From the NCBI RefSeq assembly GCF_000970285.1, contig NZ_CP009516.1, forward strand, positions 3,761,036-3,825,035: a DNA stretch of 64,000 nucleotides, read 5' to 3'. Within the stretch, counting starts at the first letter, position 1. Every line of letters begins with the position of its first letter. The position numbers were made by a program, and so were the translations under genes. The DNA is from Methanosarcina horonobensis HB-1 = JCM 15518. GTDB taxonomy: Archaea; Halobacteriota; Methanosarcinia; Methanosarcinales; Methanosarcinaceae. The notes below the pieces were generated by a model that was not told where the DNA came from, searched no databases, and saw only the letters and a program-made list of their open reading frames with translations. This document shows, one piece after another, positions 1 to 64,000 of the stretch.

Positions 1-2216
1 ACAGGCAGGATTGGGAACAGGGGATTGTGCGCATTGATAATTTCATTAGGCAAAACGCCGGGGTCTCTATAGGGGAGAAAGTGACCATTAAAAAGGTCGA
101 AGCCCCGGAAGCAAAAAAGCTGATTCTGGCGCTTCCGGAAAGCATGACTCAGGGCGGACCCGAACTGCAGTTTGGGGAACATGCAAATGAGATCATAAAA
201 CGGCATATCCTGAAAAGACCTGTGTTCAGAGGAGACATAATTCCTATTATAAATTCGATGTCTCAGCCAATGACAGAGTCCCTGACAACAAGCCAGGTAA
301 TCCCCCTGGTTGCTGTTGAGACAGACCCTGCAAACACAATTGTCCTGATTACGGAAGCCACAAACATTGAACTCCGGAAAAAGCCGGTACAGGGCTACGA
401 AAAAGCAACAAGAGGCGTCACCACCTATGAAGACATAGGAGGGCTGGGCGACGAGATCATGCGCGTCCGCGAAATGATAGAGATGCCTATGAAACATCCT
501 GAGCTCTTTGCTCACCTTAATATAGAGCCTCCAAAGGGGGTTATCCTGTACGGCCCCCCAGGAACCGGAAAGACCCTGATTGCAAAAGCCGTGGCAAACG
601 AATCAGGAGCGAGCTTCCATTATATTGCCGGCCCTGAAATTGTGGGAAAGTTCTACGGGGAAAGTGAAGAAAGGTTAAGAAAGATCTTCGAAGAGGCAAC
701 CCAGGACGCTCCTTCAGTTATCTTCATTGATGAGATTGATTCCATTGCCCCAAAAAGGGAAAACGTGACAGGGGAAGTTGAAAGAAGAGTAGTTGCCCAG
801 CTCCTCACCCTTCTTGACGGGATGGAGGAAAGAGGACAGGTCGTGGTTATCGGGGCCACTAACCGTGTGGACGCAATTGACCCCGCACTCAGGAGACCCG
901 GACGCTTTGACAGGGAAATCCATATCGGAGTGCCGGATACCAAAGACAGGTACGAGATCCTGCAGATTCACACAAGGGGAATGCCAATCGAGAAAGACGA
1001 GGCTGAGCCACAGATTGAAGTTGAAATTGAAGCTGCAGCTAAAATCGCAGATGAAATCGGAACCGAATCTGTGATGGGGGTGGAGGCTGATGAAGCTGCT
1101 CTGGAAAGAGAAAAGAAAGAGAAGACGAACCTGTATCTCATGTCCCTGGCTGAGAGGACTCAGGGCTTTGTGGGAGCAGACCTTCTGGCTCTCGTGCAGG
1201 AAGCAGCAATGCGTTGCCTCAGGGAAAATCTGCCTGACCTCGACCTGGAAAGAGAAACAATTCCTCCAGAAAGACTGGAGAAAATCGTTGTCACCAAAAG
1301 GAATTTTGAAGATGCCCTGATGGAAGCCGAACCCTCGGCTCTGAGAGAGATCTTTGTCGAGATGCCTTCGGTTGGCTGGGACGATGTGGGAGGTCTTGAT
1401 GAAGCAAAGCATGCTATCATCGAAGCTGTTGAGTGGCCTATTAAAAACCCGGAAAAGTTTGTCAGGATGGGCATAAAAGCTCCGAAGGGAATCCTGCTTT
1501 ACGGCCCTCCCGGGACTGGAAAGACCCTGATAGCCCAGGCTGTTGCCAAAGAGTCAAATGCCAATTTCATAAGCGTCAAGGGCCCGGAGATGTTCTCGAA
1601 GTGGCTCGGAGAGTCGGAAAAGGCAATTCGGGAAACCTTCAAGAAAGCAAGGCAGGTTTCTCCATGTGTTATCTTCTTTGACGAGATCGACTCCATTGCT
1701 GGAATGCAGGGTATGGAATCTACGGACAGCCGGACTTCGGAAAGAGTGCTCAACCAGTTGCTGACTGAGATGGACGGGCTTGAGACCCTTAAAGATGTGG
1801 TCATAATTGCCGCAACTAACAGGCCTAACCTGCTTGACCCTGCAATCCTGCGCCCTGGCCGCTTTGACAGGCTGGTTTATGTCGGGTCACCTGACCGCAG
1901 GGGCAGGCTGAAGATCTTTAAGATCCACACACAGAATACACCTCTTGCAGAGGACGTGGACCTTGAGAACCTTGCCGGTATAACAGAAGGGTATGTAGGC
2001 GCGGATATCGAAGCAGTATGCAGAGAGGCTGTAATGTTTGCTCTCAGAGAGAACTTCGATGTTGAAGCGATTGAGATGAGGCACTTCAGAGAAGCTCTTA
2101 AGAAAGTGAAACCCACAATTACCGAAAACATTGCTCAGTTCTATGAGAAGATAGAGGAGCAGTTTAAAGGAGGTCAGAGACCGGTCGAGACAGCTGGATT
2201 AGTGGGATACAGGTAA
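1..2216 (+). CDS. Cdc48/VAT-type AAA+ ATPase, 5' end cut by window edge
   Basis: Double-ring AAA+ unfoldase of the Cdc48/p97/VAT family, which in archaea unfolds proteins for the 20S proteasome. The reading frame is open to the first base and the residues before the first GTG (position 27) already read as Cdc48 N-domain ([14 protein letters not shown]), so the true start lies upstream. Two AAA modules are visible: D1 Walker A GPPGTGKT near nt 550 with Walker [10 protein letters not shown], and D2 Walker A GPPGTGKT near nt 1505 with VIFFDEIDS; each has an arginine-finger region [16 protein letters not shown]. Between the D1 sensor region and its lid helices lies a charged insertion of roughly 45-50 residues (about nt 990-1135) absent from typical Cdc48 proteins as I remember them. 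The C-terminus ends in VGYR, only loosely like a proteasome-docking HbYX tail. Family assignment is secure; the meaning of the insertion is unknown. Confidence 0.96.
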
Positions 2217-2249
2217 GAATTTAAATGAGTAACTCTTAAAAAGGAAGAA

Positions 2250-2257
2250 TTTATAAA
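2250..2257 (+). promoter_or_regulatory. Putative TATA box of the PRC-barrel gene
   Basis: TTTATAAA lies between the Cdc48 stop codon and the PRC-barrel start, about 105 bases before the ATG. An archaeal start site would fall about 25 bases downstream, giving a leader near 80 nt. Seen as sequence only. Confidence 0.5.
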
Positions 2258-2362
2258 GAATATAGTTTCAAATTAAATAAAATACCGGAAGTAAAGGTAT
2301 TTAAACTGAAAGCCAGCTTTACCCAAGTCCCGCATAACACTGAGCATGGAGACAAGATAAGA

Positions 2363-2617
2363 ATGTCTAAAGTATTTGCAAGAAACCTCCTCTTCAACAA
2401 ACAAGTGATGGCTACCGACGGAACGGAGATAGGAACGCTGAGCAATATTGTAATTGAAATCAAGGGAGGACGTATCATTGACCTTATGGTCAGCCCAAAC
2501 CCCACCTTTGATGTATCAAGATACAAAAAAGAGGACAATTATATCCTGATTCCTTTCGACTCCGTAAGCGCCATCAAAGACTATATTATCATAGACAAAA
2601 TGAAAGCAAGGGCATAA
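2363..2617 (+). CDS. PRC-barrel domain protein
   Basis: An 84-residue single-domain PRC-barrel protein. The fold is recognised from the opening (SKVFARNLLFNKQVMATDGT), the central EIKGGRIIDLMVSPN and the closing YILIPFDSVSAIKDYIIID. Single PRC-barrel proteins are abundant in methanogens, and the fold is otherwise used in RimM and photosynthetic reaction centre H subunits; the archaeal role is not established. The gene has its own TATA-like element and follows Cdc48 on the same strand by 146 bases. A weak GGAG lies about 11 bases before the ATG. Confidence 0.85.
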   Translation: MSKVFARNLLFNKQVMATDGTEIGTLSNIVIEIKGGRIIDLMVSPNPTFDVSRYKKEDNYILIPFDSVSAIKDYIIIDKMKARA

Positions 2618-2629
2618 TTGAAAAAACAA

Positions 2630-2696
2630 GGGAAGGGAAAAATCTCCTTTCCTTTAAGATCTTGTTTTCACTCTTTTTGCTCTATTTTCTTTTGGC
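2630..2696 (+). terminator. Purine/pyrimidine hairpin and T-rich tract after PRC-barrel gene
   Basis: An imperfect hairpin (GGGAAGGGA pairing with TCCTTTCC) is followed by several T-runs (TTTTC, CTTTTTG, TTTTCTTTT). Archaeal termination favours such oligo-T stretches, so this probably ends the PRC-barrel transcript. Confidence 0.5.
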
Positions 2697-2728
2697 CCAT
2701 AACTGTTTAGAGGAACTCTTCTTTTAAG

Positions 2729-2922
2729 GCGGGAAGTCTCCTTCCTCGACAGGTCAGATTTATCCGAGCTGGCAGGTGAGAGATGAAAGCCGTCAACTTC
2801 CCAACCTTTTCTTGAGGAACTGAGACTCTTCAAGAGTTGAAGCTGATGATTGAAGTACTCGAAGGAAGCTCATCCCTCAAAACTGAGCCGTAAGGCGAAG
2901 ATTTTAGGGAGGGGTAGTTCAC
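2729..2922 (+). mobile_element. Relic of an IS200/IS605-type right end with omega-RNA-like hairpin
   Basis: No gene is present here, but the end of the stretch folds well: TCCCT(C)AAAA at 2873-2882 pairs with TTTTAGGGA at 2902-2911, and inside it GCC-GTAA-GGC forms a tetraloop hairpin. The block finishes GGGGTAGTTCAC. Such a structured segment ending in TTCAC is what I recall of IS605-family right ends, which encode the omega (reRNA) scaffold used by TnpB. Upstream, one frame reads GQIYPSWQVRDESRQLPNLF before a stop, possibly the decayed end of tnpB. No transposase or left end remains. Inference from structure; no search was run. Confidence 0.45.
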
Positions 2923-3045
2923 CCCGAAAAGAATCTTCTGATCATTACCTTATTTTGCTGAAAGAAACGAAAAAAGGTTTGTTAAAAAAGAGTTTTTGTT
3001 CGAAAACAAGTTAAAAATAAATTAAATAATTCTCATCGCATACAA

Positions 3046-3429
3046 TCAATGTTTACGTTCCAAAAAAGATTTAGAAAGCCGTTCTCTCTGTTTTGATTCC
3101 CAGACCTTCTTTTCAATATCCATACTTTCTCGATAGGTTTTTTCAATTGACTTGACGTAGTTTTTCCCATTTTCACTGATCTCATATGTACCGTGCTGTA
3201 TTTTGTCCACGAGATTGCTATCTTTTAATTCGGCTAAATCGTTGGCTAATGCAGACTTTTTAATATCCATCTGTTCCAACAGCATTTGAAATGTTAAAGG
3301 TCCTTTTAAAAGAAGAATCAGAATCCTGAAGCGGTTAATATGAGCGATTGTTTTCAAGATAGAAACAATATCCTCCAATGAATTCATTAAAAACTCTTGT
3401 GATGGGTCCATATCACTTTTTTTATCCAT
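3046..3429 (-). CDS. ArsR-like winged-helix transcriptional regulator
   Basis: A 127-residue protein with one winged helix-turn-helix. The core is SILKTIAHINRFRILILLLKG (helix 1), then TFQMLLEQMDIKKSALANDLAELKDSNLV (recognition helix) and a wing around QHGTYEISENGK; a basic helical tail follows. The pattern is that of ArsR/HTH-20 regulators of archaea. No metal-binding cysteines are present, so it is not a classic metal sensor. It is divergent from the GyrI-like/TrmO-like gene across a 293-base spacer, making that gene a candidate target. An in-frame Met at residue 7 is an alternative start. Confidence 0.8.
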   Translation of the reverse strand: MDKKSDMDPSQEFLMNSLEDIVSILKTIAHINRFRILILLLKGPLTFQMLLEQMDIKKSALANDLAELKDSNLVDKIQHGTYEISENGKNYVKSIEKTYRESMDIEKKVWESKQRERLSKSFLERKH

Positions 3430-3587
3430 AATAAAGTTGTTTTTTTGATTGAATAAATATCTTTTCTACAATATTATCCCGAAATATTTTATACTCGAAC
3501 CCTTAGTTCATAAAAATATGGAATATTATTCCATAAAATAGTAAATATTTAATAAAATGAAACCCAACGTATATAGGAGACGATCAG

Positions 3588-3700
3588 GTGACTTACGCAC
3601 TTTAAGCGCAAATCAAGCACAATAAGCACTATGATTTGATACATATTCCGGATCATCTCCGGTCTTATTTTATTGGTTTTTCAGTTCAACTGCGTAAGTC
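3588..3700. repeat. MITE-like element with 10-bp terminal inverted repeats
   Basis: GACTTACGCA at 3590-3599 is repeated in inverse at 3691-3700 (TGCGTAAGTC). The outer flanks are both CAG (3585-3587 and 3701-3703), compatible with a 3-bp target duplication. At about 113 bp with no coding capacity it looks like a miniature inverted-repeat element. It sits immediately before the start codon region of the next gene, so that gene's leader derives partly from the element. Confidence 0.5.
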
Positions 3701-3722
3701 CAGAATGAAAGGAGAATTAGAT

Positions 3723-4688
3723 ATGGAAATCAAACTAAAAACCGTAGAAGAAAGTCAGGTGGCCAGCATTTCTCATACAGGTCCGGTAGAAGAAATGGGA
3801 GGAATAATAGAAGAATTGGCAGGATGGATCACGCAAAAAGAACTCCGAGTTACCCAACCTCCTTTTGCAGTATATTACACCAGGCCGGTAGAAGTACCGC
3901 CAGATAAAATGCAGTATGAAATTGGCATACCTTTTCAGGGAGATACAAACGGCGATAAGCGAGTAAGAATAAAAATTATGCCAAAACACAAAATTCTATC
4001 AGCTATCCATAAAGGTCCTTATGAAGAAATAGGCTCGGTTTATGCTGAGGTGATGCAATACATTACCGAAGGTAATTATGAGATGATAGGAGCTCCAAGA
4101 GAGGTTTATATTACCATTTCAGGAGAAGTACCTGATAACGAACTTTTGACAGAAGTCATATTTCCTGTTATAAGCCCAGAAAATTTTGAAGACTCAGGCA
4201 ATGACTCAAATTTAACAGGACAATCCGAAAAACTCATAAAACAGGAAAAAACTTATGAAATTTCACCAGTTGGATATGTAAGGAAAAACGGTACGGAAGC
4301 ATCTCTGGAAATTATTGACAAATATATCCCCGGTTTAAAAGAATTGAAAAATTTCAGCCATGTAATCATACTCTGGTGGGCAAATAGACTGGAGAACAGT
4401 GAAAACCGAAATGTACTCCAGGTCTATCCCCCATACTCGCTGGATAGGCTAACAGGAATATTTGCAACACGTGCAGAATACCGTCCAAATCCCATATCAA
4501 TAACGACCTGCAAAATAGAAGATATTGACGAGAAAGACGGGATAGTACGTGTATCCAATCTTGATGCTTGTGATGGAACTCCTATTATAGATTTAAAAGC
4601 TTATTTCCCCTCATTTGACAGAGTAGAGAAACCGGAAATTCCGAGGTGGCTTTCTTTTCTCTGGCCAGAATGGGCGTATGGGCAATAA
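3723..4688 (+). CDS. Fusion of GyrI-like effector-binding domain and TrmO-like (TsaA) methyltransferase domain
   Basis: Residues 1-155 form a GyrI-like small-molecule-binding domain (AraC effector-binding superfamily), with the paired SHTGPVEEMG and AIHKGPYEEIG repeats. Residues 180-321 form a TsaA/TrmO domain: EISPVGYVRKN, HVIILWWANR, and the diagnostic GIFATRAEYRPNPISITTCKI. TrmO methylates N6 of t6A37 in tRNA with SAM; TrmO-like proteins in archaea can have other substrates. The longer frame opens at 3636, but I chose ATG 3723 because AAAGGAG ends nine bases before it and GyrI proteins begin this way. The upstream 87 bases lie in the MITE-like repeat. The tRNA substrate is not established. 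Confidence 0.82.
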   Translation: MEIKLKTVEESQVASISHTGPVEEMGGIIEELAGWITQKELRVTQPPFAVYYTRPVEVPPDKMQYEIGIPFQGDTNGDKRVRIKIMPKHKILSAIHKGPYEEIGSVYAEVMQYITEGNYEMIGAPREVYITISGEVPDNELLTEVIFPVISPENFEDSGNDSNLTGQSEKLIKQEKTYEISPVGYVRKNGTEASLEIIDKYIPGLKELKNFSHVIILWWANRLENSENRNVLQVYPPYSLDRLTGIFATRAEYRPNPISITTCKIEDIDEKDGIVRVSNLDACDGTPIIDLKAYFPSFDRVEKPEIPRWLSFLWPEWAYGQ

Positions 4689-4768
4689 GGGTAAAAAGCA
4701 AGTAATTAAGTGGTTAACTTAAAGTATACTATTAAAAAGTATATTCTCATTTCCTTTTTTTCGAGAGA

Positions 4769-5314
4769 ATGCATATGGCCACAGATACCTCCCCAAAACC
4801 CCTCAAAATAGAGATTATTGATGAAAAACCCCTGGTGCTAACAGGTTGCGCATATTATGGCGATCCATTTTATTCAAAAGGAGAATGGAACATAGAAAAC
4901 GAAATTGGACTACTCTGGAAGCGCTTTTATAACCTTTATGAAAAGTATGGTGAAAAGCTTGAAAAGGATGCAGTAAATGAAGTTACTTATGAGGTGCATA
5001 TCCAGCCAGATGACTACCATGAAACTGGAAAATTTTATGTGTACGTAGGCCTTGAGGTTAAAAAAACTGATGAAATGCCTCTTGAGATGTTCTGTAAGAT
5101 TTTACCGTCCACCAAATATGCCGTATTTACCTTCAAGGGAAAAGAAATGTTCAGAGGAGGAGAATTCATCTGGCAGGAGTGGCTGCCTAACTCCGAATAC
5201 GAAGAAGCTTATCCCTATTTAATATTAGCTTATCACAAAAACCGCTATCATGGGTTGGATAATGAAAATTCTGAAGTCGATTACTATGTTCCTTTAAAGC
5301 TAAAAGATGGCTGA
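4769..5314 (+). CDS. GyrI-like effector-binding domain protein
   Basis: A 181-residue protein with the GyrI-like/AraC effector-binding fold: LVLTGCAYYGDP, then LLWKRFYNLYEKYGEK, YEVHIQPDDYHETGKFYVYVGLEV and a final VDYYVPLK. The sequence KYAVFTFKGKEMFRGGEFIWQEWLPNSEY matches the second half of the barrel. There is no DNA-binding domain, so it may be a stand-alone ligand-binding or hydrolase-type member (some GyrI-like proteins are cyclopropanoid hydrolases or small-molecule sponges). It follows the GyrI/TrmO-like fusion by 80 bases and a T-rich spacer (TTTCCTTTTTTTCG). ATG 4769 or the Met two codons later (4775) may be the start. Confidence 0.75.
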   Translation: MHMATDTSPKPLKIEIIDEKPLVLTGCAYYGDPFYSKGEWNIENEIGLLWKRFYNLYEKYGEKLEKDAVNEVTYEVHIQPDDYHETGKFYVYVGLEVKKTDEMPLEMFCKILPSTKYAVFTFKGKEMFRGGEFIWQEWLPNSEYEEAYPYLILAYHKNRYHGLDNENSEVDYYVPLKLKDG

Positions 5315-5397
5315 TTTCAGGAGACTAATTTATTATATCTGGATTGTCAGTTTCTTTTTTAATAATTTAATTCAGAGAAGCTTATAATTAACTGGAC

Positions 5398-5694
5398 TTG
5401 AAGAAGTTGAATGGAATGCAAGAGAAAGAAAAGTCGAAAGTATTGAAAGAGTTACAGCAAATTCCCAGCGTTGGCAAAAGTATTTCGGAAGACTTATGGG
5501 ATTTGGGGATTCGCTCAGTTAAGGATTTATCCGGAAGAGATCCAGAAGACCTGTATGAGAGACATTCGATTATAAAAGGTATGCCAGTTGACAAATGCGT
5601 ATTGTATTCATTCCGCTGTGCTGTTTATTATGCTTCAAATGAAAAACATGACCCGGAATTACTGAAATGGTGGAACTGGAAGGAGAGAAAATAA
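5398..5694 (+). CDS. Helix-hairpin-helix (Cdd1/pathogenicity-locus-like) protein
   Basis: A protein of 92-98 residues whose core is a helix-hairpin-helix: LQQIPSVGKSISEDLWDLGI, followed by RSVKDLSGRDPEDLYERHS. The C-terminal CVLYSFRCAVYYASN and KWWNWKER tail match the small Cdd1-like family (PF11731, from memory), which has no known enzymatic activity. The HhH suggests nucleic-acid binding. The frame opens at TTG 5398; ATG 5416 is an equally plausible start. Confidence 0.75.
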   Translation: MKKLNGMQEKEKSKVLKELQQIPSVGKSISEDLWDLGIRSVKDLSGRDPEDLYERHSIIKGMPVDKCVLYSFRCAVYYASNEKHDPELLKWWNWKERK

Positions 5695-5708
5695 GCCAAT
5701 TGCATAAA

Positions 5709-5870
5709 ACTGCCTTCCCATGAAGGTTCAGTAACAGGTAACGGATCTAACAGAAACTGGATCTGGGATCTGGCTAGAGTCGGGCATGTCACATTTTCTG
5801 AACCTTATCGAGGCAGTATCTGACTCGTCCGACCCTATGACTGCAGATTACTCTGCGGTTCAAAGACTTC
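5709..5870 (+). ncRNA. Structured intergenic segment, possible ncRNA or element end
   Basis: Two nested long-range stems can form: ACTGCCT 5709-5715 with AGGCAGT 5811-5817, and AAGGTTCAG 5723-5731 with CTGAACCTT 5798-5806. A local 8-bp hairpin (ACTGCAGA, TTAC loop, TCTGCGGT) follows, and GAGTC/GACTC could pair across the main stem. GGATCT occurs three times inside. The strand is a guess and no promoter is obvious. It could be an RNA gene or a relic of a mobile element. Confidence 0.35.
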
Positions 5871-5944
5871 GTAAACCATCCCAATTTTAGGCAGAACCTA
5901 GAACTGTTAAGAAAACCGGTATACATCAGATTTTTTGAATTTCA

Positions 5945-6136
5945 ATGGAGTTGGATAATTATTTTTCATTGGCTGACTATTTTTATCGTACATTTACAAA
6001 ATTAATGCAAACTATTCTTGATGAATTGAGAAATAAGGAAGTTAAATCAGTTTCTTTAAATGGTGATCCTAATAATTCAGCGATAATATGCTGCATCGTA
6101 TTCGTGGTTGAAAGAGATGGAGTGACTGATAGATGA
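5945..6136 (+). CDS. Small hypothetical protein upstream of phzF-like gene
   Basis: A 63-residue reading frame with no recognised domain. Its stop overlaps the next ATG as ATGA, the arrangement of translationally coupled genes, which is the main argument that it is real. There is no visible ribosome site. It may be a truncated remnant of a longer gene. Confidence 0.35.
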   Translation: MELDNYFSLADYFYRTFTKLMQTILDELRNKEVKSVSLNGDPNNSAIICCIVFVVERDGVTDR

Positions 6137-6951
6137 AATTATTCCAAGTTGATGCATTCACAAATAAGTTATTTAAAGGGAATCCTGCAGGCGTCTGCAT
6201 TTTACCTGAGAACTTTGAAGACAATGATATGCTAATGCAAAACATTGCTATGGAAATGAATGTATCAGAGACAGCTTTTGTCGTGAAGAAAAATGATGAG
6301 TATAATCTAAGATGGTTTACTCCCGAAACTGAAGTTGAGTTTTGCGGACATGCAACGCTATCGAGCGCTCATATTCTCTGGGAAATTGGAATAGTTAAAA
6401 GTGAAGATAAGATAATTTTTAACACAAAATCCGGTAAATTATTTGCAGGAAAAAGCGATAACAAAATTGAATTAGATTTCCCGGTAATAGAGGTAATAGA
6501 AGTATCCTCAAATGAAATGATAAATAGTGCTTTAGGAGTAGAACCATTATTTACAGGAACTGATGGGAAACGATACTTGTTAGAGATAAATGACTATAAC
6601 GAATTAATCAACATGAAACCCAATTTCGAAAAGCTAAAAGAGATAGGAAAGACTGCATTTATGGTCACCTGCAAATCAAACAATGATAAATATGATTTTT
6701 ATTCAAGATTCTTTGCACCCGCTGTAGGAATAAACGAAGATCCGGTAACAGGTTCTGCACATTCATACTTAGCACCGTACTGGTCAAGAAAACTGCATAA
6801 AAATGTGTTATATACATTTCAGGCCTCAAAACAAGGTGGTGAAATTGAATGTGAACTTAACAAAGAACGAGTCTTGTTAAGGGGAAACGCAAAAACAGTT
6901 TTTGAGATTACGTTTGAATGCAGGTTGCCTGGAAAACGAATTATAGAGTAA
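6133..6951 (+). CDS. PhzF-family isomerase/epimerase
   Basis: A 272-residue PhzF-family protein with the two-lobe diaminopimelate epimerase-like fold. The signature N-terminus FQVDAFTNKLFKGNPAGVCIL is complete; the catalytic-glutamate motif MNVSETAFV follows, then RWFTPETEVEFCGHATLSSAH. In the second lobe RFFAPAVGINEDPVTGSAHSYL is typical. PhzF itself isomerises dihydrohydroxyanthranilate in phenazine synthesis, but most archaeal members have unknown substrates and no phenazine genes are nearby. ATG overlaps the stop of the preceding small ORF. Confidence 0.9.
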   Translation: MKLFQVDAFTNKLFKGNPAGVCILPENFEDNDMLMQNIAMEMNVSETAFVVKKNDEYNLRWFTPETEVEFCGHATLSSAHILWEIGIVKSEDKIIFNTKSGKLFAGKSDNKIELDFPVIEVIEVSSNEMINSALGVEPLFTGTDGKRYLLEINDYNELINMKPNFEKLKEIGKTAFMVTCKSNNDKYDFYSRFFAPAVGINEDPVTGSAHSYLAPYWSRKLHKNVLYTFQASKQGGEIECELNKERVLLRGNAKTVFEITFECRLPGKRIIE

Positions 6952-7023
6952 CGAATACTGCTCGCGAGAACCTAAATTTTCAAGCAAAAATAAGGCCCGG
7001 CCGTGCATTAAAACCGAGAAAAA

Positions 7024-7128
7024 GCTGAGAAGATAGGAAATGCAAGATTATTTTCAACATTCCCTACAAAAAGCGTGAAATCATCTCGTGCGTTAATAGA
7101 GCTATTCCCGTTAAGATTGTTTGAATAA
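7024..7128 (+). pseudogene. Possible coding remnant without start
   Basis: A frame of about 35 codons ends at TAA 7126-7128 and reads protein-like (NARLFSTFPTKSVKSS followed by RALIELFPLRLFE), but has no start codon and a stop just upstream. It may be the tail of a lost gene or of an IS transposase. Weak. Confidence 0.2.
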
Positions 7129-7159
7129 GCTAAGTAAAAAAGTAAGAGGGTAGATCCAT

Positions 7160-7499
7160 ATGTCTATCGAAGCGATCGGTTGTTGCGGTGCATATTGCAG
7201 AACATGCAAACAATTAAAAGCAGGAACCTGTAAAGGCTGCAAACTTGGCTATTTAAACGGTGAAAGAGACATAAATAAGGCCAAGTGTAAAATGAAAGTA
7301 TGCTGTATTAAAAAGAACTATAACATGTGCAGATTGTCATGACTTTCTTTCATGTGCAGTTATCTATGATTTCTATAGAAAAAATGGATACAGATATAAA
7401 AAATACAAGCAAGCTATTGAATACATTAAAGATAATGGGTATGACAGTTTCTTGAAAATAGCTGATAGTTGGAAAAATGCCTATGGCAAATATAAATGA
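7160..7499 (+). pseudogene. DUF3795 cysteine-rich protein, frameshifted
   Basis: The first frame (7160-7342) gives a DUF3795-type start: GCCGAYCRTCKQLKAGTCKG, with further Cys pairs, then stops at TGA. The expected continuation is in another frame from about 7323: TCADCHDF, then NGYRYKKYKQAIEYIKDNGY and SWKNAYGKYK, ending at TGA 7499. A two-base loss near AACATGTGC (AACACATGTGC would restore the frame) explains this. The family probably binds metal through its cysteines. Either a recent pseudogene, a sequencing error, or a programmed shift; the intact downstream half argues for recent change. Stop TGA abuts the ATG of the next gene. Confidence 0.75.
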
Positions 7500-8231
7500 A
7501 TGTTTATGAGGACGGATAGCATAAACCACTGGGATATTGTTGCTGAAAAATATTGTGCGGAAAACCGTCAGGAAAAAAATTTTCATTCGCAAATATACCT
7601 GGCTGCTGTCAATGAGTTATTAGGGAGCGTAAACGGGAAACGTATTCTTGATGCCGGATGTGGTGACGGCTTTTTTTCATTAGAACTTGCACAAAAAGGA
7701 GCTCTGGTTACAGCTATTGACGGTTCTGATGCTATGTTAAACATAGCAAAACGCAAGCATGCCCATGATAACCTTCAATACCTTAATATGGATTTAACCA
7801 AGAAGTTAACTTTTGAAGATAAGTTCTTTGATATTGTCGTGGCGAATATGTCACTGATGGATATTCCTGAAATCGAATTGTTTATTTTTGAAGTATCACG
7901 GGTGTTGAAAAAGCCTGGCATTTTTGTTTTCTCAATAACACATCCATGCTTCTTTTTGAGTGATTGGGAAGAGGATGAAAACAAAACAAAAATGTATAAA
8001 AAAATTGAGAACTACCTGGATGAAAGAGTAGAAGAACTAAACTTTTGGGGCAAAACGCTACACTATCATAGACCTTTATCAAAATATATGGCTGCTATTG
8101 AAAGAGCTAAGATGTGCGTAAACTCATTTAGAGAACCGGTTCCTTCAAAGGAATTAATAGATTTATACCCGGAACAGGAGTATCATTACAGAATTCCGTC
8201 ATTTTTAGTAATCAGGGCAAAGTCAATTTAA
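7500..8231 (+). CDS. Class I SAM-dependent methyltransferase
   Basis: A 243-residue Rossmann-fold methyltransferase. Motif I is RILDAGCGDGFFSLELA, the acidic loop is ALVTAIDGSDAML, and motif IV is FDIVVANMSLMDIPEIE, followed by FEVSRVLKKPGIFVFSITHPCFF. This matches the UbiE/SmtA-like family acting on small molecules, but the substrate cannot be read from the sequence. ATG 7500 lies immediately after the TGA of the DUF3795 frame; ATG 7506 (second Met) is an alternative start. Confidence 0.88.
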   Translation: MFMRTDSINHWDIVAEKYCAENRQEKNFHSQIYLAAVNELLGSVNGKRILDAGCGDGFFSLELAQKGALVTAIDGSDAMLNIAKRKHAHDNLQYLNMDLTKKLTFEDKFFDIVVANMSLMDIPEIELFIFEVSRVLKKPGIFVFSITHPCFFLSDWEEDENKTKMYKKIENYLDERVEELNFWGKTLHYHRPLSKYMAAIERAKMCVNSFREPVPSKELIDLYPEQEYHYRIPSFLVIRAKSI

Positions 8232-8322
8232 GAAAGATGCTCCAAAATTTGTATAACAACGACTTTCAGTGCAAGGTTTCGAGATTTGAAGTATTATTGT
8301 TTTATTTTTAGGAGCAGTAAGT

Positions 8323-8850
8323 ATGGATGCAAAAATGAAAGGCATCGTAAGAGTTATACCATATAATCCTGAGTGGAAAACCGAGTTTTTGAAAATAAAA
8401 GCAATGATTGTTGATTGTGCTGGTGACCTTATAATTGGTGTTGAGCATGTAGGAAGCACAGCAGTTGAAGGTCTTGCTTCAAAACCCGTTATTGATATTG
8501 ACGTAGTTATTGATTCGTACGACATTTTTCCAGCTGTAAAAGACAGGCTTTCTGAAATTGGATTTGAACACGAAGGAAATCTGGGTGTTGAAGGTAGAGA
8601 AGCTTTTAAAAGAACCTCTATAGATGACTTTATGCCCTACCACCTTTATGTATGTCCGAAGGATGGCAAAGGTTATCTTGAGCATATTTCTTTTCGTGAT
8701 TATTTAAGGGATCATCCGGAAGCTGTGAAAGCTTATGGAGAACTCAAAATGAGATTAGCTGAACAGTTCAGGACTGATATTACGGCTTATGTAAACGCTA
8801 AGCGCGAATTTGTACAAAATGTTCTTAAAAAAATTAATAGTCTCGAATAA
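8323..8850 (+). CDS. GrpB-family (UPF0157) nucleotidyltransferase-like protein
   Basis: A 175-residue GrpB/UPF0157 protein: VRVIPYNPEWKTEF at the start, then the nucleotidyltransferase-like VEHVGSTAVEGLASKPVIDIDVVI, and HLYVCPKDGKGYLEHISFRDYLRDHP. The family is related to polymerase-beta nucleotidyltransferases, and its cellular role is poorly defined; some members are fused to CoaE. AGGAG lies about eight bases before ATG 8323. Met at residue 5 is an alternative start. Confidence 0.88.
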   Translation: MDAKMKGIVRVIPYNPEWKTEFLKIKAMIVDCAGDLIIGVEHVGSTAVEGLASKPVIDIDVVIDSYDIFPAVKDRLSEIGFEHEGNLGVEGREAFKRTSIDDFMPYHLYVCPKDGKGYLEHISFRDYLRDHPEAVKAYGELKMRLAEQFRTDITAYVNAKREFVQNVLKKINSLE

Positions 8851-8911
8851 AAATTTGCTTGTTGGTTAAATAAATTCATGTATTTTTTAACTTTAATTCG
8901 TAACATAATGT

Positions 8912-9052
8912 TTATTTAGGCCTTTTACTTTCATCGGGTTCCTCTTCTATATTTATTTGTTCTGCCGTATCTTCTCTTTTTTCTTCTATCGATTCTAGTT
9001 TTTCCATTAGTTCTTTTTCTTTATTATCATTCTTTACTTTTCTCGCTGGCAT
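8912..9052 (-). CDS. Small charged hypothetical protein (46 aa)
   Basis: A 46-residue frame rich in Lys and Glu (MPARKVKNDNKEKELMEKLE, ending DESKRPK). It is preceded by GAGGT seven bases before its ATG, a good archaeal ribosome site, and A/T-rich promoter sequence lies upstream. It is probably helical and unstructured at the end; no function is evident. Confidence 0.5.
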   Translation of the reverse strand: MPARKVKNDNKEKELMEKLESIEEKREDTAEQINIEEEPDESKRPK

Positions 9053-9328
9053 TTGTTTACCTCAATAGTTTGATGTCTGCTAAAGTAATAAATATACTGA
9101 AACGCTTACTGATACTGAATTGTTTTTGTTAATACAAACCTGCGTTTATGTTAAATAGAAAATCAATAGCATAAAATATTACGATATTCTTGCAATTACT
9201 GCTTTATGTTGTCTCAACTTACGAACAAGGAATACAAGTTCTCTATGAGTTGTTTTTTGATTTGACGTTACAATTCATGCATTGATTTTATATTATGTAG
9301 ATTACTTAAATGCAGGGAGGTTTCAGGC

Positions 9329-9679
9329 GTGAAAGATTTTCCGGAGTTCATGAAAAATAAAAGCAATCACATCAGCAGTAAAGAGCAAAACACCGAAGAC
9401 ATTGACGGCTATTTTTACGAAGGAGCAGACGGTAGCCAGATGGCGTTCTGGACATGTTATTCTGACAGGTTTTCCAAAAAGCATACTCATGAGTTTGATG
9501 AGTACATGGTTTGCGTTAGCGGGCAATATACAGCAGTGTTAAATGACGAGGAATTTGTTCTAAATCCGGGGGACGAATTATTCATTTCGAAAGGGACAGA
9601 ACAGTGGGGAAAGTGTATTGCCGGGACAAGAACTATTCATGCGTTTGGGGGAAAAAGGATTCGTAGGGTTGAAAAATGA
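9329..9679 (+). CDS. Cupin-domain protein
   Basis: A 116-residue single cupin. The metal-site motif is HTHEFDEYMVCVSGQYTAVL (two His and one Glu), and the second motif is PGDELFISKGTEQWGKCIAGTRTIHAFGG, whose His is the likely fourth ligand. The substrate is unknown; such small cupins may be enzymes or sugar/metal binders. GTG 9329 is chosen because GGGAGG precedes it at a suitable distance (cAGGGAGGtttcaggcGTG). Confidence 0.85.
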   Translation: MKDFPEFMKNKSNHISSKEQNTEDIDGYFYEGADGSQMAFWTCYSDRFSKKHTHEFDEYMVCVSGQYTAVLNDEEFVLNPGDELFISKGTEQWGKCIAGTRTIHAFGGKRIRRVEK

Positions 9680-10096
9680 TGAATTTTTAAGAGTAAAAAA
9701 CGTAAGACTCATTAAAATATCTATAAGAACTTTTTCTTCATCTTTATCCTCAGAAATAAACTAAGGTATTCTTGCTTACTATTGAAGTATATTTTAGGTT
9801 AAAAGGTAACATCTTATACTTTTATAGCAACAATTGAAAGAAAGAGAATCATTCTCGAATAGATAAGCTTAAAAGCTGTTGATTTTGAGAATTTCTATAT
9901 CGAAACTGTTTTTATCTAATGCCTCGAAAAAGAGGAATCCATTGTCAGTAGCCATAGAAATGAAAAATCGGGCAAAAGATTTCAAATTCGATAAAATCGA
10001 TACTATTTTAAAAACTAAATTCTAAAAACAGAAGATATTTTCCCATCACGAGAATTTTCATTTTAAAATATTAACAACAAATAAGATAGTGAAAAC
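9680..10096. other. AT-rich intergenic stretch, 417 bp
   Basis: No gene is supported. A 13-bp palindrome GAGAATCATTCTC is visible in the middle (about 9846). Several A/T-rich TATA-like stretches are present but none is convincing for the following DUF3800 gene. Confidence 0.5.
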
Positions 10097-10711
10097 GTGA
10101 AATATCACATGTTTATTGATGAAAGTGGTGACTTAGGTAAGCAGTCAAATTACTTTATTTTAGCAGCTTTGACTGTAAAAGATCCGCTTCCTTTAGATCG
10201 TGTTATAAAAAATATAAGAAGAAATAAATTTAAAAAGCAATTAAAAAATGCAAGTGAAATTAAAGCAAATAGATCTAGTCCTGAATTAATTAAATTTATG
10301 TTAAAACAACTGAATACTATTCCTGACGCAAAAGTTTGTTATATTGTTTTAAAAAAAGAAAGATGTTATAGTTCGTATTTATTAAGTGACAAACATAAAC
10401 TTTACAACTTTGTTGCTGGTAAACTCGCAGAGCATACTATCTTAGAGGATGTAGATCTTTTAGTAAGAATAGATAAGTCCAAAGGAAAACAAATTCTAAG
10501 AGATGATTTTAACAACTATGTTGAAAAGAAAATTAATGAAAAATCTACATTAAGAAAAATAGAAATATATCACAGTTATTCACATGCTTGGGCTGGACTT
10601 CAATTCGCAGATGTACTTGCATGGTCTAAATTTCAAAAAGTCGAGCATAAAAACGAAGAGTTCATAGACTTGCTGGAAATAAAGAAAGAAGTGCATCCCG
10701 TTTGGTATTAA
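10097..10711 (+). CDS. DUF3800 protein, predicted RNase H-like nuclease
   Basis: A 204-residue DUF3800 protein. The family hallmarks are the N-terminal MFIDESGDLG, with an Asp-Glu pair proposed to bind metal in an RNase H-like fold, and the C-terminal GLQFADVLAW with another conserved Asp. DUF3800 genes are found in accessory and defence-rich regions and in phage. This copy stands alone between an IS256 element and a cupin gene. GTG 10097 gives the usual short lead before the DESG motif; no ribosome site is seen. Confidence 0.85.
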   Translation: MKYHMFIDESGDLGKQSNYFILAALTVKDPLPLDRVIKNIRRNKFKKQLKNASEIKANRSSPELIKFMLKQLNTIPDAKVCYIVLKKERCYSSYLLSDKHKLYNFVAGKLAEHTILEDVDLLVRIDKSKGKQILRDDFNNYVEKKINEKSTLRKIEIYHSYSHAWAGLQFADVLAWSKFQKVEHKNEEFIDLLEIKKEVHPVWY

Positions 10712-10757
10712 AATATGATTAACAGCACCAATAAGGACTCTTTGTCGTGCATCTCAA

Positions 10758-10768
10758 GGTACACTGCC
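10758..10768. repeat. Solo copy of IS256-type terminal sequence
   Basis: GGTACACTGCC is identical over 11 bases to the outer end of the IS256-family element at 12458-12468, in the same orientation, 430 bases from the complete copy. It may be the remains of an older insertion, or chance. Confidence 0.3.
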
Positions 10769-10900
10769 TCATTGGTTTTACCTGTTGTATTAACTACAAC
10801 ACAATTCTATAAATAACTATTTTCTTAAAAACTGGACAGATTTGAAGGAAAACCTCGAAAAAATGGCAAAATAATTCAAGCATTAGAATGGATACATCAA

Positions 10901-11200
10901 TCAGGAAAGATATCTACGAGAATTGCGTATCAGCAACAGTACGATCATAACAAATCCGGTAGTAAGCGCAATGGATATGACACGATGCTGTGAAAAATGA
11001 TTAATGAAGGATGTAAGTCCAAGTCCAATAAGAGTAATTGTGATTACATAGTAATTTTTTTGCCTTGCAATAGAACGATATAATTTCAAATTATTGCTTA
11101 CCAGTTCATTACCTTCTCTATATACTATCGTGTCACCTTTTCTTACTAGCTTTCTGTGGTGAAATATTGCCAGCACATTAATAATTGAGATTAAAAAAGC
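10901..11200 (-). pseudogene. C-terminal part of membrane protein interrupted by IS256 element
   Basis: On the minus strand the frame entering from the IS boundary reads FLISIINVLAIFHHRKLVRK, then a soluble stretch and two transmembrane segments (YYVITITLIGLGLTSFI and ISIALTTGFVMIVLLLI), ending at TGA 10901. It continues the N-terminal part at 12469-12730 across the inserted element. The partial gene starts with GTG 11176 if translated alone, but this is probably not a functional start. Confidence 0.7.
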
Positions 11201-12468
11201 GGCAGTGTGCCTGAATTTCTGTAAAATTCTCTATACCTTTTTCCTCTTCTTTTTTGATTACTGTTCCATTATTAAATACTTATTTCCTGTAATCCACTCT
11301 TCATTAATATCAATCAGTATTGAGACTCCGAGTCTCAATACTGATTCCTGACTCGGGAATGCCCCTACTACCTTAGTTCTTCTTTTTATCTCCTTGTTAG
11401 TTCTCTCCATGATATTTGTTGTCCTTATTCTTCTCCAATGACTCTGTGGAAACTGCATATAATTCATTACATCATACTGGAAACTTTCAAGTGTATCAGC
11501 TGCGCTTTTATATCCCATTTTATCCAGTTCTCTAATCAATTCCTGTAACTTCTGACGGTCTACCAATGCTTCTTTTATTTTATCTGCTACTTCTTTTTGC
11601 TTCTTTTTTGGAACCTTTTTTAGGGCTTGTCTTATCAGATGGACATGACACATTTGCCAGCTTGATCCAACAAAGGACTCTCTAACTGCTTTTTGTATTC
11701 CTTTATGACCATCAGAAACAATTAACTTGACACCTCTTAACCCTCTTACTTTAAGGTCTTCGAATAGATCTTGCCAGAATAGAGAGTCTTCACTGTCTGC
11801 TAATCTTGCTCCAAGAATCTCACGATAACCGTCGTCCCTGACTCCGGCAACTATGAAAAGAGCTTTATTTTCATAGTGAAGTCCATCTCTCACTTTGAGA
11901 TAAGTCGCATCGATAAACAGATAAGGAATTTCGTGTTCTATTGGCTTTGATAAGAACTCTTCAACCTTTTGATCAAGTTCTTTAGTAATCCTGGAAACAG
12001 AAGAGGCTGAGATTCCCTCTACTCCTAAAGCAGTCATGATCTTATCCACCCTTCGGGTGGAAACACCTTGGAGATAAGATTCACTCACGGCAGCTAAAAT
12101 GGCCTTTTCAACTCTTGAATACTTCTCAAAAACCTCTGTTTCAAAGGGAAACTCACGGAACTGAGGTTTTAATAATTCAAGTTCTCCATACTTGGTCAGG
12201 AGAGTACGGGGTTTGTAACCGTTTCTACTGGCTTTGCGAGAATCAGTCCTCTCATAACGTTTTGCACCAGATTGGAGGAGGGCTTCCTCCTCCATTACAA
12301 GGTTTAAAAACCAGGTAATTAACTGGCGAATTCCATCTTCCTGATCGAAAAGATAATCTTTTATAAATGAGACGACATTAACCATTGACTCTGCATCCTG
12401 TTTTTTTTGTGGTGAAAGGAAAAGGATATAGAGTCAATCATATTTTACAGAACTTTCGGTACACTGCC
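11201..12468 (-). mobile_element. Complete IS256-family insertion sequence, 1268 bp
   Basis: Imperfect terminal inverted repeats bound the element: GGCAGTGTGCCTGAATTTCT... at the left and, read inward on the other strand, GGCAGTGTACCGAAAGTTCT... at the right; 23 of the first 27 positions match. The flanks AAAAAAGC (left) and AAAAAACC (right) look like an 8-bp target duplication with one mismatch. The transposase is intact, so this insertion is probably not old. Confidence 0.92.
11258..12385 (-). CDS. IS256-family (Mutator-type) transposase
   Basis: A 375-residue DDE transposase of the IS256/MULE family. The catalytic acids can be placed in YLFIDATYLKVRDG (first Asp), LIVSDGHKGIQKAVRE (second Asp) and RTTNIMERTNKEIKRRTKVV (Glu). 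The CHVH of SWQMCHVHLIRQAL is the family C/H motif. It is full length and lacks stops. It occupies nearly the whole IS and is read on the minus strand, in the same direction as the gene it disrupts. Confidence 0.96.
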   Translation of the reverse strand: MVNVVSFIKDYLFDQEDGIRQLITWFLNLVMEEEALLQSGAKRYERTDSRKASRNGYKPRTLLTKYGELELLKPQFREFPFETEVFEKYSRVEKAILAAVSESYLQGVSTRRVDKIMTALGVEGISASSVSRITKELDQKVEEFLSKPIEHEIPYLFIDATYLKVRDGLHYENKALFIVAGVRDDGYREILGARLADSEDSLFWQDLFEDLKVRGLRGVKLIVSDGHKGIQKAVRESFVGSSWQMCHVHLIRQALKKVPKKKQKEVADKIKEALVDRQKLQELIRELDKMGYKSAADTLESFQYDVMNYMQFPQSHWRRIRTTNIMERTNKEIKRRTKVVGAFPSQESVLRLGVSILIDINEEWITGNKYLIMEQ

Positions 12469-12730
12469 AAAAAACCGTAAATATACAAAGAAAAGAAAAA
12501 GTGATATGATAAGAACGAAGAGCTTCACGGAGGTCAGGGATTTCTCTACCGAAAAAAACTGTAAGAGCTGTAATAGAGAAACCAAACACCGTAAATGTCA
12601 GAGTTATCAGTGAATAAAATCTGTCCAGAACTTTGTTTTGTTCATAGAATAAATCTTTTTCGACATTTCTTTGTATATTTTGGATTTCATCTTCTACCTA
12701 TTTATCCTCTACTATCTCTTCTTCTACCAT
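12469..12730 (-). pseudogene. N-terminal part of disrupted membrane protein, with in-frame TAG
   Basis: From ATG 12730, preceded by GTGGGGGC, the minus strand reads MVEEEIVEDK, then TAG at 12698-12700, then VEDEIQNIQRNVEKDLFYEQ and two transmembrane segments (SLITLTFTVFGFSITAL; ITFSFLCIFTVF) up to the IS boundary. The C-terminal part is at 10901-11200. Joining across the insertion needs one extra T in a T-run, so a slip is also present. The UAG is intriguing because Methanosarcina decodes UAG as pyrrolysine; plain decay is the simpler explanation. Confidence 0.65.
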
Positions 12731-12890
12731 ATTGTTGCCCCCACTCTCAATTTTGGAATCTACTTTAGTCGGATTTGGTTAATGCACCCTGAAAAATGAA
12801 TCATGGAGAGCATTTATCAAACAATGAACCCTTCAATGCTGTTTATTTTCTGTTCGGCAAATCTTTTTGAATTGATATTTATGAGTATTT

Positions 12891-12901
12891 ATACATATAC
12901 A
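12891..12901 (+). promoter_or_regulatory. TATA-like element before transglutaminase-like gene
   Basis: TTTATACATATA lies about 80 bases upstream of the ATG at 12979. A transcription start about 25 bases downstream would leave a leader of about 55 nt. Confidence 0.4.
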
Positions 12902-12978
12902 TCAATAAAAATGTAGTTCCTATATGATTAAATTTCATAGAGAAGAATTTTTGAAGCAGTTATTGATAGGTAAGTAAG

Positions 12979-13602
12979 ATGCATACTGAAAGCGACAATA
13001 TTCAGGATTACCTCAAAAAGAGCGACGTCATAGATTATGATCATAAACTGATTGTTGCTAAGTGCCGTGAATTAGAGAAAGGCATGGAAGAGAAAGACGA
13101 AACCAGCCTGATCAAGAAAATCTATGAATTTGTTCGGGACGACATTGATCACTCAGGGGATATAGATGCACAGGAAGTTACTTGCAAGGCATCAGAAGTT
13201 TTGGAAACTGGGCATGGGATCTGCTGTGCTAAATCTCATCTTCTTGCAGCCATGTTAAGATGTCTTGGGATACCAGCCGGATTCTGCTATCAGAAACTTT
13301 GTTCAGGTCAGGAGGGTATTAACAGGAAAGTTCTTCACGGCCTGAACGCTGTATATCTGAAAGACTTAGACAGATGGGTAAGGCTGGACGCAAGAGGAAA
13401 TAAGCCGGGTGTGGATGCCCAGTTCTCCGTATATGAAGAAAAAATTGCCTGGCCGGTTAATAAAGAGCGTGGGGAAGAAGATCATCCGGTAATATTCAAA
13501 GAACCCAATCATGTCGTTGTTGAAATATTAAAGAAAAGTAACGATAGGAAAGAGATGTGGGCACAGTGGGAACTTGGGCTGAAAGATTTGTTTCGTAATT
13601 AA
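12979..13602 (+). CDS. Transglutaminase-like (cysteine protease fold) protein
   Basis: A 207-residue transglutaminase-like protein with the Cys-His-Asp triad in order: Cys in ETGHGICCAKSHLLAAMLRC, His in LHGLNAVYL, and Asp in RWVRLDARGNK. Archaeal members are usually thought to be peptidases or amidases rather than cross-linkers. It has no signal peptide or membrane segment, so it is cytoplasmic. A hairpin terminator follows directly. Confidence 0.9.
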   Translation: MHTESDNIQDYLKKSDVIDYDHKLIVAKCRELEKGMEEKDETSLIKKIYEFVRDDIDHSGDIDAQEVTCKASEVLETGHGICCAKSHLLAAMLRCLGIPAGFCYQKLCSGQEGINRKVLHGLNAVYLKDLDRWVRLDARGNKPGVDAQFSVYEEKIAWPVNKERGEEDHPVIFKEPNHVVVEILKKSNDRKEMWAQWELGLKDLFRN

Positions 13603-13615
13603 GAGTTAATTCAAA

Positions 13616-13636
13616 GTTGGAAAATCACCTTCCAAC
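13616..13636 (+). terminator. Hairpin after transglutaminase-like gene
   Basis: GTTGGAA pairs with TTCCAAC over a seven-base loop 14 bases after the stop codon. No long T-run follows, so its strength as a terminator is uncertain. Confidence 0.4.
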
Positions 13637-13819
13637 CATCAAATTTAACTCCGGCTTCGAAAACTCCCACGCGTTGTAAAGGATAGCATCACACTTTCGG
13701 GCTCCTGAGAATAAATCATCAAAACCGAACACGCTACACCGATTTACAGGATGCAAATGCCACCAATTAGAAGGTTCTGGACAACTCAACTTTTAATAAG
13801 AAAAAGATAAAAGTGTAGT

Positions 13820-14785
13820 ATGAAACTTGAAATTCAATTTTGCCAGCTGAATGAAAAATATGTGAATGCAGCAGCGGACCTAGTTATGTCTGCATACATG
13901 GAAGAAAAGACAGAGATTCCATTTTTGCCTTACGAAAAAGAACAATTGTACTTTTTGAGGAAATTAATCAAGAATTTATTTGACGACGGAACAGGCATTG
14001 CTGCTGTCAGGGATGAAGAATTAATTGGGTTTATAGCCGGATTTAAGGTAAAGGAACTATTTGGGAAATGTAAAGGCATTTACAGTCCTCTATATGGGCA
14101 CGGCGGGGAAAAAGAATATAGACGCGTATTGTATCAGGAATTATATACGCGTACAGCTGAAATATGGGTAAGAAATGCTTGCTTTACTCATGCGTTAACA
14201 TTTTTCGCACATGACACGGAAACTATTGATTTATGGTTTAGGCAGGGGTTCGGTCTGCGCTGTGTAGACTCTATTTGCGAATCAAAAAGAATTCCTGCAA
14301 ATAATCCTTCCGATATTATAATTAGAAAAGTAGACGTGCTTGATATACCCGCTTTAGCAGACATTCATAGACAGCATAATATGTATTATGAGAATTCACC
14401 TGTTTTCATGCCAAGAAGAAATGAAGACCCGGTTCAGTATTTAACTGATTGGCTTAAAAAAGACAATCATCATTTATGGGCAGCTTATCAGGGTGGAAAA
14501 ACGCTTGGATATATGAGAATTCAACCGGAAGCCGAAACTTTTGTTTCGGAACACAGGGACGTTATGAACATAACAGGTGCATATGTCCTGGAGAGTGAAA
14601 GAAAAGCGGGCACAGGAACTATGTTATTGGGAGCAGTAAAGGAATGGCTTTTACAAAACGGGTATACTCTTTGCGGAGTGGATTTTGAATCCATAAATAT
14701 TACGGGAGGCAGATTCTGGAATAAGCATTTCGTTCCGTATGCGTACAGCATGGTTAGACGGATTGATGAGAGAATTTCAATATGA
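13820..14785 (+). CDS. Protein with two GNAT acetyltransferase domains
   Basis: A 321-residue protein with two GNAT-like halves. The N-terminal half (about 1-150) includes GIAAVRDEELIGFIAGFKV and a degenerate acetyl-CoA site; the C-terminal half (about 165-321) contains IIIRKVDVLDIPALADIHRQ and the better site VLESERKAGTGTMLLGAVKEWLLQNG. The second half is the likely catalytic one and the first probably structural. The acceptor cannot be told. It ends 111 bases from the oppositely oriented phosphatase gene. Confidence 0.85.
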   Translation: MKLEIQFCQLNEKYVNAAADLVMSAYMEEKTEIPFLPYEKEQLYFLRKLIKNLFDDGTGIAAVRDEELIGFIAGFKVKELFGKCKGIYSPLYGHGGEKEYRRVLYQELYTRTAEIWVRNACFTHALTFFAHDTETIDLWFRQGFGLRCVDSICESKRIPANNPSDIIIRKVDVLDIPALADIHRQHNMYYENSPVFMPRRNEDPVQYLTDWLKKDNHHLWAAYQGGKTLGYMRIQPEAETFVSEHRDVMNITGAYVLESERKAGTGTMLLGAVKEWLLQNGYTLCGVDFESINITGGRFWNKHFVPYAYSMVRRIDERISI

Positions 14786-14896
14786 ACAGGTTAATCTGAA
14801 AAGCCCCTCATACAGCAGTTTCGGCTTTAAATTAAAACAGAGGGACCTGAGGGAATTAACTATTTTTCATAAGTTACTTTATTTTCATGAGTCACT

Positions 14897-15577
14897 TTAA
14901 ATCCAGCCGTTTAATTCAAGAAATTCAATGGCTTCTATAGCCCCGTCCCCAAAAGATGCCTCTGTCACGTAATTGGCAACTTCCTTTATTCTTTCGTCTC
15001 CATTCGCAACGGCGATTCCGAAGCCTGCAGCCTCAAACATTTCAGCGTCGTTTGCTGAGTCTCCTATTGCTACAAAATCTTCGGCTTCAAGGCTCATCAT
15101 TCCTGCAAGCTTCTGGAGTCCTATCCCTTTGTTGATTTTGATGCTTTTGATATGGATTGCGTATTTGGTGTCGACAAGTTCTATATCATAGGGCTGAGTT
15201 TGCAGGAGGGCTCTGGCTTCTTCAAGGTCAAAGTCACGCCTGAGGGCAATTTCGGTCTTGCGGTACATGGGGTCCAGTTTTGTGAGCTTAAAGTGCCTGG
15301 AAAGGAAAGAAAAGGCTTTTTCACATTCTTCGATACTTCCTTCAAAAATGCCGTTCAGGTCATAACGGACAGTAACGGCTCCCCCATTTTCAGCAATTAC
15401 AGCCCCGTCTAGGCCGATAAGCCTTGATGTTGTCCTTGCATAACATAGAATGTTGCCTGTGGCAAGAACTACCGGAACTTTAAGGGTACGGATTTTTTTG
15501 ACGGCTCCCAGATGGAGTTCCCTGTTTTCGCAGGTAATTGTCCCGTCAATGTCAACGACAAGAGCTTTGAATTTCAT
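14897..15577 (-). CDS. Phosphoglycolate phosphatase, archaeal type (HAD superfamily)
   Basis: A 226-residue HAD phosphatase of the archaeal TA0175-type group. Motif I is VVDIDGTITCENREL (DxDGT), motif II is VVLATGN, motif III is the Lys in INKGIGLQKLAG and motif IV is AIGDSANDAEMFEAAGFGIAVANGDE. The cap domain lies between motifs II and III. The family removes phosphate from 2-phosphoglycolate produced from DNA 3' ends or by oxygenase activity. It is transcribed in the same direction as radA, which lies just upstream; the 121-base gap makes co-transcription possible but unproved. Confidence 0.92.
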   Translation of the reverse strand: MKFKALVVDIDGTITCENRELHLGAVKKIRTLKVPVVLATGNILCYARTTSRLIGLDGAVIAENGGAVTVRYDLNGIFEGSIEECEKAFSFLSRHFKLTKLDPMYRKTEIALRRDFDLEEARALLQTQPYDIELVDTKYAIHIKSIKINKGIGLQKLAGMMSLEAEDFVAIGDSANDAEMFEAAGFGIAVANGDERIKEVANYVTEASFGDGAIEAIEFLELNGWI

Positions 15578-15698
15578 TAAAAAGAGATGGGAACTGGGAG
15601 ATAAAATGCTTCCCCCATTAATTGTTCCTTAAATGTATCTGGATGCATTTCTGGACGTAAAGATGCATTTCTGGACGAAAGGTTCTATGCCCTTACCT

Positions 15699-16676
15699 TC
15701 ACTGATCAGTAAGTCCGGCCATGGTAACTGCAACAACAGCTTCTCCTTCCGGGAGGCTGGGAGAGTCCACGAGACGGATAATTCTCTTCTCTCCTTTGGA
15801 CTTCCGCAGGTAAAGCCTGAAGGTTGCCGTGTGCCCGACTATGTGCCCTCCGACTGGCCTTGTGGGGTCGCCAAAGAAGGCGTCAGGTTTTGCCATAACC
15901 TGGTTGGTAACAACAACACAGGCGTTGAACAGGTCTCCGAAGCGGAGCAGACCATGCATATGTTTGTTGAGCTTCTGCTGCCTGTCTGCAAGGGTTCCTC
16001 GCCCTACATATTCAGCCCTGAAATGAGCCATAAGAGAGTCAACGATCAGGAGGCGAACGGGTTTGCCCATTTCCTTGAGCTCGTTTGCCAGGTCTGTTGC
16101 AGAGTCCACAAGAAGTATCTGGTGATTTGAATTGTATGCCCTGGCAACATGAATGTTCTGCAGGAATTCTTCAGGATTAAGTTCCATTCCGTACTTCTCG
16201 GAAAGCCCCTTTACCATCTGGGTGATCCTTTCCGGCCTGAAGGTATTTTCAGTGTCGATTATAATGACGGACCCGCCAAGACCCCCATGTTCTTTGTCCA
16301 TCTGGACATTCACTGCGAGCTGGTGAGCCACCTGGGTCTTTCCTGAACCGAATTCTCCGTACAATTCGGTAATAGCCTGGGTTTCTATGCCCCCGCCCAT
16401 CATTTCATCAAACTCGGCACAACCGGTGGTAAGTTTGCCTACCAATTTCCTTCTTTCAAGGACGAGATCTCCGGTCTCAAATCCCCCTATATCAGCAGCC
16501 TGTCTTGCGGCATTGATGATTTTTGCAGCAGTCGATTCCCCAATTTCGGCTGTAGTTGCAAGTTCAGAAGGAGACGCTACAGCGACTGCTTCAATTGTGT
16601 TAAATCCGGCTTCTTTGAGTTTTTCTGCAGTAGCAGGGCCAACTCCTGGCAGTTCTTCGAGTGCTATTTCGCTCAT
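15699..16676 (-). CDS. radA: DNA repair and recombination protein RadA
   Basis: Archaeal RecA/Rad51 recombinase that forms filaments on ssDNA and catalyses strand exchange. The 325-residue protein begins [20 protein letters not shown] (helix-hairpin-helix domain), then has Walker [18 protein letters not shown] and Walker [20 protein letters not shown], with [17 protein letters not shown]. The frame is open further upstream to 16802, but ATG 16676 is preceded by AGGAG and the usual RadA N-terminus begins there. A TATA box lies about 70 bases upstream. No intein is present. Confidence 0.97.
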
Positions 16677-16743
16677 TACAAATTCTCCTTGATGCACATG
16701 TTTGTATAAGGTGCATAACGGTGGCTCCACTATGGTTTTGCAC

Positions 16744-16754
16744 GTATATATAAC
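16744..16754 (-). promoter_or_regulatory. TATA box of radA
   Basis: Read on the minus strand, GTTATATATACG lies about 70 bases upstream of the chosen radA start and provides a strong archaeal TATA box. Confidence 0.6.
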
Positions 16755-16962
16755 TAGAGGAGGCAGGGTGAAAGTATTCTGAACCGCTTGAAAACGCGTC
16801 AATTTATTCGAAAGAACATGACAAAAAAGAGAATATTAGAGACCTTTTAAGGCATTTAAACTTACAAAAGAAAAGAAGAAAAGAGAGAAAAAAAATAGAG
16901 AAAGCCCTCAAAAAGCTGAGAAAAACCAAAACTTCTTTTTACTTAGTGGATTATCACCCATC

Positions 16963-17427
16963 ATGCCAAAGGTCGCCGTAGGCGGTACGTTTCAGTATCT
17001 TCATGACGGACACGCCAGATTAATCGAAAAAGCATTTGAGATCGCAGGCAGCGGAAAGGTCCACATAGGGCTAACTTCAGACGAGATGCTGCAAAAAAAC
17101 CACAGCGTCGATAGCTATGAAAACAGGAGGAGCCGGCTACTTGAGTATATAAAAAATATGGGAGTTCCGGAAGATAAGTACGAGGTTACCAGGCTGAACG
17201 ATCCCTACGGTCCAACTCTGGAAGAAGACTTCGACTACATAATTGTCTCCCCTGAGACCTATCCGGTTGCCCTGAAAATTAACAGCATCAGAAAGGAAAA
17301 GGGAAAGAAACCTCTAGAAATCGTGTACGTTGAGTATGTTATGGCTGAAGATGGGATCCCAATTTCTTCTACAAGGATTTCAAAAGGAGAAATTGACAGG
17401 CACGGCAGGTTAAAAAAAGAGGCTTAA
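16963..17427 (+). CDS. coaD: Phosphopantetheine adenylyltransferase, archaeal type
   Basis: A 154-residue nucleotidyltransferase that couples 4'-phosphopantetheine to AMP in CoA biosynthesis. Motifs: VAVGGTFQYLHDGHARLIEKAF with the GTF...HxGH site, and ISSTRISKGEID near the end, matching the ISSTRI signature. The length and the archaeal-type PLEIVYVEYVMAEDG segment fit the archaeal family rather than bacterial CoaD. ATG 16963 follows a T-rich region; no strong ribosome site is visible. Confidence 0.93.
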   Translation: MPKVAVGGTFQYLHDGHARLIEKAFEIAGSGKVHIGLTSDEMLQKNHSVDSYENRRSRLLEYIKNMGVPEDKYEVTRLNDPYGPTLEEDFDYIIVSPETYPVALKINSIRKEKGKKPLEIVYVEYVMAEDGIPISSTRISKGEIDRHGRLKKEA

Positions 17428-17551
17428 AAAATTAAGAAACAAGTTCAAGAAAGAAACTTGAAAAAGGCTTAAACTCCTATGAAATTCCAGCTTTTTTGGA
17501 AATTTTTCTCTACAACAGGTATAAATCAGGACAGAATAATAAAGTGATAAC

Positions 17552-17884
17552 ATGCCCAGAGAATTTACACAAAAAGACATTGATATCTTCAACAAGCTCG
17601 CCCCGGAAGCTGGAGGAAAAACGATCTCAAGGGAAGCGGGTCATCATTTCCCGTTTATCCTGCGCCCGGTCTCACACAAATTTGCCGAATCCCCGGAAGA
17701 CTTCAAGGAAAGGCTTGAAAGACTGGACGCTGACGAACTTGACTACCTTGTAGGGCTTGCCCTTGAAGGAAAGGAAGATGTTCAGTCTCTTGATGAGGAC
17801 CTTGAAGAGCTGGTGGCAGTAGTCGAGGAGAAAGTATCTCCTGAAAGGGCAAAACAGCTAAAGGATTTTGTAGGAATTTTCTGA
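17552..17884 (+). CDS. Conserved-looking hypothetical protein (110 aa)
   Basis: A 110-residue acidic protein without a recognised domain (MPREFTQKDIDIFNKLAPEA at the start, DFVGIF at the end). Its central LDADELDYLVGLALEGKED segment is helical, and it has no membrane segment. GTGAT lies just before the ATG and a TATA-like GGTATAAATC about 35 bases upstream, so it is expressed from its own promoter. It sits 85 bases before the endonuclease IV-like gene. No function is proposed. Confidence 0.75.
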   Translation: MPREFTQKDIDIFNKLAPEAGGKTISREAGHHFPFILRPVSHKFAESPEDFKERLERLDADELDYLVGLALEGKEDVQSLDEDLEELVAVVEEKVSPERAKQLKDFVGIF

Positions 17885-17968
17885 AAAGGGAAATAGTTTA
17901 AAAAACAATTTAAAAAATTCTAAAAAGAAAGTTCTGAAAAACACTCTAAAAAGAAATACTTTAAAAAC

Positions 17969-18802
17969 ATGTCACCAGAAAAACTTATTTTTGGAACTGC
18001 CGGAGTTCCCAGAAGCACAAAAGCCAGCAATAGCACTGCAGGAATTGAGAGGGTCAGGGAACTGGGGCTCGACTGCATGGAACTTGAGTTCGTGCAGGGA
18101 GTGCGCATGAGCGAGAAAGGGGCAGGGAATGTGCTGGAAACAGCCAGAAGAGAAAACATAGCCCTGAGCGTACATGCACCTTATTACATCAACCTGAACT
18201 CTTCGGAAGAAGAGAAATTAAAAGCCAGCATGGAAAGGATCTATCAATCTGCAAGGATAGGTAGCCTCTGCGGAGCAGAGTCAATCGTGCTACATGCAGC
18301 CTTTTATCAGAAGAGCAGCAGAGAGGCAGTCTATGAGAATGTCTCAAAAGCTCTCAAGGAGCTTGCAGAACAGTTAAGGGATGAAGATATTCCTGCAGTC
18401 CTTCGTCCTGAGACAATGGGCAAACGTACACAGTTTGGGACCCTTGAAGAAGTGCTTTCCTTAAGCGAAGAAATAGAAGGGGTCATGCCCTGCCTGGACT
18501 TTTCCCACATGCATGCAAGGGAAGGAAAAGAAAACTCTTATCCCGAGTTTATGGCAATCCTTTCGAAAGTAGAGGATGCCCTTGGGAAGGAAGGGCTTAC
18601 AAACATGCATATGCATGTCTCGGGAATAGAATACGACAGGAATGGGGAAAAGAAGCACCTTATTCTTAAAGAATCCGATTTTAACTATCCTGAACTCCTG
18701 AAGGCTCTTAAAGAATTCGAAGTTAAAGGGCTTGTCATCTGCGAAAGCCCTATCATGGAAGAAGATGCACTTCTGTTAAAGGAGACTTACATTGGGTTGT
18801 AA
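17969..18802 (+). CDS. Endonuclease IV-like AP endonuclease (TIM-barrel)
   Basis: A 277-residue Nfo/AP-endonuclease-2 superfamily TIM barrel. Putative zinc ligands appear in the expected order: His in LSVHAPYYINL, His in IVLHAAFY, Glu in LRPETMG, Asp/His in LDFSHMHARE, His in MHMHVSG, and Glu in VICESPIMEED. The family cuts abasic sites; archaeal members may act on other substrates, so repair is likely but not proven. The length is close to bacterial Nfo. The MHMHVSGIEYDRNGEKKHL segment deviates from the usual D-R-H motif, which lowers the confidence in AP-site activity. Confidence 0.85.
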   Translation: MSPEKLIFGTAGVPRSTKASNSTAGIERVRELGLDCMELEFVQGVRMSEKGAGNVLETARRENIALSVHAPYYINLNSSEEEKLKASMERIYQSARIGSLCGAESIVLHAAFYQKSSREAVYENVSKALKELAEQLRDEDIPAVLRPETMGKRTQFGTLEEVLSLSEEIEGVMPCLDFSHMHAREGKENSYPEFMAILSKVEDALGKEGLTNMHMHVSGIEYDRNGEKKHLILKESDFNYPELLKALKEFEVKGLVICESPIMEEDALLLKETYIGL

Positions 18803-18848
18803 TCTTATAATTCTTTTTTAAGGTTACCTGGGTGCCCATAATCCAGAC

Positions 18849-18891
18849 TAAGCCGTATTATACGGCTCAGAACCGTGTACTCTACGGCTTA
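18849..18891. terminator. Overlapping hairpins between convergent genes
   Basis: AGCCGTA 18851-18857 pairs with TACGGCT 18861-18867 in a tight hairpin; alternatively TAAGCCGTA 18849-18857 pairs with TACGGCTTA 18883-18891. The two structures are mutually exclusive. Between two convergent genes this is likely a shared terminator. Confidence 0.4.
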
Positions 18892-18953
18892 GGTAAAAAT
18901 AAAATCCACAGCAGGTCACAATACTTTCCAGATAGGCTCTTAGCCTAACCTGT

Positions 18954-19994
18954 TCACCGATCCTTTTTTTCTGCATTAAATTGATTGATACCTTTTGCTG
19001 TATTCTCAAGCAGCTTGAAAGCAAGGTCCTGATCCGGCCAGAACGCCAGCCCACAGTCCGGACTCGCATACTTTATTCGATCCCCAAGAATGGAAAAAGT
19101 CGTTTCAAGCCTGTTTTTTATAACATCTGGAGTCTCGAGCTCGGTTACGATTTTTTGCATGTACTCTTTTTCCTTCCAAGCATTAACTCCGTACTTCTCA
19201 TTGACAATACTTATAAGGCTGAAAATATCGGTTCTTGATACTCCGACTCCCACATAAGTATTTGAATCCTCCAGTACCTTTCTGTCAAGAAGGTCAATAT
19301 AGGAAGGATTTCCCGCATACTCAAATCCTATGACATTGATAGGAGTCTCGCATATAAGCTTATACTTCAGTGGGGAATATACATGAATTTCCATATCCGC
19401 TCCCTGTTGCCGGGCATAGTTAGACGCAACGGTAAGAGCCGATATGATATCAGCGTCAGAAAACTGAATCTTATCGGTTAATCCCAGGCTGATTTCATCC
19501 AGGGCTATAACTTTAATTTTAAAATTTTTTGCTGTTTTAAATGCCTGTTTAATGAATTTCTCAATATCCAGTGCAAGAATATGGTACGCATCCACAAAAG
19601 CTGTTGCCCCGAAAGCCTGAAGATACATATCTGTAGGGCCTGCAATACAGACCCTGACTTCAAGAGTCTTCCCGATCTCTTTTTTGTACTGTTTCGCAAT
19701 TTCATCGATTATTTCCAGCTCAAGGATCTTTGCACTTTCCTCTTTCAATACATAAGGCTCATAGCAGTTTTTTTCGTCTTTTATGATATCAAGAAACTGA
19801 CCTATCATATCCCTGAACTGAGGATATGTGGGAACATGCACTCCCACATCAATTTTTCTCTGGAAGGCATCCCTTATTATTGAAAAGAGTTTTTCATCTT
19901 CATTTCTATTTTCAGCTGCAACCGTTACCCATTCCCTTGTGACACCTTCAGGTGTGGGAAGGCTGCCTTCATCGATAAAAACAATCTCCTGCAT
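18954..19994 (-). CDS. Core-MetE-like (methylcobamide/homocysteine methyltransferase family) protein
   Basis: A 346-residue protein with the fold of the MetE C-terminal domain. Archaeal core-MetE proteins transfer a methyl group from methylcobalamin or a corrinoid protein to homocysteine to make methionine (established for related proteins). The C-terminal ligand motif YASPDCGLAFWPDQD is present, but the usual His-x-Cys site reads MEIHVYSP with no Cys. Other landmarks are VRVCIAGPTDMY and VIGFEYAGNPSYIDLL. The substrate is therefore uncertain: methionine synthase or another cobamide-dependent methyltransferase. It stands alone, with a MITE-like repeat in its upstream region. Confidence 0.75.
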   Translation of the reverse strand: MQEIVFIDEGSLPTPEGVTREWVTVAAENRNEDEKLFSIIRDAFQRKIDVGVHVPTYPQFRDMIGQFLDIIKDEKNCYEPYVLKEESAKILELEIIDEIAKQYKKEIGKTLEVRVCIAGPTDMYLQAFGATAFVDAYHILALDIEKFIKQAFKTAKNFKIKVIALDEISLGLTDKIQFSDADIISALTVASNYARQQGADMEIHVYSPLKYKLICETPINVIGFEYAGNPSYIDLLDRKVLEDSNTYVGVGVSRTDIFSLISIVNEKYGVNAWKEKEYMQKIVTELETPDVIKNRLETTFSILGDRIKYASPDCGLAFWPDQDLAFKLLENTAKGINQFNAEKKDR

Positions 19995-20165
19995 GTCTGA
20001 TATTAAGAGAGACGAAATCTTAAAGATACTGGAATTGTTCTGGCATTACAGCATGAATGTTCTAAGTTTTGCGCTGATCGCTAAAGAAAGAAGCTGAAAA
20101 ATGTTTATGTTTATGTTTATTTGGGTATGATACACCTTTAAGGAGGATCTGCATTTATAAAATTA

Positions 20166-20246
20166 TCTAGAAGTAAGTCGATTAATTTTTAATTGATTTT
20201 TAGTCCTGTTTTATGGTCAATTTGTAAAAACGACTTACTGTCTAGA
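20166..20246. repeat. MITE-like inverted repeat, 81 bp
   Basis: TCTAGAAGTAAGTCG at 20166-20180 is repeated in inverse at 20231-20246 (CGACTTACTGTCTAGA), with one extra base in the second copy. The interior is A/T-rich and non-coding. It lies between the core-MetE-like and DUF378 genes, both on the minus strand. Confidence 0.5.
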
Positions 20247-20340
20247 TTTTCTAATAGGAAAAGATAAAATATCTGTTATATTCAAAACACTTTTCAGGAA
20301 GTACTGCAAGCAAATCCCGTTGAAAAAGCAGTTCCCGTAC

Positions 20341-20637
20341 TTATGGAATTCCGCTCCAGCTGTACTGCTTGCCGCTGTACTTCTTCTCACCCGGACGCCA
20401 GTGTTTTTTCAGGTACGAATATTTTTCCTTATAAATCGTTATTAGATAGACTCCAGACAGACCCACAAAAATGTAAACCAGTTTCGAGATAATTGACTTC
20501 TTCCCAAAAAGAGTCGCTACCAGATCGAAGTTCAGGAGCCCTACAAGACCCCAGTTCAAAGCACCTATTAGTACTAACAATTTGGATAGACCCTTCAGTT
20601 TAGACTTCTCCTTCCTTACCAGACCTTTAGCATGCAT
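20341..20637 (-). CDS. DUF378 membrane protein
   Basis: A 98-residue membrane protein of the DUF378 family. The signature is LLVLIGALNWGLVGLLNFDLVATLFG, followed by a second transmembrane segment LVYIFVGLSGVYLITIY and a lysine-rich tail. The longer frame starts at 20655, but GGGAGGT sits eight bases before the Met at 20637, favouring the later start. Function unknown; members are small membrane proteins. No operon partner is evident. Confidence 0.85.
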   Translation of the reverse strand: MHAKGLVRKEKSKLKGLSKLLVLIGALNWGLVGLLNFDLVATLFGKKSIISKLVYIFVGLSGVYLITIYKEKYSYLKKHWRPGEKKYSGKQYSWSGIP

Positions 20638-20921
20638 GTTTACCAAACCTCCCAAAGATAAAGCATCGAGAAAGGACAGATCGTTTTTTGACTGGAAATT
20701 TTTGACTGGAAAACTTCGGTCTTTTAAATGCCCAATTCCCTGCTCCCTGAAACAATGTTGGAGCTAAGATATTATTAATTTATTCCTCAACCGGCCAGAA
20801 TTGTTCTCTGAGGAGAAATACACTCAAAAGGACTTGCCGAACGTTCAAAAGAAGTCAACGAGCACCTAAAAGAATCTAACGAAAAATAAATAAACAGGAA
20901 ATGGTTGAAAAAAGAAAAAAA

Positions 20922-22283
20922 TTATATTTTAAGCGCTTCAGAGTTTTTATCGACCTCTTCAAGCCATTTGCACCCGCCTTCCCTATTAACCACGCCCACG
21001 GTAAACTCTATCCCGCTTTTATCCACATACTCCTTTGTCCTTTTCAGGGCATGGTCAACCATTCCGCCTGCTGTAAGGATAAGGCAGCGTTTCCCACAAA
21101 GTGCCATCAGGATTGACTTGTCTATAACACCTGAAGTAACATCAAGTCGGATTCCGTCCTGCTCGGCAAGAGTCTTGCTTTTCTTGCCCATCGCCCCAAC
21201 AAAGGCAATTTCTCCTTCTTTAATGATCTGCCTGACCTCTGGAAGTGAATACTTATCCGTATCGTAAAGCAGCACTCCACCGGCTTTAATGCCTTTACGT
21301 TTGAGCTCAACAATAGCCCTGCCGTCAGGATAGATGTGCAGGACAGTGGCATTAATCGCTTCGTAAGGAGACTGGGTCGCATATTCCCCGTACATGACCC
21401 CGAGGTTAAGGTTGTCCCCTTCCCGGACTCCGGGAGGAACCTCGACCCACATAAGGTCAAGCGGCTTTAAAGTGTTGACAAGGTCAGGGACGGTCTTTGG
21501 GGAGTTTTTGCCGTATGCAAGCCCCCTTCTCTCAATTTCATGATAAATCTCAAGGGTAGTGGGCTGGCGCAGACCCGCTTTTTTAAGAAGATCCTGTTCT
21601 TTGAAGACCTCTGCGGGTGTCCCCTGCCCTATAAGTTTGCTGTTTGACATGAGGTATACATAGTCAGACCATCGGTATGCCAGGTCCACATCGTGAGTGG
21701 AGATGATGATCGTACTCCCGAAATGGTTGAACTCGTTGAGCAAATCCATGATTTCATCTGCCCCTACAGGATCGAGGTTTGATAGGGGCTCGTCAAGGAT
21801 GATCACTTCGGGTTCCATAGCCATCACCCCTGCAATTGCAACCCTCTTTTTCTGCCCTCCACTCAGATGATGCGGAGGCTTGTCCTTCAGGCGGGTAAGC
21901 CCGACATGCTCAAGGGCATGCTGAACGCTGGCATCGACCCTTTCTTTTGAATAACCCAGGTTTGCCGGCCCGAAAGCCACATCCTGGTATACAGTGGGGG
22001 CAAAGATCTGGTCATCGGAGTTCTGAAAGACGATCCCTACGGATTTTCGGATTTCCCGGAGGGACTTTGAATCGTACTTAAAAGGGGCCCCATGAAAGAG
22101 GATTTCACCTTCCTGGGGTTTTAAGGTCCCGTTCAGGAGCAGGAAAAGCGTTGACTTCCCGGAGCCGTTCTGCCCTACAAAGGCGATTTTTTTTCCTTTT
22201 TTAATCTCGATATTTATGTCCTGAACGGCTGCAGTCCCGTCCGGGTAGGTGTATTTAAGGCTCCTGGTCTCAAGAATGATCAT
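20922..22283 (-). CDS. cbiO: Cobalt ECF-transporter ATPase CbiO with extra C-terminal domain
   Basis: ATP-binding subunit that drives CbiMNQ cobalt uptake. Residues 1-275 are a standard ABC ATPase: Walker [14 protein letters not shown], signature [20 protein letters not shown], Walker [14 protein letters not shown] and a switch His in ISTHDVD. Residues 285-453 form a separate domain not usual in bacterial CbiO: it begins [20 protein letters not shown] and contains [23 protein letters not shown]. Start ATG 22283 follows GAGGA. The gene lies at the end of a cbiMNQO operon and overlaps the region just beyond cbiQ by a short gap. Confidence 0.92.
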
Positions 22284-22293
22284 GATCTGTTCC

Positions 22294-23076
22294 TCAAATA
22301 ATGGATATGTTTTTTGTAAAATAAAAAAGTGCAAGAGCTGAAAGGAAATAGGCAGAGGTCAGTAACAGTTCCGCTGCCCTTACAGGTCTGTGCACTTCGA
22401 AGAGAGTCATTTTTCCGTCATAACACCTGGAATTCATGGCAAGGAAGAGTTTGTCTCCCTGCTCCCAGGAACGGACGAAGAGAGTACTTGCCAGCATACC
22501 CAGAGAATGAATCGAACGCCTGAAGTTCGAATATCCGAGTCTTACAGTCTGAGCATACCTTATTGAAAGGGCCATGTCCAGGAAAACGAAAATGTACCGG
22601 TAAATCAGCATGGAAAGCTCGATAAGCGATTCCGGAAGCCTGGAGGCTTTAAGCACGGCAAAGAGTTCTATCATAGGGGTTGTGAGCGCAAGGAAGTAAA
22701 GGCAGCACATCCCGCTTAAGGACCGTGAAAGCACCAGCAAGGCAAGTTCAAGCCCGTCTGCCCTTACCGAGAGAGGATAACTTGCAAGTTCAAAAGACAG
22801 AAGCTCCTGCCCCGATCCAGAGAAAAAAGCAATTATAATCACACCTGTGAGTGCAAAGCCCAGAGGTGCGAGCAGGAGTTTCAGATATAATTTAAGGGAA
22901 GCCCTGCCGAGAGCAACGGTTGTGAAGCTCATGCAGAGGGCTATAAAAAGAGGAGTTATGGGGGACGTGGATGAAACTCCTACAAGCAGCCCGAAAAAGA
23001 CTATTGCCAGCTTCAACCAGTTATTTATGTGCCTGAGGGGGCTCATAAGCGCATAATCGTCAAGGATGTTGGTCAT
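22294..23076 (-). CDS. cbiQ: Cobalt ECF-transporter transmembrane subunit CbiQ
   Basis: The T-component of an energy-coupling-factor cobalt transporter, a 260-residue integral membrane protein with about five to six helices. It has two coupling-motif-like segments with Ala-Arg-Xaa pattern ([17 protein letters not shown] and [23 protein letters not shown]). It couples ATP hydrolysis by CbiO to the CbiM/CbiN substrate-binding unit. It is transcribed with cbiM and cbiN upstream, with a 112-base gap to cbiN. Confidence 0.93.
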
Positions 23077-23188
23077 AGGGGAACCCGCATATTGGATTTA
23101 AGCAAAAATCAAAGGCTAAAAATAAAAGGCAAAAGATAAAAACTTTCCTCCCGGACGGGAAGGAAAGCAAACATGGAAGAAGAAGAGA

Positions 23189-23527
23189 TTATAGGGAATG
23201 CTTGTCGCCTTCGGACTTGTTTTTTTCTTTGTACCCAAGTTCGTTTTCATAGTTTTTTTTGGCTTTGTAATAGCCAAAGAAGTAACCGATGATCCCTGCG
23301 CCTATAGCTGCCTGAAGACCAAAGAGAAGGCTTTCTATTTCCCCGCTTGGAGGCTCCCAGATAGGGTTTGCAATTGGTTCGTAGCCGTCGGTGATCTCGT
23401 TTATCATATCTTTAGCTTCTCCGTCAGCTCCTCCGTATTCAGCGTCCGTTGTGGATGACATATAAATGAACTGCACTGCAAAGATTAAGACAATTGCTAG
23501 TACGATAAGTTCCAGTTTTCTACTCAT
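23189..23527 (-). CDS. cbiN: Cobalt transporter auxiliary subunit CbiN
   Basis: A 112-residue CbiN: transmembrane helix LIVLAIVLIFAVQFIYMSS, an extracytoplasmic loop with AEYGGADGEAKDMI and PNPIWEPPSGEIESLL (nearly), and a second helix FGLQAAIGAGIIGYFFGYY, followed by a charged cytoplasmic tail. CbiN is needed to open CbiM for Co2+ loading. Its ATG overlaps the cbiM stop as ATGA, indicating tight coupling. Confidence 0.92.
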   Translation of the reverse strand: MSRKLELIVLAIVLIFAVQFIYMSSTTDAEYGGADGEAKDMINEITDGYEPIANPIWEPPSGEIESLLFGLQAAIGAGIIGYFFGYYKAKKNYENELGYKEKNKSEGDKHSL

Positions 23528-24231
23528 GCGGAAATCCCTCTTAGTTTTCTTACGACCGCATCTTCAAGGACTTTCATTTCAATCAGGATATCACTCTTGA
23601 CGTTGACCACATACTTAAAGAGCAGGGCACTGACAGCTCCTTCCATGATCGCAATAGGCACCTGGGTAAATGCAAAGATACCGGCAAATTTGCCGAACAT
23701 ACTCATAAAGCCTGCAAAGGTAAGCACATTTCCCGCAGGATATGCAAGAGCAAGTTGAACAGAGGTAGTCACATAAGTTGCCCAGTCCCCAAAAGCAGTA
23801 GCAAGGAAAACCACAAGATAGAAATTGAGATTTGCTTTCATCCCTGCCTTATATATCAGGTATGCCACCACAGGGCCTATTATACCCATGGAAAAGACAT
23901 TTGCTCCAAGGGTTGTGAGTCCTCCGTGTGCAAGGAAAAGTGCCTGATAGATGAGTACGATGGTCCCAAGAACTGCGGAGATTGCCGGCCCGAATATGAT
24001 TGCTGCAATCCCTGTACCTGTGGGGTGAGAACAGCTTCCGTTTACTGAGGGCAATTTAAGGGAAGATAGCACAAAAATAAACGCACCTGCTACAGCAAGG
24101 AGAGGTAAAATTTCACGTTTTTCGTTCACCAGCTTATTCATTTTATAGATGCCGTACAGTATCATGGGGATTGACACTGCAAACCAGGCAAGACACCAGA
24201 AAGTCGGTAAATAACCTTCCATTATATGCAT
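23524..24231 (-). CDS. cbiM: Cobalt ECF-transporter substrate-binding protein CbiM
   Basis: A 235-residue CbiM. The mature N-terminus MHIMEGYLPTFWCLAW contains the Met-His-Ile-Met-Glu metal-coordinating start characteristic of the family, and SCSHPTGTGIAAIIFGPAISA supplies the conserved His. Multiple transmembrane helices. It is the first gene of cbiMNQO, supplying cobalt for corrinoids, which methylotrophic methanogens use heavily. Upstream is an A/T-rich leader with GGTGATCTC before the ATG. No riboswitch is seen. Confidence 0.95.
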   Translation of the reverse strand: MHIMEGYLPTFWCLAWFAVSIPMILYGIYKMNKLVNEKREILPLLAVAGAFIFVLSSLKLPSVNGSCSHPTGTGIAAIIFGPAISAVLGTIVLIYQALFLAHGGLTTLGANVFSMGIIGPVVAYLIYKAGMKANLNFYLVVFLATAFGDWATYVTTSVQLALAYPAGNVLTFAGFMSMFGKFAGIFAFTQVPIAIMEGAVSALLFKYVVNVKSDILIEMKVLEDAVVRKLRGISA

Positions 24232-24909
24232 GAGATCACCGCAAGATTATCAAGTAAAGATTATTGGGATTAAGTAAAGTTAAATTGAGTTAATAGATAC
24301 ATAAATGTTACGGTGAGAGAGAAACGGGCGCGCGAGAACTCATAAAATTAGTTTGGAGGTAACGCAACTCTAAAAATTTGAGATATAATGGAACAGAACA
24401 AGCAAACTTGAGTAATATAGAGTATAAAGCAGTAGAGAAATTATATCCCATAAAGAATAATTTAAAAAGAAATCATCATTTATGGACATTGTTAAGATAA
24501 CACGAAGAAACGGACAATCAATTTCATTAGCAGGAAACGTAAAATGTAGCAGAAAGAAAGTAAAATTGCTTAAGGTTAAGAAAAATTGAAGTAAAAAAGA
24601 AAAAATAGAAAAAAATAAAAATGGAGGTTATAACAGTAGATAGTTTCCGTTTTGATAACCTGGAAGACAGGTCAGAATGGCAAGCAAAGCAAATAAAAAT
24701 CAACTAAAATTGCTTTAGCAAAAAAGTATTGTACCCCTAAATATATAAGTGTATCTATTTGCTTCTTTTAGAAAAGAAGTCTTGAAATAAGATCGCCAGA
24801 CAGGGTGTACTGTAGAAGAAAAATAAGAAGATTTAAAAGGAAGATCTACCGGAATGATGAAAAATCCGTTTGAAAATGAGAAAAAAAATAGCAGTCTAAA
24901 GAGGAAAAA
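24232..24909. other. 678-bp intergenic region
   Basis: No gene is supported. A possible 36-codon frame at 24482 lacks a ribosome site. A good TATA-like AAATATATAA (24739-24748) precedes a perfect 18-bp palindrome CTTCTTTTAGAAAAGAAG (24762-24779), so a short plus-strand transcript beginning there is possible. The 5' part is the cbiM leader. Confidence 0.4.
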
Positions 24910-25368
24910 TCAAAAATTACTAAAAAATACTACAGAATAGGCAATTGCAAAATAACGCCCGAATTTCCCAAGAAAAACCAGGACTGAAAAAGACCTGAAA
25001 GAAAGCTGCATAAGTCCTGCGACCATGGTAATTACATCCCCTATACCCGGAACCCAGGTAAAAAGCAGGGTATAGAGCCCATATTTATTAAAAAGCCTCT
25101 CACTTTTCTTAAGCTTCTCCGGAGAAGGGGAAAGATATCTTTCAAGCACATGCCTCCCTTTTAAACCCAGGTAGTAAGTGGTGCATGATCCAAGAAAGTT
25201 GCCGGTAGTGGCTACCATAACTACAGTAAAAGGACTGAACCCCTGATAAACAAGAGCGATTACCAGAGCCTCCGACCCGAAAGGCAAAACCGTCGAAGCC
25301 AGGAAACTCAGGATAAAAAGATTCAGATAACCGTAATCTGCAATAAAGCCACTCAGGGATTCAAGCAT
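24910..25368 (-). CDS. YqaA/DedA-like SNARE-associated membrane protein
   Basis: A 152-residue membrane protein of the DedA/VTT superfamily, YqaA-like subgroup. Four hydrophobic segments are visible. Landmarks are FLASTVLPFGSEALVIALVY, GNFLGSCTTYYLGLKGR and LLFTWVPGIGDVITMVAGLMQLSFR, which resembles the conserved P-G-D loop of the re-entrant helices. The superfamily is implicated in lipid scrambling or export. It has its own promoter-like TATA sequence (ATATTATAAATA) and lies 160 bases from the nucleotidyltransferase gene. Confidence 0.85.
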   Translation of the reverse strand: MLESLSGFIADYGYLNLFILSFLASTVLPFGSEALVIALVYQGFSPFTVVMVATTGNFLGSCTTYYLGLKGRHVLERYLSPSPEKLKKSERLFNKYGLYTLLFTWVPGIGDVITMVAGLMQLSFRSFSVLVFLGKFGRYFAIAYSVVFFSNF

Positions 25369-25430
25369 GATACTCCTTCTTTTACCTTACACTCCTGCTT
25401 ATTATTCTATTTATAATATTTCATGAAGGG

Positions 25431-25449
25431 CCGCCAGGCAAGCTGGCGG
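25431..25449. repeat. GC-rich hairpin between YqaA-like and nucleotidyltransferase genes
   Basis: CCGCCAG pairs with CTGGCGG over five bases in an otherwise A/T-rich spacer; the GC content contrasts with the flanks. It could be a terminator for the gene upstream (25529-26479) or a repeated element. Confidence 0.4.
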
Positions 25450-25528
25450 AGGCATCCTATAAAAATTAGATTAAAAAAGTTTCCGGGGCTATAGGAGATG
25501 TTCTCAGACTAGTCGCGGATTTTCACCC

Positions 25529-26479
25529 TCAAATATACCCGCATTTCTCAAGCCATGTGAGAGACCTTATCCATTCCCCTTTCGGCTCCCTCGAAGTGCC
25601 CACGACAAGTCGTTTAATGTTCCCGACTTCTTCTACTACACCGCGGGCTTCTATAATTTCACCGGGCAGGGCCTGACCTGCATAGGTGTGCGTGTAGGAG
25701 AGCACATGGTCAATTTCATCATGTTCCACTTTGTAGTAAGCAGGGCTGTCAAAGGCAAAGTCAGCATTTTTGACCTCGGCTTCTATTTTCATTTTGACGG
25801 TATCTTTTCCCCGCAATAGAGGCTCTTTAATCTGGTCCCATTCCCGCACGAAGAGGAGATCGAAATACGTGCCTTCTACCATGCCGCGGTTGCCTTTCCT
25901 GGCCTCATGTAGCATGAATTCGTCAAAAGAAATCTCAGGAATTCTTTTTCTGTAGATTTTCTGCCACATATCTTCGTCAAGCTCTTCTATGGGCCCCTTC
26001 TGATGTTTTGCAATGGATACGGCATCTCTTGCCCTGAACCACATGGGACCGTAGACAACAAAATCAATATCTGAACTCTCGTTCTGCAGGCCTGCAAGCA
26101 TCGAGCCCGTTACTCCCATACTTGTCCTGGGGATTTCTGCCAGATCAAGAACCTTTACGATTGCCCTTACACGGCTGTCGGAGTTCACAAGTTCGGGGAT
26201 CACGTCAGAAGGACGAAGCACCTTTTTTACTTCGGACTCCGGGACAACGTGGACATCCTGAACCCAGTCAGGTCTGTTTTTTTTCATGAACTCAAAAGCC
26301 GGACCAAAATCGTATTTTTTGTACCTTTTTCCGTTTAATTCCCTCTCCCCGGTTTCATCCGGAACATAGCGGAGTGTGGCTCTTATTCCATCGCTACGGA
26401 AGTAGTCAGAAACCGCAAAAAGCCAGTCATCGTTCGTAAGAAGAAAATCTCTGAGGCGTGTTTTAAGCATTTGTATCAT
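25529..26479 (-). CDS. Predicted archaeal nucleotidyltransferase
   Basis: A 316-residue archaeal protein with a polymerase-beta-type nucleotidyltransferase site: GVTGSMLAGLQNESSDIDFVVYG (Gly-Ser and Asp-x-Asp pattern). C-terminal features include YYKVEHDEIDHVLSYTHTYAGQALPGEII, reminiscent of a small beta domain. The family (COG1665 from memory) has no experimentally assigned substrate. The Met at residue 4 is a possible alternative start. A palindromic leader with alternative hairpins lies directly upstream. The function beyond nucleotidyl transfer is unknown. Confidence 0.8.
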   Translation of the reverse strand: MIQMLKTRLRDFLLTNDDWLFAVSDYFRSDGIRATLRYVPDETGERELNGKRYKKYDFGPAFEFMKKNRPDWVQDVHVVPESEVKKVLRPSDVIPELVNSDSRVRAIVKVLDLAEIPRTSMGVTGSMLAGLQNESSDIDFVVYGPMWFRARDAVSIAKHQKGPIEELDEDMWQKIYRKRIPEISFDEFMLHEARKGNRGMVEGTYFDLLFVREWDQIKEPLLRGKDTVKMKIEAEVKNADFAFDSPAYYKVEHDEIDHVLSYTHTYAGQALPGEIIEARGVVEEVGNIKRLVVGTSREPKGEWIRSLTWLEKCGYI

Positions 26480-26502
26480 CCCTGGAACCTGTGAAAAGTG
26501 TT

Positions 26503-26545
26503 CAGTCTGCAGAACTTAACTGCTGCAGACTGGTTTTCAGTTAAG
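26503..26545 (-). promoter_or_regulatory. Leader with mutually exclusive stem-loops
   Basis: CAGTCTGCAG at 26503-26512 is inverted at 26523-26532 (10 perfect base pairs, 10-base loop), and CTTAACTG 26515-26522 can instead pair with CAGTTAAG 26538-26545. They lie 24-66 bases upstream of the start codon of the nucleotidyltransferase gene. This may be a regulatory leader or an operator. Confidence 0.4.
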
Positions 26546-26844
26546 AACTTTCAATTAAGAACTTATAATGGCTTATAATAACCTGATAGTGGACCTTAGT
26601 AATAATCTTAAAAATGGCAGGTAGTATACGGTTTTAAATGCCGGCCTTTAAGTAATTAACAGAATAAGATCTATTGTACCATTCATGTATTTAACTATCA
26701 GTATTTTAATTCTTAAGTGCAGGTAAGAAAATGGAATAATATACCCGGAGTAATATATACTAAAGGAGTAAAATAAAAAATACTGAACATTATCAAAAAA
26801 TAAACGGAATAACCTGCGTGTGCAGAAGATCCGAGGGAATATTT

Positions 26845-28104
26845 TTGAGAAATGATCCAATTTCAGAAGATCTTGAAGCCTGGATTATACGACTGAGGCG
26901 AGAATTCCACCAGTACCCCGAACTAAGCTTCGAAGAATACGAGACTCAGAAGCGAATTCTGAAAACTCTTGAAGAACTGGGAATAGAAGCCAGGAAAATT
27001 GCTGACACTGGTGTGCTTGCAAGTATCCGGGGAACAATGCCTGGTCCCTGCATTGCCCTGAGAACGGATACTGACGGGCTGCAGGTTCAGGAAGAACTTA
27101 CGGAAAGAAACCGGGACTATATTTCCAGAAATAATGGAGTAATGCACGCCTGCGGGCACGATGGGCATATGGCAATGCTCTTTGGGGCTTCAAGGCTCTT
27201 TTTAGAAAACAGAGACTTTCCCGGAGAAGTCCGTCTGATCTTCCAGCCCGCAGAAGAGATCCCTCCTGGCGGTTCGGAGAGAGTTATTGCCGAAGGCGGG
27301 CTCGAAGGCGTGGATGCGGTTATGGGCATGCACATCTTTACCAACCACGAATCCGGAAGCGTGGGTTTTCGCCCCGGACCTTTTATGGCAAGTACAAACC
27401 GTTTTGAAGTAATCTTTGAAGGAAAAGGCGGGCATATCTCAAAGCCTGAAAGCTGCATTGACCCTGTAAGGATGGCAACAGACTTTATAAGCAGCCTCTA
27501 TCCTGCCCTGGAAAAGCAGCTCGAACCTGATAAGTATGTCCTTGGAATTGGAAGAATTCAGGGAGGAGCCCAGTTTAACAGGACCCCGGACAGTGTAGGA
27601 ATCCTCGGGAGTTATCGGACCTTTGACAGTGAGACTACGGATGTTATCGACCTGACGATAAAAGAGTGCCTTGAGAGGATAAAGGAAAAGTACGTAAAAC
27701 CCGGGGAGGAGTTTGCAGGGCTGCCTGACTATGAACTTGACATCCTGCACGGTTATCCTGTTCTTGTAAATGACCCTGCTTTTACAGATGCGGTTAACCT
27801 GAAACTTCAGGAAAGCTTTCCTGAGCTTACAATCTATCCCGAAATAGAAAAGACCTTTGCTGCCGAAGATTTTGCAAGTTATCTGCAGGTAGTGCCAGGC
27901 ATCTTCATTTCACTCGGCACCCGAAATCAGGAAAAAGGAATTGTGGAGATCAACCACTCGTGCACTTTTGATATTGATGAAGACATCCTGCTCACAGGCA
28001 CTGAAATATTCTATACAATTTCTCTGGATTTCCTGAAGCACCCTGAAAAATACCTGAACTTTCAGAAGTATAACGGTCCCCAGAAATACCCAGAAAAAGC
28101 CTGA
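26845..28104 (+). CDS. M20-family amidohydrolase (hippurate/IAA-amino acid hydrolase-like)
   Basis: A 419-residue metal-dependent aminoacylase-like enzyme that cleaves N-acyl amino acids. The metal-binding sequence is MHACGHDGHMAMLFGAS, the Glu pair lies in QPAEEIPPGGSE, and GMHIFTNHESG and EDFASYLQ are further landmarks. The substrate is unknown. TTG 26845 is favoured because GAGGG lies at a good distance before it, and the peptide then starts RNDPISEDLEAWI; a longer frame begins at GTG 26818. An IAA-type enzyme is named by analogy only. Confidence 0.85.
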   Translation: MRNDPISEDLEAWIIRLRREFHQYPELSFEEYETQKRILKTLEELGIEARKIADTGVLASIRGTMPGPCIALRTDTDGLQVQEELTERNRDYISRNNGVMHACGHDGHMAMLFGASRLFLENRDFPGEVRLIFQPAEEIPPGGSERVIAEGGLEGVDAVMGMHIFTNHESGSVGFRPGPFMASTNRFEVIFEGKGGHISKPESCIDPVRMATDFISSLYPALEKQLEPDKYVLGIGRIQGGAQFNRTPDSVGILGSYRTFDSETTDVIDLTIKECLERIKEKYVKPGEEFAGLPDYELDILHGYPVLVNDPAFTDAVNLKLQESFPELTIYPEIEKTFAAEDFASYLQVVPGIFISLGTRNQEKGIVEINHSCTFDIDEDILLTGTEIFYTISLDFLKHPEKYLNFQKYNGPQKYPEKA

Positions 28105-28234
28105 ACTGGAAAGACCTGATTTAAAGATTGAATTAAAAAAATCTGAATTGAAAAAAGTCTGAAAAATCAGAAAGAGCAAGAAGGAAAGAGCAGATAGACA
28201 CAGGGCATTGTAATTTCAATAAGGAGAGAGAAAA

Positions 28235-28672
28235 ATGATAATCCAGAGATATGATGATTCCAGGCAGGAAGAAGTCCGGGACGTCATCCTGGAAGTTCTC
28301 CTGGAACATGGCTTTGAGTATGACAGACTTAAAGATGCTGACCTGAAGGACATTAACGGCTACTATTTTACAAAAGGAGGCACCTTTTTTGTAGGACTTG
28401 CCGACGGCAGGGTTGTGGGCACTGCCGGAGTCCGGAAACTTGATGAAAACCTTTGCGAAATCAGACGGATTTATCTCAAAAAGGGTTTCAGAGGCAAAGG
28501 AAATGGAGAAAAGCTTTTTCTGGCTGCTCTGGATTTTGCCGGAAAAAATTGTGCGGGTGCTGTGCTTAAAACCGATTCAACCCTTAAAAAAGCAATAAGC
28601 ATGTATCTCAAGCACGGCTTTTCTTTCGTAAAAGAAAAAGAAGGGTATCTGTACTATGAAAAATGGTTTTAA
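28235..28672 (+). CDS. GNAT-family N-acetyltransferase
   Basis: A 145-residue single-domain GNAT: FVGLADGRVVGTAGVRKL, then IRRIYLKKGFRGKGNGEKLFLAALD (acetyl-CoA pyrophosphate loop) and MYLKHGFSFVKEKEGYLYYEKW. The substrate is unknown. AAGGAGAG lies about 10 bases before the ATG. Confidence 0.9.
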   Translation: MIIQRYDDSRQEEVRDVILEVLLEHGFEYDRLKDADLKDINGYYFTKGGTFFVGLADGRVVGTAGVRKLDENLCEIRRIYLKKGFRGKGNGEKLFLAALDFAGKNCAGAVLKTDSTLKKAISMYLKHGFSFVKEKEGYLYYEKWF

Positions 28673-28761
28673 ATGGTTTTAAAAAAACCGTTTTACGTTT
28701 TCCGTAAATACCTCTGTTTTTATTATTTCGGAAGACTATTTTACTTTTCCGGCAGGCTGCA

Positions 28762-30807
28762 TTATTTTTCCTGTAAAACACAGACCCCGCCCTCTTTTTT
28801 TTCAAGAGCCTGAAGATATTCAAGTACGGCGAGCACGAAGGCTGAATGGGACCAGGCTAGCGGGAGGACAGAAAGGGGTCTGCCTCTATCATCCACCTGC
28901 TCGGGCATAAGGCCTGAAGGGTGGGCGTGAGCGGTACACCAGTCAATGAGTTCAAGAGCCCTTTCCAGGTTCCCCATTGCCGAATGCCACTGAGAGAGCC
29001 AGAGAGTACAGATAATCCAGCTGTTCATGTAGCCATAATAGCTGTCATGAAGATACCTGGCAATCCCGCCTGAAGGACGCAAAAGTTCTCGCTCGATTGC
29101 TTCCATTGTCCGGACAACCCTGGGGTCATCAGGAGGAAGGATTCCGAAATACCAGACTGCAAAGACCGAGGAGTCAAGAGTAGACTCTTCGAGGGAACGC
29201 CGGAAACGTTTGAGTTTATTATCGTAAAGTCTCTCGATAATAGCCTCTTTTACACGATCTGCAGCCTCTTTCCAGATATCTGCGTTGCCGTAATCTCCAA
29301 GGGAGCGTGCGAGTTCGCAGGCACCTCTCAGCCCTGCATACACCGTGCAGGCACTGTAGGTATGCACGCCTTTTCGCTCTTCCCAGAGGTCAAAACTTGA
29401 GATTGGGAGTCCGGTTTTCCTGTCAATTGCTTTTATGAGATAATTGGCTGAAGGGATTACAAGGTTTCTGTAGTACCTGCCCGTTGTCCATACACTCCTT
29501 GCAATCTCCCAGTTATTATAGAGGGCATAAAGGGGAAGTCCTGTCTCATCAATCTGAATCATAGGCACAGGGTGCCAGGTGCTACCGAAGTCTCCGGCAG
29601 GTGTGTATTTATGGAGGAAATTGCCCCTGGGAGTAATGGTTTTTGAGAAAAACTCAAAAGTCTCGGCACTCAGATGGTGATACCGCGCCCTGTCAAGGGC
29701 AAGGCAAACCCAGGCAGCATCTCTTGGCCAGCAGTAGGTGTAAAGGTCCGCCCCGAACTGTTTGATATCCGAATCACAGGATGCGATCACCGAACCCGTA
29801 ATATCCATATGGGCTACTGATGCAAGAAGACTCCTGTAGAAGCTTTTCACAACCCTTTCCGGAAGCTGCGGCATCCATACATACTCAGGAAGAACGGATA
29901 TCCGCTCGGTAAAGGAATTCCAGAAATTGAAATTATGGTGGAAAAGGTCACTTTTTCCGGCTTCCTTTACCCTTTTATGGACTTTAAGGACACTGCAGTA
30001 ATTCTTCCCGAGAACGATCCAGAAGTGCACCCTTGTTGTTTCTCCCGGTTTTAACTCCGGAAGAGTCCAGCCAAGTGTTGAGTCTACCGAACCGTGAGCT
30101 ACCGGATTTCCACTCAGGGTTGCATCATTTTCCATGTCTCTCCATGTACCTTCAAGCCCTTTCCATTCTGCAGTCCCTACAGCGTACTGGTCAAAGGCAG
30201 GTTCACTGGCGTGCAGGAAATAGCGGTCGCGCTTGTAATGAATAAGAGAGTGTTTATCAATTACAGCTGTTTCTCCGATCTTGGTCTCAAGAATTCTGTA
30301 ATTCTGGTTGGAAAAAAGACGGAGCCGCCTTGAGGAATTAGAGGTATTCCTGACCTCAAATGTCCTGTAAAAAATGTTCGTAGACGGATGAACTGTCTCC
30401 CAGACAGTGACTTTGAGCCCGAGTTCCGGATTTTCAAAAATTGTTTCCCCGATGTTTGAGATTATCTCTCTGCAAGCTTCAGGTACTTTCTTACTACCGG
30501 TTCCTTTTGCGCCTTCTGCCTTTTTTCCTGAAGAGTTTTCCTTTGGGCTTCCTGAGATATCAAAAATCCGGTTACAGAACTCCGTCTCAAACTCAGACTT
30601 GTACCGCTGCCGGATACTCCAGTTTTCAAGCCAGCTGCAGTAGAGGGAATCCAGGTCACATACACCGACCCTTATTGAGTTCCCGTGATTCTCAAGCCCA
30701 ACATAAGGGAAATAGATATCCCTTATAGTCCCTCTCTCATCTTCACAAATCAGGATTTTTCCGTTTCCGAAAATCAGCGGCCTAATTCCGGACACCTCCG
30801 ACTCCAT
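28762..30807 (-). CDS. Glycoside hydrolase family 15 enzyme (glucoamylase-like)
   Basis: A 681-residue protein with an N-terminal beta-sandwich domain (about 1-270) and a C-terminal (alpha/alpha)6 barrel. The barrel landmarks are YCWPRDAAWVCLALDRA, QIDETGLPLYALYNNW, FDLWEERKGVHTYSACTVYAG (Glu in LWEER being the candidate general acid), and GLMPEQVDDRGRPL (Glu candidate base). GH15 enzymes hydrolyse alpha-glucosidic bonds in glycogen, maltodextrin or trehalose; the specificity is uncertain. There is no signal peptide, so it is cytoplasmic, consistent with glycogen turnover. Confidence 0.9.
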   Translation of the reverse strand: MESEVSGIRPLIFGNGKILICEDERGTIRDIYFPYVGLENHGNSIRVGVCDLDSLYCSWLENWSIRQRYKSEFETEFCNRIFDISGSPKENSSGKKAEGAKGTGSKKVPEACREIISNIGETIFENPELGLKVTVWETVHPSTNIFYRTFEVRNTSNSSRRLRLFSNQNYRILETKIGETAVIDKHSLIHYKRDRYFLHASEPAFDQYAVGTAEWKGLEGTWRDMENDATLSGNPVAHGSVDSTLGWTLPELKPGETTRVHFWIVLGKNYCSVLKVHKRVKEAGKSDLFHHNFNFWNSFTERISVLPEYVWMPQLPERVVKSFYRSLLASVAHMDITGSVIASCDSDIKQFGADLYTYCWPRDAAWVCLALDRARYHHLSAETFEFFSKTITPRGNFLHKYTPAGDFGSTWHPVPMIQIDETGLPLYALYNNWEIARSVWTTGRYYRNLVIPSANYLIKAIDRKTGLPISSFDLWEERKGVHTYSACTVYAGLRGACELARSLGDYGNADIWKEAADRVKEAIIERLYDNKLKRFRRSLEESTLDSSVFAVWYFGILPPDDPRVVRTMEAIERELLRPSGGIARYLHDSYYGYMNSWIICTLWLSQWHSAMGNLERALELIDWCTAHAHPSGLMPEQVDDRGRPLSVLPLAWSHSAFVLAVLEYLQALEKKEGGVCVLQEK

Positions 30808-31484
30808 TTTTCTATTTCATCTTTTATTCTGTGCTTTTTTTGCCTTTAATTATATTCTACAGTGAAAATCTAGCTCTGAGTCCGAATTAGGTTCCAGTTA
30901 ATCGGATTATTATATCTTGTTTTAGAGCTTAATTTTCTTTTTAGATTAAGAACTATAAATAAACCTTTATCATCCTCAGGATCTTGAATTCATTAAAGCT
31001 CAACTATTTTATAGATTATCTCTTCAAAGTTGAATCTCTTGGTTAAATCATTTTTTCAGTTCATCCAGGATATTTGGTGCATGCTTTGAGCTCAGGTTTG
31101 AAGATTGAAGAGTTTTCCTCCAGATCACTAAAAAAGATAGACTTATTTTTTGAGATTAAATGTTACAAAAATTTATTATGCAACCTGGAATACTCAGGGA
31201 AAAAAGTTCTACTATTCAGGAAAAAAAGTTTTATTACTTAAAGAAAAAAGTTCTATAGGAGTGTCCATAAAAGGTGGCGACTTTAGTCTAAAAAACTATT
31301 ATCCTCAGGAACTATTTTTAAAACAAATGCAGATTTAGGACATTAGGTACGAAGATATATAAGTTTTCAGAATACGATTTTTTAGAGTAATTAATGACCA
31401 GCCTATTGAGATGAATTTAATTTCTTGCTAAGGATATATATAAAATTCATACGAAAGTTTATATTTAGTCGCGTTCTTGTTAGT
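30808..31484. other. Non-coding stretch with short direct repeats
   Basis: No supported gene. Three imperfect copies of an AAAAAAGTTCTA-like unit lie between 31198 and 31256, within an otherwise A/T-rich sequence. A 62-codon frame across this repeat is not credible as a gene. Confidence 0.4.
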
Positions 31485-31703
31485 ATGACTTATAAAAACG
31501 AAGTCTCTAAAGAAAGTATCCACATACAAAAAATGTGCGTGTCTACTATGGTTTACGTAAAAAAAATATGTCCCGTTTGCGGGAAAGAATTCTTTGTCCT
31601 TAAGAGTGCCGAAGAAAAGGCAGTATACTGTACTCTGGCGTGCCTGGCAACAGCTCAGGATAAGTTCGAACGCAGAGGCAGGACCTTACCGAGTTTTAGC
31701 TGA
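31485..31703 (+). CDS. Small zinc-ribbon protein
   Basis: A short protein with one zinc-ribbon-like core: KKICPVCGKEF and AVYCTLACLATAQ give four Cys in a CxxC...CxxxC arrangement. The C-terminal tail has RRGRTLPSFS. The start could be ATG 31485, ATG 31533 or ATG 31548; none has a clear ribosome site. Function unknown. A longer frame extending to 31425 contains nothing more recognisable. Confidence 0.55.
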   Translation: MTYKNEVSKESIHIQKMCVSTMVYVKKICPVCGKEFFVLKSAEEKAVYCTLACLATAQDKFERRGRTLPSFS

Positions 31704-31796
31704 GCACTCTTATTTCAGACAAAAGAACTCAAAAAATGAAAGGGAAAACATCCAGGGGTAGGGAATGTTTTTCCGCCCTTTTTATTTTTAAAGTTC

Positions 31797-32426
31797 TTAT
31801 TTTCCGGCAAGTTTTTTTGCTATTTGAGTTACGTGCCTTCCCTGGTAACGTGCCATCTCAAGTTCATTTTCTGACGGCTGGCGGCTTCCGTCTCCTCCGG
31901 CAATCGTTGAAGCCCCATACGGGCTACCACCTGTAATTTCATCCATTCTTGTCTGCCGCTTTTCTGCATAAGGAAGCCCGACAATGATCATGCCGAGATG
32001 AAGCAGGGTAACATGAAATGTGAGGATTGTGGATTCCTGCCCTCCGTGCTGTGTTCCGCTGGAAGTAAAAACGCTTCCTGCCTTTCCTACAAAAGCATCC
32101 TCGTTCCACAGCCTTCCAAGCCCGTCAAGGACTGCACGCATCTGAGCAGTCATGTTTCCGTAGCGTGTAGGAGTCCCGAATATTAGTGCATCAGCTCCAG
32201 CCAGAACCTCTCCATACATGTCCCGGGTCAGGACTGGTATATGAGCAAAAAGCTTTTTAGTTTCTATTGCTCCCATTTTCTCCAGAATTTCCTGCGATAG
32301 AGTCTCAGGCACCTGGTAGATCCCAACCTCTGCGCCTTCAACTTCCCTTGCTCCTGCAGCGACAGCTTCCGCCATCTTATAAATGTGCGCGTGGACACTG
32401 TGAAATATCACATTTACCTTAACCAT
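31797..32426 (-). CDS. WrbA-type NAD(P)H:quinone oxidoreductase
   Basis: A 209-residue flavodoxin-fold protein of the WrbA family, an FMN enzyme that reduces quinones by two electrons. Landmarks: FHSVHAHIYKMAEAVAAGA (FMN phosphate loop), GTPTRYGNMTAQMRAVLDG, and TSSGTQHGGQESTILTFHV. WrbA proteins are common in methanogens. It is separated from the glycosyltransferases by 216 bases and reads away from them. Confidence 0.92.
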   Translation of the reverse strand: MVKVNVIFHSVHAHIYKMAEAVAAGAREVEGAEVGIYQVPETLSQEILEKMGAIETKKLFAHIPVLTRDMYGEVLAGADALIFGTPTRYGNMTAQMRAVLDGLGRLWNEDAFVGKAGSVFTSSGTQHGGQESTILTFHVTLLHLGMIIVGLPYAEKRQTRMDEITGGSPYGASTIAGGDGSRQPSENELEMARYQGRHVTQIAKKLAGK

Positions 32427-32642
32427 CCAATCCCCTTCAAAAAGCCGTTAGAAATGTACTGAAATACTGTCTGGGTCCCGAAAATAAAATAACCTGATAT
32501 AAGCCCCGGGAAACTCCAAGATCCTCCTTAAAGGTAGTTTTCTGATGCCTTATATAGCTTGTTAACAGAAGTCAGATCTCTTTACCGGATCTATATTATT
32601 CGGTCTGATCTTGCTGAAGTATCAAAATAGTTATTAAGAAAT

Positions 32643-33788
32643 ATGATGTATAAGCTGGACATGCCCTCTCTTTCTATCGTAATGCCTTCAATGAATGAGG
32701 AAGAAACTATCCGTATTTGCATACAGAAAGCTCAGACTATATTCAAAAAATATGGTATAGAGGGGGAAATTATAGTTGCGGATAATTCTTCGGACAGAAC
32801 AGCAGAGATTGCAGCATCCATGGGTGCAAAAGTAATAGGTCCGATAAAAGGGTACGGAAATGCCTACCTCAAAGGGCTGGCAGAAGCTAAGGGGGATTAT
32901 ATTGCTATTGCAGATGCAGACAACACTTACGATCTCCTTGAGCTTGACAGATTTCTGGATCCCCTTGTGGCAGGAGAAGCCGATTTTATAATGGGCACAC
33001 GGCTTAAGGGCGAAATCAAAGCAGGGGCTATGCCCTGGCTGCATCAGTATATAGGAAATCCCATTCTGACAGGAATGCTTAATTTCCTGTTCGGGACAAA
33101 CATCTCAGACGCACACTGCGGGATGAGGGCTTTTACTAAAGAAGCCCTTGAGAAAATGAATCTTAAAACTCATGGCATGGAACTTGCTTCCGAGATGGTA
33201 ATCGAAGCTGCAAGATGTAGGCTTCGGATTAAAGAAGTTCCCATAACATATTATTCACGCAAAGCTCCCTCCAAACTGCGCTCTTTTCAGGATGGCTGGC
33301 GGCACGTAAGGTTCATGATGCTGTACAGACCGGTCCCTTTCCTCTATCTTCCCGGAGCTTTCGTATTTATTCTGGGTTTTCTTATAACCGCCTCCCTTAT
33401 TCTCACGGAAAGTGCTGCATATAACCGGTTACACTCATTTATTCTGGGCAGCATGCTCCTGATTATTGGCGGGCAAATCCTGGCTACTGGCGGATATATG
33501 AAAACATACGGTCTTATTCACGGCATATATCGGGACAGCAGAGCAGGCAGGAAGTTGCTGGACTACCATTCCCTTGAAAAAGAACTGCTAGCAGGTTCCC
33601 TTATCCTGGGCTCAGGCTTCATACTCGGGCTGAAAGTTGCTTATACATGGGTCAGTTCTGGATATGGCTCTCTTGAAGAAGTGGAATCTGCAGTTGTTTC
33701 AATGGTGCTTGCAGCAGTAGGGCTTCAGCTCATTTTTTCTGCAATCTTCGTAAGTGTAATGCTCCTTGAAGTTGATACAGACTGGTAA
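32643..33788 (+). CDS. GT2 glycosyltransferase with C-terminal membrane helices
   Basis: A 381-residue glycosyltransferase of the dolichol-phosphate sugar synthase type. The GT2 domain (1-230) has LSIVMPSMNEEETI, IVADNSSDRTAEI, IADADNTYD (nucleotide-sugar/metal site) and SDAHCGMRAF. Four hydrophobic segments follow (about 240-375). Such enzymes transfer a sugar to dolichol phosphate. The sugar cannot be told. It opens the first glycan block; the next gene starts nine bases later. Confidence 0.88.
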   Translation: MMYKLDMPSLSIVMPSMNEEETIRICIQKAQTIFKKYGIEGEIIVADNSSDRTAEIAASMGAKVIGPIKGYGNAYLKGLAEAKGDYIAIADADNTYDLLELDRFLDPLVAGEADFIMGTRLKGEIKAGAMPWLHQYIGNPILTGMLNFLFGTNISDAHCGMRAFTKEALEKMNLKTHGMELASEMVIEAARCRLRIKEVPITYYSRKAPSKLRSFQDGWRHVRFMMLYRPVPFLYLPGAFVFILGFLITASLILTESAAYNRLHSFILGSMLLIIGGQILATGGYMKTYGLIHGIYRDSRAGRKLLDYHSLEKELLAGSLILGSGFILGLKVAYTWVSSGYGSLEEVESAVVSMVLAAVGLQLIFSAIFVSVMLLEVDTDW

Positions 33789-33797
33789 AGTGATGCA

Positions 33798-34958
33798 ATG
33801 AAAATTGCCTTCGTATACGATGCTGTCTATCCCTGGATCAAAGGAGGCGCAGAAGTGCGCATTCATGAGCTGGGGAAGCGGCTTTCTTTACAGGGACATG
33901 AAGTGCATCTTTTCGGGATTAAATGGTGGGAAGGAGAAGATGTTTTTCAGTATGAAGGCATGACCCTTCACGGCGTCTGTAAAGCCAGGAACCTGTACGT
34001 AAACGGCAGACGTTCGATTTCTGAGGCTCTTGTGTTCGCTGTAAGGCTTTTCCCGGCTCTCATGAGAGAAAGGTTCGACATTATTGATGTAAGCGTATTT
34101 CCCTATTTTTCCTGTTTTACCGTAAAAGCAATTTCAATTCTGAAAAAGGCTCCTGCAGTATTCACATGGCATGAAGTATGGGGGGATTACTGGTATGAGT
34201 ATCTTGGAAAAAGGCAGGGCTTTTTCGGGATTGTGATAGAAACAGCAGTTGCAAAAATATCTAAAAATAATATTGCAGTCTCTGACTGGACAAAAAGAAG
34301 ACTTGAAGCCATTGTGGAGACGGGTGGAGAGATAGCAGTTCTGCCCAATGGGGTCGACCTGAAATTAATCTCTGAAATCAAACCAGCTGGTCAGGTTTTC
34401 GCGGGCAACCAGGGAGATAAAATTTATGATATTATCTTTGCAGGCAGGCTCATAAAAGAAAAAAATGTTAATGTTTTGATAAAAGCAGTCTCCCTGTTAA
34501 AAGAAGGTTTTCCTGAGATCTGCTGCTGCATCGTTGGAGACGGTCCAGAAAGGAAATCTCTCGAGAAACTTGCCCAGGAGCTCGAGGTGCAGGAAAATAT
34601 GAAATTTGAAGGGTTTCAGGAGTACAGAGCACTAATTGGAAAAATTAAGGCTTCAAAGGTGCTTGTGCTTCCTTCTTCACGGGAAGGCTTCGGAATGGTT
34701 GTAATTGAGGCTTTTGCCTGTGGAGTGCCTGTAGTGACTGTGAGAGAAAAATATAACGCAGCACAGGGGCTTGTTGAAGATGGGGTTGATGGATTTGTTG
34801 TGAGGCTTGATGAGAGGGAAATTGCGGAGGCTGTGAAAAAAATATTTGAAAAAAACTCGGAAAACAAAAAGACCTCAGAAGCGGCATTTAATAAAGCTAA
34901 GAAGTATGACTGGAATGAAATAGTTGAGAATATCCTTTTGAAATATGAAAATGGATAA
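33798..34958 (+). CDS. GT4 glycosyltransferase
   Basis: A 386-residue retaining glycosyltransferase of family 4 (GT-B fold). N-terminal AFVYDAVYPWIKGGAEVRI starts domain one; in domain two are IIFAGRLIKEKNVNVLIKAV (nucleotide sugar site), PSSREGFGMVVIEAFACGVP (E-x7-E). The sugar is unknown. Directly linked to the GT2 gene, probably in the same operon. A long non-coding stretch follows. Confidence 0.9.
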   Translation: MKIAFVYDAVYPWIKGGAEVRIHELGKRLSLQGHEVHLFGIKWWEGEDVFQYEGMTLHGVCKARNLYVNGRRSISEALVFAVRLFPALMRERFDIIDVSVFPYFSCFTVKAISILKKAPAVFTWHEVWGDYWYEYLGKRQGFFGIVIETAVAKISKNNIAVSDWTKRRLEAIVETGGEIAVLPNGVDLKLISEIKPAGQVFAGNQGDKIYDIIFAGRLIKEKNVNVLIKAVSLLKEGFPEICCCIVGDGPERKSLEKLAQELEVQENMKFEGFQEYRALIGKIKASKVLVLPSSREGFGMVVIEAFACGVPVVTVREKYNAAQGLVEDGVDGFVVRLDEREIAEAVKKIFEKNSENKKTSEAAFNKAKKYDWNEIVENILLKYENG

Positions 34959-36407
34959 GAAGAGATTAAATGTAAACTTTTCCCAAAGGCTGTTTAATTT
35001 ATATTGATTATCAATTCTTCATAATTATTTTCAAGGTTAAGAACTTAATCGATGATTTGGCAAAAAATTCAAGAAATGAATTTTACCGACTTTCTACAGC
35101 ATATCCTTTCAATTTTCACAATTTTTCTGCTATCGTTTTTTCTGAAAAACTGCATGTTTACTCAAAAATGTGCTTTTGAGATTTTCCAAAACTTTCGGCT
35201 TTTTGCCTTCATTGAAAACTTCCAGCAACCATTTCCCTAGGCTTCAATTAAGATGATTACTGCAAATTTTCGAATAATTCTCCAAAAACGATAACAGGAA
35301 AAATGTTACTTTTTTGAAGACATCTATGGAAAGTCAGATTCTAAATTTTGTGGAAATTTTGTGAGAACTTAGTGATTAATTGAAATCGATATTTATTTGG
35401 TCTTTAAATTTTGACTTTAACAAAAAGGATTAAGTCATAACTTTTATAAGAAAAGTAGTTAAATTCCTACTTACATTATTTAGTGGGGTATGTAAAGTAG
35501 GGTTAGGATTACTATCTATATGTTTGTGCTTGAATATTGATAGCTTTGAATACTTTGTCATACAGTTAGAGCTACTAAAAATATCTTCCCTACTCGGATT
35601 TAGTTCGTAAGAGACAACTAAGCATAGTTATGGCACTAAAGTCAATTGATGTTTTTAAGCCGACATCAAAACTAAATATTATGTTTAAGATATAAATTTT
35701 GCGCCATCTACTCTGTGAAATCGATAATATTTAGAGAAAATCATAGAATATTACCTTCTGCTCAGAAATCAAATACAAAAGAACCTAGTGTCGCGCCAAT
35801 CCTCAAAGATCGAATGATTCTGATTAGTTGTAATCGATTTCATGCGACATTTTACTGCTGATGCGACACTAGTTCAGATCTAAGGATGGTAATGAATGGG
35901 ATTTTGTATATTGTTACGACATCAGTACTTATTAAAATATTTACCACAGTATATCTCCAAGTCAATAGTGCACGGACTCTATCTATGTTTGTACGAACAT
36001 AACACTTAATGATGAATGTTATTCAAGGTTCCTTTAAATAATACTATGACAAAGAAATAGCTCTTTCTCTCGCTTTATTCAAAAATGTTCCTAAAGAAAG
36101 AGGATAAAGTCCAATATATCAGTAAAAATAATAACTAGAAAAGATAAAGACCGATAAAAGTAATTAGAATAAATTCAAAAAGAAGAGTGCACTGTAAAGG
36201 TTCTTTAGCTGGATAGAAGCATACAAGAAGATATTTCTGTGATATTTCATCCAAAACTTAAAATTATTTCTTGAATCTTGTATCTCAAGTAACGAATCAA
36301 GCTCCAGATTATAAAAATAATCCTGTAAGATCTTAATAATTAAGGAAAAAGTAGCTTTTGGAATTAACTCATTAAAAAAGGAAAATATCTAAACAGGGGT
36401 ATCAATC
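34959..36407. other. 1.45-kb non-coding region
   Basis: A/T-rich sequence with no convincing gene; the longest plus-strand frame (62 codons at 35052) is hydrophobic with no ribosome site. It contains the inverted-repeat element at 35781-35875 and a hairpin GATGTTTTTAAGCCGACATC near 35650. It may be a decayed gene or IS region. Confidence 0.5.
35781..35875. repeat. MITE-like inverted repeat, about 95 bp
   Basis: GAAC(C)TAGTGTCGC at the left (35781-35794) matches GCGACACTAGTTC at the right (35863-35875) in inverse orientation, with one extra base on the left. TGTCGCAT occurs twice (read on the minus strand) in the right half. The interior is non-coding. Confidence 0.5.
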
Positions 36408-37343
36408 ATAAATATCTTGGTTACTGGTGGGGCAGGTTTTATTGGTTCCCACATAATAGAGAAATTGCTTAGCAAAGGCAACGAAGTCATGTGTTTGGAT
36501 AACTTTGATGACTACTACGATCCTCAAATAAAAAGAAAGAATATTGAACCTTTTCTAGAGAACGAAAGCTTCCAGCTAATCGAAGGCGATGTTCGGGATA
36601 AAGTTCTTTTGAAAAACATCTTTGAGGGAGTTGATTATGTTTTTCATGAAGCAGCCCAGGCAGGCATAAGAATATCAGTTAAAGATCCCATGAAACCTCA
36701 TGAAGTTAACACAACAGGAACTCTAAATCTGCTGGAGGCAGCCCTCGATTCCGATATTAAGAAGATAATTAATGCCTCTTCATCCTCAGTTTATGGAAAA
36801 GTGGAATATCTTCCTTTTGATGAAAATCACCCCAACCAGCCGGTATCTCCTTATGGAGTTTCGAAACTGCTGGCTGAACACTACTGCAGAGTTTTTGAGG
36901 AACTCTATGGCTTAAAAAGTGTATCTCTGCGCTATTTTACTGTTTACGGGCCAAGAATGAGACCAGACCTTGCAATAAGCATTTTTATGAAAGCTGCTCT
37001 GAAGAATGAAACGATCACCATTTTCGGAGACGGAGAAAAAACCAGGGATTTCACCTGCATTGATGACATTGTGAGAGCGAACCTGATCTGCATGAAAAAA
37101 GGCAGCGGAGTATACAATATTGGTAGTGGGCATTCTGTCGCCATCAATGAACTTGTCTCGAAAATTATTGAGATTAGCGAAAGTGAGTCAGAAATTGTTT
37201 ACACAGACTCTGTAATAGGAGATGCAGAACACACTCTGTCAAGTTATGAAAAAGCATGGAAGGAGATTGGGTGGAAGCCTGAAATATCAATAGATAAGGG
37301 GCTTGAGAGGTATGCAGAATGGATATTGAGCTCTCAATTGTGA
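36408..37343 (+). CDS. NAD-dependent sugar epimerase/dehydratase (SDR), probable ATA start
   Basis: A 311-residue extended SDR of the UDP-sugar 4-epimerase type. The dinucleotide site is NILVTGGAGFIGSH, the catalytic Ser and Tyr-Lys lie in ASSSSVYG and YGVSKLLAEHY. The frame has TTG at 36417, but that would cut the first strand. The family begins MNILVTGG, and ATA 36408 lies seven bases after AGGGGT, so I call a rare ATA start, possibly an ATG mutated to ATA. Sugar unknown. It precedes a GT2 whose start overlaps its stop by 25 bases. Confidence 0.85.
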   Translation: MNILVTGGAGFIGSHIIEKLLSKGNEVMCLDNFDDYYDPQIKRKNIEPFLENESFQLIEGDVRDKVLLKNIFEGVDYVFHEAAQAGIRISVKDPMKPHEVNTTGTLNLLEAALDSDIKKIINASSSSVYGKVEYLPFDENHPNQPVSPYGVSKLLAEHYCRVFEELYGLKSVSLRYFTVYGPRMRPDLAISIFMKAALKNETITIFGDGEKTRDFTCIDDIVRANLICMKKGSGVYNIGSGHSVAINELVSKIIEISESESEIVYTDSVIGDAEHTLSSYEKAWKEIGWKPEISIDKGLERYAEWILSSQL

Positions 37344-38260
37344 TTCCCACTTATAACGAAGAAGAAAATGTTGAGCTCTGCTACCAGGAAATTAAAGCTG
37401 CTCTTAAATCTCTGGGGAGTAATTATGAGATGATTTTTGTGGACGATGGTTCTACTGATCTTACTTTCAAAAAACTTAGTGACCTCAGTAAAAATGATGA
37501 AAAACTGAAAGTGGTGAAATTAAGGAAAAACTTCGGGCAGAGTGCAGCCTTAAGAGCTGGTCTTGACTATGCCACCGGTAAAACCGTTATTACAATGGAT
37601 GCAGATCTTCAAAATGACCCGAGAGATATCCCGAAGTTTCTGGAAAAACTCAAAAAAGAAGATCTTGATGTCGTCTGTGGATGGAGATTTGACCGAAAGG
37701 ACCCTCTCTCAAAAAAGTTATTTTCAAAGTTCGCAAATCGGTTAAGAAAGAGATTTACAGGAGAAACTATTCATGACTCCGGTTGTACTCTACGAGCTTA
37801 TGTAAAAGAAAGTACTGAAGACCTTGAACTATACGGAGAACTGCATAGATACATCCCTGCTATGCTTTCCTGGAAAGGATATAGAATAGGAGAAATAAAA
37901 ACAAACCACAGGGAACGAAAGTACGGGAAAACAAAGTATAACTGGAAAAGGATTATTAAAGGTTTCCTTGACCTTCTGGTTGTAACTTTCTGGCAGAAAT
38001 ACTCCATGAGACCAATCCATATTTTCGGGAGCATGGGAATTATTTTAATCCTTTTTGGTGGAATAGTTTCCATATATCTGGTTATTTTAAGATTACTTTA
38101 TGAAACCGGGATTGACAGGCCATTATTTACAGTTAGTGTTATGTCCCTGGTTATAGGTATCCAGTTTTTCACCATTGGAATCCTTGCAGATATTTTAATA
38201 AAGATATACTATGGTCAGAATGGGAGGAAGAATTACCTGGTTGAGAGGATCATTGGATGA
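37319..38260 (+). CDS. GT2 polyprenyl-phosphate sugar transferase
   Basis: A 313-residue glycosyltransferase like DPM1/PgtA/ArnC. The GT2 domain has IVIPTYNEEENVELC, FVDDGSTDLTFKKL, MDADLQNDPRDIP and CGWRFDRKDPLSKK, and two transmembrane helices at about 230-255 and 267-290. It would attach a sugar to dolichol phosphate or a similar lipid. The start overlaps the epimerase stop and its stop overlaps the next ATG, so it belongs to an operon. Confidence 0.9.
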   Translation: MDIELSIVIPTYNEEENVELCYQEIKAALKSLGSNYEMIFVDDGSTDLTFKKLSDLSKNDEKLKVVKLRKNFGQSAALRAGLDYATGKTVITMDADLQNDPRDIPKFLEKLKKEDLDVVCGWRFDRKDPLSKKLFSKFANRLRKRFTGETIHDSGCTLRAYVKESTEDLELYGELHRYIPAMLSWKGYRIGEIKTNHRERKYGKTKYNWKRIIKGFLDLLVVTFWQKYSMRPIHIFGSMGIILILFGGIVSIYLVILRLLYETGIDRPLFTVSVMSLVIGIQFFTIGILADILIKIYYGQNGRKNYLVERIIG

Positions 38261-39396
38261 AGGTTTTGATGTTAAATTACGAGTTTCCCCCACTAGGGGG
38301 TGGAGGAGGGGTTGCAGCCAAAAAACTTGCAGAAGGCTTCATCAAACTGGGTTATCAGGTAGATTATGTTACAACCGGATATGCGGGCTTAAAAAAGTAT
38401 GAAAACGTTGATGGAATTAATGTTTATAGAGTTAATGTCATAGGGCGGAAAGAACTCTCTACTGCTACAATCCCATCTATGGTCAGTTTCCCTTTTTTAG
38501 CTTATAAAAAGGCTTCTGAACTGTGCAAAATAAATAAATATTCATTTATCAACACTCATTTTGCTATTCCGACTGGACCTTTGGGAATTTGGATATCCCG
38601 TAAGTTTAGTTTACCGAATATTCTATCCATATATGGGGGAGATATCTATGATCCTTCTAAAAACTATTCTCCTCATAAAAAATGGTATTTAAAAAAAGTA
38701 GTAGAATGGGTATTGAGCAACTCAAGACACATTGTCGCTGAATCGTCGGACATTAAAGATAATGCATTAAAACACTACAGTATTGAAAAAGACATAAATA
38801 CTATTCCCTTAGCTTACGAGCCTGTTGGATTTGAAAAAATCAACCGCAAAGATTTGGATTTAGATGAGAATTTATTTTATACTATAAGTATTGGAAGATT
38901 GGTGAAACGAAAAGGCTTTGATTTTTTGATTAAAGCAATTAAAAACACTTCTGATAACGTCCATGCACTGATAATTGGCGAAGGACCTGAAATAAACAAT
39001 TTGGAAAGTTTAACCAAAGAATTGAATATTTCAGATAGAATTCATTTTTTAGGATTTGTTTCAGAAACTAAAAAGTTTCAATATCTTCAAAATTCTGATG
39101 TTTACGTGCTTTCTTCTCTACATGAAGGATTTGGTATCGTTCTACAGGAAGCTATGCAGGTTGGCCTTCCAATAATCTCAACTGATAGCGGTGGTCAGGT
39201 TGATTTTATAAAAGAAGGAAAGAATGGGTATCTTGTTAACTTCGGAGATGTTGAAACTTTGACTGATAGGATAAATAGATTTGAAAAAGACTGTAGACTT
39301 AAGATAAATTTTTCAGAGTATAACAGAGAAGAAATTAAGAAGTTTGAGGATAAGAATATATGTGAAGAGTACTTGGAGATATTGACATATGGATAA
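38257..39396 (+). CDS. GT4 glycosyltransferase
   Basis: A 379-residue GT4 transferase: LMLNYEFPPLGGGGGVAAKK at the N-terminus, SIGRLVKRKGFDFLIKAI and SSLHEGFGIVLQEAMQVGLP with the E-x7-E motif. The Gly-rich N-terminus is typical of the family. The gene overlaps the previous stop by ATGA. Confidence 0.9.
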   Translation: MKVLMLNYEFPPLGGGGGVAAKKLAEGFIKLGYQVDYVTTGYAGLKKYENVDGINVYRVNVIGRKELSTATIPSMVSFPFLAYKKASELCKINKYSFINTHFAIPTGPLGIWISRKFSLPNILSIYGGDIYDPSKNYSPHKKWYLKKVVEWVLSNSRHIVAESSDIKDNALKHYSIEKDINTIPLAYEPVGFEKINRKDLDLDENLFYTISIGRLVKRKGFDFLIKAIKNTSDNVHALIIGEGPEINNLESLTKELNISDRIHFLGFVSETKKFQYLQNSDVYVLSSLHEGFGIVLQEAMQVGLPIISTDSGGQVDFIKEGKNGYLVNFGDVETLTDRINRFEKDCRLKINFSEYNREEIKKFEDKNICEEYLEILTYG

Positions 39397-40096
39397 TAAC
39401 CTCAATAATTATAAAGCTAATTTAACTAACAAGTTCATTCCCATTAACAGGCAATACGAAGTATATGAGAATTATTATAGAAAAAACGTATTAAAACATT
39501 TACCATTAAACAAAAGTGCGAAAATTATTGATCTGGGTTGTGGATTAGGCCATTTTTTATATTTTTTAAAAAGTAATAACTATACTAACATTTCAGGCAT
39601 TGATTTACTAAAAGAAAATGTGGAATTTTGTAGATTAAAGGAATTTAAAGTTAAACAAGAAAATATAATTGATCATGTATCATCAAGCAATGAAAAGGCT
39701 GATACTTTTATTTTGAGCAATGTACTAGAACATTTTTCTTATCAAGAAATAATATACATCATAAATTCACTGTACAAGTTACTAAACAAAAATGGCAGAA
39801 TCATAATAATTGTACCCAATTGCAATAACATTCATGGGTTAGCTACGTATTTCTCAGATATTACTCACAAAAGCCCTCTTACAGAAAAGTCATTTGAGGA
39901 TTTAATATTAAATACAGAAATAACGAAGTTTTCATTTGAAAATTTGGTCGTTTACCCAAACATCGTGTTTCTGGACACAGTATCTAAGATTTATAATAGT
40001 TTAATCTTTAATATACGAAAAATTAACAATTTGATGAATGGTCAAAAGCCATATAAAGTCCAATCCAAAAACTTATTATTAATCATCTATAAATAA
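39389..40096 (+). CDS. SAM-dependent methyltransferase, glycan block
   Basis: A 235-residue class I methyltransferase. Motif I is KIIDLGCGLGHFLYFLK, the acidic residue is in ISGIDLLKENVEFC, motif IV is ADTFILSNVLEHFSYQEI and LYKLLNKNGRIIIIVPN follows. It overlaps the preceding glycosyltransferase by eight bases and ends the first glycan block, so it probably methylates a sugar. The substrate is inferred from context. Confidence 0.85.
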   Translation: MDNNLNNYKANLTNKFIPINRQYEVYENYYRKNVLKHLPLNKSAKIIDLGCGLGHFLYFLKSNNYTNISGIDLLKENVEFCRLKEFKVKQENIIDHVSSSNEKADTFILSNVLEHFSYQEIIYIINSLYKLLNKNGRIIIIVPNCNNIHGLATYFSDITHKSPLTEKSFEDLILNTEITKFSFENLVVYPNIVFLDTVSKIYNSLIFNIRKINNLMNGQKPYKVQSKNLLLIIYK

Positions 40097-40261
40097 AAAG
40101 TTGAATTATGTTCTACTATTTAAGGCTCATTTCTAAATAATTTAAGAACTTTCTGGATTACTGACTTTAAGTTATCAATAAGGAAAAAATTATCTAGTTT
40201 TTCAGAAATAAAAAAATTTCCAATAATCAAATAGATCTAATTGATTCTTTGAATTGATGTA

Positions 40262-41224
40262 TTATTTTTTACATAAATATTGATAGCCATAGAACCCGAG
40301 TAACACGTAATAAACAATCCCGATAATATGAACAACTATTCCAGAATTGATTGCAAGTTCCTTAGACAAGCCGATTCCGACAAAGCCAATTGCCCATCCA
40401 ACCTCGTAGGTTCCAAATCCTCCCATCCCTTGAATAGGAAGAATAGACATAAAAACTACAAAAGTAGAAGCTAATAAAACCTCAAAAAAACCAATATTTA
40501 TAGATAAAGATTTAATTAAAGTATAGTTCAGAAAATATAAAGTAATCCAGATGGTAAATGAGATTATAAATAGTTCTATCATTTTACCGCTGTTCTTTAT
40601 ATTTTTAAAGCTGTCAACGATCTCTATTGCTTTTCTTGAAAAGAAATTAACTAAACCGTGTTTGTTCAGTTTAAGAGTTTTGAAAACCGCGTTAGCAAAC
40701 TTCAAAAAGATGTCACCTGCATAAAGCAAAATTATCAAAAAAACAGCCAGCAAAGCGGTAAATAAAACGACTAACCAGATGATGCTAGAAAATGTTTCAG
40801 GAAAATCATGTACAAATAAAGAAGACATAAAAAACAATAATGAAATTGTAATGAAATCTAACACTCTTGCAACCATCAATGTTGCAACTCCTTCTCCAGT
40901 AGACTTATCATGATACTTTTTTAAAATATAAATATAAGAGAGTTCACCAGATCTTGCTGGAAGAATACTATTTACCATATTATGAACGCATACAATATGA
41001 AAAAGATCGGTGAGAGATATTTTCTTGTCTAAAAGAATATGAAATCTTAATCCCCGAAGAAGATAACTTAAAACATACAAAAAAAAACCCAGGACCAGAT
41101 AAGTTTTGTCAATGTTTTTAATTGTTGCTATGAGGTCCTCTATTCTGATCTGAGATAATATTATTCCAAGAAGCAAAAAAGTTGCAAGCACAGTTATAAA
41201 TTTTTTTCCTGTAATATATTTCAT
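40262..41224 (-). CDS. Flippase-like integral membrane protein (AglD C-terminal/LPG-synthase TM family)
   Basis: A 320-residue protein of the UPF0104/LPG_synthase_TM family with about seven to eight transmembrane helices. Features are LRGLRFHILLDKKISLTDLF and NMVNSILPARSGELSYIYIL near the middle, and MSILPIQGMGGFGTYEVGW near the end, which matches the family. Members occur in glycan loci, including the C-terminal half of AglD-like proteins, and may move lipid-linked sugars. Start ATG 41224 is preferred over 41332, because the extra 36 residues are not hydrophobic. Role in lipid-sugar transport is inferred. Confidence 0.85.
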   Translation of the reverse strand: MKYITGKKFITVLATFLLLGIILSQIRIEDLIATIKNIDKTYLVLGFFLYVLSYLLRGLRFHILLDKKISLTDLFHIVCVHNMVNSILPARSGELSYIYILKKYHDKSTGEGVATLMVARVLDFITISLLFFMSSLFVHDFPETFSSIIWLVVLFTALLAVFLIILLYAGDIFLKFANAVFKTLKLNKHGLVNFFSRKAIEIVDSFKNIKNSGKMIELFIISFTIWITLYFLNYTLIKSLSINIGFFEVLLASTFVVFMSILPIQGMGGFGTYEVGWAIGFVGIGLSKELAINSGIVVHIIGIVYYVLLGFYGYQYLCKK

Positions 41225-41478
41225 AAGTAGTTGCCCATTTTCGCCTAGACCAGATGGATATTGAGAGTAAAACCTTGAGTAACAATCGAAATGATATATA
41301 TCTATTTTACGCCTGATATAAATTAGTTCCATTAAAATGGTTAAAGCTAATGTTTCATTGAGTTATTCCCTTTATTCACACTGACAGTATTAAACGTTAA
41401 TCAAATAACTTAAGAGAGTTTCAGTTGAAGTAAAATTATGATTCTTTTTGATAAATATATATAATATATAATTACGCT

Positions 41479-43539
41479 TTACATGCATTTATGTATATTA
41501 ATTCGTTCTACATATAAATCACTGGAAAGTGGTTGTAATACCCTGAATTCAAACAATTGGTTTTCCCCAGACTTCTCAACATTTAATGTTAAATTCTGAG
41601 AGCTGTACTTTCCCTCAATTAAATCACTTGCATATATATCCTTTGTAGAGTCAATTCCATGCTCCCCGTCCTTTATATAGGAGATGTCTATACTTGCAAC
41701 ACTGAGAGAAGTGTCAGTGATATTTTCTGCTTTTAAAATATACTCTATAGTGTATTTTCCTTCAGGCAATGTTATGTATGGCCCATAAACCAGATAACCA
41801 GATTCATTAAAAGTCTTATCACTGTAAAAAGCGTATTTTCCGATCTGATCATCAAATGTGAGCGAACCTGTGTTTTTTTGGCTACAGAAAAACAAATTGT
41901 TGTAGACAAAATTATCATCACTTATACTGCTGGACTCAAAACTCTGATTATTTTTTTCAAAAATAAAACAATAGCTGTTTAAATAATAAAGCTTATGATT
42001 TTTTAAATATGAATTGATGTTTTGATATAAACCATAATTTGCCAGTGGAGTCCTTTGTATAATTATATAATCATATAGATCTGAACCATCTCTTTGAGAG
42101 TCGTCCGTAGATATAACGTCATCATCCGTATATGTAACATTGTTGTTCATATATGAATTATCATTGCTCATATATGAAACATTAAGATTCCTGTAGAAAT
42201 AACACCCCATACTTCCTGAACAAAGAATATTACTTTCATAAGGGATTCGGCTTATGTTTGTGAAATATTCTTGAGATTCATTTTTCTGAGCAGAATTAAT
42301 ATCTGAAATCGTTTTACCAACTCCGCCATAGACAGAAAAAGAATACAGACTTAGAATGATCAAAACAATTAAAACTAGATTAAGTTTTTTGGTACTAATT
42401 TTTTTATTAATAGATGAAAGAAAGAAAATAGCAGAACAAACGATAGCAAAAATTATTACCGCTGAGTAATGGAAACAAATCATACGCTGGGCTGGAAAAT
42501 TTGCTAAAAGATTCTGTAAAAGTACTGGAGACGCGATTAGTAGGACTTTAGGTTTAAAAAAGCAAACGTAACCTACAGGCAAAAAGAGAATTAGTAAATA
42601 ATTCAAACTTTCCTGAGTAAACAAGTATTTGAGAAGCAATTGGGGATTTGTCAGGAGATTAAATATCACATCAGTAATTGATGTACCTAAATAAGAGTAC
42701 CTGCCAGCTAACATTTCGGACTGAGATGATAAGACAGGACCATAAAGCTGATGAGACAAAACTGCAAAATAGGGCTTTAAATACAGTAATTCAAAAGAAA
42801 AAATTCCGATACCTAATATCAAAGGAGTATAAATCCATTTTTTTTCGTATTTCTCTATAAATGCATAGACTCCAAACATTACGGCTACCAGAGATATGTT
42901 TTCTTTACAAATGCATGCAAGAAACAGGAAGAACAGGAATTTGTTAAAAGATTTAACGTACATATAATAAAAAGCAAACAAAAGAAATGGCAGTGCAAAT
43001 ATCTCTTCTTTAACACTTTCTAAAAATAGCCAGCTTACAGTAGGGTGTAAGAAATAGATCATGACTGAGACTAATGATATTTTTTTAGATTTAGACACCT
43101 CATTAGCTAACCAGTAGACTGGAAATGCGCCTAAAGATAATAAAAGAGAGCTGATAATCGAAAAAGTAATTGGATGCGGATGTATATAAAAAAAAGGAAG
43201 AAGTAATAAAAATATATACCTTTGATGACCAACAAAATCTATGACGCCTCCCCCGTTTATTGATGAATAAAAGAAATGATTATGGACAACAGTATTATGA
43301 AAAAGTTGATACATTATTCCTTTGTCGTAAGCATTAAAAGAACATAAATATTCATAAGTTGAATTAAGCAAAAAAATATAGAGAAAAAAGTTAGAAAAAA
43401 ACAGAAGTAGAACTAAAGTATCAAAAATATCATATCTTGAAGATAACCCTTTAAGATTGAGAATTACTTTTTTTAGATTAAAATAAGTTTCAAGTCTTGA
43501 TTTTGAATCGGTGAATATATAATCAGCCTTTGATAACAT
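41479..43539 (-). CDS. DUF2079 membrane protein with C-terminal carbohydrate-binding-like domain
   Basis: A 686-residue protein. The first about 450 residues include roughly ten transmembrane segments and the DUF2079 features SFNAYDKGIMYQLFHNTVVH and CICKENISLVAVMFGVY, suggestive of a GT-C-fold glycosyltransferase using lipid-linked donors. The last about 170 residues form an external beta-sandwich-like segment containing GPYITLPEGKYTIEYILKAE, similar to carbohydrate-binding modules. The acidic AYD in the first loop is the candidate catalytic site. No substrate is inferable; it lies in a glycan cluster. Confidence 0.8.
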   Translation of the reverse strand: MLSKADYIFTDSKSRLETYFNLKKVILNLKGLSSRYDIFDTLVLLLFFSNFFLYIFLLNSTYEYLCSFNAYDKGIMYQLFHNTVVHNHFFYSSINGGGVIDFVGHQRYIFLLLLPFFYIHPHPITFSIISSLLLSLGAFPVYWLANEVSKSKKISLVSVMIYFLHPTVSWLFLESVKEEIFALPFLLFAFYYMYVKSFNKFLFFLFLACICKENISLVAVMFGVYAFIEKYEKKWIYTPLILGIGIFSFELLYLKPYFAVLSHQLYGPVLSSQSEMLAGRYSYLGTSITDVIFNLLTNPQLLLKYLFTQESLNYLLILFLPVGYVCFFKPKVLLIASPVLLQNLLANFPAQRMICFHYSAVIIFAIVCSAIFFLSSINKKISTKKLNLVLIVLIILSLYSFSVYGGVGKTISDINSAQKNESQEYFTNISRIPYESNILCSGSMGCYFYRNLNVSYMSNDNSYMNNNVTYTDDDVISTDDSQRDGSDLYDYIIIQRTPLANYGLYQNINSYLKNHKLYYLNSYCFIFEKNNQSFESSSISDDNFVYNNLFFCSQKNTGSLTFDDQIGKYAFYSDKTFNESGYLVYGPYITLPEGKYTIEYILKAENITDTSLSVASIDISYIKDGEHGIDSTKDIYASDLIEGKYSSQNLTLNVEKSGENQLFEFRVLQPLSSDLYVERINIHKCM

Positions 43540-43656
43540 GTTATAATCCTACATTTTCTGATTAACTTGTTAGATCGAAGATCTGTCCTATGTATTATTT
43601 ATATTTGACTCGTTATTTTCGGCAGTCAAAAAATGACAGTTCAGAGACAATTGTTC

Positions 43657-45261
43657 TCAGTCAAAATCCTCCATCATTTTTTTAAATTCTGGAACATTCC
43701 ATACATAAATTTTATAATTTCCAAACTTGAGTATTTTTTTGGGAGGATTTTTGTTCACCAAGTACTCAATTTCTTCATTCTGGAAATTACTTTGTACAAC
43801 AAAAACATCCCCGTCATTCATTCCCTGTTCCGTAAACCATTTTTTAAATGAGAGCCACTTAAAAGGGGTTATCTTTGCGTCATTAAATATTACAGGTCTA
43901 ATAACGATTTCTTCATTGGATAAATAAGTTATAAGATTGGCATCCCAGTAGTCCCCGTAACCAAAAATTAAATTTGATTCCTTCAAATATCCTATTAATT
44001 CGTATTGTTCTCTGTTTGGTTGTTCATACCCTCCTTTTAAAAGTTCTGCATTGGAACCCGCATTTATAACAATTATTGAAAGAATAAAGAAGAGATATAC
44101 TTTTTGAAATTTTATGTTTTGACTGTATGTCAGAGACACCATGCTTAGACCGAGCATTAGTGGGAATGTGAGATATCTTGTTGTGTAAACGTTAGTGGTA
44201 ATTGAAGTGAAAACATAAGCGATTGAAATGGAGGTAATCGAAAGGATAACAAATAAACACCATACAGGGTTTTTACTGAATGTTTTTGAAATATTACTGA
44301 ACACAAAACAGATTATTCCCATAGTGATTAAAATTATAACTATTGTAAGAAAATTAAACTTATATGTTTCTGAGAATTCAAATAACTTATGATTATATAG
44401 CAGACAAATCCCTTTGAATAATAAAAGAAAATTCTCAAAAATTAGTCCTTTATCTGTAATTAAACTAATCGGATATTTAATTAAAGTCGGTATGTTTCCT
44501 TTTACTAAATAAACCAGTGATACTACTATTCCGGAAATAATTGGGAAACTCATTTTTCTAATTTCAAATGGTCTATTTAGCAATGCGAGTAATGTACTAG
44601 TAACAAAAAGCGGAACGAAATACCATAAAAGGATAAGAGAATCCGAAAAACTGATAAGAGCTAAAATAAGTAAGTAGAGAACAGCATTCAATCTTCCATG
44701 AGTATTCTGTGGGTAGATTAGCAAAAGAACTCCTAAAAAAGTAATTGCTCCCATATGTACTTCTGGCCGCAAAAAGAAATTGTCTGCAGCAAAGTTAGGA
44801 ATGTTTACGAGAAGTGAAGCAAATATCAGGGAACTTGTTATATTTTTAGTCATGTTATATACAAGTACAGAAAAGATTAAAATTATAACAACGAATATGA
44901 TATATGCAGATAAAGCCAATGCTACTGGACTATATCCTGAAAATAACTGTGGAAGCAAATGATAAGGAATTAAGTCCGAAAATACATGTGGATCTGCGAA
45001 CGGAAAATAGAATCCCTGCAAAAAAGAATTCCCATGAACAAAGAACTCTTTCCAAACCAGGCCTGGCGAGACGTCATCACTGTCTAGTTTATGTAACAGT
45101 GAAAGTTGAAATTTTAGGGACAAACCATACAAAATTAGAAAAAATAGAATCCAGTTAAGTAGCTGATCATTTTTTAAATAATTGATTCTGAAAATATGAG
45201 ATATCCTTGAATCCTCGATTAATTTTTTGAATCCACTTGAAATATTCGAAATAGATCCCAT
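43657..45261 (-). CDS. Multi-pass membrane protein, probable GT-C glycosyltransferase
   Basis: A 534-residue protein with about ten to twelve transmembrane helices and a soluble C-terminal tail of about 120 residues. HKLDSDDVSPGLVWKEFFVHG in the first loop supplies the acidic pair expected of GT-C enzymes. No family-specific signature was recognised. It follows the small SMR-like gene and precedes the DUF2079 gene on the minus strand, so the three membrane proteins probably act on the same glycan. A PMT-like function is only a possibility. Confidence 0.7.
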   Translation of the reverse strand: MGSISNISSGFKKLIEDSRISHIFRINYLKNDQLLNWILFFLILYGLSLKFQLSLLHKLDSDDVSPGLVWKEFFVHGNSFLQGFYFPFADPHVFSDLIPYHLLPQLFSGYSPVALALSAYIIFVVIILIFSVLVYNMTKNITSSLIFASLLVNIPNFAADNFFLRPEVHMGAITFLGVLLLIYPQNTHGRLNAVLYLLILALISFSDSLILLWYFVPLFVTSTLLALLNRPFEIRKMSFPIISGIVVSLVYLVKGNIPTLIKYPISLITDKGLIFENFLLLFKGICLLYNHKLFEFSETYKFNFLTIVIILITMGIICFVFSNISKTFSKNPVWCLFVILSITSISIAYVFTSITTNVYTTRYLTFPLMLGLSMVSLTYSQNIKFQKVYLFFILSIIVINAGSNAELLKGGYEQPNREQYELIGYLKESNLIFGYGDYWDANLITYLSNEEIVIRPVIFNDAKITPFKWLSFKKWFTEQGMNDGDVFVVQSNFQNEEIEYLVNKNPPKKILKFGNYKIYVWNVPEFKKMMEDFD

Positions 45262-45306
45262 TCTTTACCTCCGGGTACTAAAGTGAATTTTTTCACAAAG
45301 AAGTTA

Positions 45307-45891
45307 TCAACATGTAAGTGGGTTTAAAATTAAACTCACTTTATCTGACTTTAACAAATTCAATGACAATATCGCAAGTTTACTAGAATTCAAAGTCTGT
45401 ACCGTGCGTAATTTAATAGTTTGAACATGGAATTTCTGCTTTCGATACAAGTAATCACTAACGCTAAACATAATATGAAAGAATGAATTAGGCACTTTCT
45501 TCAAAACTGCGAGATAGTATAAAAATTCAAAAGATATGAAGATTAATCCCAAAACATTGTATATAGTAATCTGTTCTTGAAATAAAATTGTAGAAAAAAC
45601 CAGTATCATAAAGTTAACTAAGCTTAAAAACGAATATGCATAAGAGAGTGGGTAATATATCAGTGCTAATAGCTGCCAGACAATAGCCTGTAAAACAAGA
45701 AGTACTAAAGAAAGAAAATAAAAAGTGTTAGTAACTATAATAAAGAGAGAAGTGTTTTTTACTGAAAGTGCAGCATATTTTCCACGTATTCCACTTCCTG
45801 TCTGTAATAGTATGGAGAATATTATTGCATTAAAATGAAAGATTTGTTTTTTGTTCGAAACACGAGCTTTAAAGCCGTTTATTCTTTTCAT
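45307..45891 (-). CDS. SMR/EamA-like small membrane protein
   Basis: A 194-residue protein whose residues 20-125 contain four hydrophobic helices (AIIFSILLQTGSGIRGKYAA, then LVLLVLQAIVWQLLALI, SFLSLVNFMILVFSTILF and YNVLGLIFISFEFLYYLAVL), matching half of an EamA-type or a small-multidrug-resistance (ArnE/F-like) transporter. A cytoplasmic tail of about 65 residues follows. ArnE/F-type proteins flip lipid-linked sugars; the resemblance and location suggest such a role. ATG 45891 has GGTGGG upstream. Confidence 0.65.
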   Translation of the reverse strand: MKRINGFKARVSNKKQIFHFNAIIFSILLQTGSGIRGKYAALSVKNTSLFIIVTNTFYFLSLVLLVLQAIVWQLLALIYYPLSYAYSFLSLVNFMILVFSTILFQEQITIYNVLGLIFISFEFLYYLAVLKKVPNSFFHIMFSVSDYLYRKQKFHVQTIKLRTVQTLNSSKLAILSLNLLKSDKVSLILNPLTC

Positions 45892-46046
45892 TTACCAAGA
45901 CCCACCGGGGGTGAAATGTTTGTGATTAATATCCAGAATATCTTTTCTGACGTATGATGCAGTATCTCATGCATACATACTATAGAAAAGTATTTACTCT
46001 CCCATTCTCCTGAAAAAGCACAAAAACTCATACCCAAAAACTTACT

Positions 46047-49000
46047 TCAAGATGAAGCATTTCCTAACTGAAACAACACATTTTCATATCTTTTTGCAAT
46101 GTTTGACCAGCTAATCTCTTTTATCTTTCTCTCAGCAGAGTTGGCAACTTCTTTCTGTAATTTTTCGTTTTCATATAATTTCATAATCCCCTTTTTGATT
46201 TCATCTGGAGAACACCCAGGGATTTTATAAACTTCTTCTTTAAATTCACTAAATATTGGAATATCTGTTACGATAACAGGCCTTTGAGAAGCCAGAGAAA
46301 ACCTTATAGCGCCACTAGCTCCCTCTTTTGTATCTTTGTAAGGCATTACAACGATGTCGGAAGCCTGTAACAGGTAAATAATTTCCTGTTTTTCCAAAAA
46401 ATCCGTAAAGAATATAACGTGTCTATTAATTCCTAAGTTACTAACTTCTTTCTTACAGCTTTCGTAATATTTTACTGAGATCTCATCTGGAAATATGGAA
46501 CTTACAACCAGAAAAAGCAAGTCAGGATACTTCTTTATAATTGAAGGTAACGCCTGTATCGTTTCTAATACTCCTTTATGTGGCAGGAGAAAGCCAAAAG
46601 TAGAGATTATTTTCGAATTGTTGAAAATTCCTTTTTTAAGTTCTTCTTTTTCATTGTTGTCGAAAACTACATTTCCATGGGGAATTTTAATTACATTGTC
46701 AATAATTCCTTTTTCTGATAATTCCCTGACGTCACTTGATGAATGCACCCAGATTTTGTCTACAAGTCTTAGCTCTTTTTTGATAGAGTCTAATTTAACG
46801 GGTTTGTTCATAAATTCGGTATTACCTACAGAATGAAAAGTGATTATCAATTTTATTCCCTTCTCTTTTAGCTTTTTGACCATATCAGCCAGAGAGTTCA
46901 GTTCAAAGAACCCAAAATTGAACTGAACGTGGATTACATCCAGATCGCTTTCCAATATTTTATTGCAAAGAGTGCTCAGGTCATCGAAATATGGTTCCCA
47001 GCAACGAATTACGTTATCTCCATCCATTGTTATAAGATCTTTAGAACTTACTTTGTTTGCAAAGATTTTAACTTCCTCTGGGTTTCTTAAATTGCTAACC
47101 AAATATTTTGTGTACTCTGCGATACCACATTTTGTATTCCAGGTAGAAACAATACCCAGTTTTGGTTTGAATCTAACACTTTTCAGAAACTCGATCGTTT
47201 TCTTTGCTGAGACATCCCAGTTAAAATTGTTTTTGATATTGGCATACGCTGTTTCTACTTTTGCTTTTACTTCATCGCTATTTTTATTTTCGTACACGTG
47301 TCTCATCAAAGTAGCCAAATGGTTTACATCAGGCTCTGCCCACAATGAATCAGCCATAGTATATTGCTTTTTTAAATGCGTAATAGAAGGCTCAAGCTTA
47401 AAATCAACTAAGTATGAAGTCTTTTCATTACAGAAATCAAGATGACCGCTGTAGTTGGTGGTAATTACAGGAACTTTGCAAAGCATTGCTTCTGCCATAG
47501 TAAGACCAAAACCCTCACCTCTTGTAGGTGAGACATAATAATTGCATTTTTTATAGAGTGATACCAATTCATTATCAGAAATATCGCGATCAATGTGAAT
47601 AACTTCAGGACCATTAGGTTTCACAATGTTTTTTATTTGCTCAGCAATATTATTGTGAATATTAGGAAACGTCTTCACAACTAAACAAACGTCATCTTCT
47701 CTAGAAAACTCTTTTGTGTAGGCCTTAAGGAGAACATCAATGCCCTTCCTTGGAAAACCGGAACCTACATTGAAGAATAAGAATTTTTTATTAGTATGTA
47801 ATTCCGCAGGCAACACATCTTTTTCAAAATGATCAATCTGGACGCCTGTAGGAATAACTCCAATCCTGGTATTTATGCCTGAGTTGATCAAAACGTCTTT
47901 AACAAAATTTGTAGGTACTAGAATCCCATCCAGAGAATTGAGATCATCGATCCATTCCTGAGGGAGGGCCGATTCTTCCCAGAAAAAGTAGATAAGATTA
48001 TATCTCCCGTTCATATCTTTTGTTCTGGGAGGATAAATGTTTCTTATTGAAAAGAAAGGAAATTTCGGGTCATTTTTCCATAATTCCCTGACTCTTTTGT
48101 CTTTTATGCTTCCTTTTTGTGGGATGTAATCTCCTGTACCTGTTGTTGCAAAAAGTGAAACGTCTTGATCAAGTTTATCTAATGCCAGAGCTAAATTTCG
48201 GTTTATTATAGACAAACTATAAGAATCTTCAAACGTGCCTTCGATCCTTATGGACGGCTTGGAATTAATTTCTTTAAAATCAGTATCAATATAATTCTTC
48301 AAAATTTCAGATATATTCTTTTTGTTGAAAAACTCCAATCTTTTAGTTTGCTTATCGACAACTTTTTTTCTTAATGTTTTATCTTCAACCAGCAGGTTGA
48401 TCATTTCCGCGATTTCTATATAGTTTTTTTCGTTAACTAAAATCCCTGACTCACCAAGCGTTTGTGGGATGGCTGTGCAGTTGTTTGCAATAATTGGAAT
48501 TTTGAAATGCATACTTTCAAGTAAAGGTACGCAGAATCCTTCATGTTCGCTCATTGCCAAAAAAATATTTCCCACTTTGTAGTAGGAAACCAGTTCATCC
48601 AGATTTATGTGACCAGTGAAGTATAGATTATCCAGATTTAATTCTTGAACAAGATCCCTCAGGTAAGTATAATAGTTTTCCATTCCATTGTATGAACCTA
48701 CTAAAAGTAATCTGGATCTTTTGTTAATATATTTATTATAATAATAGAAACTTTTTATAGCATCCTCTATTTTTTTATTAGGACTGATCCTGCCGACAAC
48801 TAATATGTTGACAAAATCATCATCATACTTGCTTATTACTTTTTTATTTGGCTGAACATTAAAGTTATCGAAGTTAATCAAGTAAGGAAGAACTGAAGTT
48901 TTATTGAAACCAGCATCAATGAGATCCTGTTTATTAAACTCGGAATCGGCAAGCGCTACATCTACAATATTTCTTATTTCCGTGCTAAGTTCTTGATGTC

Positions 49001-49352
49001 CAATTTTAGTTGAATACTCATAATCAGAGTTGATATTATGGAAAAAGTGGGGTGGAGTAATGTTATGGTAAAGTAAAATTTTTTTATCCGGCAACGATTT
49101 TACGAAATTTAGAAGTTCAGAGCCATATCCTATAGAATAATGGATGATAAGAATATTATTTGGAGAGCTGATTTTGCGATATTCATTGTATTGTTTCACA
49201 GTGCTGCTCATTTTTGGATGAATGTATTGACCATATATGTTAGATTCATACCCCAGCTCTCTCAGAACTGTCCTTATTTCCAGCATTTCATTACCAATAG
49301 CATCCCCATAACTTACTGAAGGATGGATTTGATGAACTTGGAATATTCTCAT
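46047..49352 (-). CDS. Three-domain GT4 glycosyltransferase, 1101 residues
   Basis: One long protein with three GT4 modules. Module 1 (about 1-365) starts MRIFQVHQIHPSVSYGDAIG and has VVGRISPNKKIEDAIKSFYY and AMSEHEGFCVPLLESMHF. Module 2 (about 370-720) has VGSGFPRKGIDVLLKAYT and SPTRGEGFGLTMAEAMLC. Module 3 (about 730-1101) starts KLGIVSTWNTKCGIAEYTK and has EGASGAIRFSLASQRPVI, where the second Glu of E-x7-E is missing. Multi-domain GT4 proteins such as WbdA act as polysaccharide polymerases adding several linkages. Located next to Wzm/Wzt-like genes, this is a candidate polymerase; linkages unknown. Confidence 0.88.
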   Translation of the reverse strand: MRIFQVHQIHPSVSYGDAIGNEMLEIRTVLRELGYESNIYGQYIHPKMSSTVKQYNEYRKISSPNNILIIHYSIGYGSELLNFVKSLPDKKILLYHNITPPHFFHNINSDYEYSTKIGHQELSTEIRNIVDVALADSEFNKQDLIDAGFNKTSVLPYLINFDNFNVQPNKKVISKYDDDFVNILVVGRISPNKKIEDAIKSFYYYNKYINKRSRLLLVGSYNGMENYYTYLRDLVQELNLDNLYFTGHINLDELVSYYKVGNIFLAMSEHEGFCVPLLESMHFKIPIIANNCTAIPQTLGESGILVNEKNYIEIAEMINLLVEDKTLRKKVVDKQTKRLEFFNKKNISEILKNYIDTDFKEINSKPSIRIEGTFEDSYSLSIINRNLALALDKLDQDVSLFATTGTGDYIPQKGSIKDKRVRELWKNDPKFPFFSIRNIYPPRTKDMNGRYNLIYFFWEESALPQEWIDDLNSLDGILVPTNFVKDVLINSGINTRIGVIPTGVQIDHFEKDVLPAELHTNKKFLFFNVGSGFPRKGIDVLLKAYTKEFSREDDVCLVVKTFPNIHNNIAEQIKNIVKPNGPEVIHIDRDISDNELVSLYKKCNYYVSPTRGEGFGLTMAEAMLCKVPVITTNYSGHLDFCNEKTSYLVDFKLEPSITHLKKQYTMADSLWAEPDVNHLATLMRHVYENKNSDEVKAKVETAYANIKNNFNWDVSAKKTIEFLKSVRFKPKLGIVSTWNTKCGIAEYTKYLVSNLRNPEEVKIFANKVSSKDLITMDGDNVIRCWEPYFDDLSTLCNKILESDLDVIHVQFNFGFFELNSLADMVKKLKEKGIKLIITFHSVGNTEFMNKPVKLDSIKKELRLVDKIWVHSSSDVRELSEKGIIDNVIKIPHGNVVFDNNEKEELKKGIFNNSKIISTFGFLLPHKGVLETIQALPSIIKKYPDLLFLVVSSIFPDEISVKYYESCKKEVSNLGINRHVIFFTDFLEKQEIIYLLQASDIVVMPYKDTKEGASGAIRFSLASQRPVIVTDIPIFSEFKEEVYKIPGCSPDEIKKGIMKLYENEKLQKEVANSAERKIKEISWSNIAKRYENVLFQLGNASS

Positions 49353-49381
49353 AAATTACACCGTTCACTGTCTATGGCAAT

Positions 49382-50596
49382 CTATTCTGTTTTGTCGGAA
49401 ATGACGCACACTATTTGCGTATCTTCACGATAATACTCCAATTTTTCAATGTTCAATCCACCATCTTTGAGGATTACTTCCCATTCTTCAGTAGTCATTT
49501 TTCGCTCATTCCCAAACTCACGCTTCGGGTAATGTATCGAAGGAACAGAGAACACAACATATTTTGCCGCTTCAAGCTGTTTTGAAAGCATTTTTACGAT
49601 TCCTTCGTTATCGAAGTGTTCCAGTGTACCCTGTGAAAAAGCTACATCGAAATACTTATGTTTAAATTGATTTAAACAGTTTGCATCCAACATGACAAAG
49701 TTAGCATGTCCACCCAATCTCCTATTAGTGGTTATTGCATTAAAAATCACATTTATATCGTTATCTAACCCCATAACTTCATATTTTTGCCTAGAAAAAT
49801 AAATTGACATGGTAGCAGTACCTATACCAATTTCTATCAGCTTAGGTACCCTATTTCCCGACGCTTTCTGTGCATATTCCTCTACTACTGAAATAAAATG
49901 ATTATGATGATTTACGTTTCCTAACAGGTCTTCTTCGGAGATCTCTTGACTATAGTATTGCCCCCATGCAGTAGACGCTAATGCATTTTTGGAAGAAGCC
50001 AGGAAATCAGATGTTACATTTTTCATGATCTTATCCAGTTCAATAAATTTAGCATCCAAGGCATTAATTTTTGAATCCAGCTCCCTGTTCTTTTCAGCGA
50101 CTTTTTCATATTCCCCAAGGAGCTTCTCATTTATTTTCAAAGATTCTTCATAGTTCCCAAAGAGCTCTTCGTTTTTAGTAAGTAATCTCTCGTATTTACC
50201 GGATAGTTCCTCATTTTTACCTAGAAGTTCCGTAAGAATTCTACAGGTACACGCGTTTACCTCGCTTTGCTGAGCAAAAGCTGGATCTACATATCTCTTA
50301 ACTTCACCGTTTACCAGATTTCGACCTTTTACCAAAAAGGATCCTGTAACATGACGATGTGAACTGATCACATAACTTCTGTTCTGAACATCATAATTTG
50401 AAGTTAAATATTCCAGATCTTTAGCTGTCATTCCATTCACCGCAGGGGAAATTTTTTTCTCGGAGTTTTTAATCAGCGAGTTTAGGATCGGTTCTGAGTA
50501 AGCACCTGTTTTTTTTCTACTCTGAATATTCTCTCTTATCCTTTCCAAAACTTCTTTTGCATTAATTTCGTCATCGCGAATATCAAATGTACTCAT
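49382..50596 (-). CDS. Coiled-coil SAM-methyltransferase next to Wzm/Wzt
   Basis: A 404-residue protein in three parts. Residues 1-120 have an N-terminal segment with DIRDDEINAKEVLERIRENI common to Wzt-linked methyltransferases. Residues 120-200 are a predicted coiled coil of 14-15-residue repeats (LLGKNEELSGKYER, LLTKNEELFGNYEE, LKINEKLLGEYEK...). Residues 230-404 are a methyltransferase domain: KLIEIGIGTATMSIYF and YFDVAFSQGTLEHFDNEG. Bacterial WbdD caps O9a chains and uses a coiled coil to measure length; the same parts here are in a different order. Role in capping is inference; the methyltransferase fold is clear. Confidence 0.8.
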   Translation of the reverse strand: MSTFDIRDDEINAKEVLERIRENIQSRKKTGAYSEPILNSLIKNSEKKISPAVNGMTAKDLEYLTSNYDVQNRSYVISSHRHVTGSFLVKGRNLVNGEVKRYVDPAFAQQSEVNACTCRILTELLGKNEELSGKYERLLTKNEELFGNYEESLKINEKLLGEYEKVAEKNRELDSKINALDAKFIELDKIMKNVTSDFLASSKNALASTAWGQYYSQEISEEDLLGNVNHHNHFISVVEEYAQKASGNRVPKLIEIGIGTATMSIYFSRQKYEVMGLDNDINVIFNAITTNRRLGGHANFVMLDANCLNQFKHKYFDVAFSQGTLEHFDNEGIVKMLSKQLEAAKYVVFSVPSIHYPKREFGNERKMTTEEWEVILKDGGLNIEKLEYYREDTQIVCVISDKTE

Positions 50597-50597
50597 A

Positions 50598-51842
50598 TCA
50601 GGCCGCCCTCTCTGAACTTAATTCCCAGGTACATGAAAGACCCAACACACCTTCCTCATATCCGGTTGGAATAATGGAGAATGAATATTGTTTATCCTTG
50701 TGATCTAGCGGAACATAGTTCTTGGATTGTACCAAGTCTACAGTCATCAAAAACTTTCCTGTTTGCAAAGGTACTTTTTCAATCAGCAAATCTATATAGC
50801 CATTTCCCGAAATACTATTAATTGGATAATTTTTAAGGAAAGTATTTGTCCCAAAAAGATGTTTACCCCTTTCGGAATACAGCGCAATACCAAAGACGGG
50901 ATCCTCTATACTTTCCTTTGAATTGTAAAAGATGCGTACTTTCATAGGATCAAGAGAATTAAAATTAGTATTTGCATGGTCAAATTTATCATAAAATTTA
51001 ACGTCAACGATTTCTGCTATTTTTTCAGTAATCTGGTGGGAAGTAAGACCATGTTGATCGTTTTGTACTTTGTTTTCACCTGATTCAGGTTCATCATTTT
51101 TCGAAGAAGAGGTTTCCACTTTTGCGTAAACGTACTTATCGATCACTTCAGTTGGATCACCTATTGCAACTTGTTTTCCTTTATTCAAAAGCAAAACTTT
51201 ATCACAGAATCTCCTCACTGCCCCAAGATCATGGGAAACAAAGACTATAGTAATTCCTTTTTTCCTGTACTCGTTCAAGACATCCAGACACTTCTGCTGG
51301 AACTCCATATCTCCAACAGCCAGTACTTCGTCCATCAAGAGGATTTCCGGATCGGTTTGAATTGCTGTTGAAAAGGCAAGCCTTACCTGCATACCCGATG
51401 AAAAATTTTTTAACTTTGTATCCCTGAAATTCTCAAGTCCTGCAAACTTAAGAATATCATCCATTTTATCATTAATTTCTTTTTTTTGCATGCCCATTAT
51501 AGTTGCATATATTTTTATATTCTCTGAAGCAGTGAGGTCCGATTGAAAACCAACTCCAAGTTCAAGAAAAGGAGTCAGCTTCTTAAGGGCAGTAACACTC
51601 CCTGCTGAAGGCCTGAGTATGTTTGCAATAATTTTTAAGAGAGTACTCTTTCCACTTCCGTTCTCTCCGATGATCCCGAGAGCTTCCCCTTCTTCAACTA
51701 TAAAATTAATATCAGTAAGGGCATGGAAAGTTTCATATGTGGGAGGCTTGAAAGCCCCAGTCAAAGTCTCAAAGATAGTGGTTCTTTTTTGATGGGGTAT
51801 GCGAAATGTCTTATGCAAATGCTCAACTTTAATCGCAGTCAT
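50598..51842 (-). CDS. Wzt-like ABC polysaccharide exporter ATPase with C-terminal glycan-binding-type domain
   Basis: A 414-residue ABC ATPase of the Wzt/TagH group. ATPase: [40 protein letters not shown] and ILLMDEVLAVGDMEFQQKC. The C-terminal domain (about 260-414) has KIAEIVDVKFYD, VFGIALYSERGKHLFGTNTF and SGNGYIDLLIEKVPLQTGKF, matching the Wzt C-terminal domain that recognises the capped end of a glycan in bacteria. Start ATG overlaps the permease stop by one base. Together with the permease it forms an exporter. Confidence 0.92.
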   Translation of the reverse strand: MTAIKVEHLHKTFRIPHQKRTTIFETLTGAFKPPTYETFHALTDINFIVEEGEALGIIGENGSGKSTLLKIIANILRPSAGSVTALKKLTPFLELGVGFQSDLTASENIKIYATIMGMQKKEINDKMDDILKFAGLENFRDTKLKNFSSGMQVRLAFSTAIQTDPEILLMDEVLAVGDMEFQQKCLDVLNEYRKKGITIVFVSHDLGAVRRFCDKVLLLNKGKQVAIGDPTEVIDKYVYAKVETSSSKNDEPESGENKVQNDQHGLTSHQITEKIAEIVDVKFYDKFDHANTNFNSLDPMKVRIFYNSKESIEDPVFGIALYSERGKHLFGTNTFLKNYPINSISGNGYIDLLIEKVPLQTGKFLMTVDLVQSKNYVPLDHKDKQYSFSIIPTGYEEGVLGLSCTWELSSERAA

Positions 51843-52621
51843 CAGATTTCCTCCGCAAATCTGGGTTCTAACCTGGAAAAAATAATGTATCCTACAAGAA
51901 GGAAAACTATTGATGAAAGAAACATAAACAGAAGATCTTCTGTTTTCGCTGGAGAAGAATAAATAATAGTATCTCTTGCAGAAATAATAACCCGTGCGAT
52001 TGGATTCAAGAGAATAAATCTCTGTAGATTTTTAGGAAATGCATCGAGTGTATACAGTATAGGAGTTGCAAAATATCCAATCTGCAAAAGAACCTGCCAG
52101 ATAAACTGTACATCCCTGTAAAATACATTTAACGCGGCAAGTGCTAAGGAAAGACCAAGTGAAATGACAAACAGGAAAATCAGGATAAGCGGCACATACA
52201 CCAAGTTGATGGAAACTGGTACTTTGAAAAATACCATAAATACTATAAATATTAAAGACTCGAAGATGCTCATAAGCAAAGCTGTAATACATGAGGAAAT
52301 AACGAAGATGTCACGCGGGAAGTAAATTTTCTTGACTATGCTCGCTCTTCCTACTATGGAAAACATTCCGATAGTTGTCGCTCTGCTCATAAATCCCCAT
52401 AATACGATTCCAAGAAGCAAAAACAGCTGGTAATACTCAACCTGAACCCTCATTAAATTTGAGAAAATAAAGTACAGAACTACAAGCATAAGCATGGGTT
52501 CCAGAAGTGACCAGAAGTAACCCAGTATAGAATTTTTGTATCTTAGTTTAAACTCGCTCCATGCCAGTTGCCAGATAAGGTTCCGGTAGTCATAGATCTC
52601 TTTCATGCGTTTAACAATCAT
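51842..52621 (-). CDS. Wzm-like ABC polysaccharide exporter permease
   Basis: A 259-residue ABC-2 type permease: [31 protein letters not shown], five or six transmembrane segments, and [31 protein letters not shown], which is characteristic of polysaccharide exporter permeases. ATG 52621 overlaps the stop of the GT4 gene by 11 bases; the Met at residue 6 is an alternative. The partner ATPase follows directly. Confidence 0.93.
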
Positions 52622-53690
52622 TATTTACCACATTTTTCATCTTTTCACTAAAAATCGAAAGATCAAAGCGTTTTGCCTGTTCAAGACAAGCATCTCTGTA
52701 ACTTTTGGGTTCACTGGATATGAGTTTGACAGCCCCTATAACGCCGGGAACATCCGCATATATAAGAAGACCTGTTTTTTCGGTTACGGTCTCTTTAAAT
52801 CCGCCTTCGTTCACAGCTACAACAGGTTTTCCACTTGCCATTGCCTCCACCGGTGTCATCCCGAAGTCCTCATCCATAGCAGTGCAAATGAGACCTTTAC
52901 AGCGAGAGTAAAGATCAAGCAACTCTAGCTCAGAGACTTCCCCACGTAGTTTAACATTATCCGGTAGATTTTTAATAATATTTTTTGCATAACTTTTTGC
53001 ATGGTCTCCTTCTGAATACCCTCCGACAATAATAAGTTTTTCTTCAGGCATTTCCCTGAAGGCATCGATCTGGAGTTCTACTCTTTTCTCAGGATAGAGG
53101 CGATTTACAGAAAGCCAGAAATCTCCATACTCATTACATGTGAATTTTGTAGTCTCAACCGGAGGATAGATAACCTCAGCGTCCCTGTGGAAATACATTT
53201 TAACTCTCTGCAATGTATTCTCCGAGTTAGTTGCAATTTTACAGACGTGAGAAAGGTAATATTCAGAAATCGGTCTGTGAAACCTGACCCAGATCCTGAA
53301 GAAAATTGAAACAAAAAATGACTGTCTTGTCAGAAAGGTATCGTAAAGGTCATAGAAAGCCCTTGTAGGAGTATGACAGTAGTATAAATTTGGTTTATGT
53401 TTTTTTGCAGCAAAATGCGCCCAATTTCCGGAAAAAATAAAGAAATCATACTTTTTTGAGAAATCACATGTTGCAAAGAGGAAAGAAGCTGAGATTTGCT
53501 TTAAAGGAGGCACCTTTGGAGTCTTTCCAAGGCTTATAATATGTATATCGGAATAACCCATTTTTTTAATGGATTCGAGATTTAAGTCTGTAGTGATAAC
53601 ATCAGCGTTAATGTACTTCGCGAGCATCAACACCAGTTTTTCTCCACCGCCAATGGCTCCGAAGTAATCGTGAAAGATAGCTATTTTCAT
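52611..53690 (-). CDS. GT4 glycosyltransferase (mannosyltransferase-like)
   Basis: A 359-residue GT4 transferase starting [20 protein letters not shown]; it contains [19 protein letters not shown], and [21 protein letters not shown] (E-x7-E). The N-terminal [12 protein letters not shown] resembles mannosyltransferases that start a chain, such as WbdB/C-type enzymes, from memory only. First gene of the minus-strand cluster; its ATG (53690) was chosen over 53702 because the GT4 fold begins there. Confidence 0.88.
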
Positions 53691-53702
53691 GTTTATTCTC
53701 AT

Positions 53703-54066
53703 TTTTTAAATTATTTCACGTTAGATTTAAATTGTGATTTATATGTGTTTCGAAGCGATTTTTAATTACAATAAAAATTCTGTAAGTTACTGCAAAAGAA
53801 AATTGGTTACTGTTTAAAATTCTCCTGTTTAAATTATCTTGCCATTGGAGATTCCATTATAGCCAGGATAAAGATAGTAACAAAGAGCTATGTTCTATCT
53901 AATTTTGCAATGTAGAGACTGTAGATAAGAAGATACTAAACGTTTGTATATCAATCAGTTTATATATAAAGAAGTTATGTTTTTCGCAAAGAGAGCTACG
54001 TTTTTAAGAATGATGAATGTCTTATCTCCTACAGGAAAAGAATTGGGAGCAAAATAAGGTGATTCC
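53703..54066. promoter_or_regulatory. Divergent promoter region of the glycan cluster
   Basis: This 364-bp spacer separates the minus-strand Wzm/Wzt cluster from the plus-strand gmd genes. TTTATATATAAAG near 53959 suits the plus-strand gene. Its second half has several A/T-rich tracts that could serve either strand. No repeats were found. Confidence 0.45.
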
Positions 54067-55089
54067 TTGACAAAGGTTGCACTGATCACAGGCATAACAG
54101 GCCAAGACGGAACATACATTTCAAAACTTTTATTAGATAAGGGGTATGTAGTACATGGAATAAAGAGAGAGTCTTCTACCAGAGCAGAAGAAAAGGACAA
54201 ACAACAGAAAAATGCAAACCTTCACTTTCATTTCTGTGACATGACCGACTATTCGAAGCTCTTAAGAATTATTAAAGATGTATGTCCGGATGAGATCTAT
54301 AACCTGGCGGCTCAAAGCAATGTACAGGTCTCTTTTGACCGACCAGAATATACAGCAGAAATTAATGCACTCGGTACCCTTCGTCTCCTTGAAGCCATAC
54401 GCACTCTTGGGCTGGAAAAGAAAACAAGATTTTTTCAGGCTTCCACCGGAGATTTGTTCGGAAACTCACTGGATATCCCGCAAAATGAAAATACTCCCTT
54501 TCACCCCAGAAACCCTTACGCAGTGTCCAAATTATATGCTTACTGGATCGCCATAAACTATCGTGAAGCTTATAATATGTTTGTCTGCAATGGTATCCTG
54601 TTTAATCACGAATCTCCAATAAGACCCGAAATTTTTGTTACGAGAAAAATTACCAGAGCCGCGGTCAGAATAAAAAAAGGATTTCAAGAGAAATTGTACC
54701 TTGGAAATCTGGGTGCAAAAAGGGACTGGGGATTTGCAGGAGACTACGTTGAAGCTATGTGGCTGATGTTGCAGCATGATAAACCGGATGATTATGTGAT
54801 TGCAACAGGTGAAACACATTCAGTACAGGAAGTGGTGGAGTTTGCGTTTAGAGAGGTTGGGCTTGAGATCAAATGGGAAGGAGAAGGGCTTGAAAAAAAA
54901 GGAAGAAACGCCGCAACAGGTGAGATTATGGTTGAGGTTGATCCCCAGTTTTACAGGCCTCTAGAGTCAAGCTTATTAGTTGGAAATCCTTCAAAAGCCA
55001 GCGAAAAACTCGGATGGGTTCCAAAGGTAAACTTTGAAGAACTGGTAAAAATGATGGTCAAAAATGACCAGGAATTAGTAAAATGTTAA
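54067..55089 (+). CDS. GDP-mannose 4,6-dehydratase-like SDR protein, divergent paralogue
   Basis: A 340-residue SDR similar to GDP-mannose 4,6-dehydratase. It has [20 protein letters not shown] at the start, [16 protein letters not shown], Tyr-x-x-x-Lys [10 protein letters not shown] and [25 protein letters not shown]. Two differences from true Gmd: the catalytic segment reads ASTGDLFG (Asp for Glu), and the loop with RIDHLxQDPH after strand two, used for NADP and tetramer contacts, is missing. It could act as a reductase on the Gmd product, or have another nucleotide-sugar substrate. Start TTG 54067 follows GGTGAT. Confidence 0.8.
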
Positions 55090-55117
55090 AACACTTGTTT
55101 TAAATTGCGTGGTAAAA

Positions 55118-56149
55118 ATGTCTAAAGTCGCATTACTTACAGGAGTAACCGGTCAGGATGGAGCATACCTTGCCGAACTCCTGTTGAATAAAGGATATAC
55201 TGTGCACGGTATGCACAGAAGATCATCTCTGAGTAATACCGGACGTATAGATCATCTCCTGCAAGATCCCCATCAAGAAAGCTCTAATTTTTTTTTGCAT
55301 TACGGAGACCTGACTGATTCAGCAAATGTTTTCAGGCTTATAAAGGACATCGAGCCTGATGAAATTTACAACCTTGGCGCCCAAAGTCATGTCCAGGTTT
55401 CTTTTGAGACCCCGGAGTACACTGCAAATTCGGATGGGCTTGGAGCCCTTCGTATTCTGGAGGCAATAAGAATTCTCGGACTTGAAGACAAATCTAAGTT
55501 CTATCAGGCCTCAACCAGTGAGTTATTCGGAAAAGTACGTGAAGTTCCACAAAAAGAAACAACTCCTTTTTACCCCCGGAGTCCTTATTCAATAGCTAAA
55601 TTGTATGCTTACTGGATTACCATAAACTACCGTGAAGCTTATGATATGTTTGCCTGTAACGGTATCCTATTTAATCACGAATCTCCTTTAAGGGGAGAAA
55701 CTTTCGTCACCAGGAAGATTACAATAGCTGTATCAAAAATAAAAAAAGGTCTTCTGGATAAACTTTATCTTGGAAACCTTAATGCAAAACGTGACTGGGG
55801 ATTCGCAGGTGATTACGTAGAAGCTATATGGCTCATGTTAAATCAGGATAAACCCGATGATTATGTTATAGCGACGGGGGAAACTCACTCAGTGAGAGAA
55901 TTTACAGAACTTGCATTTAGAGAAGCAAACATTGACATCGAATGGGAAGGGGAGGGAGTTAACGAGATAGGCAGGGACGCTGACAGTGGAAAAGTACTCG
56001 TAGAAGTTGATCCTATGTTTTACAGACCAACTGAAGTAGACCTATTGATAGGAGATCCTTCAAAAGCCAGGGAAAGACTTGGCTGGAAAACAAAAGTAAG
56101 TTTTGAAGAACTAGTCAAAATGATGGTAAAAAGCGATATGAAGAAATAA
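55118..56149 (+). CDS. gmd: GDP-mannose 4,6-dehydratase
   Basis: A 343-residue SDR that converts GDP-mannose to GDP-4-keto-6-deoxymannose, a precursor of rhamnose, fucose and related sugars. It has [39 protein letters not shown] (NADP/tetramer loop), ASTSELFG with catalytic Thr/Glu and [10 protein letters not shown]. The first in-frame codon is GTG 55109, but ATG 55118 is the usual start. It follows the paralogue by 28 bases, probably in one operon; the pair look like an old tandem duplication. Confidence 0.93.
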
Positions 56150-56238
56150 TCATGGGTGCAGGGCAGAAAATCTCTTTTTATTAAGAAATTTGATTTTCTA
56201 ATGGGGCTAATATACATAATTATTTAGAAAGAATAAAT

Positions 56239-58737
56239 GTGAGTGATATGGAGAAATCAGAAAAAATCGAAAAAGACAAAAATGCACAAAGCACGTTTTC
56301 AAAAAATATCTTTGTGCTTGGAGCTATACTTTTAGCCAGCTTCATCATGCGCATGCTCTCCTATGCTTCACTTACTGCAGATGGAGGCATTACCTTCACG
56401 GGCTATGATGAGTTTTATCATATGCGGCGCATTCTTTATACAACCTTCAATTTTCCCCATTTTCTTAACTTTGATACCTATATCAACTATCCTTATGGTT
56501 TTGAGGTTGGGTGGCCGCCATTCTTTGACCTTCTAGGTGCTCTTCTCGCACTAGTTCTTGGAGGAGGACAGCCTGATACGCACACCGTCGAATTTGCAGG
56601 CGCTATCTTGCCGGTACTGCTCGGGATCCTGACAATAATCCCGGTTTATGTTATAGCCGCTTCGGTCTTTGACAGAAGAACAGCACTTGTCGGAGCTTTT
56701 GCTTTTGCTGTTCTGCCTGCCCATGTATACGTATCCCGCTTCGGGACAGTTGACCATCACGTAGCTGAAGTCTTTCTCTCAACAGTAGCCTATGCCTTTT
56801 TCATACTTGCCTTAAAGCTGGCAGGAGAGAGTAAACTTTCACTAAGTTCACTTAAAAACGTATCCTCAGATAAAAAACTCATAAGTCCCCTGGTTCTTTC
56901 AGCAGTCTCAGGGCTCTTTTTCTCCCTTCTCATCTTCACATGGGTAGGAGCTCCTGCCTTTGTCAGTTTTATTGTCCTTTACGCACTAGTTCAGACAACA
57001 CTCGATATTAAAGCAGGAAAAGAGTCGGATTACTTATTCATCTGCTCGGCTGCAACTCTGTTTGCAACACTTCTGTTTACCATTCCCCTCTCAGCAGGAG
57101 CAGTCCGCCAGGGCCTGGAAATGAGTGCGATGTACCTTTCCTGGTTCCAGGTAGTGTATGTGCTGATCATGCTTGCCGGCATATTCCTTCTCTGGGGCTT
57201 TTCAGCGTTTGTTTCAAAGAAAGGGATGGACTGGAAGTATTACCCTGGCGTTTTAATTTTCATTTCCATCTCAGGGATCCTTTTCCTGAGAATGTTTTCC
57301 GCCGAATATTACGCTTTCATTGTCGAAGGATTGAGGTTCTTTTCGGGTAAAGGTGAATACATAAGTACAATTGCCGAAGCAGTGCCCCTGTTTTTGACCG
57401 GGCAGGGAAAACTCACCTTCTCGGCAGTACTGGGAAGTTTCGGGCCTTCTTTCCTGGTTGCACTGGCAGGATTTTTCCTGCTTATCCTTGAATCAAAAAG
57501 CGAAAAATCAAAACCAGAATGTATATTCTTCCTTGTGTGGACACTTTTTTATGCATATCTTGCCCTTTCCCAGAGGCGTTTTACCTATCTTTTTGCAGTA
57601 AATGTCTCGATTCTTACTGCTTATACTCTCATGATTCTGCTTGATTCTCTTGATTTCGAGAAAGAGGTAAGAAAACTGGTAAAACCCGGAAAGAAAACAG
57701 AGAAGAATTCCGAATCTATTCCTCAAACAGGAAAAAAAGTATCATTAAAAACCAGATCAAAGTCAAAAATCAGACAGGGAACAGAATCAAAGGGCAAGAC
57801 TGCCGAACCTGATTATTTTAAACTTGTTTCTGGAGTTGCACTGATAGGATTTGTCTTTGTATCATCTATATGGATAGGTGTTGCTTTTGCAAAAGATGCA
57901 ACTTCAATTGGTCCAGAATGGCAGGATTCCCTTGAATGGCTTGAGGCTTCCACTCCTGAGACCTCCTATTACCTTGAACCTTCGGAAACTCCTGAATACG
58001 GAGTCCTTAGCTGGTGGGACTACGGAAACTGGATAGTGTATGTAGGAAAGCGGCCTGCAGTCTCAAATAACTTCCAGACAGGAGTAGAAGATTCTGCAAA
58101 CTTCTTTTTAACAGATTCCGAAGAGGAAGCAAAAACAATAATTGAAAAGCTCAATATAAAATACATAATAACCGACACTCTAATGGCAGAAGGCAAATTC
58201 AGTGCCATTACCGAGATAGCAGGAAAAAATATCAGCGACTATTATGAAATCGGAACAGTGAAAGAAAATACAGGCCTCAGAACCGTTGTAACTCCCAAAA
58301 AGGCTTTTCTACATACCCAGATATATAAGCTTCACAAACTTGACGGAACATCTCTTGGAAATTTCAGGCTGGTCCACGAGAGTGCTATGAATACCACAGA
58401 GAATGAAAGCGGTAAAGAAAATACTGTAAAGGTATTCGAATATGTCAAAGGAGCCACATTTTCAGGCACCGTTAACCCTAACGAGACAGTGATGGCAACA
58501 CTTGAGCTCAGATCAAACACAGGCAGGACATTCGTGTATCAGAAAGGTGACGTAGCTGACGAAAAAGGTCTGTTTGAGATAACTGTCCCCTATTCAACTG
58601 AGAGCACAGGAAACGGAGTTCATGCAACATCCGACTATTCGCTGACCGCAGGAGAAAACTCAACTCTCACTGAAGTTCAGGTAACTGAAAACGATATTTT
58701 GAACGGGAGCAGAATAGAGTTAAACATCCCTGACTGA
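56239..58737 (+). CDS. aglB: Oligosaccharyltransferase AglB (STT3 family)
   Basis: Membrane enzyme that transfers the lipid-linked glycan to Asn in N-x-S/T sites on the outer face. The 832-residue protein has about a dozen transmembrane helices and a C-terminal soluble domain. Catalytic and metal motifs: YDEFYHMRRI, GTVDHHVAEVF, and WWDYG in VLSWWDYGNWI. It starts GTG 56239, with ATG 56248 also possible. It is adjacent to the gmd genes and to the glycan exporter, and probably uses the glycan made by the neighbouring genes or another pool. Confidence 0.95.
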   Translation: MSDMEKSEKIEKDKNAQSTFSKNIFVLGAILLASFIMRMLSYASLTADGGITFTGYDEFYHMRRILYTTFNFPHFLNFDTYINYPYGFEVGWPPFFDLLGALLALVLGGGQPDTHTVEFAGAILPVLLGILTIIPVYVIAASVFDRRTALVGAFAFAVLPAHVYVSRFGTVDHHVAEVFLSTVAYAFFILALKLAGESKLSLSSLKNVSSDKKLISPLVLSAVSGLFFSLLIFTWVGAPAFVSFIVLYALVQTTLDIKAGKESDYLFICSAATLFATLLFTIPLSAGAVRQGLEMSAMYLSWFQVVYVLIMLAGIFLLWGFSAFVSKKGMDWKYYPGVLIFISISGILFLRMFSAEYYAFIVEGLRFFSGKGEYISTIAEAVPLFLTGQGKLTFSAVLGSFGPSFLVALAGFFLLILESKSEKSKPECIFFLVWTLFYAYLALSQRRFTYLFAVNVSILTAYTLMILLDSLDFEKEVRKLVKPGKKTEKNSESIPQTGKKVSLKTRSKSKIRQGTESKGKTAEPDYFKLVSGVALIGFVFVSSIWIGVAFAKDATSIGPEWQDSLEWLEASTPETSYYLEPSETPEYGVLSWWDYGNWIVYVGKRPAVSNNFQTGVEDSANFFLTDSEEEAKTIIEKLNIKYIITDTLMAEGKFSAITEIAGKNISDYYEIGTVKENTGLRTVVTPKKAFLHTQIYKLHKLDGTSLGNFRLVHESAMNTTENESGKENTVKVFEYVKGATFSGTVNPNETVMATLELRSNTGRTFVYQKGDVADEKGLFEITVPYSTESTGNGVHATSDYSLTAGENSTLTEVQVTENDILNGSRIELNIPD

Positions 58738-58768
58738 AACAGAGAAGAATAAAAGAAATCTGAAAAAT

Positions 58769-58822
58769 AGAGGGAAAGAAAAAAATCTTTCCTTTAGAGG
58801 GAAAGAAAAAGATCTTTCCTTC
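58769..58822 (+). terminator. Two tandem 27-bp hairpin repeats after aglB
   Basis: The unit AGAGGGAAAGAAAAAAATCTTTCCTTT-like is repeated exactly in tandem (58769-58795, 58796-58822) with few changes. Each copy pairs GGAAAGA with TCTTTCC. A tandem-duplicated terminator after aglB is likely, followed by TTCTTTCCCC. Confidence 0.5.
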
Positions 58823-58915
58823 TTTCCCCTGTTAAAAGTTTAAAGATGGCGATCTTACCGAAGAAGCTTATATTTCTTAGATTTTGTTTCCAAAATTTGT
58901 TCTGTATTTTAAAGT

Positions 58916-60382
58916 TTATTCAGCTGTACTTTCCACTCCGACAGCGCTCAGGAACCTTTTGACAACTGCTTCGTTAACGAGCCTCAGGAGTGTCTGCCTG
59001 TCCTTTGTGGCACTGAATACCCCGAGAGGTATCTGAGCACCTGCTGCATTTGCGTGCCCGCCTGCGTCTTCTCCGAAAGCCTGACGCATAATCTCTCCAA
59101 GGTTGACTCTGATATCGGTGCTGCGCCCGGAGATATAGATGCGGTCCTCAGTAACCCCGAAGACAACGGTTGTGGAGATTCCCTCAAGGCTCAGGAGATA
59201 GTCCGCAGCCTGAGGAAGGGTATCCCTGTCGCGTATGTTTCCGACATTTGAAAGGAGGTAACTTCCGAGGACCTGCCGGTTCCGGATGGCTTCCCCGAGA
59301 ACTTCAAGAGTTTCTATAGCCATTGAAGGCTGCTCGAGCTGATCCAGTATCCCATGATTTGAAAGCGGATAGAGGTACGAAGCAGCGGAGAGGTCGGCCG
59401 GATCTGTCTTCCGCTTAAAGTCCTGAGTGTCGGTCCTGATCCCATAAAGCAAAGCCGTTGCGAGGGTCTTTGAGATATTGATATTTAACTGCTGCAGGTA
59501 CTTTGTCATGATAGTGGCTGTTGCCCCAAAGTTGGGCCTGATATCGATATACTCAGCCTTTATCTCGGTCTCTCCGGGTGGATGGTGGTCAATTACGATC
59601 CCTACATAGGAATTGGGGGGAACCATATTATTAACACCCGGTATTGAACAGTCTATCAGGGCAATTTCGTCAAAGTCCTTCGGATCATGCTCTTCCATCT
59701 TGCTGAGGTCAATTCCGAGAAGGTTTACGAAAGCCTTGTTCTCCTGATGCCCTATCCTTCCATGGTAGAGAATATTTGCTTCAACCCCAAGGCTTTTTGC
59801 AATTTCCTTCAAAGCAAGCCCGCTGGATATCGCATCCGGGTCAGGGTTGTCGTGGATTACGATAGCAAGCTTTTTGTCTCTAATCCCTTTAAGCCATCTG
59901 GCAAGCCTGTTGCCCCTGTGGACTGATTCGGCTCTCTCGAGAGAGCGGGAAAGGGAACTTGCAACAAGTTTCGAAGGCATAAAGACATAATCAGACCCGA
60001 GATCTTCCATCTTTTCTTTATTGATTATATCCGAAGCGCGGGAAAAGATCTGGATATCCGGGTTTACTACTTTCTTAAAGTTTTCAATTCCTTTCCTGTT
60101 AGCCTCGTTGTTAGAGCTCAAAAAGAGTATTGCGACAACATTTTTAAGATCAATATTATTAACGAGCTCAGGGTCAGAGATATCTCCTAAAATGGTTTCA
60201 AAGCCTTCCTCTCTGAGAGTCTCAACCTTAGCTTCATCTTTATCCACAATAATTACAAGCTTATTGCTTTCCCTGAGCTCTTTTGCAAGCGCAAAACCAA
60301 TACTACCGCTTCCCAGGATAAGATACCTGGGTTTAACTGTACTCTTAAGGCTGCTATCCGCATCTTTTGAAGAACTAGACAA
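58916..60382 (-). CDS. RCK-N plus DHH/DHHA1 phosphoesterase fusion protein
   Basis: A 488-residue protein joining a TrkA-N/RCK nucleotide-binding domain (residues 17-150: YLILGSGSIGFALAKELRES) to a DHH phosphoesterase (residues 165-330: VIHDNPDPDAISSGLALKEI, IALIDCSIPG, IVIDHHPPGETEI) and a DHHA1 domain with GRSTDIRVNLGE and GGHANAAGAQIP. DHH proteins of this kind hydrolyse oligonucleotides or cyclic dinucleotides; the RCK part suggests ligand regulation, as in c-di-AMP phosphodiesterases. The substrate is not proven. Confidence 0.88.
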   Translation of the reverse strand: MSSSSKDADSSLKSTVKPRYLILGSGSIGFALAKELRESNKLVIIVDKDEAKVETLREEGFETILGDISDPELVNNIDLKNVVAILFLSSNNEANRKGIENFKKVVNPDIQIFSRASDIINKEKMEDLGSDYVFMPSKLVASSLSRSLERAESVHRGNRLARWLKGIRDKKLAIVIHDNPDPDAISSGLALKEIAKSLGVEANILYHGRIGHQENKAFVNLLGIDLSKMEEHDPKDFDEIALIDCSIPGVNNMVPPNSYVGIVIDHHPPGETEIKAEYIDIRPNFGATATIMTKYLQQLNINISKTLATALLYGIRTDTQDFKRKTDPADLSAASYLYPLSNHGILDQLEQPSMAIETLEVLGEAIRNRQVLGSYLLSNVGNIRDRDTLPQAADYLLSLEGISTTVVFGVTEDRIYISGRSTDIRVNLGEIMRQAFGEDAGGHANAAGAQIPLGVFSATKDRQTLLRLVNEAVVKRFLSAVGVESTAE

Positions 60383-60973
60383 AAGTCATCCTCCTGCTCT
60401 CATGTAAGTCCAGACACGTGCAAAGGAAAGCAAACATTTGATCAGATTCCTGCCTGCTTACAATTTTTTTACTTTTCTCTCTATTCGATCTCAATAAAGA
60501 AATAAGGAAAAACATTACATTGTTAGACATAAGGCTATTTAAAATTATTTAAGTACCGAATCCGATTTATTAAGAAATTTTATAATTTGTATATTCGCTT
60601 TCGTTTTTACAACTTGAGTGCTGAATACTGACGTTTTTTTGAAATTTCTGACTGCAGTTATCTAACCTTAGTTATTAATTATTCTTATTGGTTATCTAAC
60701 CTTAGTTATTAGTTATTCTTACTATACATTTGTTACCCTTACTGAGGTCATACCTGTGAGGGATAATTTTCCTTGTGGAAAACTGACTTCATATCTCAGA
60801 GCATAAGCCGGTCTCACGGCACAAACTGCTTCTGGAAGGTCAATCCACTTTTATCGGTATTGTGAATATCGGTATTATGCTATATTAGAGTACAGCCTAT
60901 TATATAGTAGATAACAACAGATAAGCTTACCTCTGTATAAAATATTTAATTACAAGAGCAGTAAGTAGATAAA
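60383..60973. other. 591-bp divergent intergenic region with tandem repeat
   Basis: Non-coding region between the DHH gene and the small ORF at 60974. It contains a nearly exact 34-bp tandem duplication at 60657-60724 and several A/T-rich promoter-like stretches, including TATATTAGAG and TATTATATAGTAG near 60880-60910, suitable for the plus-strand gene. Confidence 0.45.
60657..60724. repeat. Two 34-bp tandem repeats
   Basis: GTTATCTAACCTTAGTTATT... (34 bases) is repeated immediately at 60691 with a few differences near the end. It is a direct tandem duplication in the promoter area between divergent genes. Confidence 0.6.
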
Positions 60974-61096
60974 ATGGCAAGTAAATTCAGGCTGGATACC
61001 GAAGAAATGGGAAAAAAGTCTGGAGAAACACAGAAGCGCCTGAAGAAGCGTTCTAGTTTCGGTAAACTGAGTCAAACCGAAAATCAAATTCCATAA
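60974..61096 (+). CDS. Small basic hypothetical protein (40 aa)
   Basis: A 40-residue lysine-rich frame starting MASKFRLDTEEMGKKSGE and ending at TAA 61096, just 32 bases before the Nnr gene. It lacks a recognisable ribosome site but its placement after a promoter-like stretch supports it. No function can be assigned. Confidence 0.4.
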   Translation: MASKFRLDTEEMGKKSGETQKRLKKRSSFGKLSQTENQIP

Positions 61097-61128
61097 GTAA
61101 TAGAAAGAAAGACCTGCAGGCAAAGAGT

Positions 61129-62631
61129 ATGAGATATATCAGTTCCTCAAGGATGAAGGCAATAGATACAAACTGTGCATATCTGGGTATGTCCCCGCTT
61201 CAGTTAATGGAAAATGCAGGAGCAGCTATTGCACAGAGTGTAAAGGAAAGGCTTGGTAGCGGAAAAGTACTGTTTGTGGCAGGCAGAGGCAATAATGGGG
61301 GTGATGCTTTTGTTGCTGCCAGGCACCTTGCAGGCACTCCCGGATACATCGTAAGGGTTATACTGCTTGGAAAAGACCGGGATATAGGAACTGAAGAGGC
61401 TCTTCATAATTTCTCTCTGCTTAGGTTCAGCAGGGTGCAGACACTTGAAATAAGAGATTCAAGCCAGCTTACAGCTTCAGAATGGTTTTCAGAAGCAGAC
61501 CTGCTTGTGGATGCCATTTTCGGCACAGGGGTTAAGGGGAAAATAAGAGAACCCGAATCAACTGCAATCGACCTGATAAATAAAGAAGGAAAAGCCGGAA
61601 AAACCGTAATTGCAGTAGATATTCCATCCGGGCTTGACCCTGATGGGGGAGAGTTTGAAAAAACCGTAGATGCCGACCTTACCGTAACTTTTCACCGCAT
61701 GAAAGCAGGGCTTCTGACAGAACAGGCAAAAGAGCATACAGGTACGGTAAAAGTTACAGAAATCGGAGTCTGCGCGGATGCGGAACATTATGTGGGTCCG
61801 GGTGACCTACAGATGCTTCAAAAGAGGAAGCCTGAGGCACATAAAGGAAAAGCCGGAAGGATCCTTGTTATAGGTGGAGGTCCTTATTCCGGAGCTCCTG
61901 CACTTGCAGCACTTGCCGCCCTGAAGGCAGGGGCAGATCTCGTAACAGCAGCAGTCCCGGAATCTGTATCCAGGATTGTAGCATCCTATTCCCCCGACCT
62001 TATTGTCAGGAAACTTTCTTCAAACATACTCTGCCCTGAAGATCTGTCCATCCTCCCTGACCTCATAAACTCTCATGATGTGGTTGTGATGGGGATGGGG
62101 CTTGGAAGAGCAACAGAGACACTTGAAGCTGTCAGGAAGGTACTGCCCTTTTGCAGAAAAGTGGTCCTTGATGCCGATGCCCTTTCAGCCCTTTCAGGCA
62201 CTCTATTTGAGACTCTTGCAGGAAATTGCGAAATCATAGTTACGCCACATGCAGGAGAATTTGCGCGCCTGAGGAATATGGAAACTCCCGAGATCCATGA
62301 AGCCCGTGAGAAAGCTGTCAGAGAGTTTTCCGAGGAAAAGGGCGTGATAACACTTCTGAAGGGAAAAATAGACATAATATCTGACGGAAAACAGACACTT
62401 CTGAACAGAACAGGAAACCCGGGCATGACTGTAGGAGGTACTGGAGACGTTCTGGCAGGCATTACAGGATCTTTATTTTCACGAAATCCGGCATTTCTTG
62501 CTGCCGTCTGTGCAGCCTTTATCAATGGGGCAGCCGGAGATCTTGCGTTTGAAAAAGCAGGAAATGCACTGCTTGCAACTGACGTGCTTGAAAAGATCCC
62601 TGAAATAATCAAAGAGGCAGGAATAGGATAA
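61129..62631 (+). CDS. nnr: Bifunctional NAD(P)HX epimerase/dehydratase
   Basis: A 500-residue metabolite-repair enzyme. The N-terminal domain (1-215) is the NAD(P)HX epimerase, with LMENAGAAIAQSV and FVAGRGNNGGDAFVAARHLA; the C-terminal (225-500) is the ADP-dependent dehydratase with LVIGGGPYSGAPALAALAAL, IVTPHAGEFARL and NRTGNPGMTVGGTGDVLAGI. The fusion is typical of prokaryotic YjeF/Nnr proteins and the length fits. ATG 61129 has AAAGAGT nearby. Confidence 0.95.
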   Translation: MRYISSSRMKAIDTNCAYLGMSPLQLMENAGAAIAQSVKERLGSGKVLFVAGRGNNGGDAFVAARHLAGTPGYIVRVILLGKDRDIGTEEALHNFSLLRFSRVQTLEIRDSSQLTASEWFSEADLLVDAIFGTGVKGKIREPESTAIDLINKEGKAGKTVIAVDIPSGLDPDGGEFEKTVDADLTVTFHRMKAGLLTEQAKEHTGTVKVTEIGVCADAEHYVGPGDLQMLQKRKPEAHKGKAGRILVIGGGPYSGAPALAALAALKAGADLVTAAVPESVSRIVASYSPDLIVRKLSSNILCPEDLSILPDLINSHDVVVMGMGLGRATETLEAVRKVLPFCRKVVLDADALSALSGTLFETLAGNCEIIVTPHAGEFARLRNMETPEIHEAREKAVREFSEEKGVITLLKGKIDIISDGKQTLLNRTGNPGMTVGGTGDVLAGITGSLFSRNPAFLAAVCAAFINGAAGDLAFEKAGNALLATDVLEKIPEIIKEAGIG

Positions 62632-62797
62632 AAGAATTAGAATACAAAGCTGCTCTAAAAAGCACACATGATACAGAAATAATGTTCAGATAAAATAATG
62701 TTCAGATAATGCTCGGACAATACTCAAATAATACTCAAACATAACCATATTGTACTCAAATAATAATTGTTCATTACCTGGATGGGGGTAGAAAAAT

Positions 62798-62983
62798 ATG
62801 GTACACGACTTTGAGAGAAAAATAGATGTGGAAATCGAAAGGACAAGAATAAGAATTACAATTTTCCATGGGGAAGATGAAGAAGTTATAAAACTCAATC
62901 TTGAAGAAGCCGAGGAACTTGCAGAAAAACTTGAGCAGACGATTGAGGACTACTCACAGAGAAAACAAATCCGGATTGACTGA
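62798..62983 (+). CDS. Small conserved-looking hypothetical protein (61 aa)
   Basis: A 61-residue acidic protein: FERKIDVEIERTRIRITIFH then a helix LNLEEAEELAEKLEQTIEDY. The pattern is one beta-hairpin followed by a helix. GGGGGT before the ATG (about eight bases) supports the start. No function is known to me. It lies between Nnr and MoaC. Confidence 0.7.
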   Translation: MVHDFERKIDVEIERTRIRITIFHGEDEEVIKLNLEEAEELAEKLEQTIEDYSQRKQIRID

Positions 62984-63104
62984 ATAGAAAAATTGAAATC
63001 GGAAACTGCTGTCAAAGGAGCCAGGACGTAATAAAAGAAATTAAGAATTGATGTTAAATTGAACCATATAGAATCCGGACTAGTACAAAAAACGTGGTGG
63101 TTTC

Positions 63105-63572
63105 GTGGAAAAGTCATTTACTCATATTGAAGCCGGCAGGGCACGAATGGTCGATATAAGCGAAAAAAATAATGTTCCCAGGCTTGCAAGGGCTGCGGGA
63201 GAAATCGTACTTTCCGCAGAGACCATAGAGAGAATAAGGACGGGAACCGTGGAGAAAGGAAACGTGTTTGCAACTGCCAGAGTTGCAGCCGTACTCGCTG
63301 TTAAAAAGACTCCCGAGACAATTCCAATGTGCCACCAGATCCCCATAACAGGGATAGACGTGGACTTTGAGATAGGAGAAGAAGCGATTTCTGCCGTAGT
63401 TGAGGTCAGGACTGTAGGGAAAACCGGAGTTGAAATGGAAGCTCTGACAGGGGTATCGGTTGCACTGCTTACCATCTGGGATATGGTAAAATCTGCGGAA
63501 AAGGATGAGACTGGAAATTACCCGCACACACTGATAAGAAATATCAGGGTGCTTGAAAAGCTCAAAGGCTAA
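63105..63572 (+). CDS. moaC: Cyclic pyranopterin monophosphate synthase MoaC
   Basis: A 155-residue MoaC, which forms cyclic pyranopterin monophosphate in molybdenum/tungsten cofactor synthesis. Landmarks are RMVDISEKNNVPRLARAAGE, KKTPETIPMCHQIPITGI, VEMEALTGVSVALLTIWDM and VKSAEKDETG with catalytic Asp/Lys. GTG 63105 is preceded by GTGGT. Methanogens need the cofactor for formylmethanofuran dehydrogenase. No other mo-genes are adjacent. Confidence 0.96.
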   Translation: MEKSFTHIEAGRARMVDISEKNNVPRLARAAGEIVLSAETIERIRTGTVEKGNVFATARVAAVLAVKKTPETIPMCHQIPITGIDVDFEIGEEAISAVVEVRTVGKTGVEMEALTGVSVALLTIWDMVKSAEKDETGNYPHTLIRNIRVLEKLKG

Positions 63573-63670
63573 AGCTTTTGAGAAAGTAAAGCCGGAAAAA
63601 AGCAGGGTCCATTAAAAATAAGCTTTTTAAAGGATGGAATATATCAAGACGGCACACTGAGGTATGTATC

Positions 63671-64000
63671 TTGAAGATCATAGGTGGACCAGCATCACAG
63701 TTACTTGCCAGCCGCACGGCCAGAGCTCTGGGGACAGAGCCTGTACTTTGCGAGTTTAACCGCTTCCCTGACGGGGAACTTTATCTTAGAATAGCAGAAG
63801 AAATCGAAAATGAAAAAGTTACCCTTATACAGAGTACACCCACAGACTCCGATTTTGTATCCCTGCTCCAGCTTATCGATGCCTGTGAAGGGGCATCCGA
63901 AATCAATGTTGTGATCCCTTACATGGGTTATGCCAGGCAGGACAAGAAGTTCAAACCTGGGGAGCCCATAAGTGCCCGCGCTATTGCCCGCTGCATTAAT
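63671..64000 (+). CDS. prs: Ribose-phosphate pyrophosphokinase, 3' end beyond window
   Basis: The first 110 residues of PRPP synthetase, which makes PRPP from ribose 5-phosphate. KIIGGPASQLLASRTARALG, FPDGELYLRI and VVIPYMGYARQDKKFKPGEP match the family, and the frame is open to the edge of the window. TTG 63671 is chosen because GAGGT lies seven bases before it; a TATA-like CTTTTTAAAGG is about 40 bases upstream. Confidence 0.95.
   Translation, partial: MKIIGGPASQLLASRTARALGTEPVLCEFNRFPDGELYLRIAEEIENEKVTLIQSTPTDSDFVSLLQLIDACEGASEINVVIPYMGYARQDKKFKPGEPISARAIARCIN

Follow-up and report, generated by a model that had tools for sequence, protein, structure and literature searches.

A candidate O8-type glycan assembly and ABC export operon with a reversed coiled-coil methyltransferase in Methanosarcina

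The question raised by this locus is whether an archaeon might assemble, cap, measure and export a surface glycan through an ABC transporter, a process documented in bacteria for O-antigens and for the glycans of S-layers; a literature search of incomplete coverage retrieved no archaeal description of such a system. In the window (i.e., the whole 64-kb stretch of DNA analysed here), five minus-strand ORFs, all found at the coordinates listed below by an ORF check, run from 46047 to 53702 and either overlap or are separated by 1-29 bases, as in an operon. Their order is WbaZ-type GT4, Wzm, Wzt with a carbohydrate-binding domain, coiled-coil methyltransferase (MTcc, a name used also for its counterparts in other loci) and three-module GT4. 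The first-pass annotation had recognized these five functions in one run with AglB as a neighbour; Pfam and the coordinates agree with the former and the TIGR04154 match with the latter, two GDP-mannose dehydratase-type genes lying in between.

52611..53702, minus strand: GT4, probably the adaptor/first mannosyltransferase, WbaZ/WbdC-like (Pfam Glycos_transf_1, 2e-24)
51842..52621, minus strand: Wzm, permease of a polysaccharide ABC transporter (PF01061, ABC2_membrane, 1e-21)
50598..51842, minus strand: Wzt, ATPase with C-terminal carbohydrate-binding domain (ABC_tran 1e-24; Wzt_C, PF14524, 6e-23)
50616..51017, minus strand: Wzt residues 276-409, predicted glycan-binding domain of the jelly-roll type (AF2 strands; 53-locus alignment)
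49382..50596, minus strand: MTcc, N-module plus coiled coil plus SAM methyltransferase, proposed to terminate and measure the chain (Pfam, repeats, AlphaFold)
46047..49352, minus strand: three-module GT4 polymerase, WbdA(O8)-like (three Glycos_transf_1 stretches, Pfam 6e-59)
54067..55089, plus strand: GDP-mannose 4,6-dehydratase paralogue, possibly a reductase (its active-site motif reads STGD, that of the neighbouring dehydratase STSE)
55109..56149, plus strand: GDP-mannose 4,6-dehydratase with canonical motif (TIGR01472, 592 bits, cut-off 415)
56239..58737, plus strand: AglB oligosaccharyltransferase, possible transferase for the exported glycan (TIGR04154, 1e-239)

The window encodes both Wzm and a Wzt with a C-terminal carbohydrate-binding domain, the Wzt_C match spanning residues 272-398. 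Using blastp, full-length alignments were obtained with E. coli O8 Wzm (E 5e-33) and O8 Wzt (32% over the full length, E 1e-61), and Wzt also matched that of Aquifex aeolicus (8dku, E 1e-66). The structural check proposed for the Wzt C-terminal domain gave a beta-domain model, and the best matches of the whole chain were 8dne, 7k2t and 8dku, that is, full-length A. aeolicus WzmWzt, O-antigen-bound in 8dku, which represents the closest solved structure. Concerning the glycosyltransferases, the nearest PDB sequence to the first GT4 is 2f9f, ‘first mannosyl transferase (wbaZ-1)’ (E 1e-68), and most related loci have such a GT4 immediately upstream of Wzm. The match of the three-module GT4 with E. 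coli O8 WbdA (28.8% over 996 aa, E 6e-142, blastp) identifies it as a cytoplasmic polymerase of the WbdA type; EX7E motifs occur at residues 271 and 613, and none was found in module 3.

The module had initially been likened to that of E. coli O9a. The capped ABC-export logic and the gene order, which are those of O9a and Klebsiella O3, held up, but the sequence comparisons indicate that E. coli O8, together with Klebsiella O5, is the best model. Indeed, the WbdD of O9a/O3 is a kinase-methyltransferase whose kinase, placed between methyltransferase and coil, is absent from the window MTcc, and the O9 WbdA has two modules and gives a weaker sequence match (WbdA E 1e-13). The O8/O5 system (Wzm, Wzt, a methyl-only WbdD and a three-module WbdA) shares with the archaeal locus the wzm-wzt-methyltransferase-polymerase order, the three-module WbdA homologue, the full-length homology of Wzm and Wzt, and the absence of a kinase; since its terminator is methyl-only, the missing kinase of MTcc is not odd. 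The differences are that archaea lack LPS, that the archaeal locus has AglB and GDP-mannose dehydratase neighbours, and that WbdD is arranged as methyltransferase, coil and C-terminal anchor, whereas the archaeal terminator is arranged as N-module, coil and methyltransferase. The parts of the window MTcc are as follows.

50234..50587, minus strand: residues 4-121, conserved N-module (alignment of loci)
50009..50284, minus strand: residues 105-196, a single long helix forming a coiled coil, with repeats of 7/14 residues (self-similarity, AlphaFold)
49385..49978, minus strand: residues 207-404, class I SAM methyltransferase of a divergent subtype, cluster 1 (Pfam 254-339, 5e-8)

MTcc joins a capping-type enzyme, with an intact E-x-G-x-G motif, to an extended coiled coil and is encoded beside Wzt. 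The coil preceding the catalytic domain and the lack of a kinase had both been noticed from the sequence; the Pfam positions and the AlphaFold helix agree with the former, and Pfam and NCBIfam scans with the latter, 404 residues leaving no room for a kinase. The protein does not show the order of catalytic domain, coiled coil and C-terminal membrane- or polymerase-recruiting part. The coiled-coil repeat is not due to chance, as the self-similarity of its residues has its peaks at lags of 14 and 7 (p 0.005 versus shuffles), and AlphaFold predicts one continuous helix from residue 105 to 196, about 14 nm long at 1.5 Å per residue. The N-module is defined by the motif Y-x-I-x-S-H...G...R...GE-x-x-R-Y...Q...N and represents a conserved domain for which no significant Pfam or PDB relative was found. 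Its AF2 confidence is low (pLDDT about 40-75), and our guess is that it might be an anchoring or docking part; judged by hydrophobic moment, its conserved segment 82-104 has no strong amphipathic character, and membrane attachment gains no support from this measure.

Scanning 84,980 genomes with the N-module motif alone, we retrieved 35 loci, all belonging to methanogens or their relatives; bacterial chromosomes were tested with the exact archaeal motif only. Wzm-Wzt lie within 3 kb and on the same strand in 33 of these loci, the other two being located on a short contig or at the end of one (a separate count of the adjacency gave 44 of 46 loci), so that the methyltransferase was not found wandering away from the transporter. 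The two findings named beforehand as contradicting the earlier interpretation, i.e., a Wzt domain without a glycan fold and a methyltransferase away from Wzm/Wzt, were both looked for and neither was encountered. The coil-then-methyltransferase order is the rule in archaea. The reversed order is also seen in proteobacteria, with other anchors: the proteins of Pseudomonas asturiensis and Pseudorhizobium flavum carry an O8-type methyltransferase and are encoded beside Wzt or glycosyltransferases, but their N-terminal parts bear no detectable relation to the archaeal N-module profile (hhalign probability 0.5%). The archaeal N-module gave no useful match in 72,556 plasmid records, nor did a bacterial version of the motif yield one, and the Wzt neighbours at six bacterial plasmid loci showed no N-module. 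Conservation of the operon, reversed terminator included, across several methanogen orders carries the principle over to cells that have no LPS. The gene set as a whole suggests that length-measured, capped surface glycans are made by archaea as well.

Many of the spacers between N-module and methyltransferase are tandem repeats of 7, 11, 15, 19, 23 or 26 residues, compatible with a coiled coil and varying in copy number, and in several loci they are encoded by DNA arrays of 33, 45, 57 or 78 bp in 2 to 7.5 copies (80-100% match). The length of the spacer core varies widely between otherwise similar MTcc proteins. The varying copy number fits an adjustable ruler, although it is suggestive only, and the archaeal loci may offer a natural series of rulers differing in length and repeat type. 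A strict heptad periodicity for all spacers was rejected, the mean hydrophobic periodicity being near 3.65 residues and several spacers being 11- or 15-residue arrays.

On the whole, the data support the earlier interpretation of the module, with cap, length control and glycan fate proposed by analogy. Homology, gene order, adjacency and spacer architecture are observed; sugars, cap, length control, export and fate are inferred. We propose, with a probability of roughly 0.7, that these genes encode an archaeal glycan assembly system which, like that of E. coli O8, depends on an ABC transporter. The WbaZ-type GT4 would start the chain on a polyprenyl carrier, and the three-module GT4 would extend it from GDP-activated sugars, namely mannose and probably a 6-deoxyhexose such as D-rhamnose, whose precursor the neighbouring dehydratase pair probably supplies. 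MTcc would be held near the membrane or the polymerase by its N-module, and its rigid coil would carry the methyltransferase at the opposite end, within reach of sufficiently long chains only, which would then be methylated at their non-reducing end; the methyl cap would halt elongation and, once recognized by the Wzt C-terminal domain, would open export through Wzm. Chain length would then be set by the number of tandem repeats. We counted in favour of this mechanism the Wzt_C and A. aeolicus structural matches, the O8 homologies and gene order, the WbdD match of the cluster-2 methyltransferases (see below), the 33/35 adjacency, the tandem-repeat spacers, the T-V-A-x-H motif in 31/53 Wzts and the bacterial precedents for coiled-coil rulers (PMC11231755), and against it the cluster-1 methyltransferase without WbdD match, the null co-evolution test, the low-confidence N-module model, the relative with almost no spacer (L065) and the confinement of AglB adjacency mostly to Methanosarcinaceae.

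MTcc might instead methylate sugars within the chain or the carrier, its coil merely oligomerising the enzyme and not serving as a length ruler. Some loci encode a pair of MTcc proteins or else a form with three methyltransferases (about 1,100 aa), which is more methylation than one cap needs; the nearly spacerless L065 and the in vitro finding that Geobacillus WsaE methylates regardless of chain length (PMC2943079) point in the same direction. We regard this as unlikely, given that MTcc constantly adjoins a Wzt with a domain of the cap-binding type, that its tandem-repeat spacers differ so much in length between otherwise similar proteins, and that most relatives carry an O8-family methyltransferase domain.

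Returning to the capped-export reading, the nature of the cap in the window lineage deserves attention. The cluster-2 methyltransferases, found in most archaeal loci, share the O8/O5 subfamily (profile E 1e-33 versus O8 WbdD and 5e-6 versus O9 WbdD), whereas the window methyltransferase belongs to cluster 1, a separate group of six loci whose profile failed to match either O8 or O9 WbdD at E 10. It is not of the WbdD subfamily and belongs to another family than most archaeal ones, on the same chassis. The A. aeolicus Wzt C-terminal domain binds 3-O-methyl-mannose (PMC9445017), and 31 of 53 archaeal Wzts retain its T-V-A-x-H pocket motif; the window Wzt no longer has the His of that motif and, compared with most archaeal relatives, has an altered trap loop (QSKNY) without their YDW motif. 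It is conceivable, if tentative, that this lineage exchanged its capping enzyme, that the cap is no longer an O8-type 3-O-methyl sugar, and that Wzt was altered to read the new one. QSK/QNR-x-Y trap loops occur in four of the six cluster-1 loci and in none of 47 others (Fisher p 5e-5; 5e-4 with sister loci merged), but the pattern was noticed after the fact and comprises few independent cases, two of the six loci (L074 and L084) lack the altered loop, and a whole-domain test for co-evolution of the Wzt C-terminal domain and the methyltransferase beyond shared ancestry was negative (partial r 0.06; 108 of 500 permutations as high).

A remaining question concerns the fate of the exported chain, which the adjacent AglB would probably transfer to surface proteins. 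AglB is divergent from Wzm and 1.2-4.1 kb from it in 23 of 46 loci, nearly all of them Methanosarcina, where it adjoins the operon in nearly all cases, and no Wzx-family gene was found within the window. A precedent might be the S-layer cluster of Geobacillus stearothermophilus (WsaE, Wzm/Wzt, WsaB), whose encoded transferase has been proposed to attach a methyl-capped, ABC-exported chain to the S-layer protein (PMC2943079); however, that chain is an O-linked rhamnan made from rml-type precursors, the transferase is WsaB rather than AglB, and the methyltransferase is fused to the N-terminus of a glycosyltransferase. The full proposal, namely that Wzm-Wzt exports a methyl-capped, coil-measured polymer to AglB to give long N-linked S-layer chains of set length, with a terminator that is a modular chassis bearing exchanged methyltransferases, is in our opinion rather doubtful. 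If true, N-glycosylation would be fed by an O-antigen-type ABC exporter and not by a flippase of short oligosaccharides, and the terminator chassis would consist of an undescribed N-module and a repeat-built ruler. The chance is a little short of even that the same machinery makes a surface polysaccharide, either free or anchored to lipid, that has no connection to AglB, whose adjacency would be an effect of glycan gene clustering; the Methanosarcina arrangement, the window without Wzx and the Geobacillus precedent speak against this. Beyond Methanosarcinaceae and a few others the operon is mostly without AglB within about 10 kb, so AglB is no necessary partner. Moreover, the same genome harbors three more copies of AglB (935-941 kb), not far from Wzx-type flippase genes (916 and 925 kb), and N-glycosylation is therefore independent of this locus.

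Five ORFs running down the minus strand of the window, from 53702 to 46047, encode a small GT4, Wzm, Wzt, a protein (MTcc) joining an N-terminal module, a coiled coil and a SAM methyltransferase, and a long GT4. Our verdict is that the operon is predicted to be an archaeal O8-type system for the assembly and export of a capped glycan, its terminator being modular and reversed in domain order. The putative terminator and polymerase are:

minus strand; MTcc, 404 residues, coiled coil and methyltransferase
46047-49352; minus strand; three-module GT4, 1101 residues

The gene order wzm-wzt-methyltransferase-polymerase of the archaeal loci is that of the annotated O8 and O9 clusters of E. coli. The long GT4 aligns with WbdA, the polymerase, of O8, likewise three-modular (996 residues, E 6e-142), whereas the two-module O9 WbdA matches it far more weakly (E 1e-13). 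Modules 1 and 2 carry EX7E motifs; the motif is absent from module 3 (residues about 745-1101), which may have another catalytic arrangement or be inactive. The small GT4 comes nearest to an A. fulgidus "first mannosyl transferase (wbaZ-1)".

The glycan-binding type of C-terminal domain that the first-pass annotation had assigned to Wzt is borne out by a PF14524 match (Pfam, 6e-23), by a beta-rich AlphaFold model and by the best Foldseek and VIA matches of the model, which are full-length A. aeolicus WzmWzt structures. By sequence, the A. aeolicus Wzt matches at 1e-66, in an alignment extending into this domain; the O8 Wzt gives a full-length alignment at 1e-61. The host genome (5.0 Mb; closest relatives Methanosarcina) encodes one Wzt only with such a domain.

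What the MTcc relatives have in common is an N-module (residues 1 to about 121), behind which come a spacer of variable length and then the methyltransferase. A 20-sequence alignment of the N-module shows 11 invariant columns; neither Pfam nor the PDB yielded a significant match to it. The best-conserved motif of this module, run against 84,980 genomes, returned 35 loci, every one in methanogens or relatives (Methanosarcina, Methanolobus, Methanohalophilus, Methanomethylovorans, Methanoculleus, Methanoregula, Methanotrichaceae, Methanocella, Methanoperedens and others). The expectation that the coiled-coil methyltransferase stays with Wzm/Wzt in related genomes held, as 33 of these loci have, on the same strand and within 3 kb, a Wzt bearing the C-terminal domain, and likewise 44/46 loci of a larger, overlapping set, the exceptions in the latter being L054 (a second copy) and L067 (a broken gene). 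The L067 gene is a pseudogene fragmented into short ORFs (5777-8099). Two Methanosarcina genomes encode two MTcc proteins each, both close to a single Wzt in L059 (7944-15743), and in the other genome with the second copy (L054) about 60 kb off the main locus. In L046, L048, L049, L054, L058, L059, L061 and L066, MTcc reaches about 1,100 aa, with extra methyltransferase domains preceding the N-module; the one long form scanned (L117) has three methyltransferase domains per chain.

In WbdD, the O8/O9/O9a terminator, the methyltransferase comes first, followed by the (kinase), the coil and a C-terminal anchor and polymerase site (PMC11231755; PMC3482155). All archaeal forms instead place the methyltransferase after the coil, in agreement with the order first noticed in the window. 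Of nine bacterial plasmid proteins sampled that carry O8-type methyltransferases, seven show the reversed order too, so the reversal as such is not an archaeal invention. No relation could be detected between the archaeal N-module and the N-termini of the four of these proteins compared with it, and, within what was sampled, the archaeal module and setting are distinct.

The archaeal methyltransferases split into two clusters. Cluster 2 (47/53 loci) belongs to the O8 WbdD subfamily (profile against O8 WbdD, E 1e-33); the profile of cluster 1 (6/53, the window among them) has no detectable relation to WbdD. The same MTcc chassis therefore bears different predicted capping methyltransferases. 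The C-terminal domain of A. aeolicus Wzt binds 3-O-methyl-mannose; the residues that line its pocket or contact the cap include Thr346, Ala348 and His350 (PMC9445017). The aligned T-V-A-x-H is found in 31/53 archaeal Wzts; the window Wzt and its sister have TVDLVQSK in its place, and are also without the YDW motif that their relatives carry. A trap loop (a loop of this domain) of the form QSK/QNR-x-Y occurs in the Wzt of 4/6 cluster-1 loci versus 0/47 others, an association which is suggestive but was noticed post hoc.

The window spacer is modelled by AlphaFold as a single 92-residue helix. Among 59 distinct proteins, spacer self-similarity often peaks at 7, 14, 11, 15, 19, 23 or 26 residues, and a minority have no significant repeat. 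A coiled coil could have any of these periods, those of 11 and 15 residues pointing to a non-heptad type. Several spacers are near-perfect tandem arrays at the DNA level (33 bp x 7.5, 92%; 45 bp x 4.6, 96%; 78 bp x 3.9, 97%; 57 bp x 3.1, 94%); that of the window repeats at the protein level, with no DNA tandem array. Such a build is what one would expect of a ruler with adjustable length, short of proof. Near-identical 11-, 15- or 26-residue units are seen in L105, L111, L126 and L072.

As for the fate of the glycan, AglB, the N-glycan oligosaccharyltransferase, and two GDP-mannose dehydratase-type genes adjoin the operon on the plus strand, and in 23/46 loci, mostly Methanosarcina, AglB and Wzm are 1.2-4.1 kb apart. 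The S-layer proteins of Methanosarcina are glycosylated, presumably with mannose or glucose (PMC5744192), and a bacterial parallel exists in Geobacillus, whose S-layer glycan is methyl-capped and ABC-exported (PMC2943079). Taken together, these data make it plausible that AglB is the transferase of the operon product. Three further AglB genes stand in tandem outside the window (935155-941409 on contig C1 of the same genome), with two Wzx-type flippase genes nearby, at 916 and 925 kb, apparently a second, Wzx-served N-glycosylation locus.

Window positions 34000-54000 have a G+C content of 0.29-0.37, versus 0.40-0.46 across much of the remaining window, and numerous glycan genes, suggesting an exchanged island. 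At 54067-55089, a GDP-mannose dehydratase paralogue has STGD where its neighbour carries the active-site motif STSE and is perhaps a reductase producing GDP-D-rhamnose.
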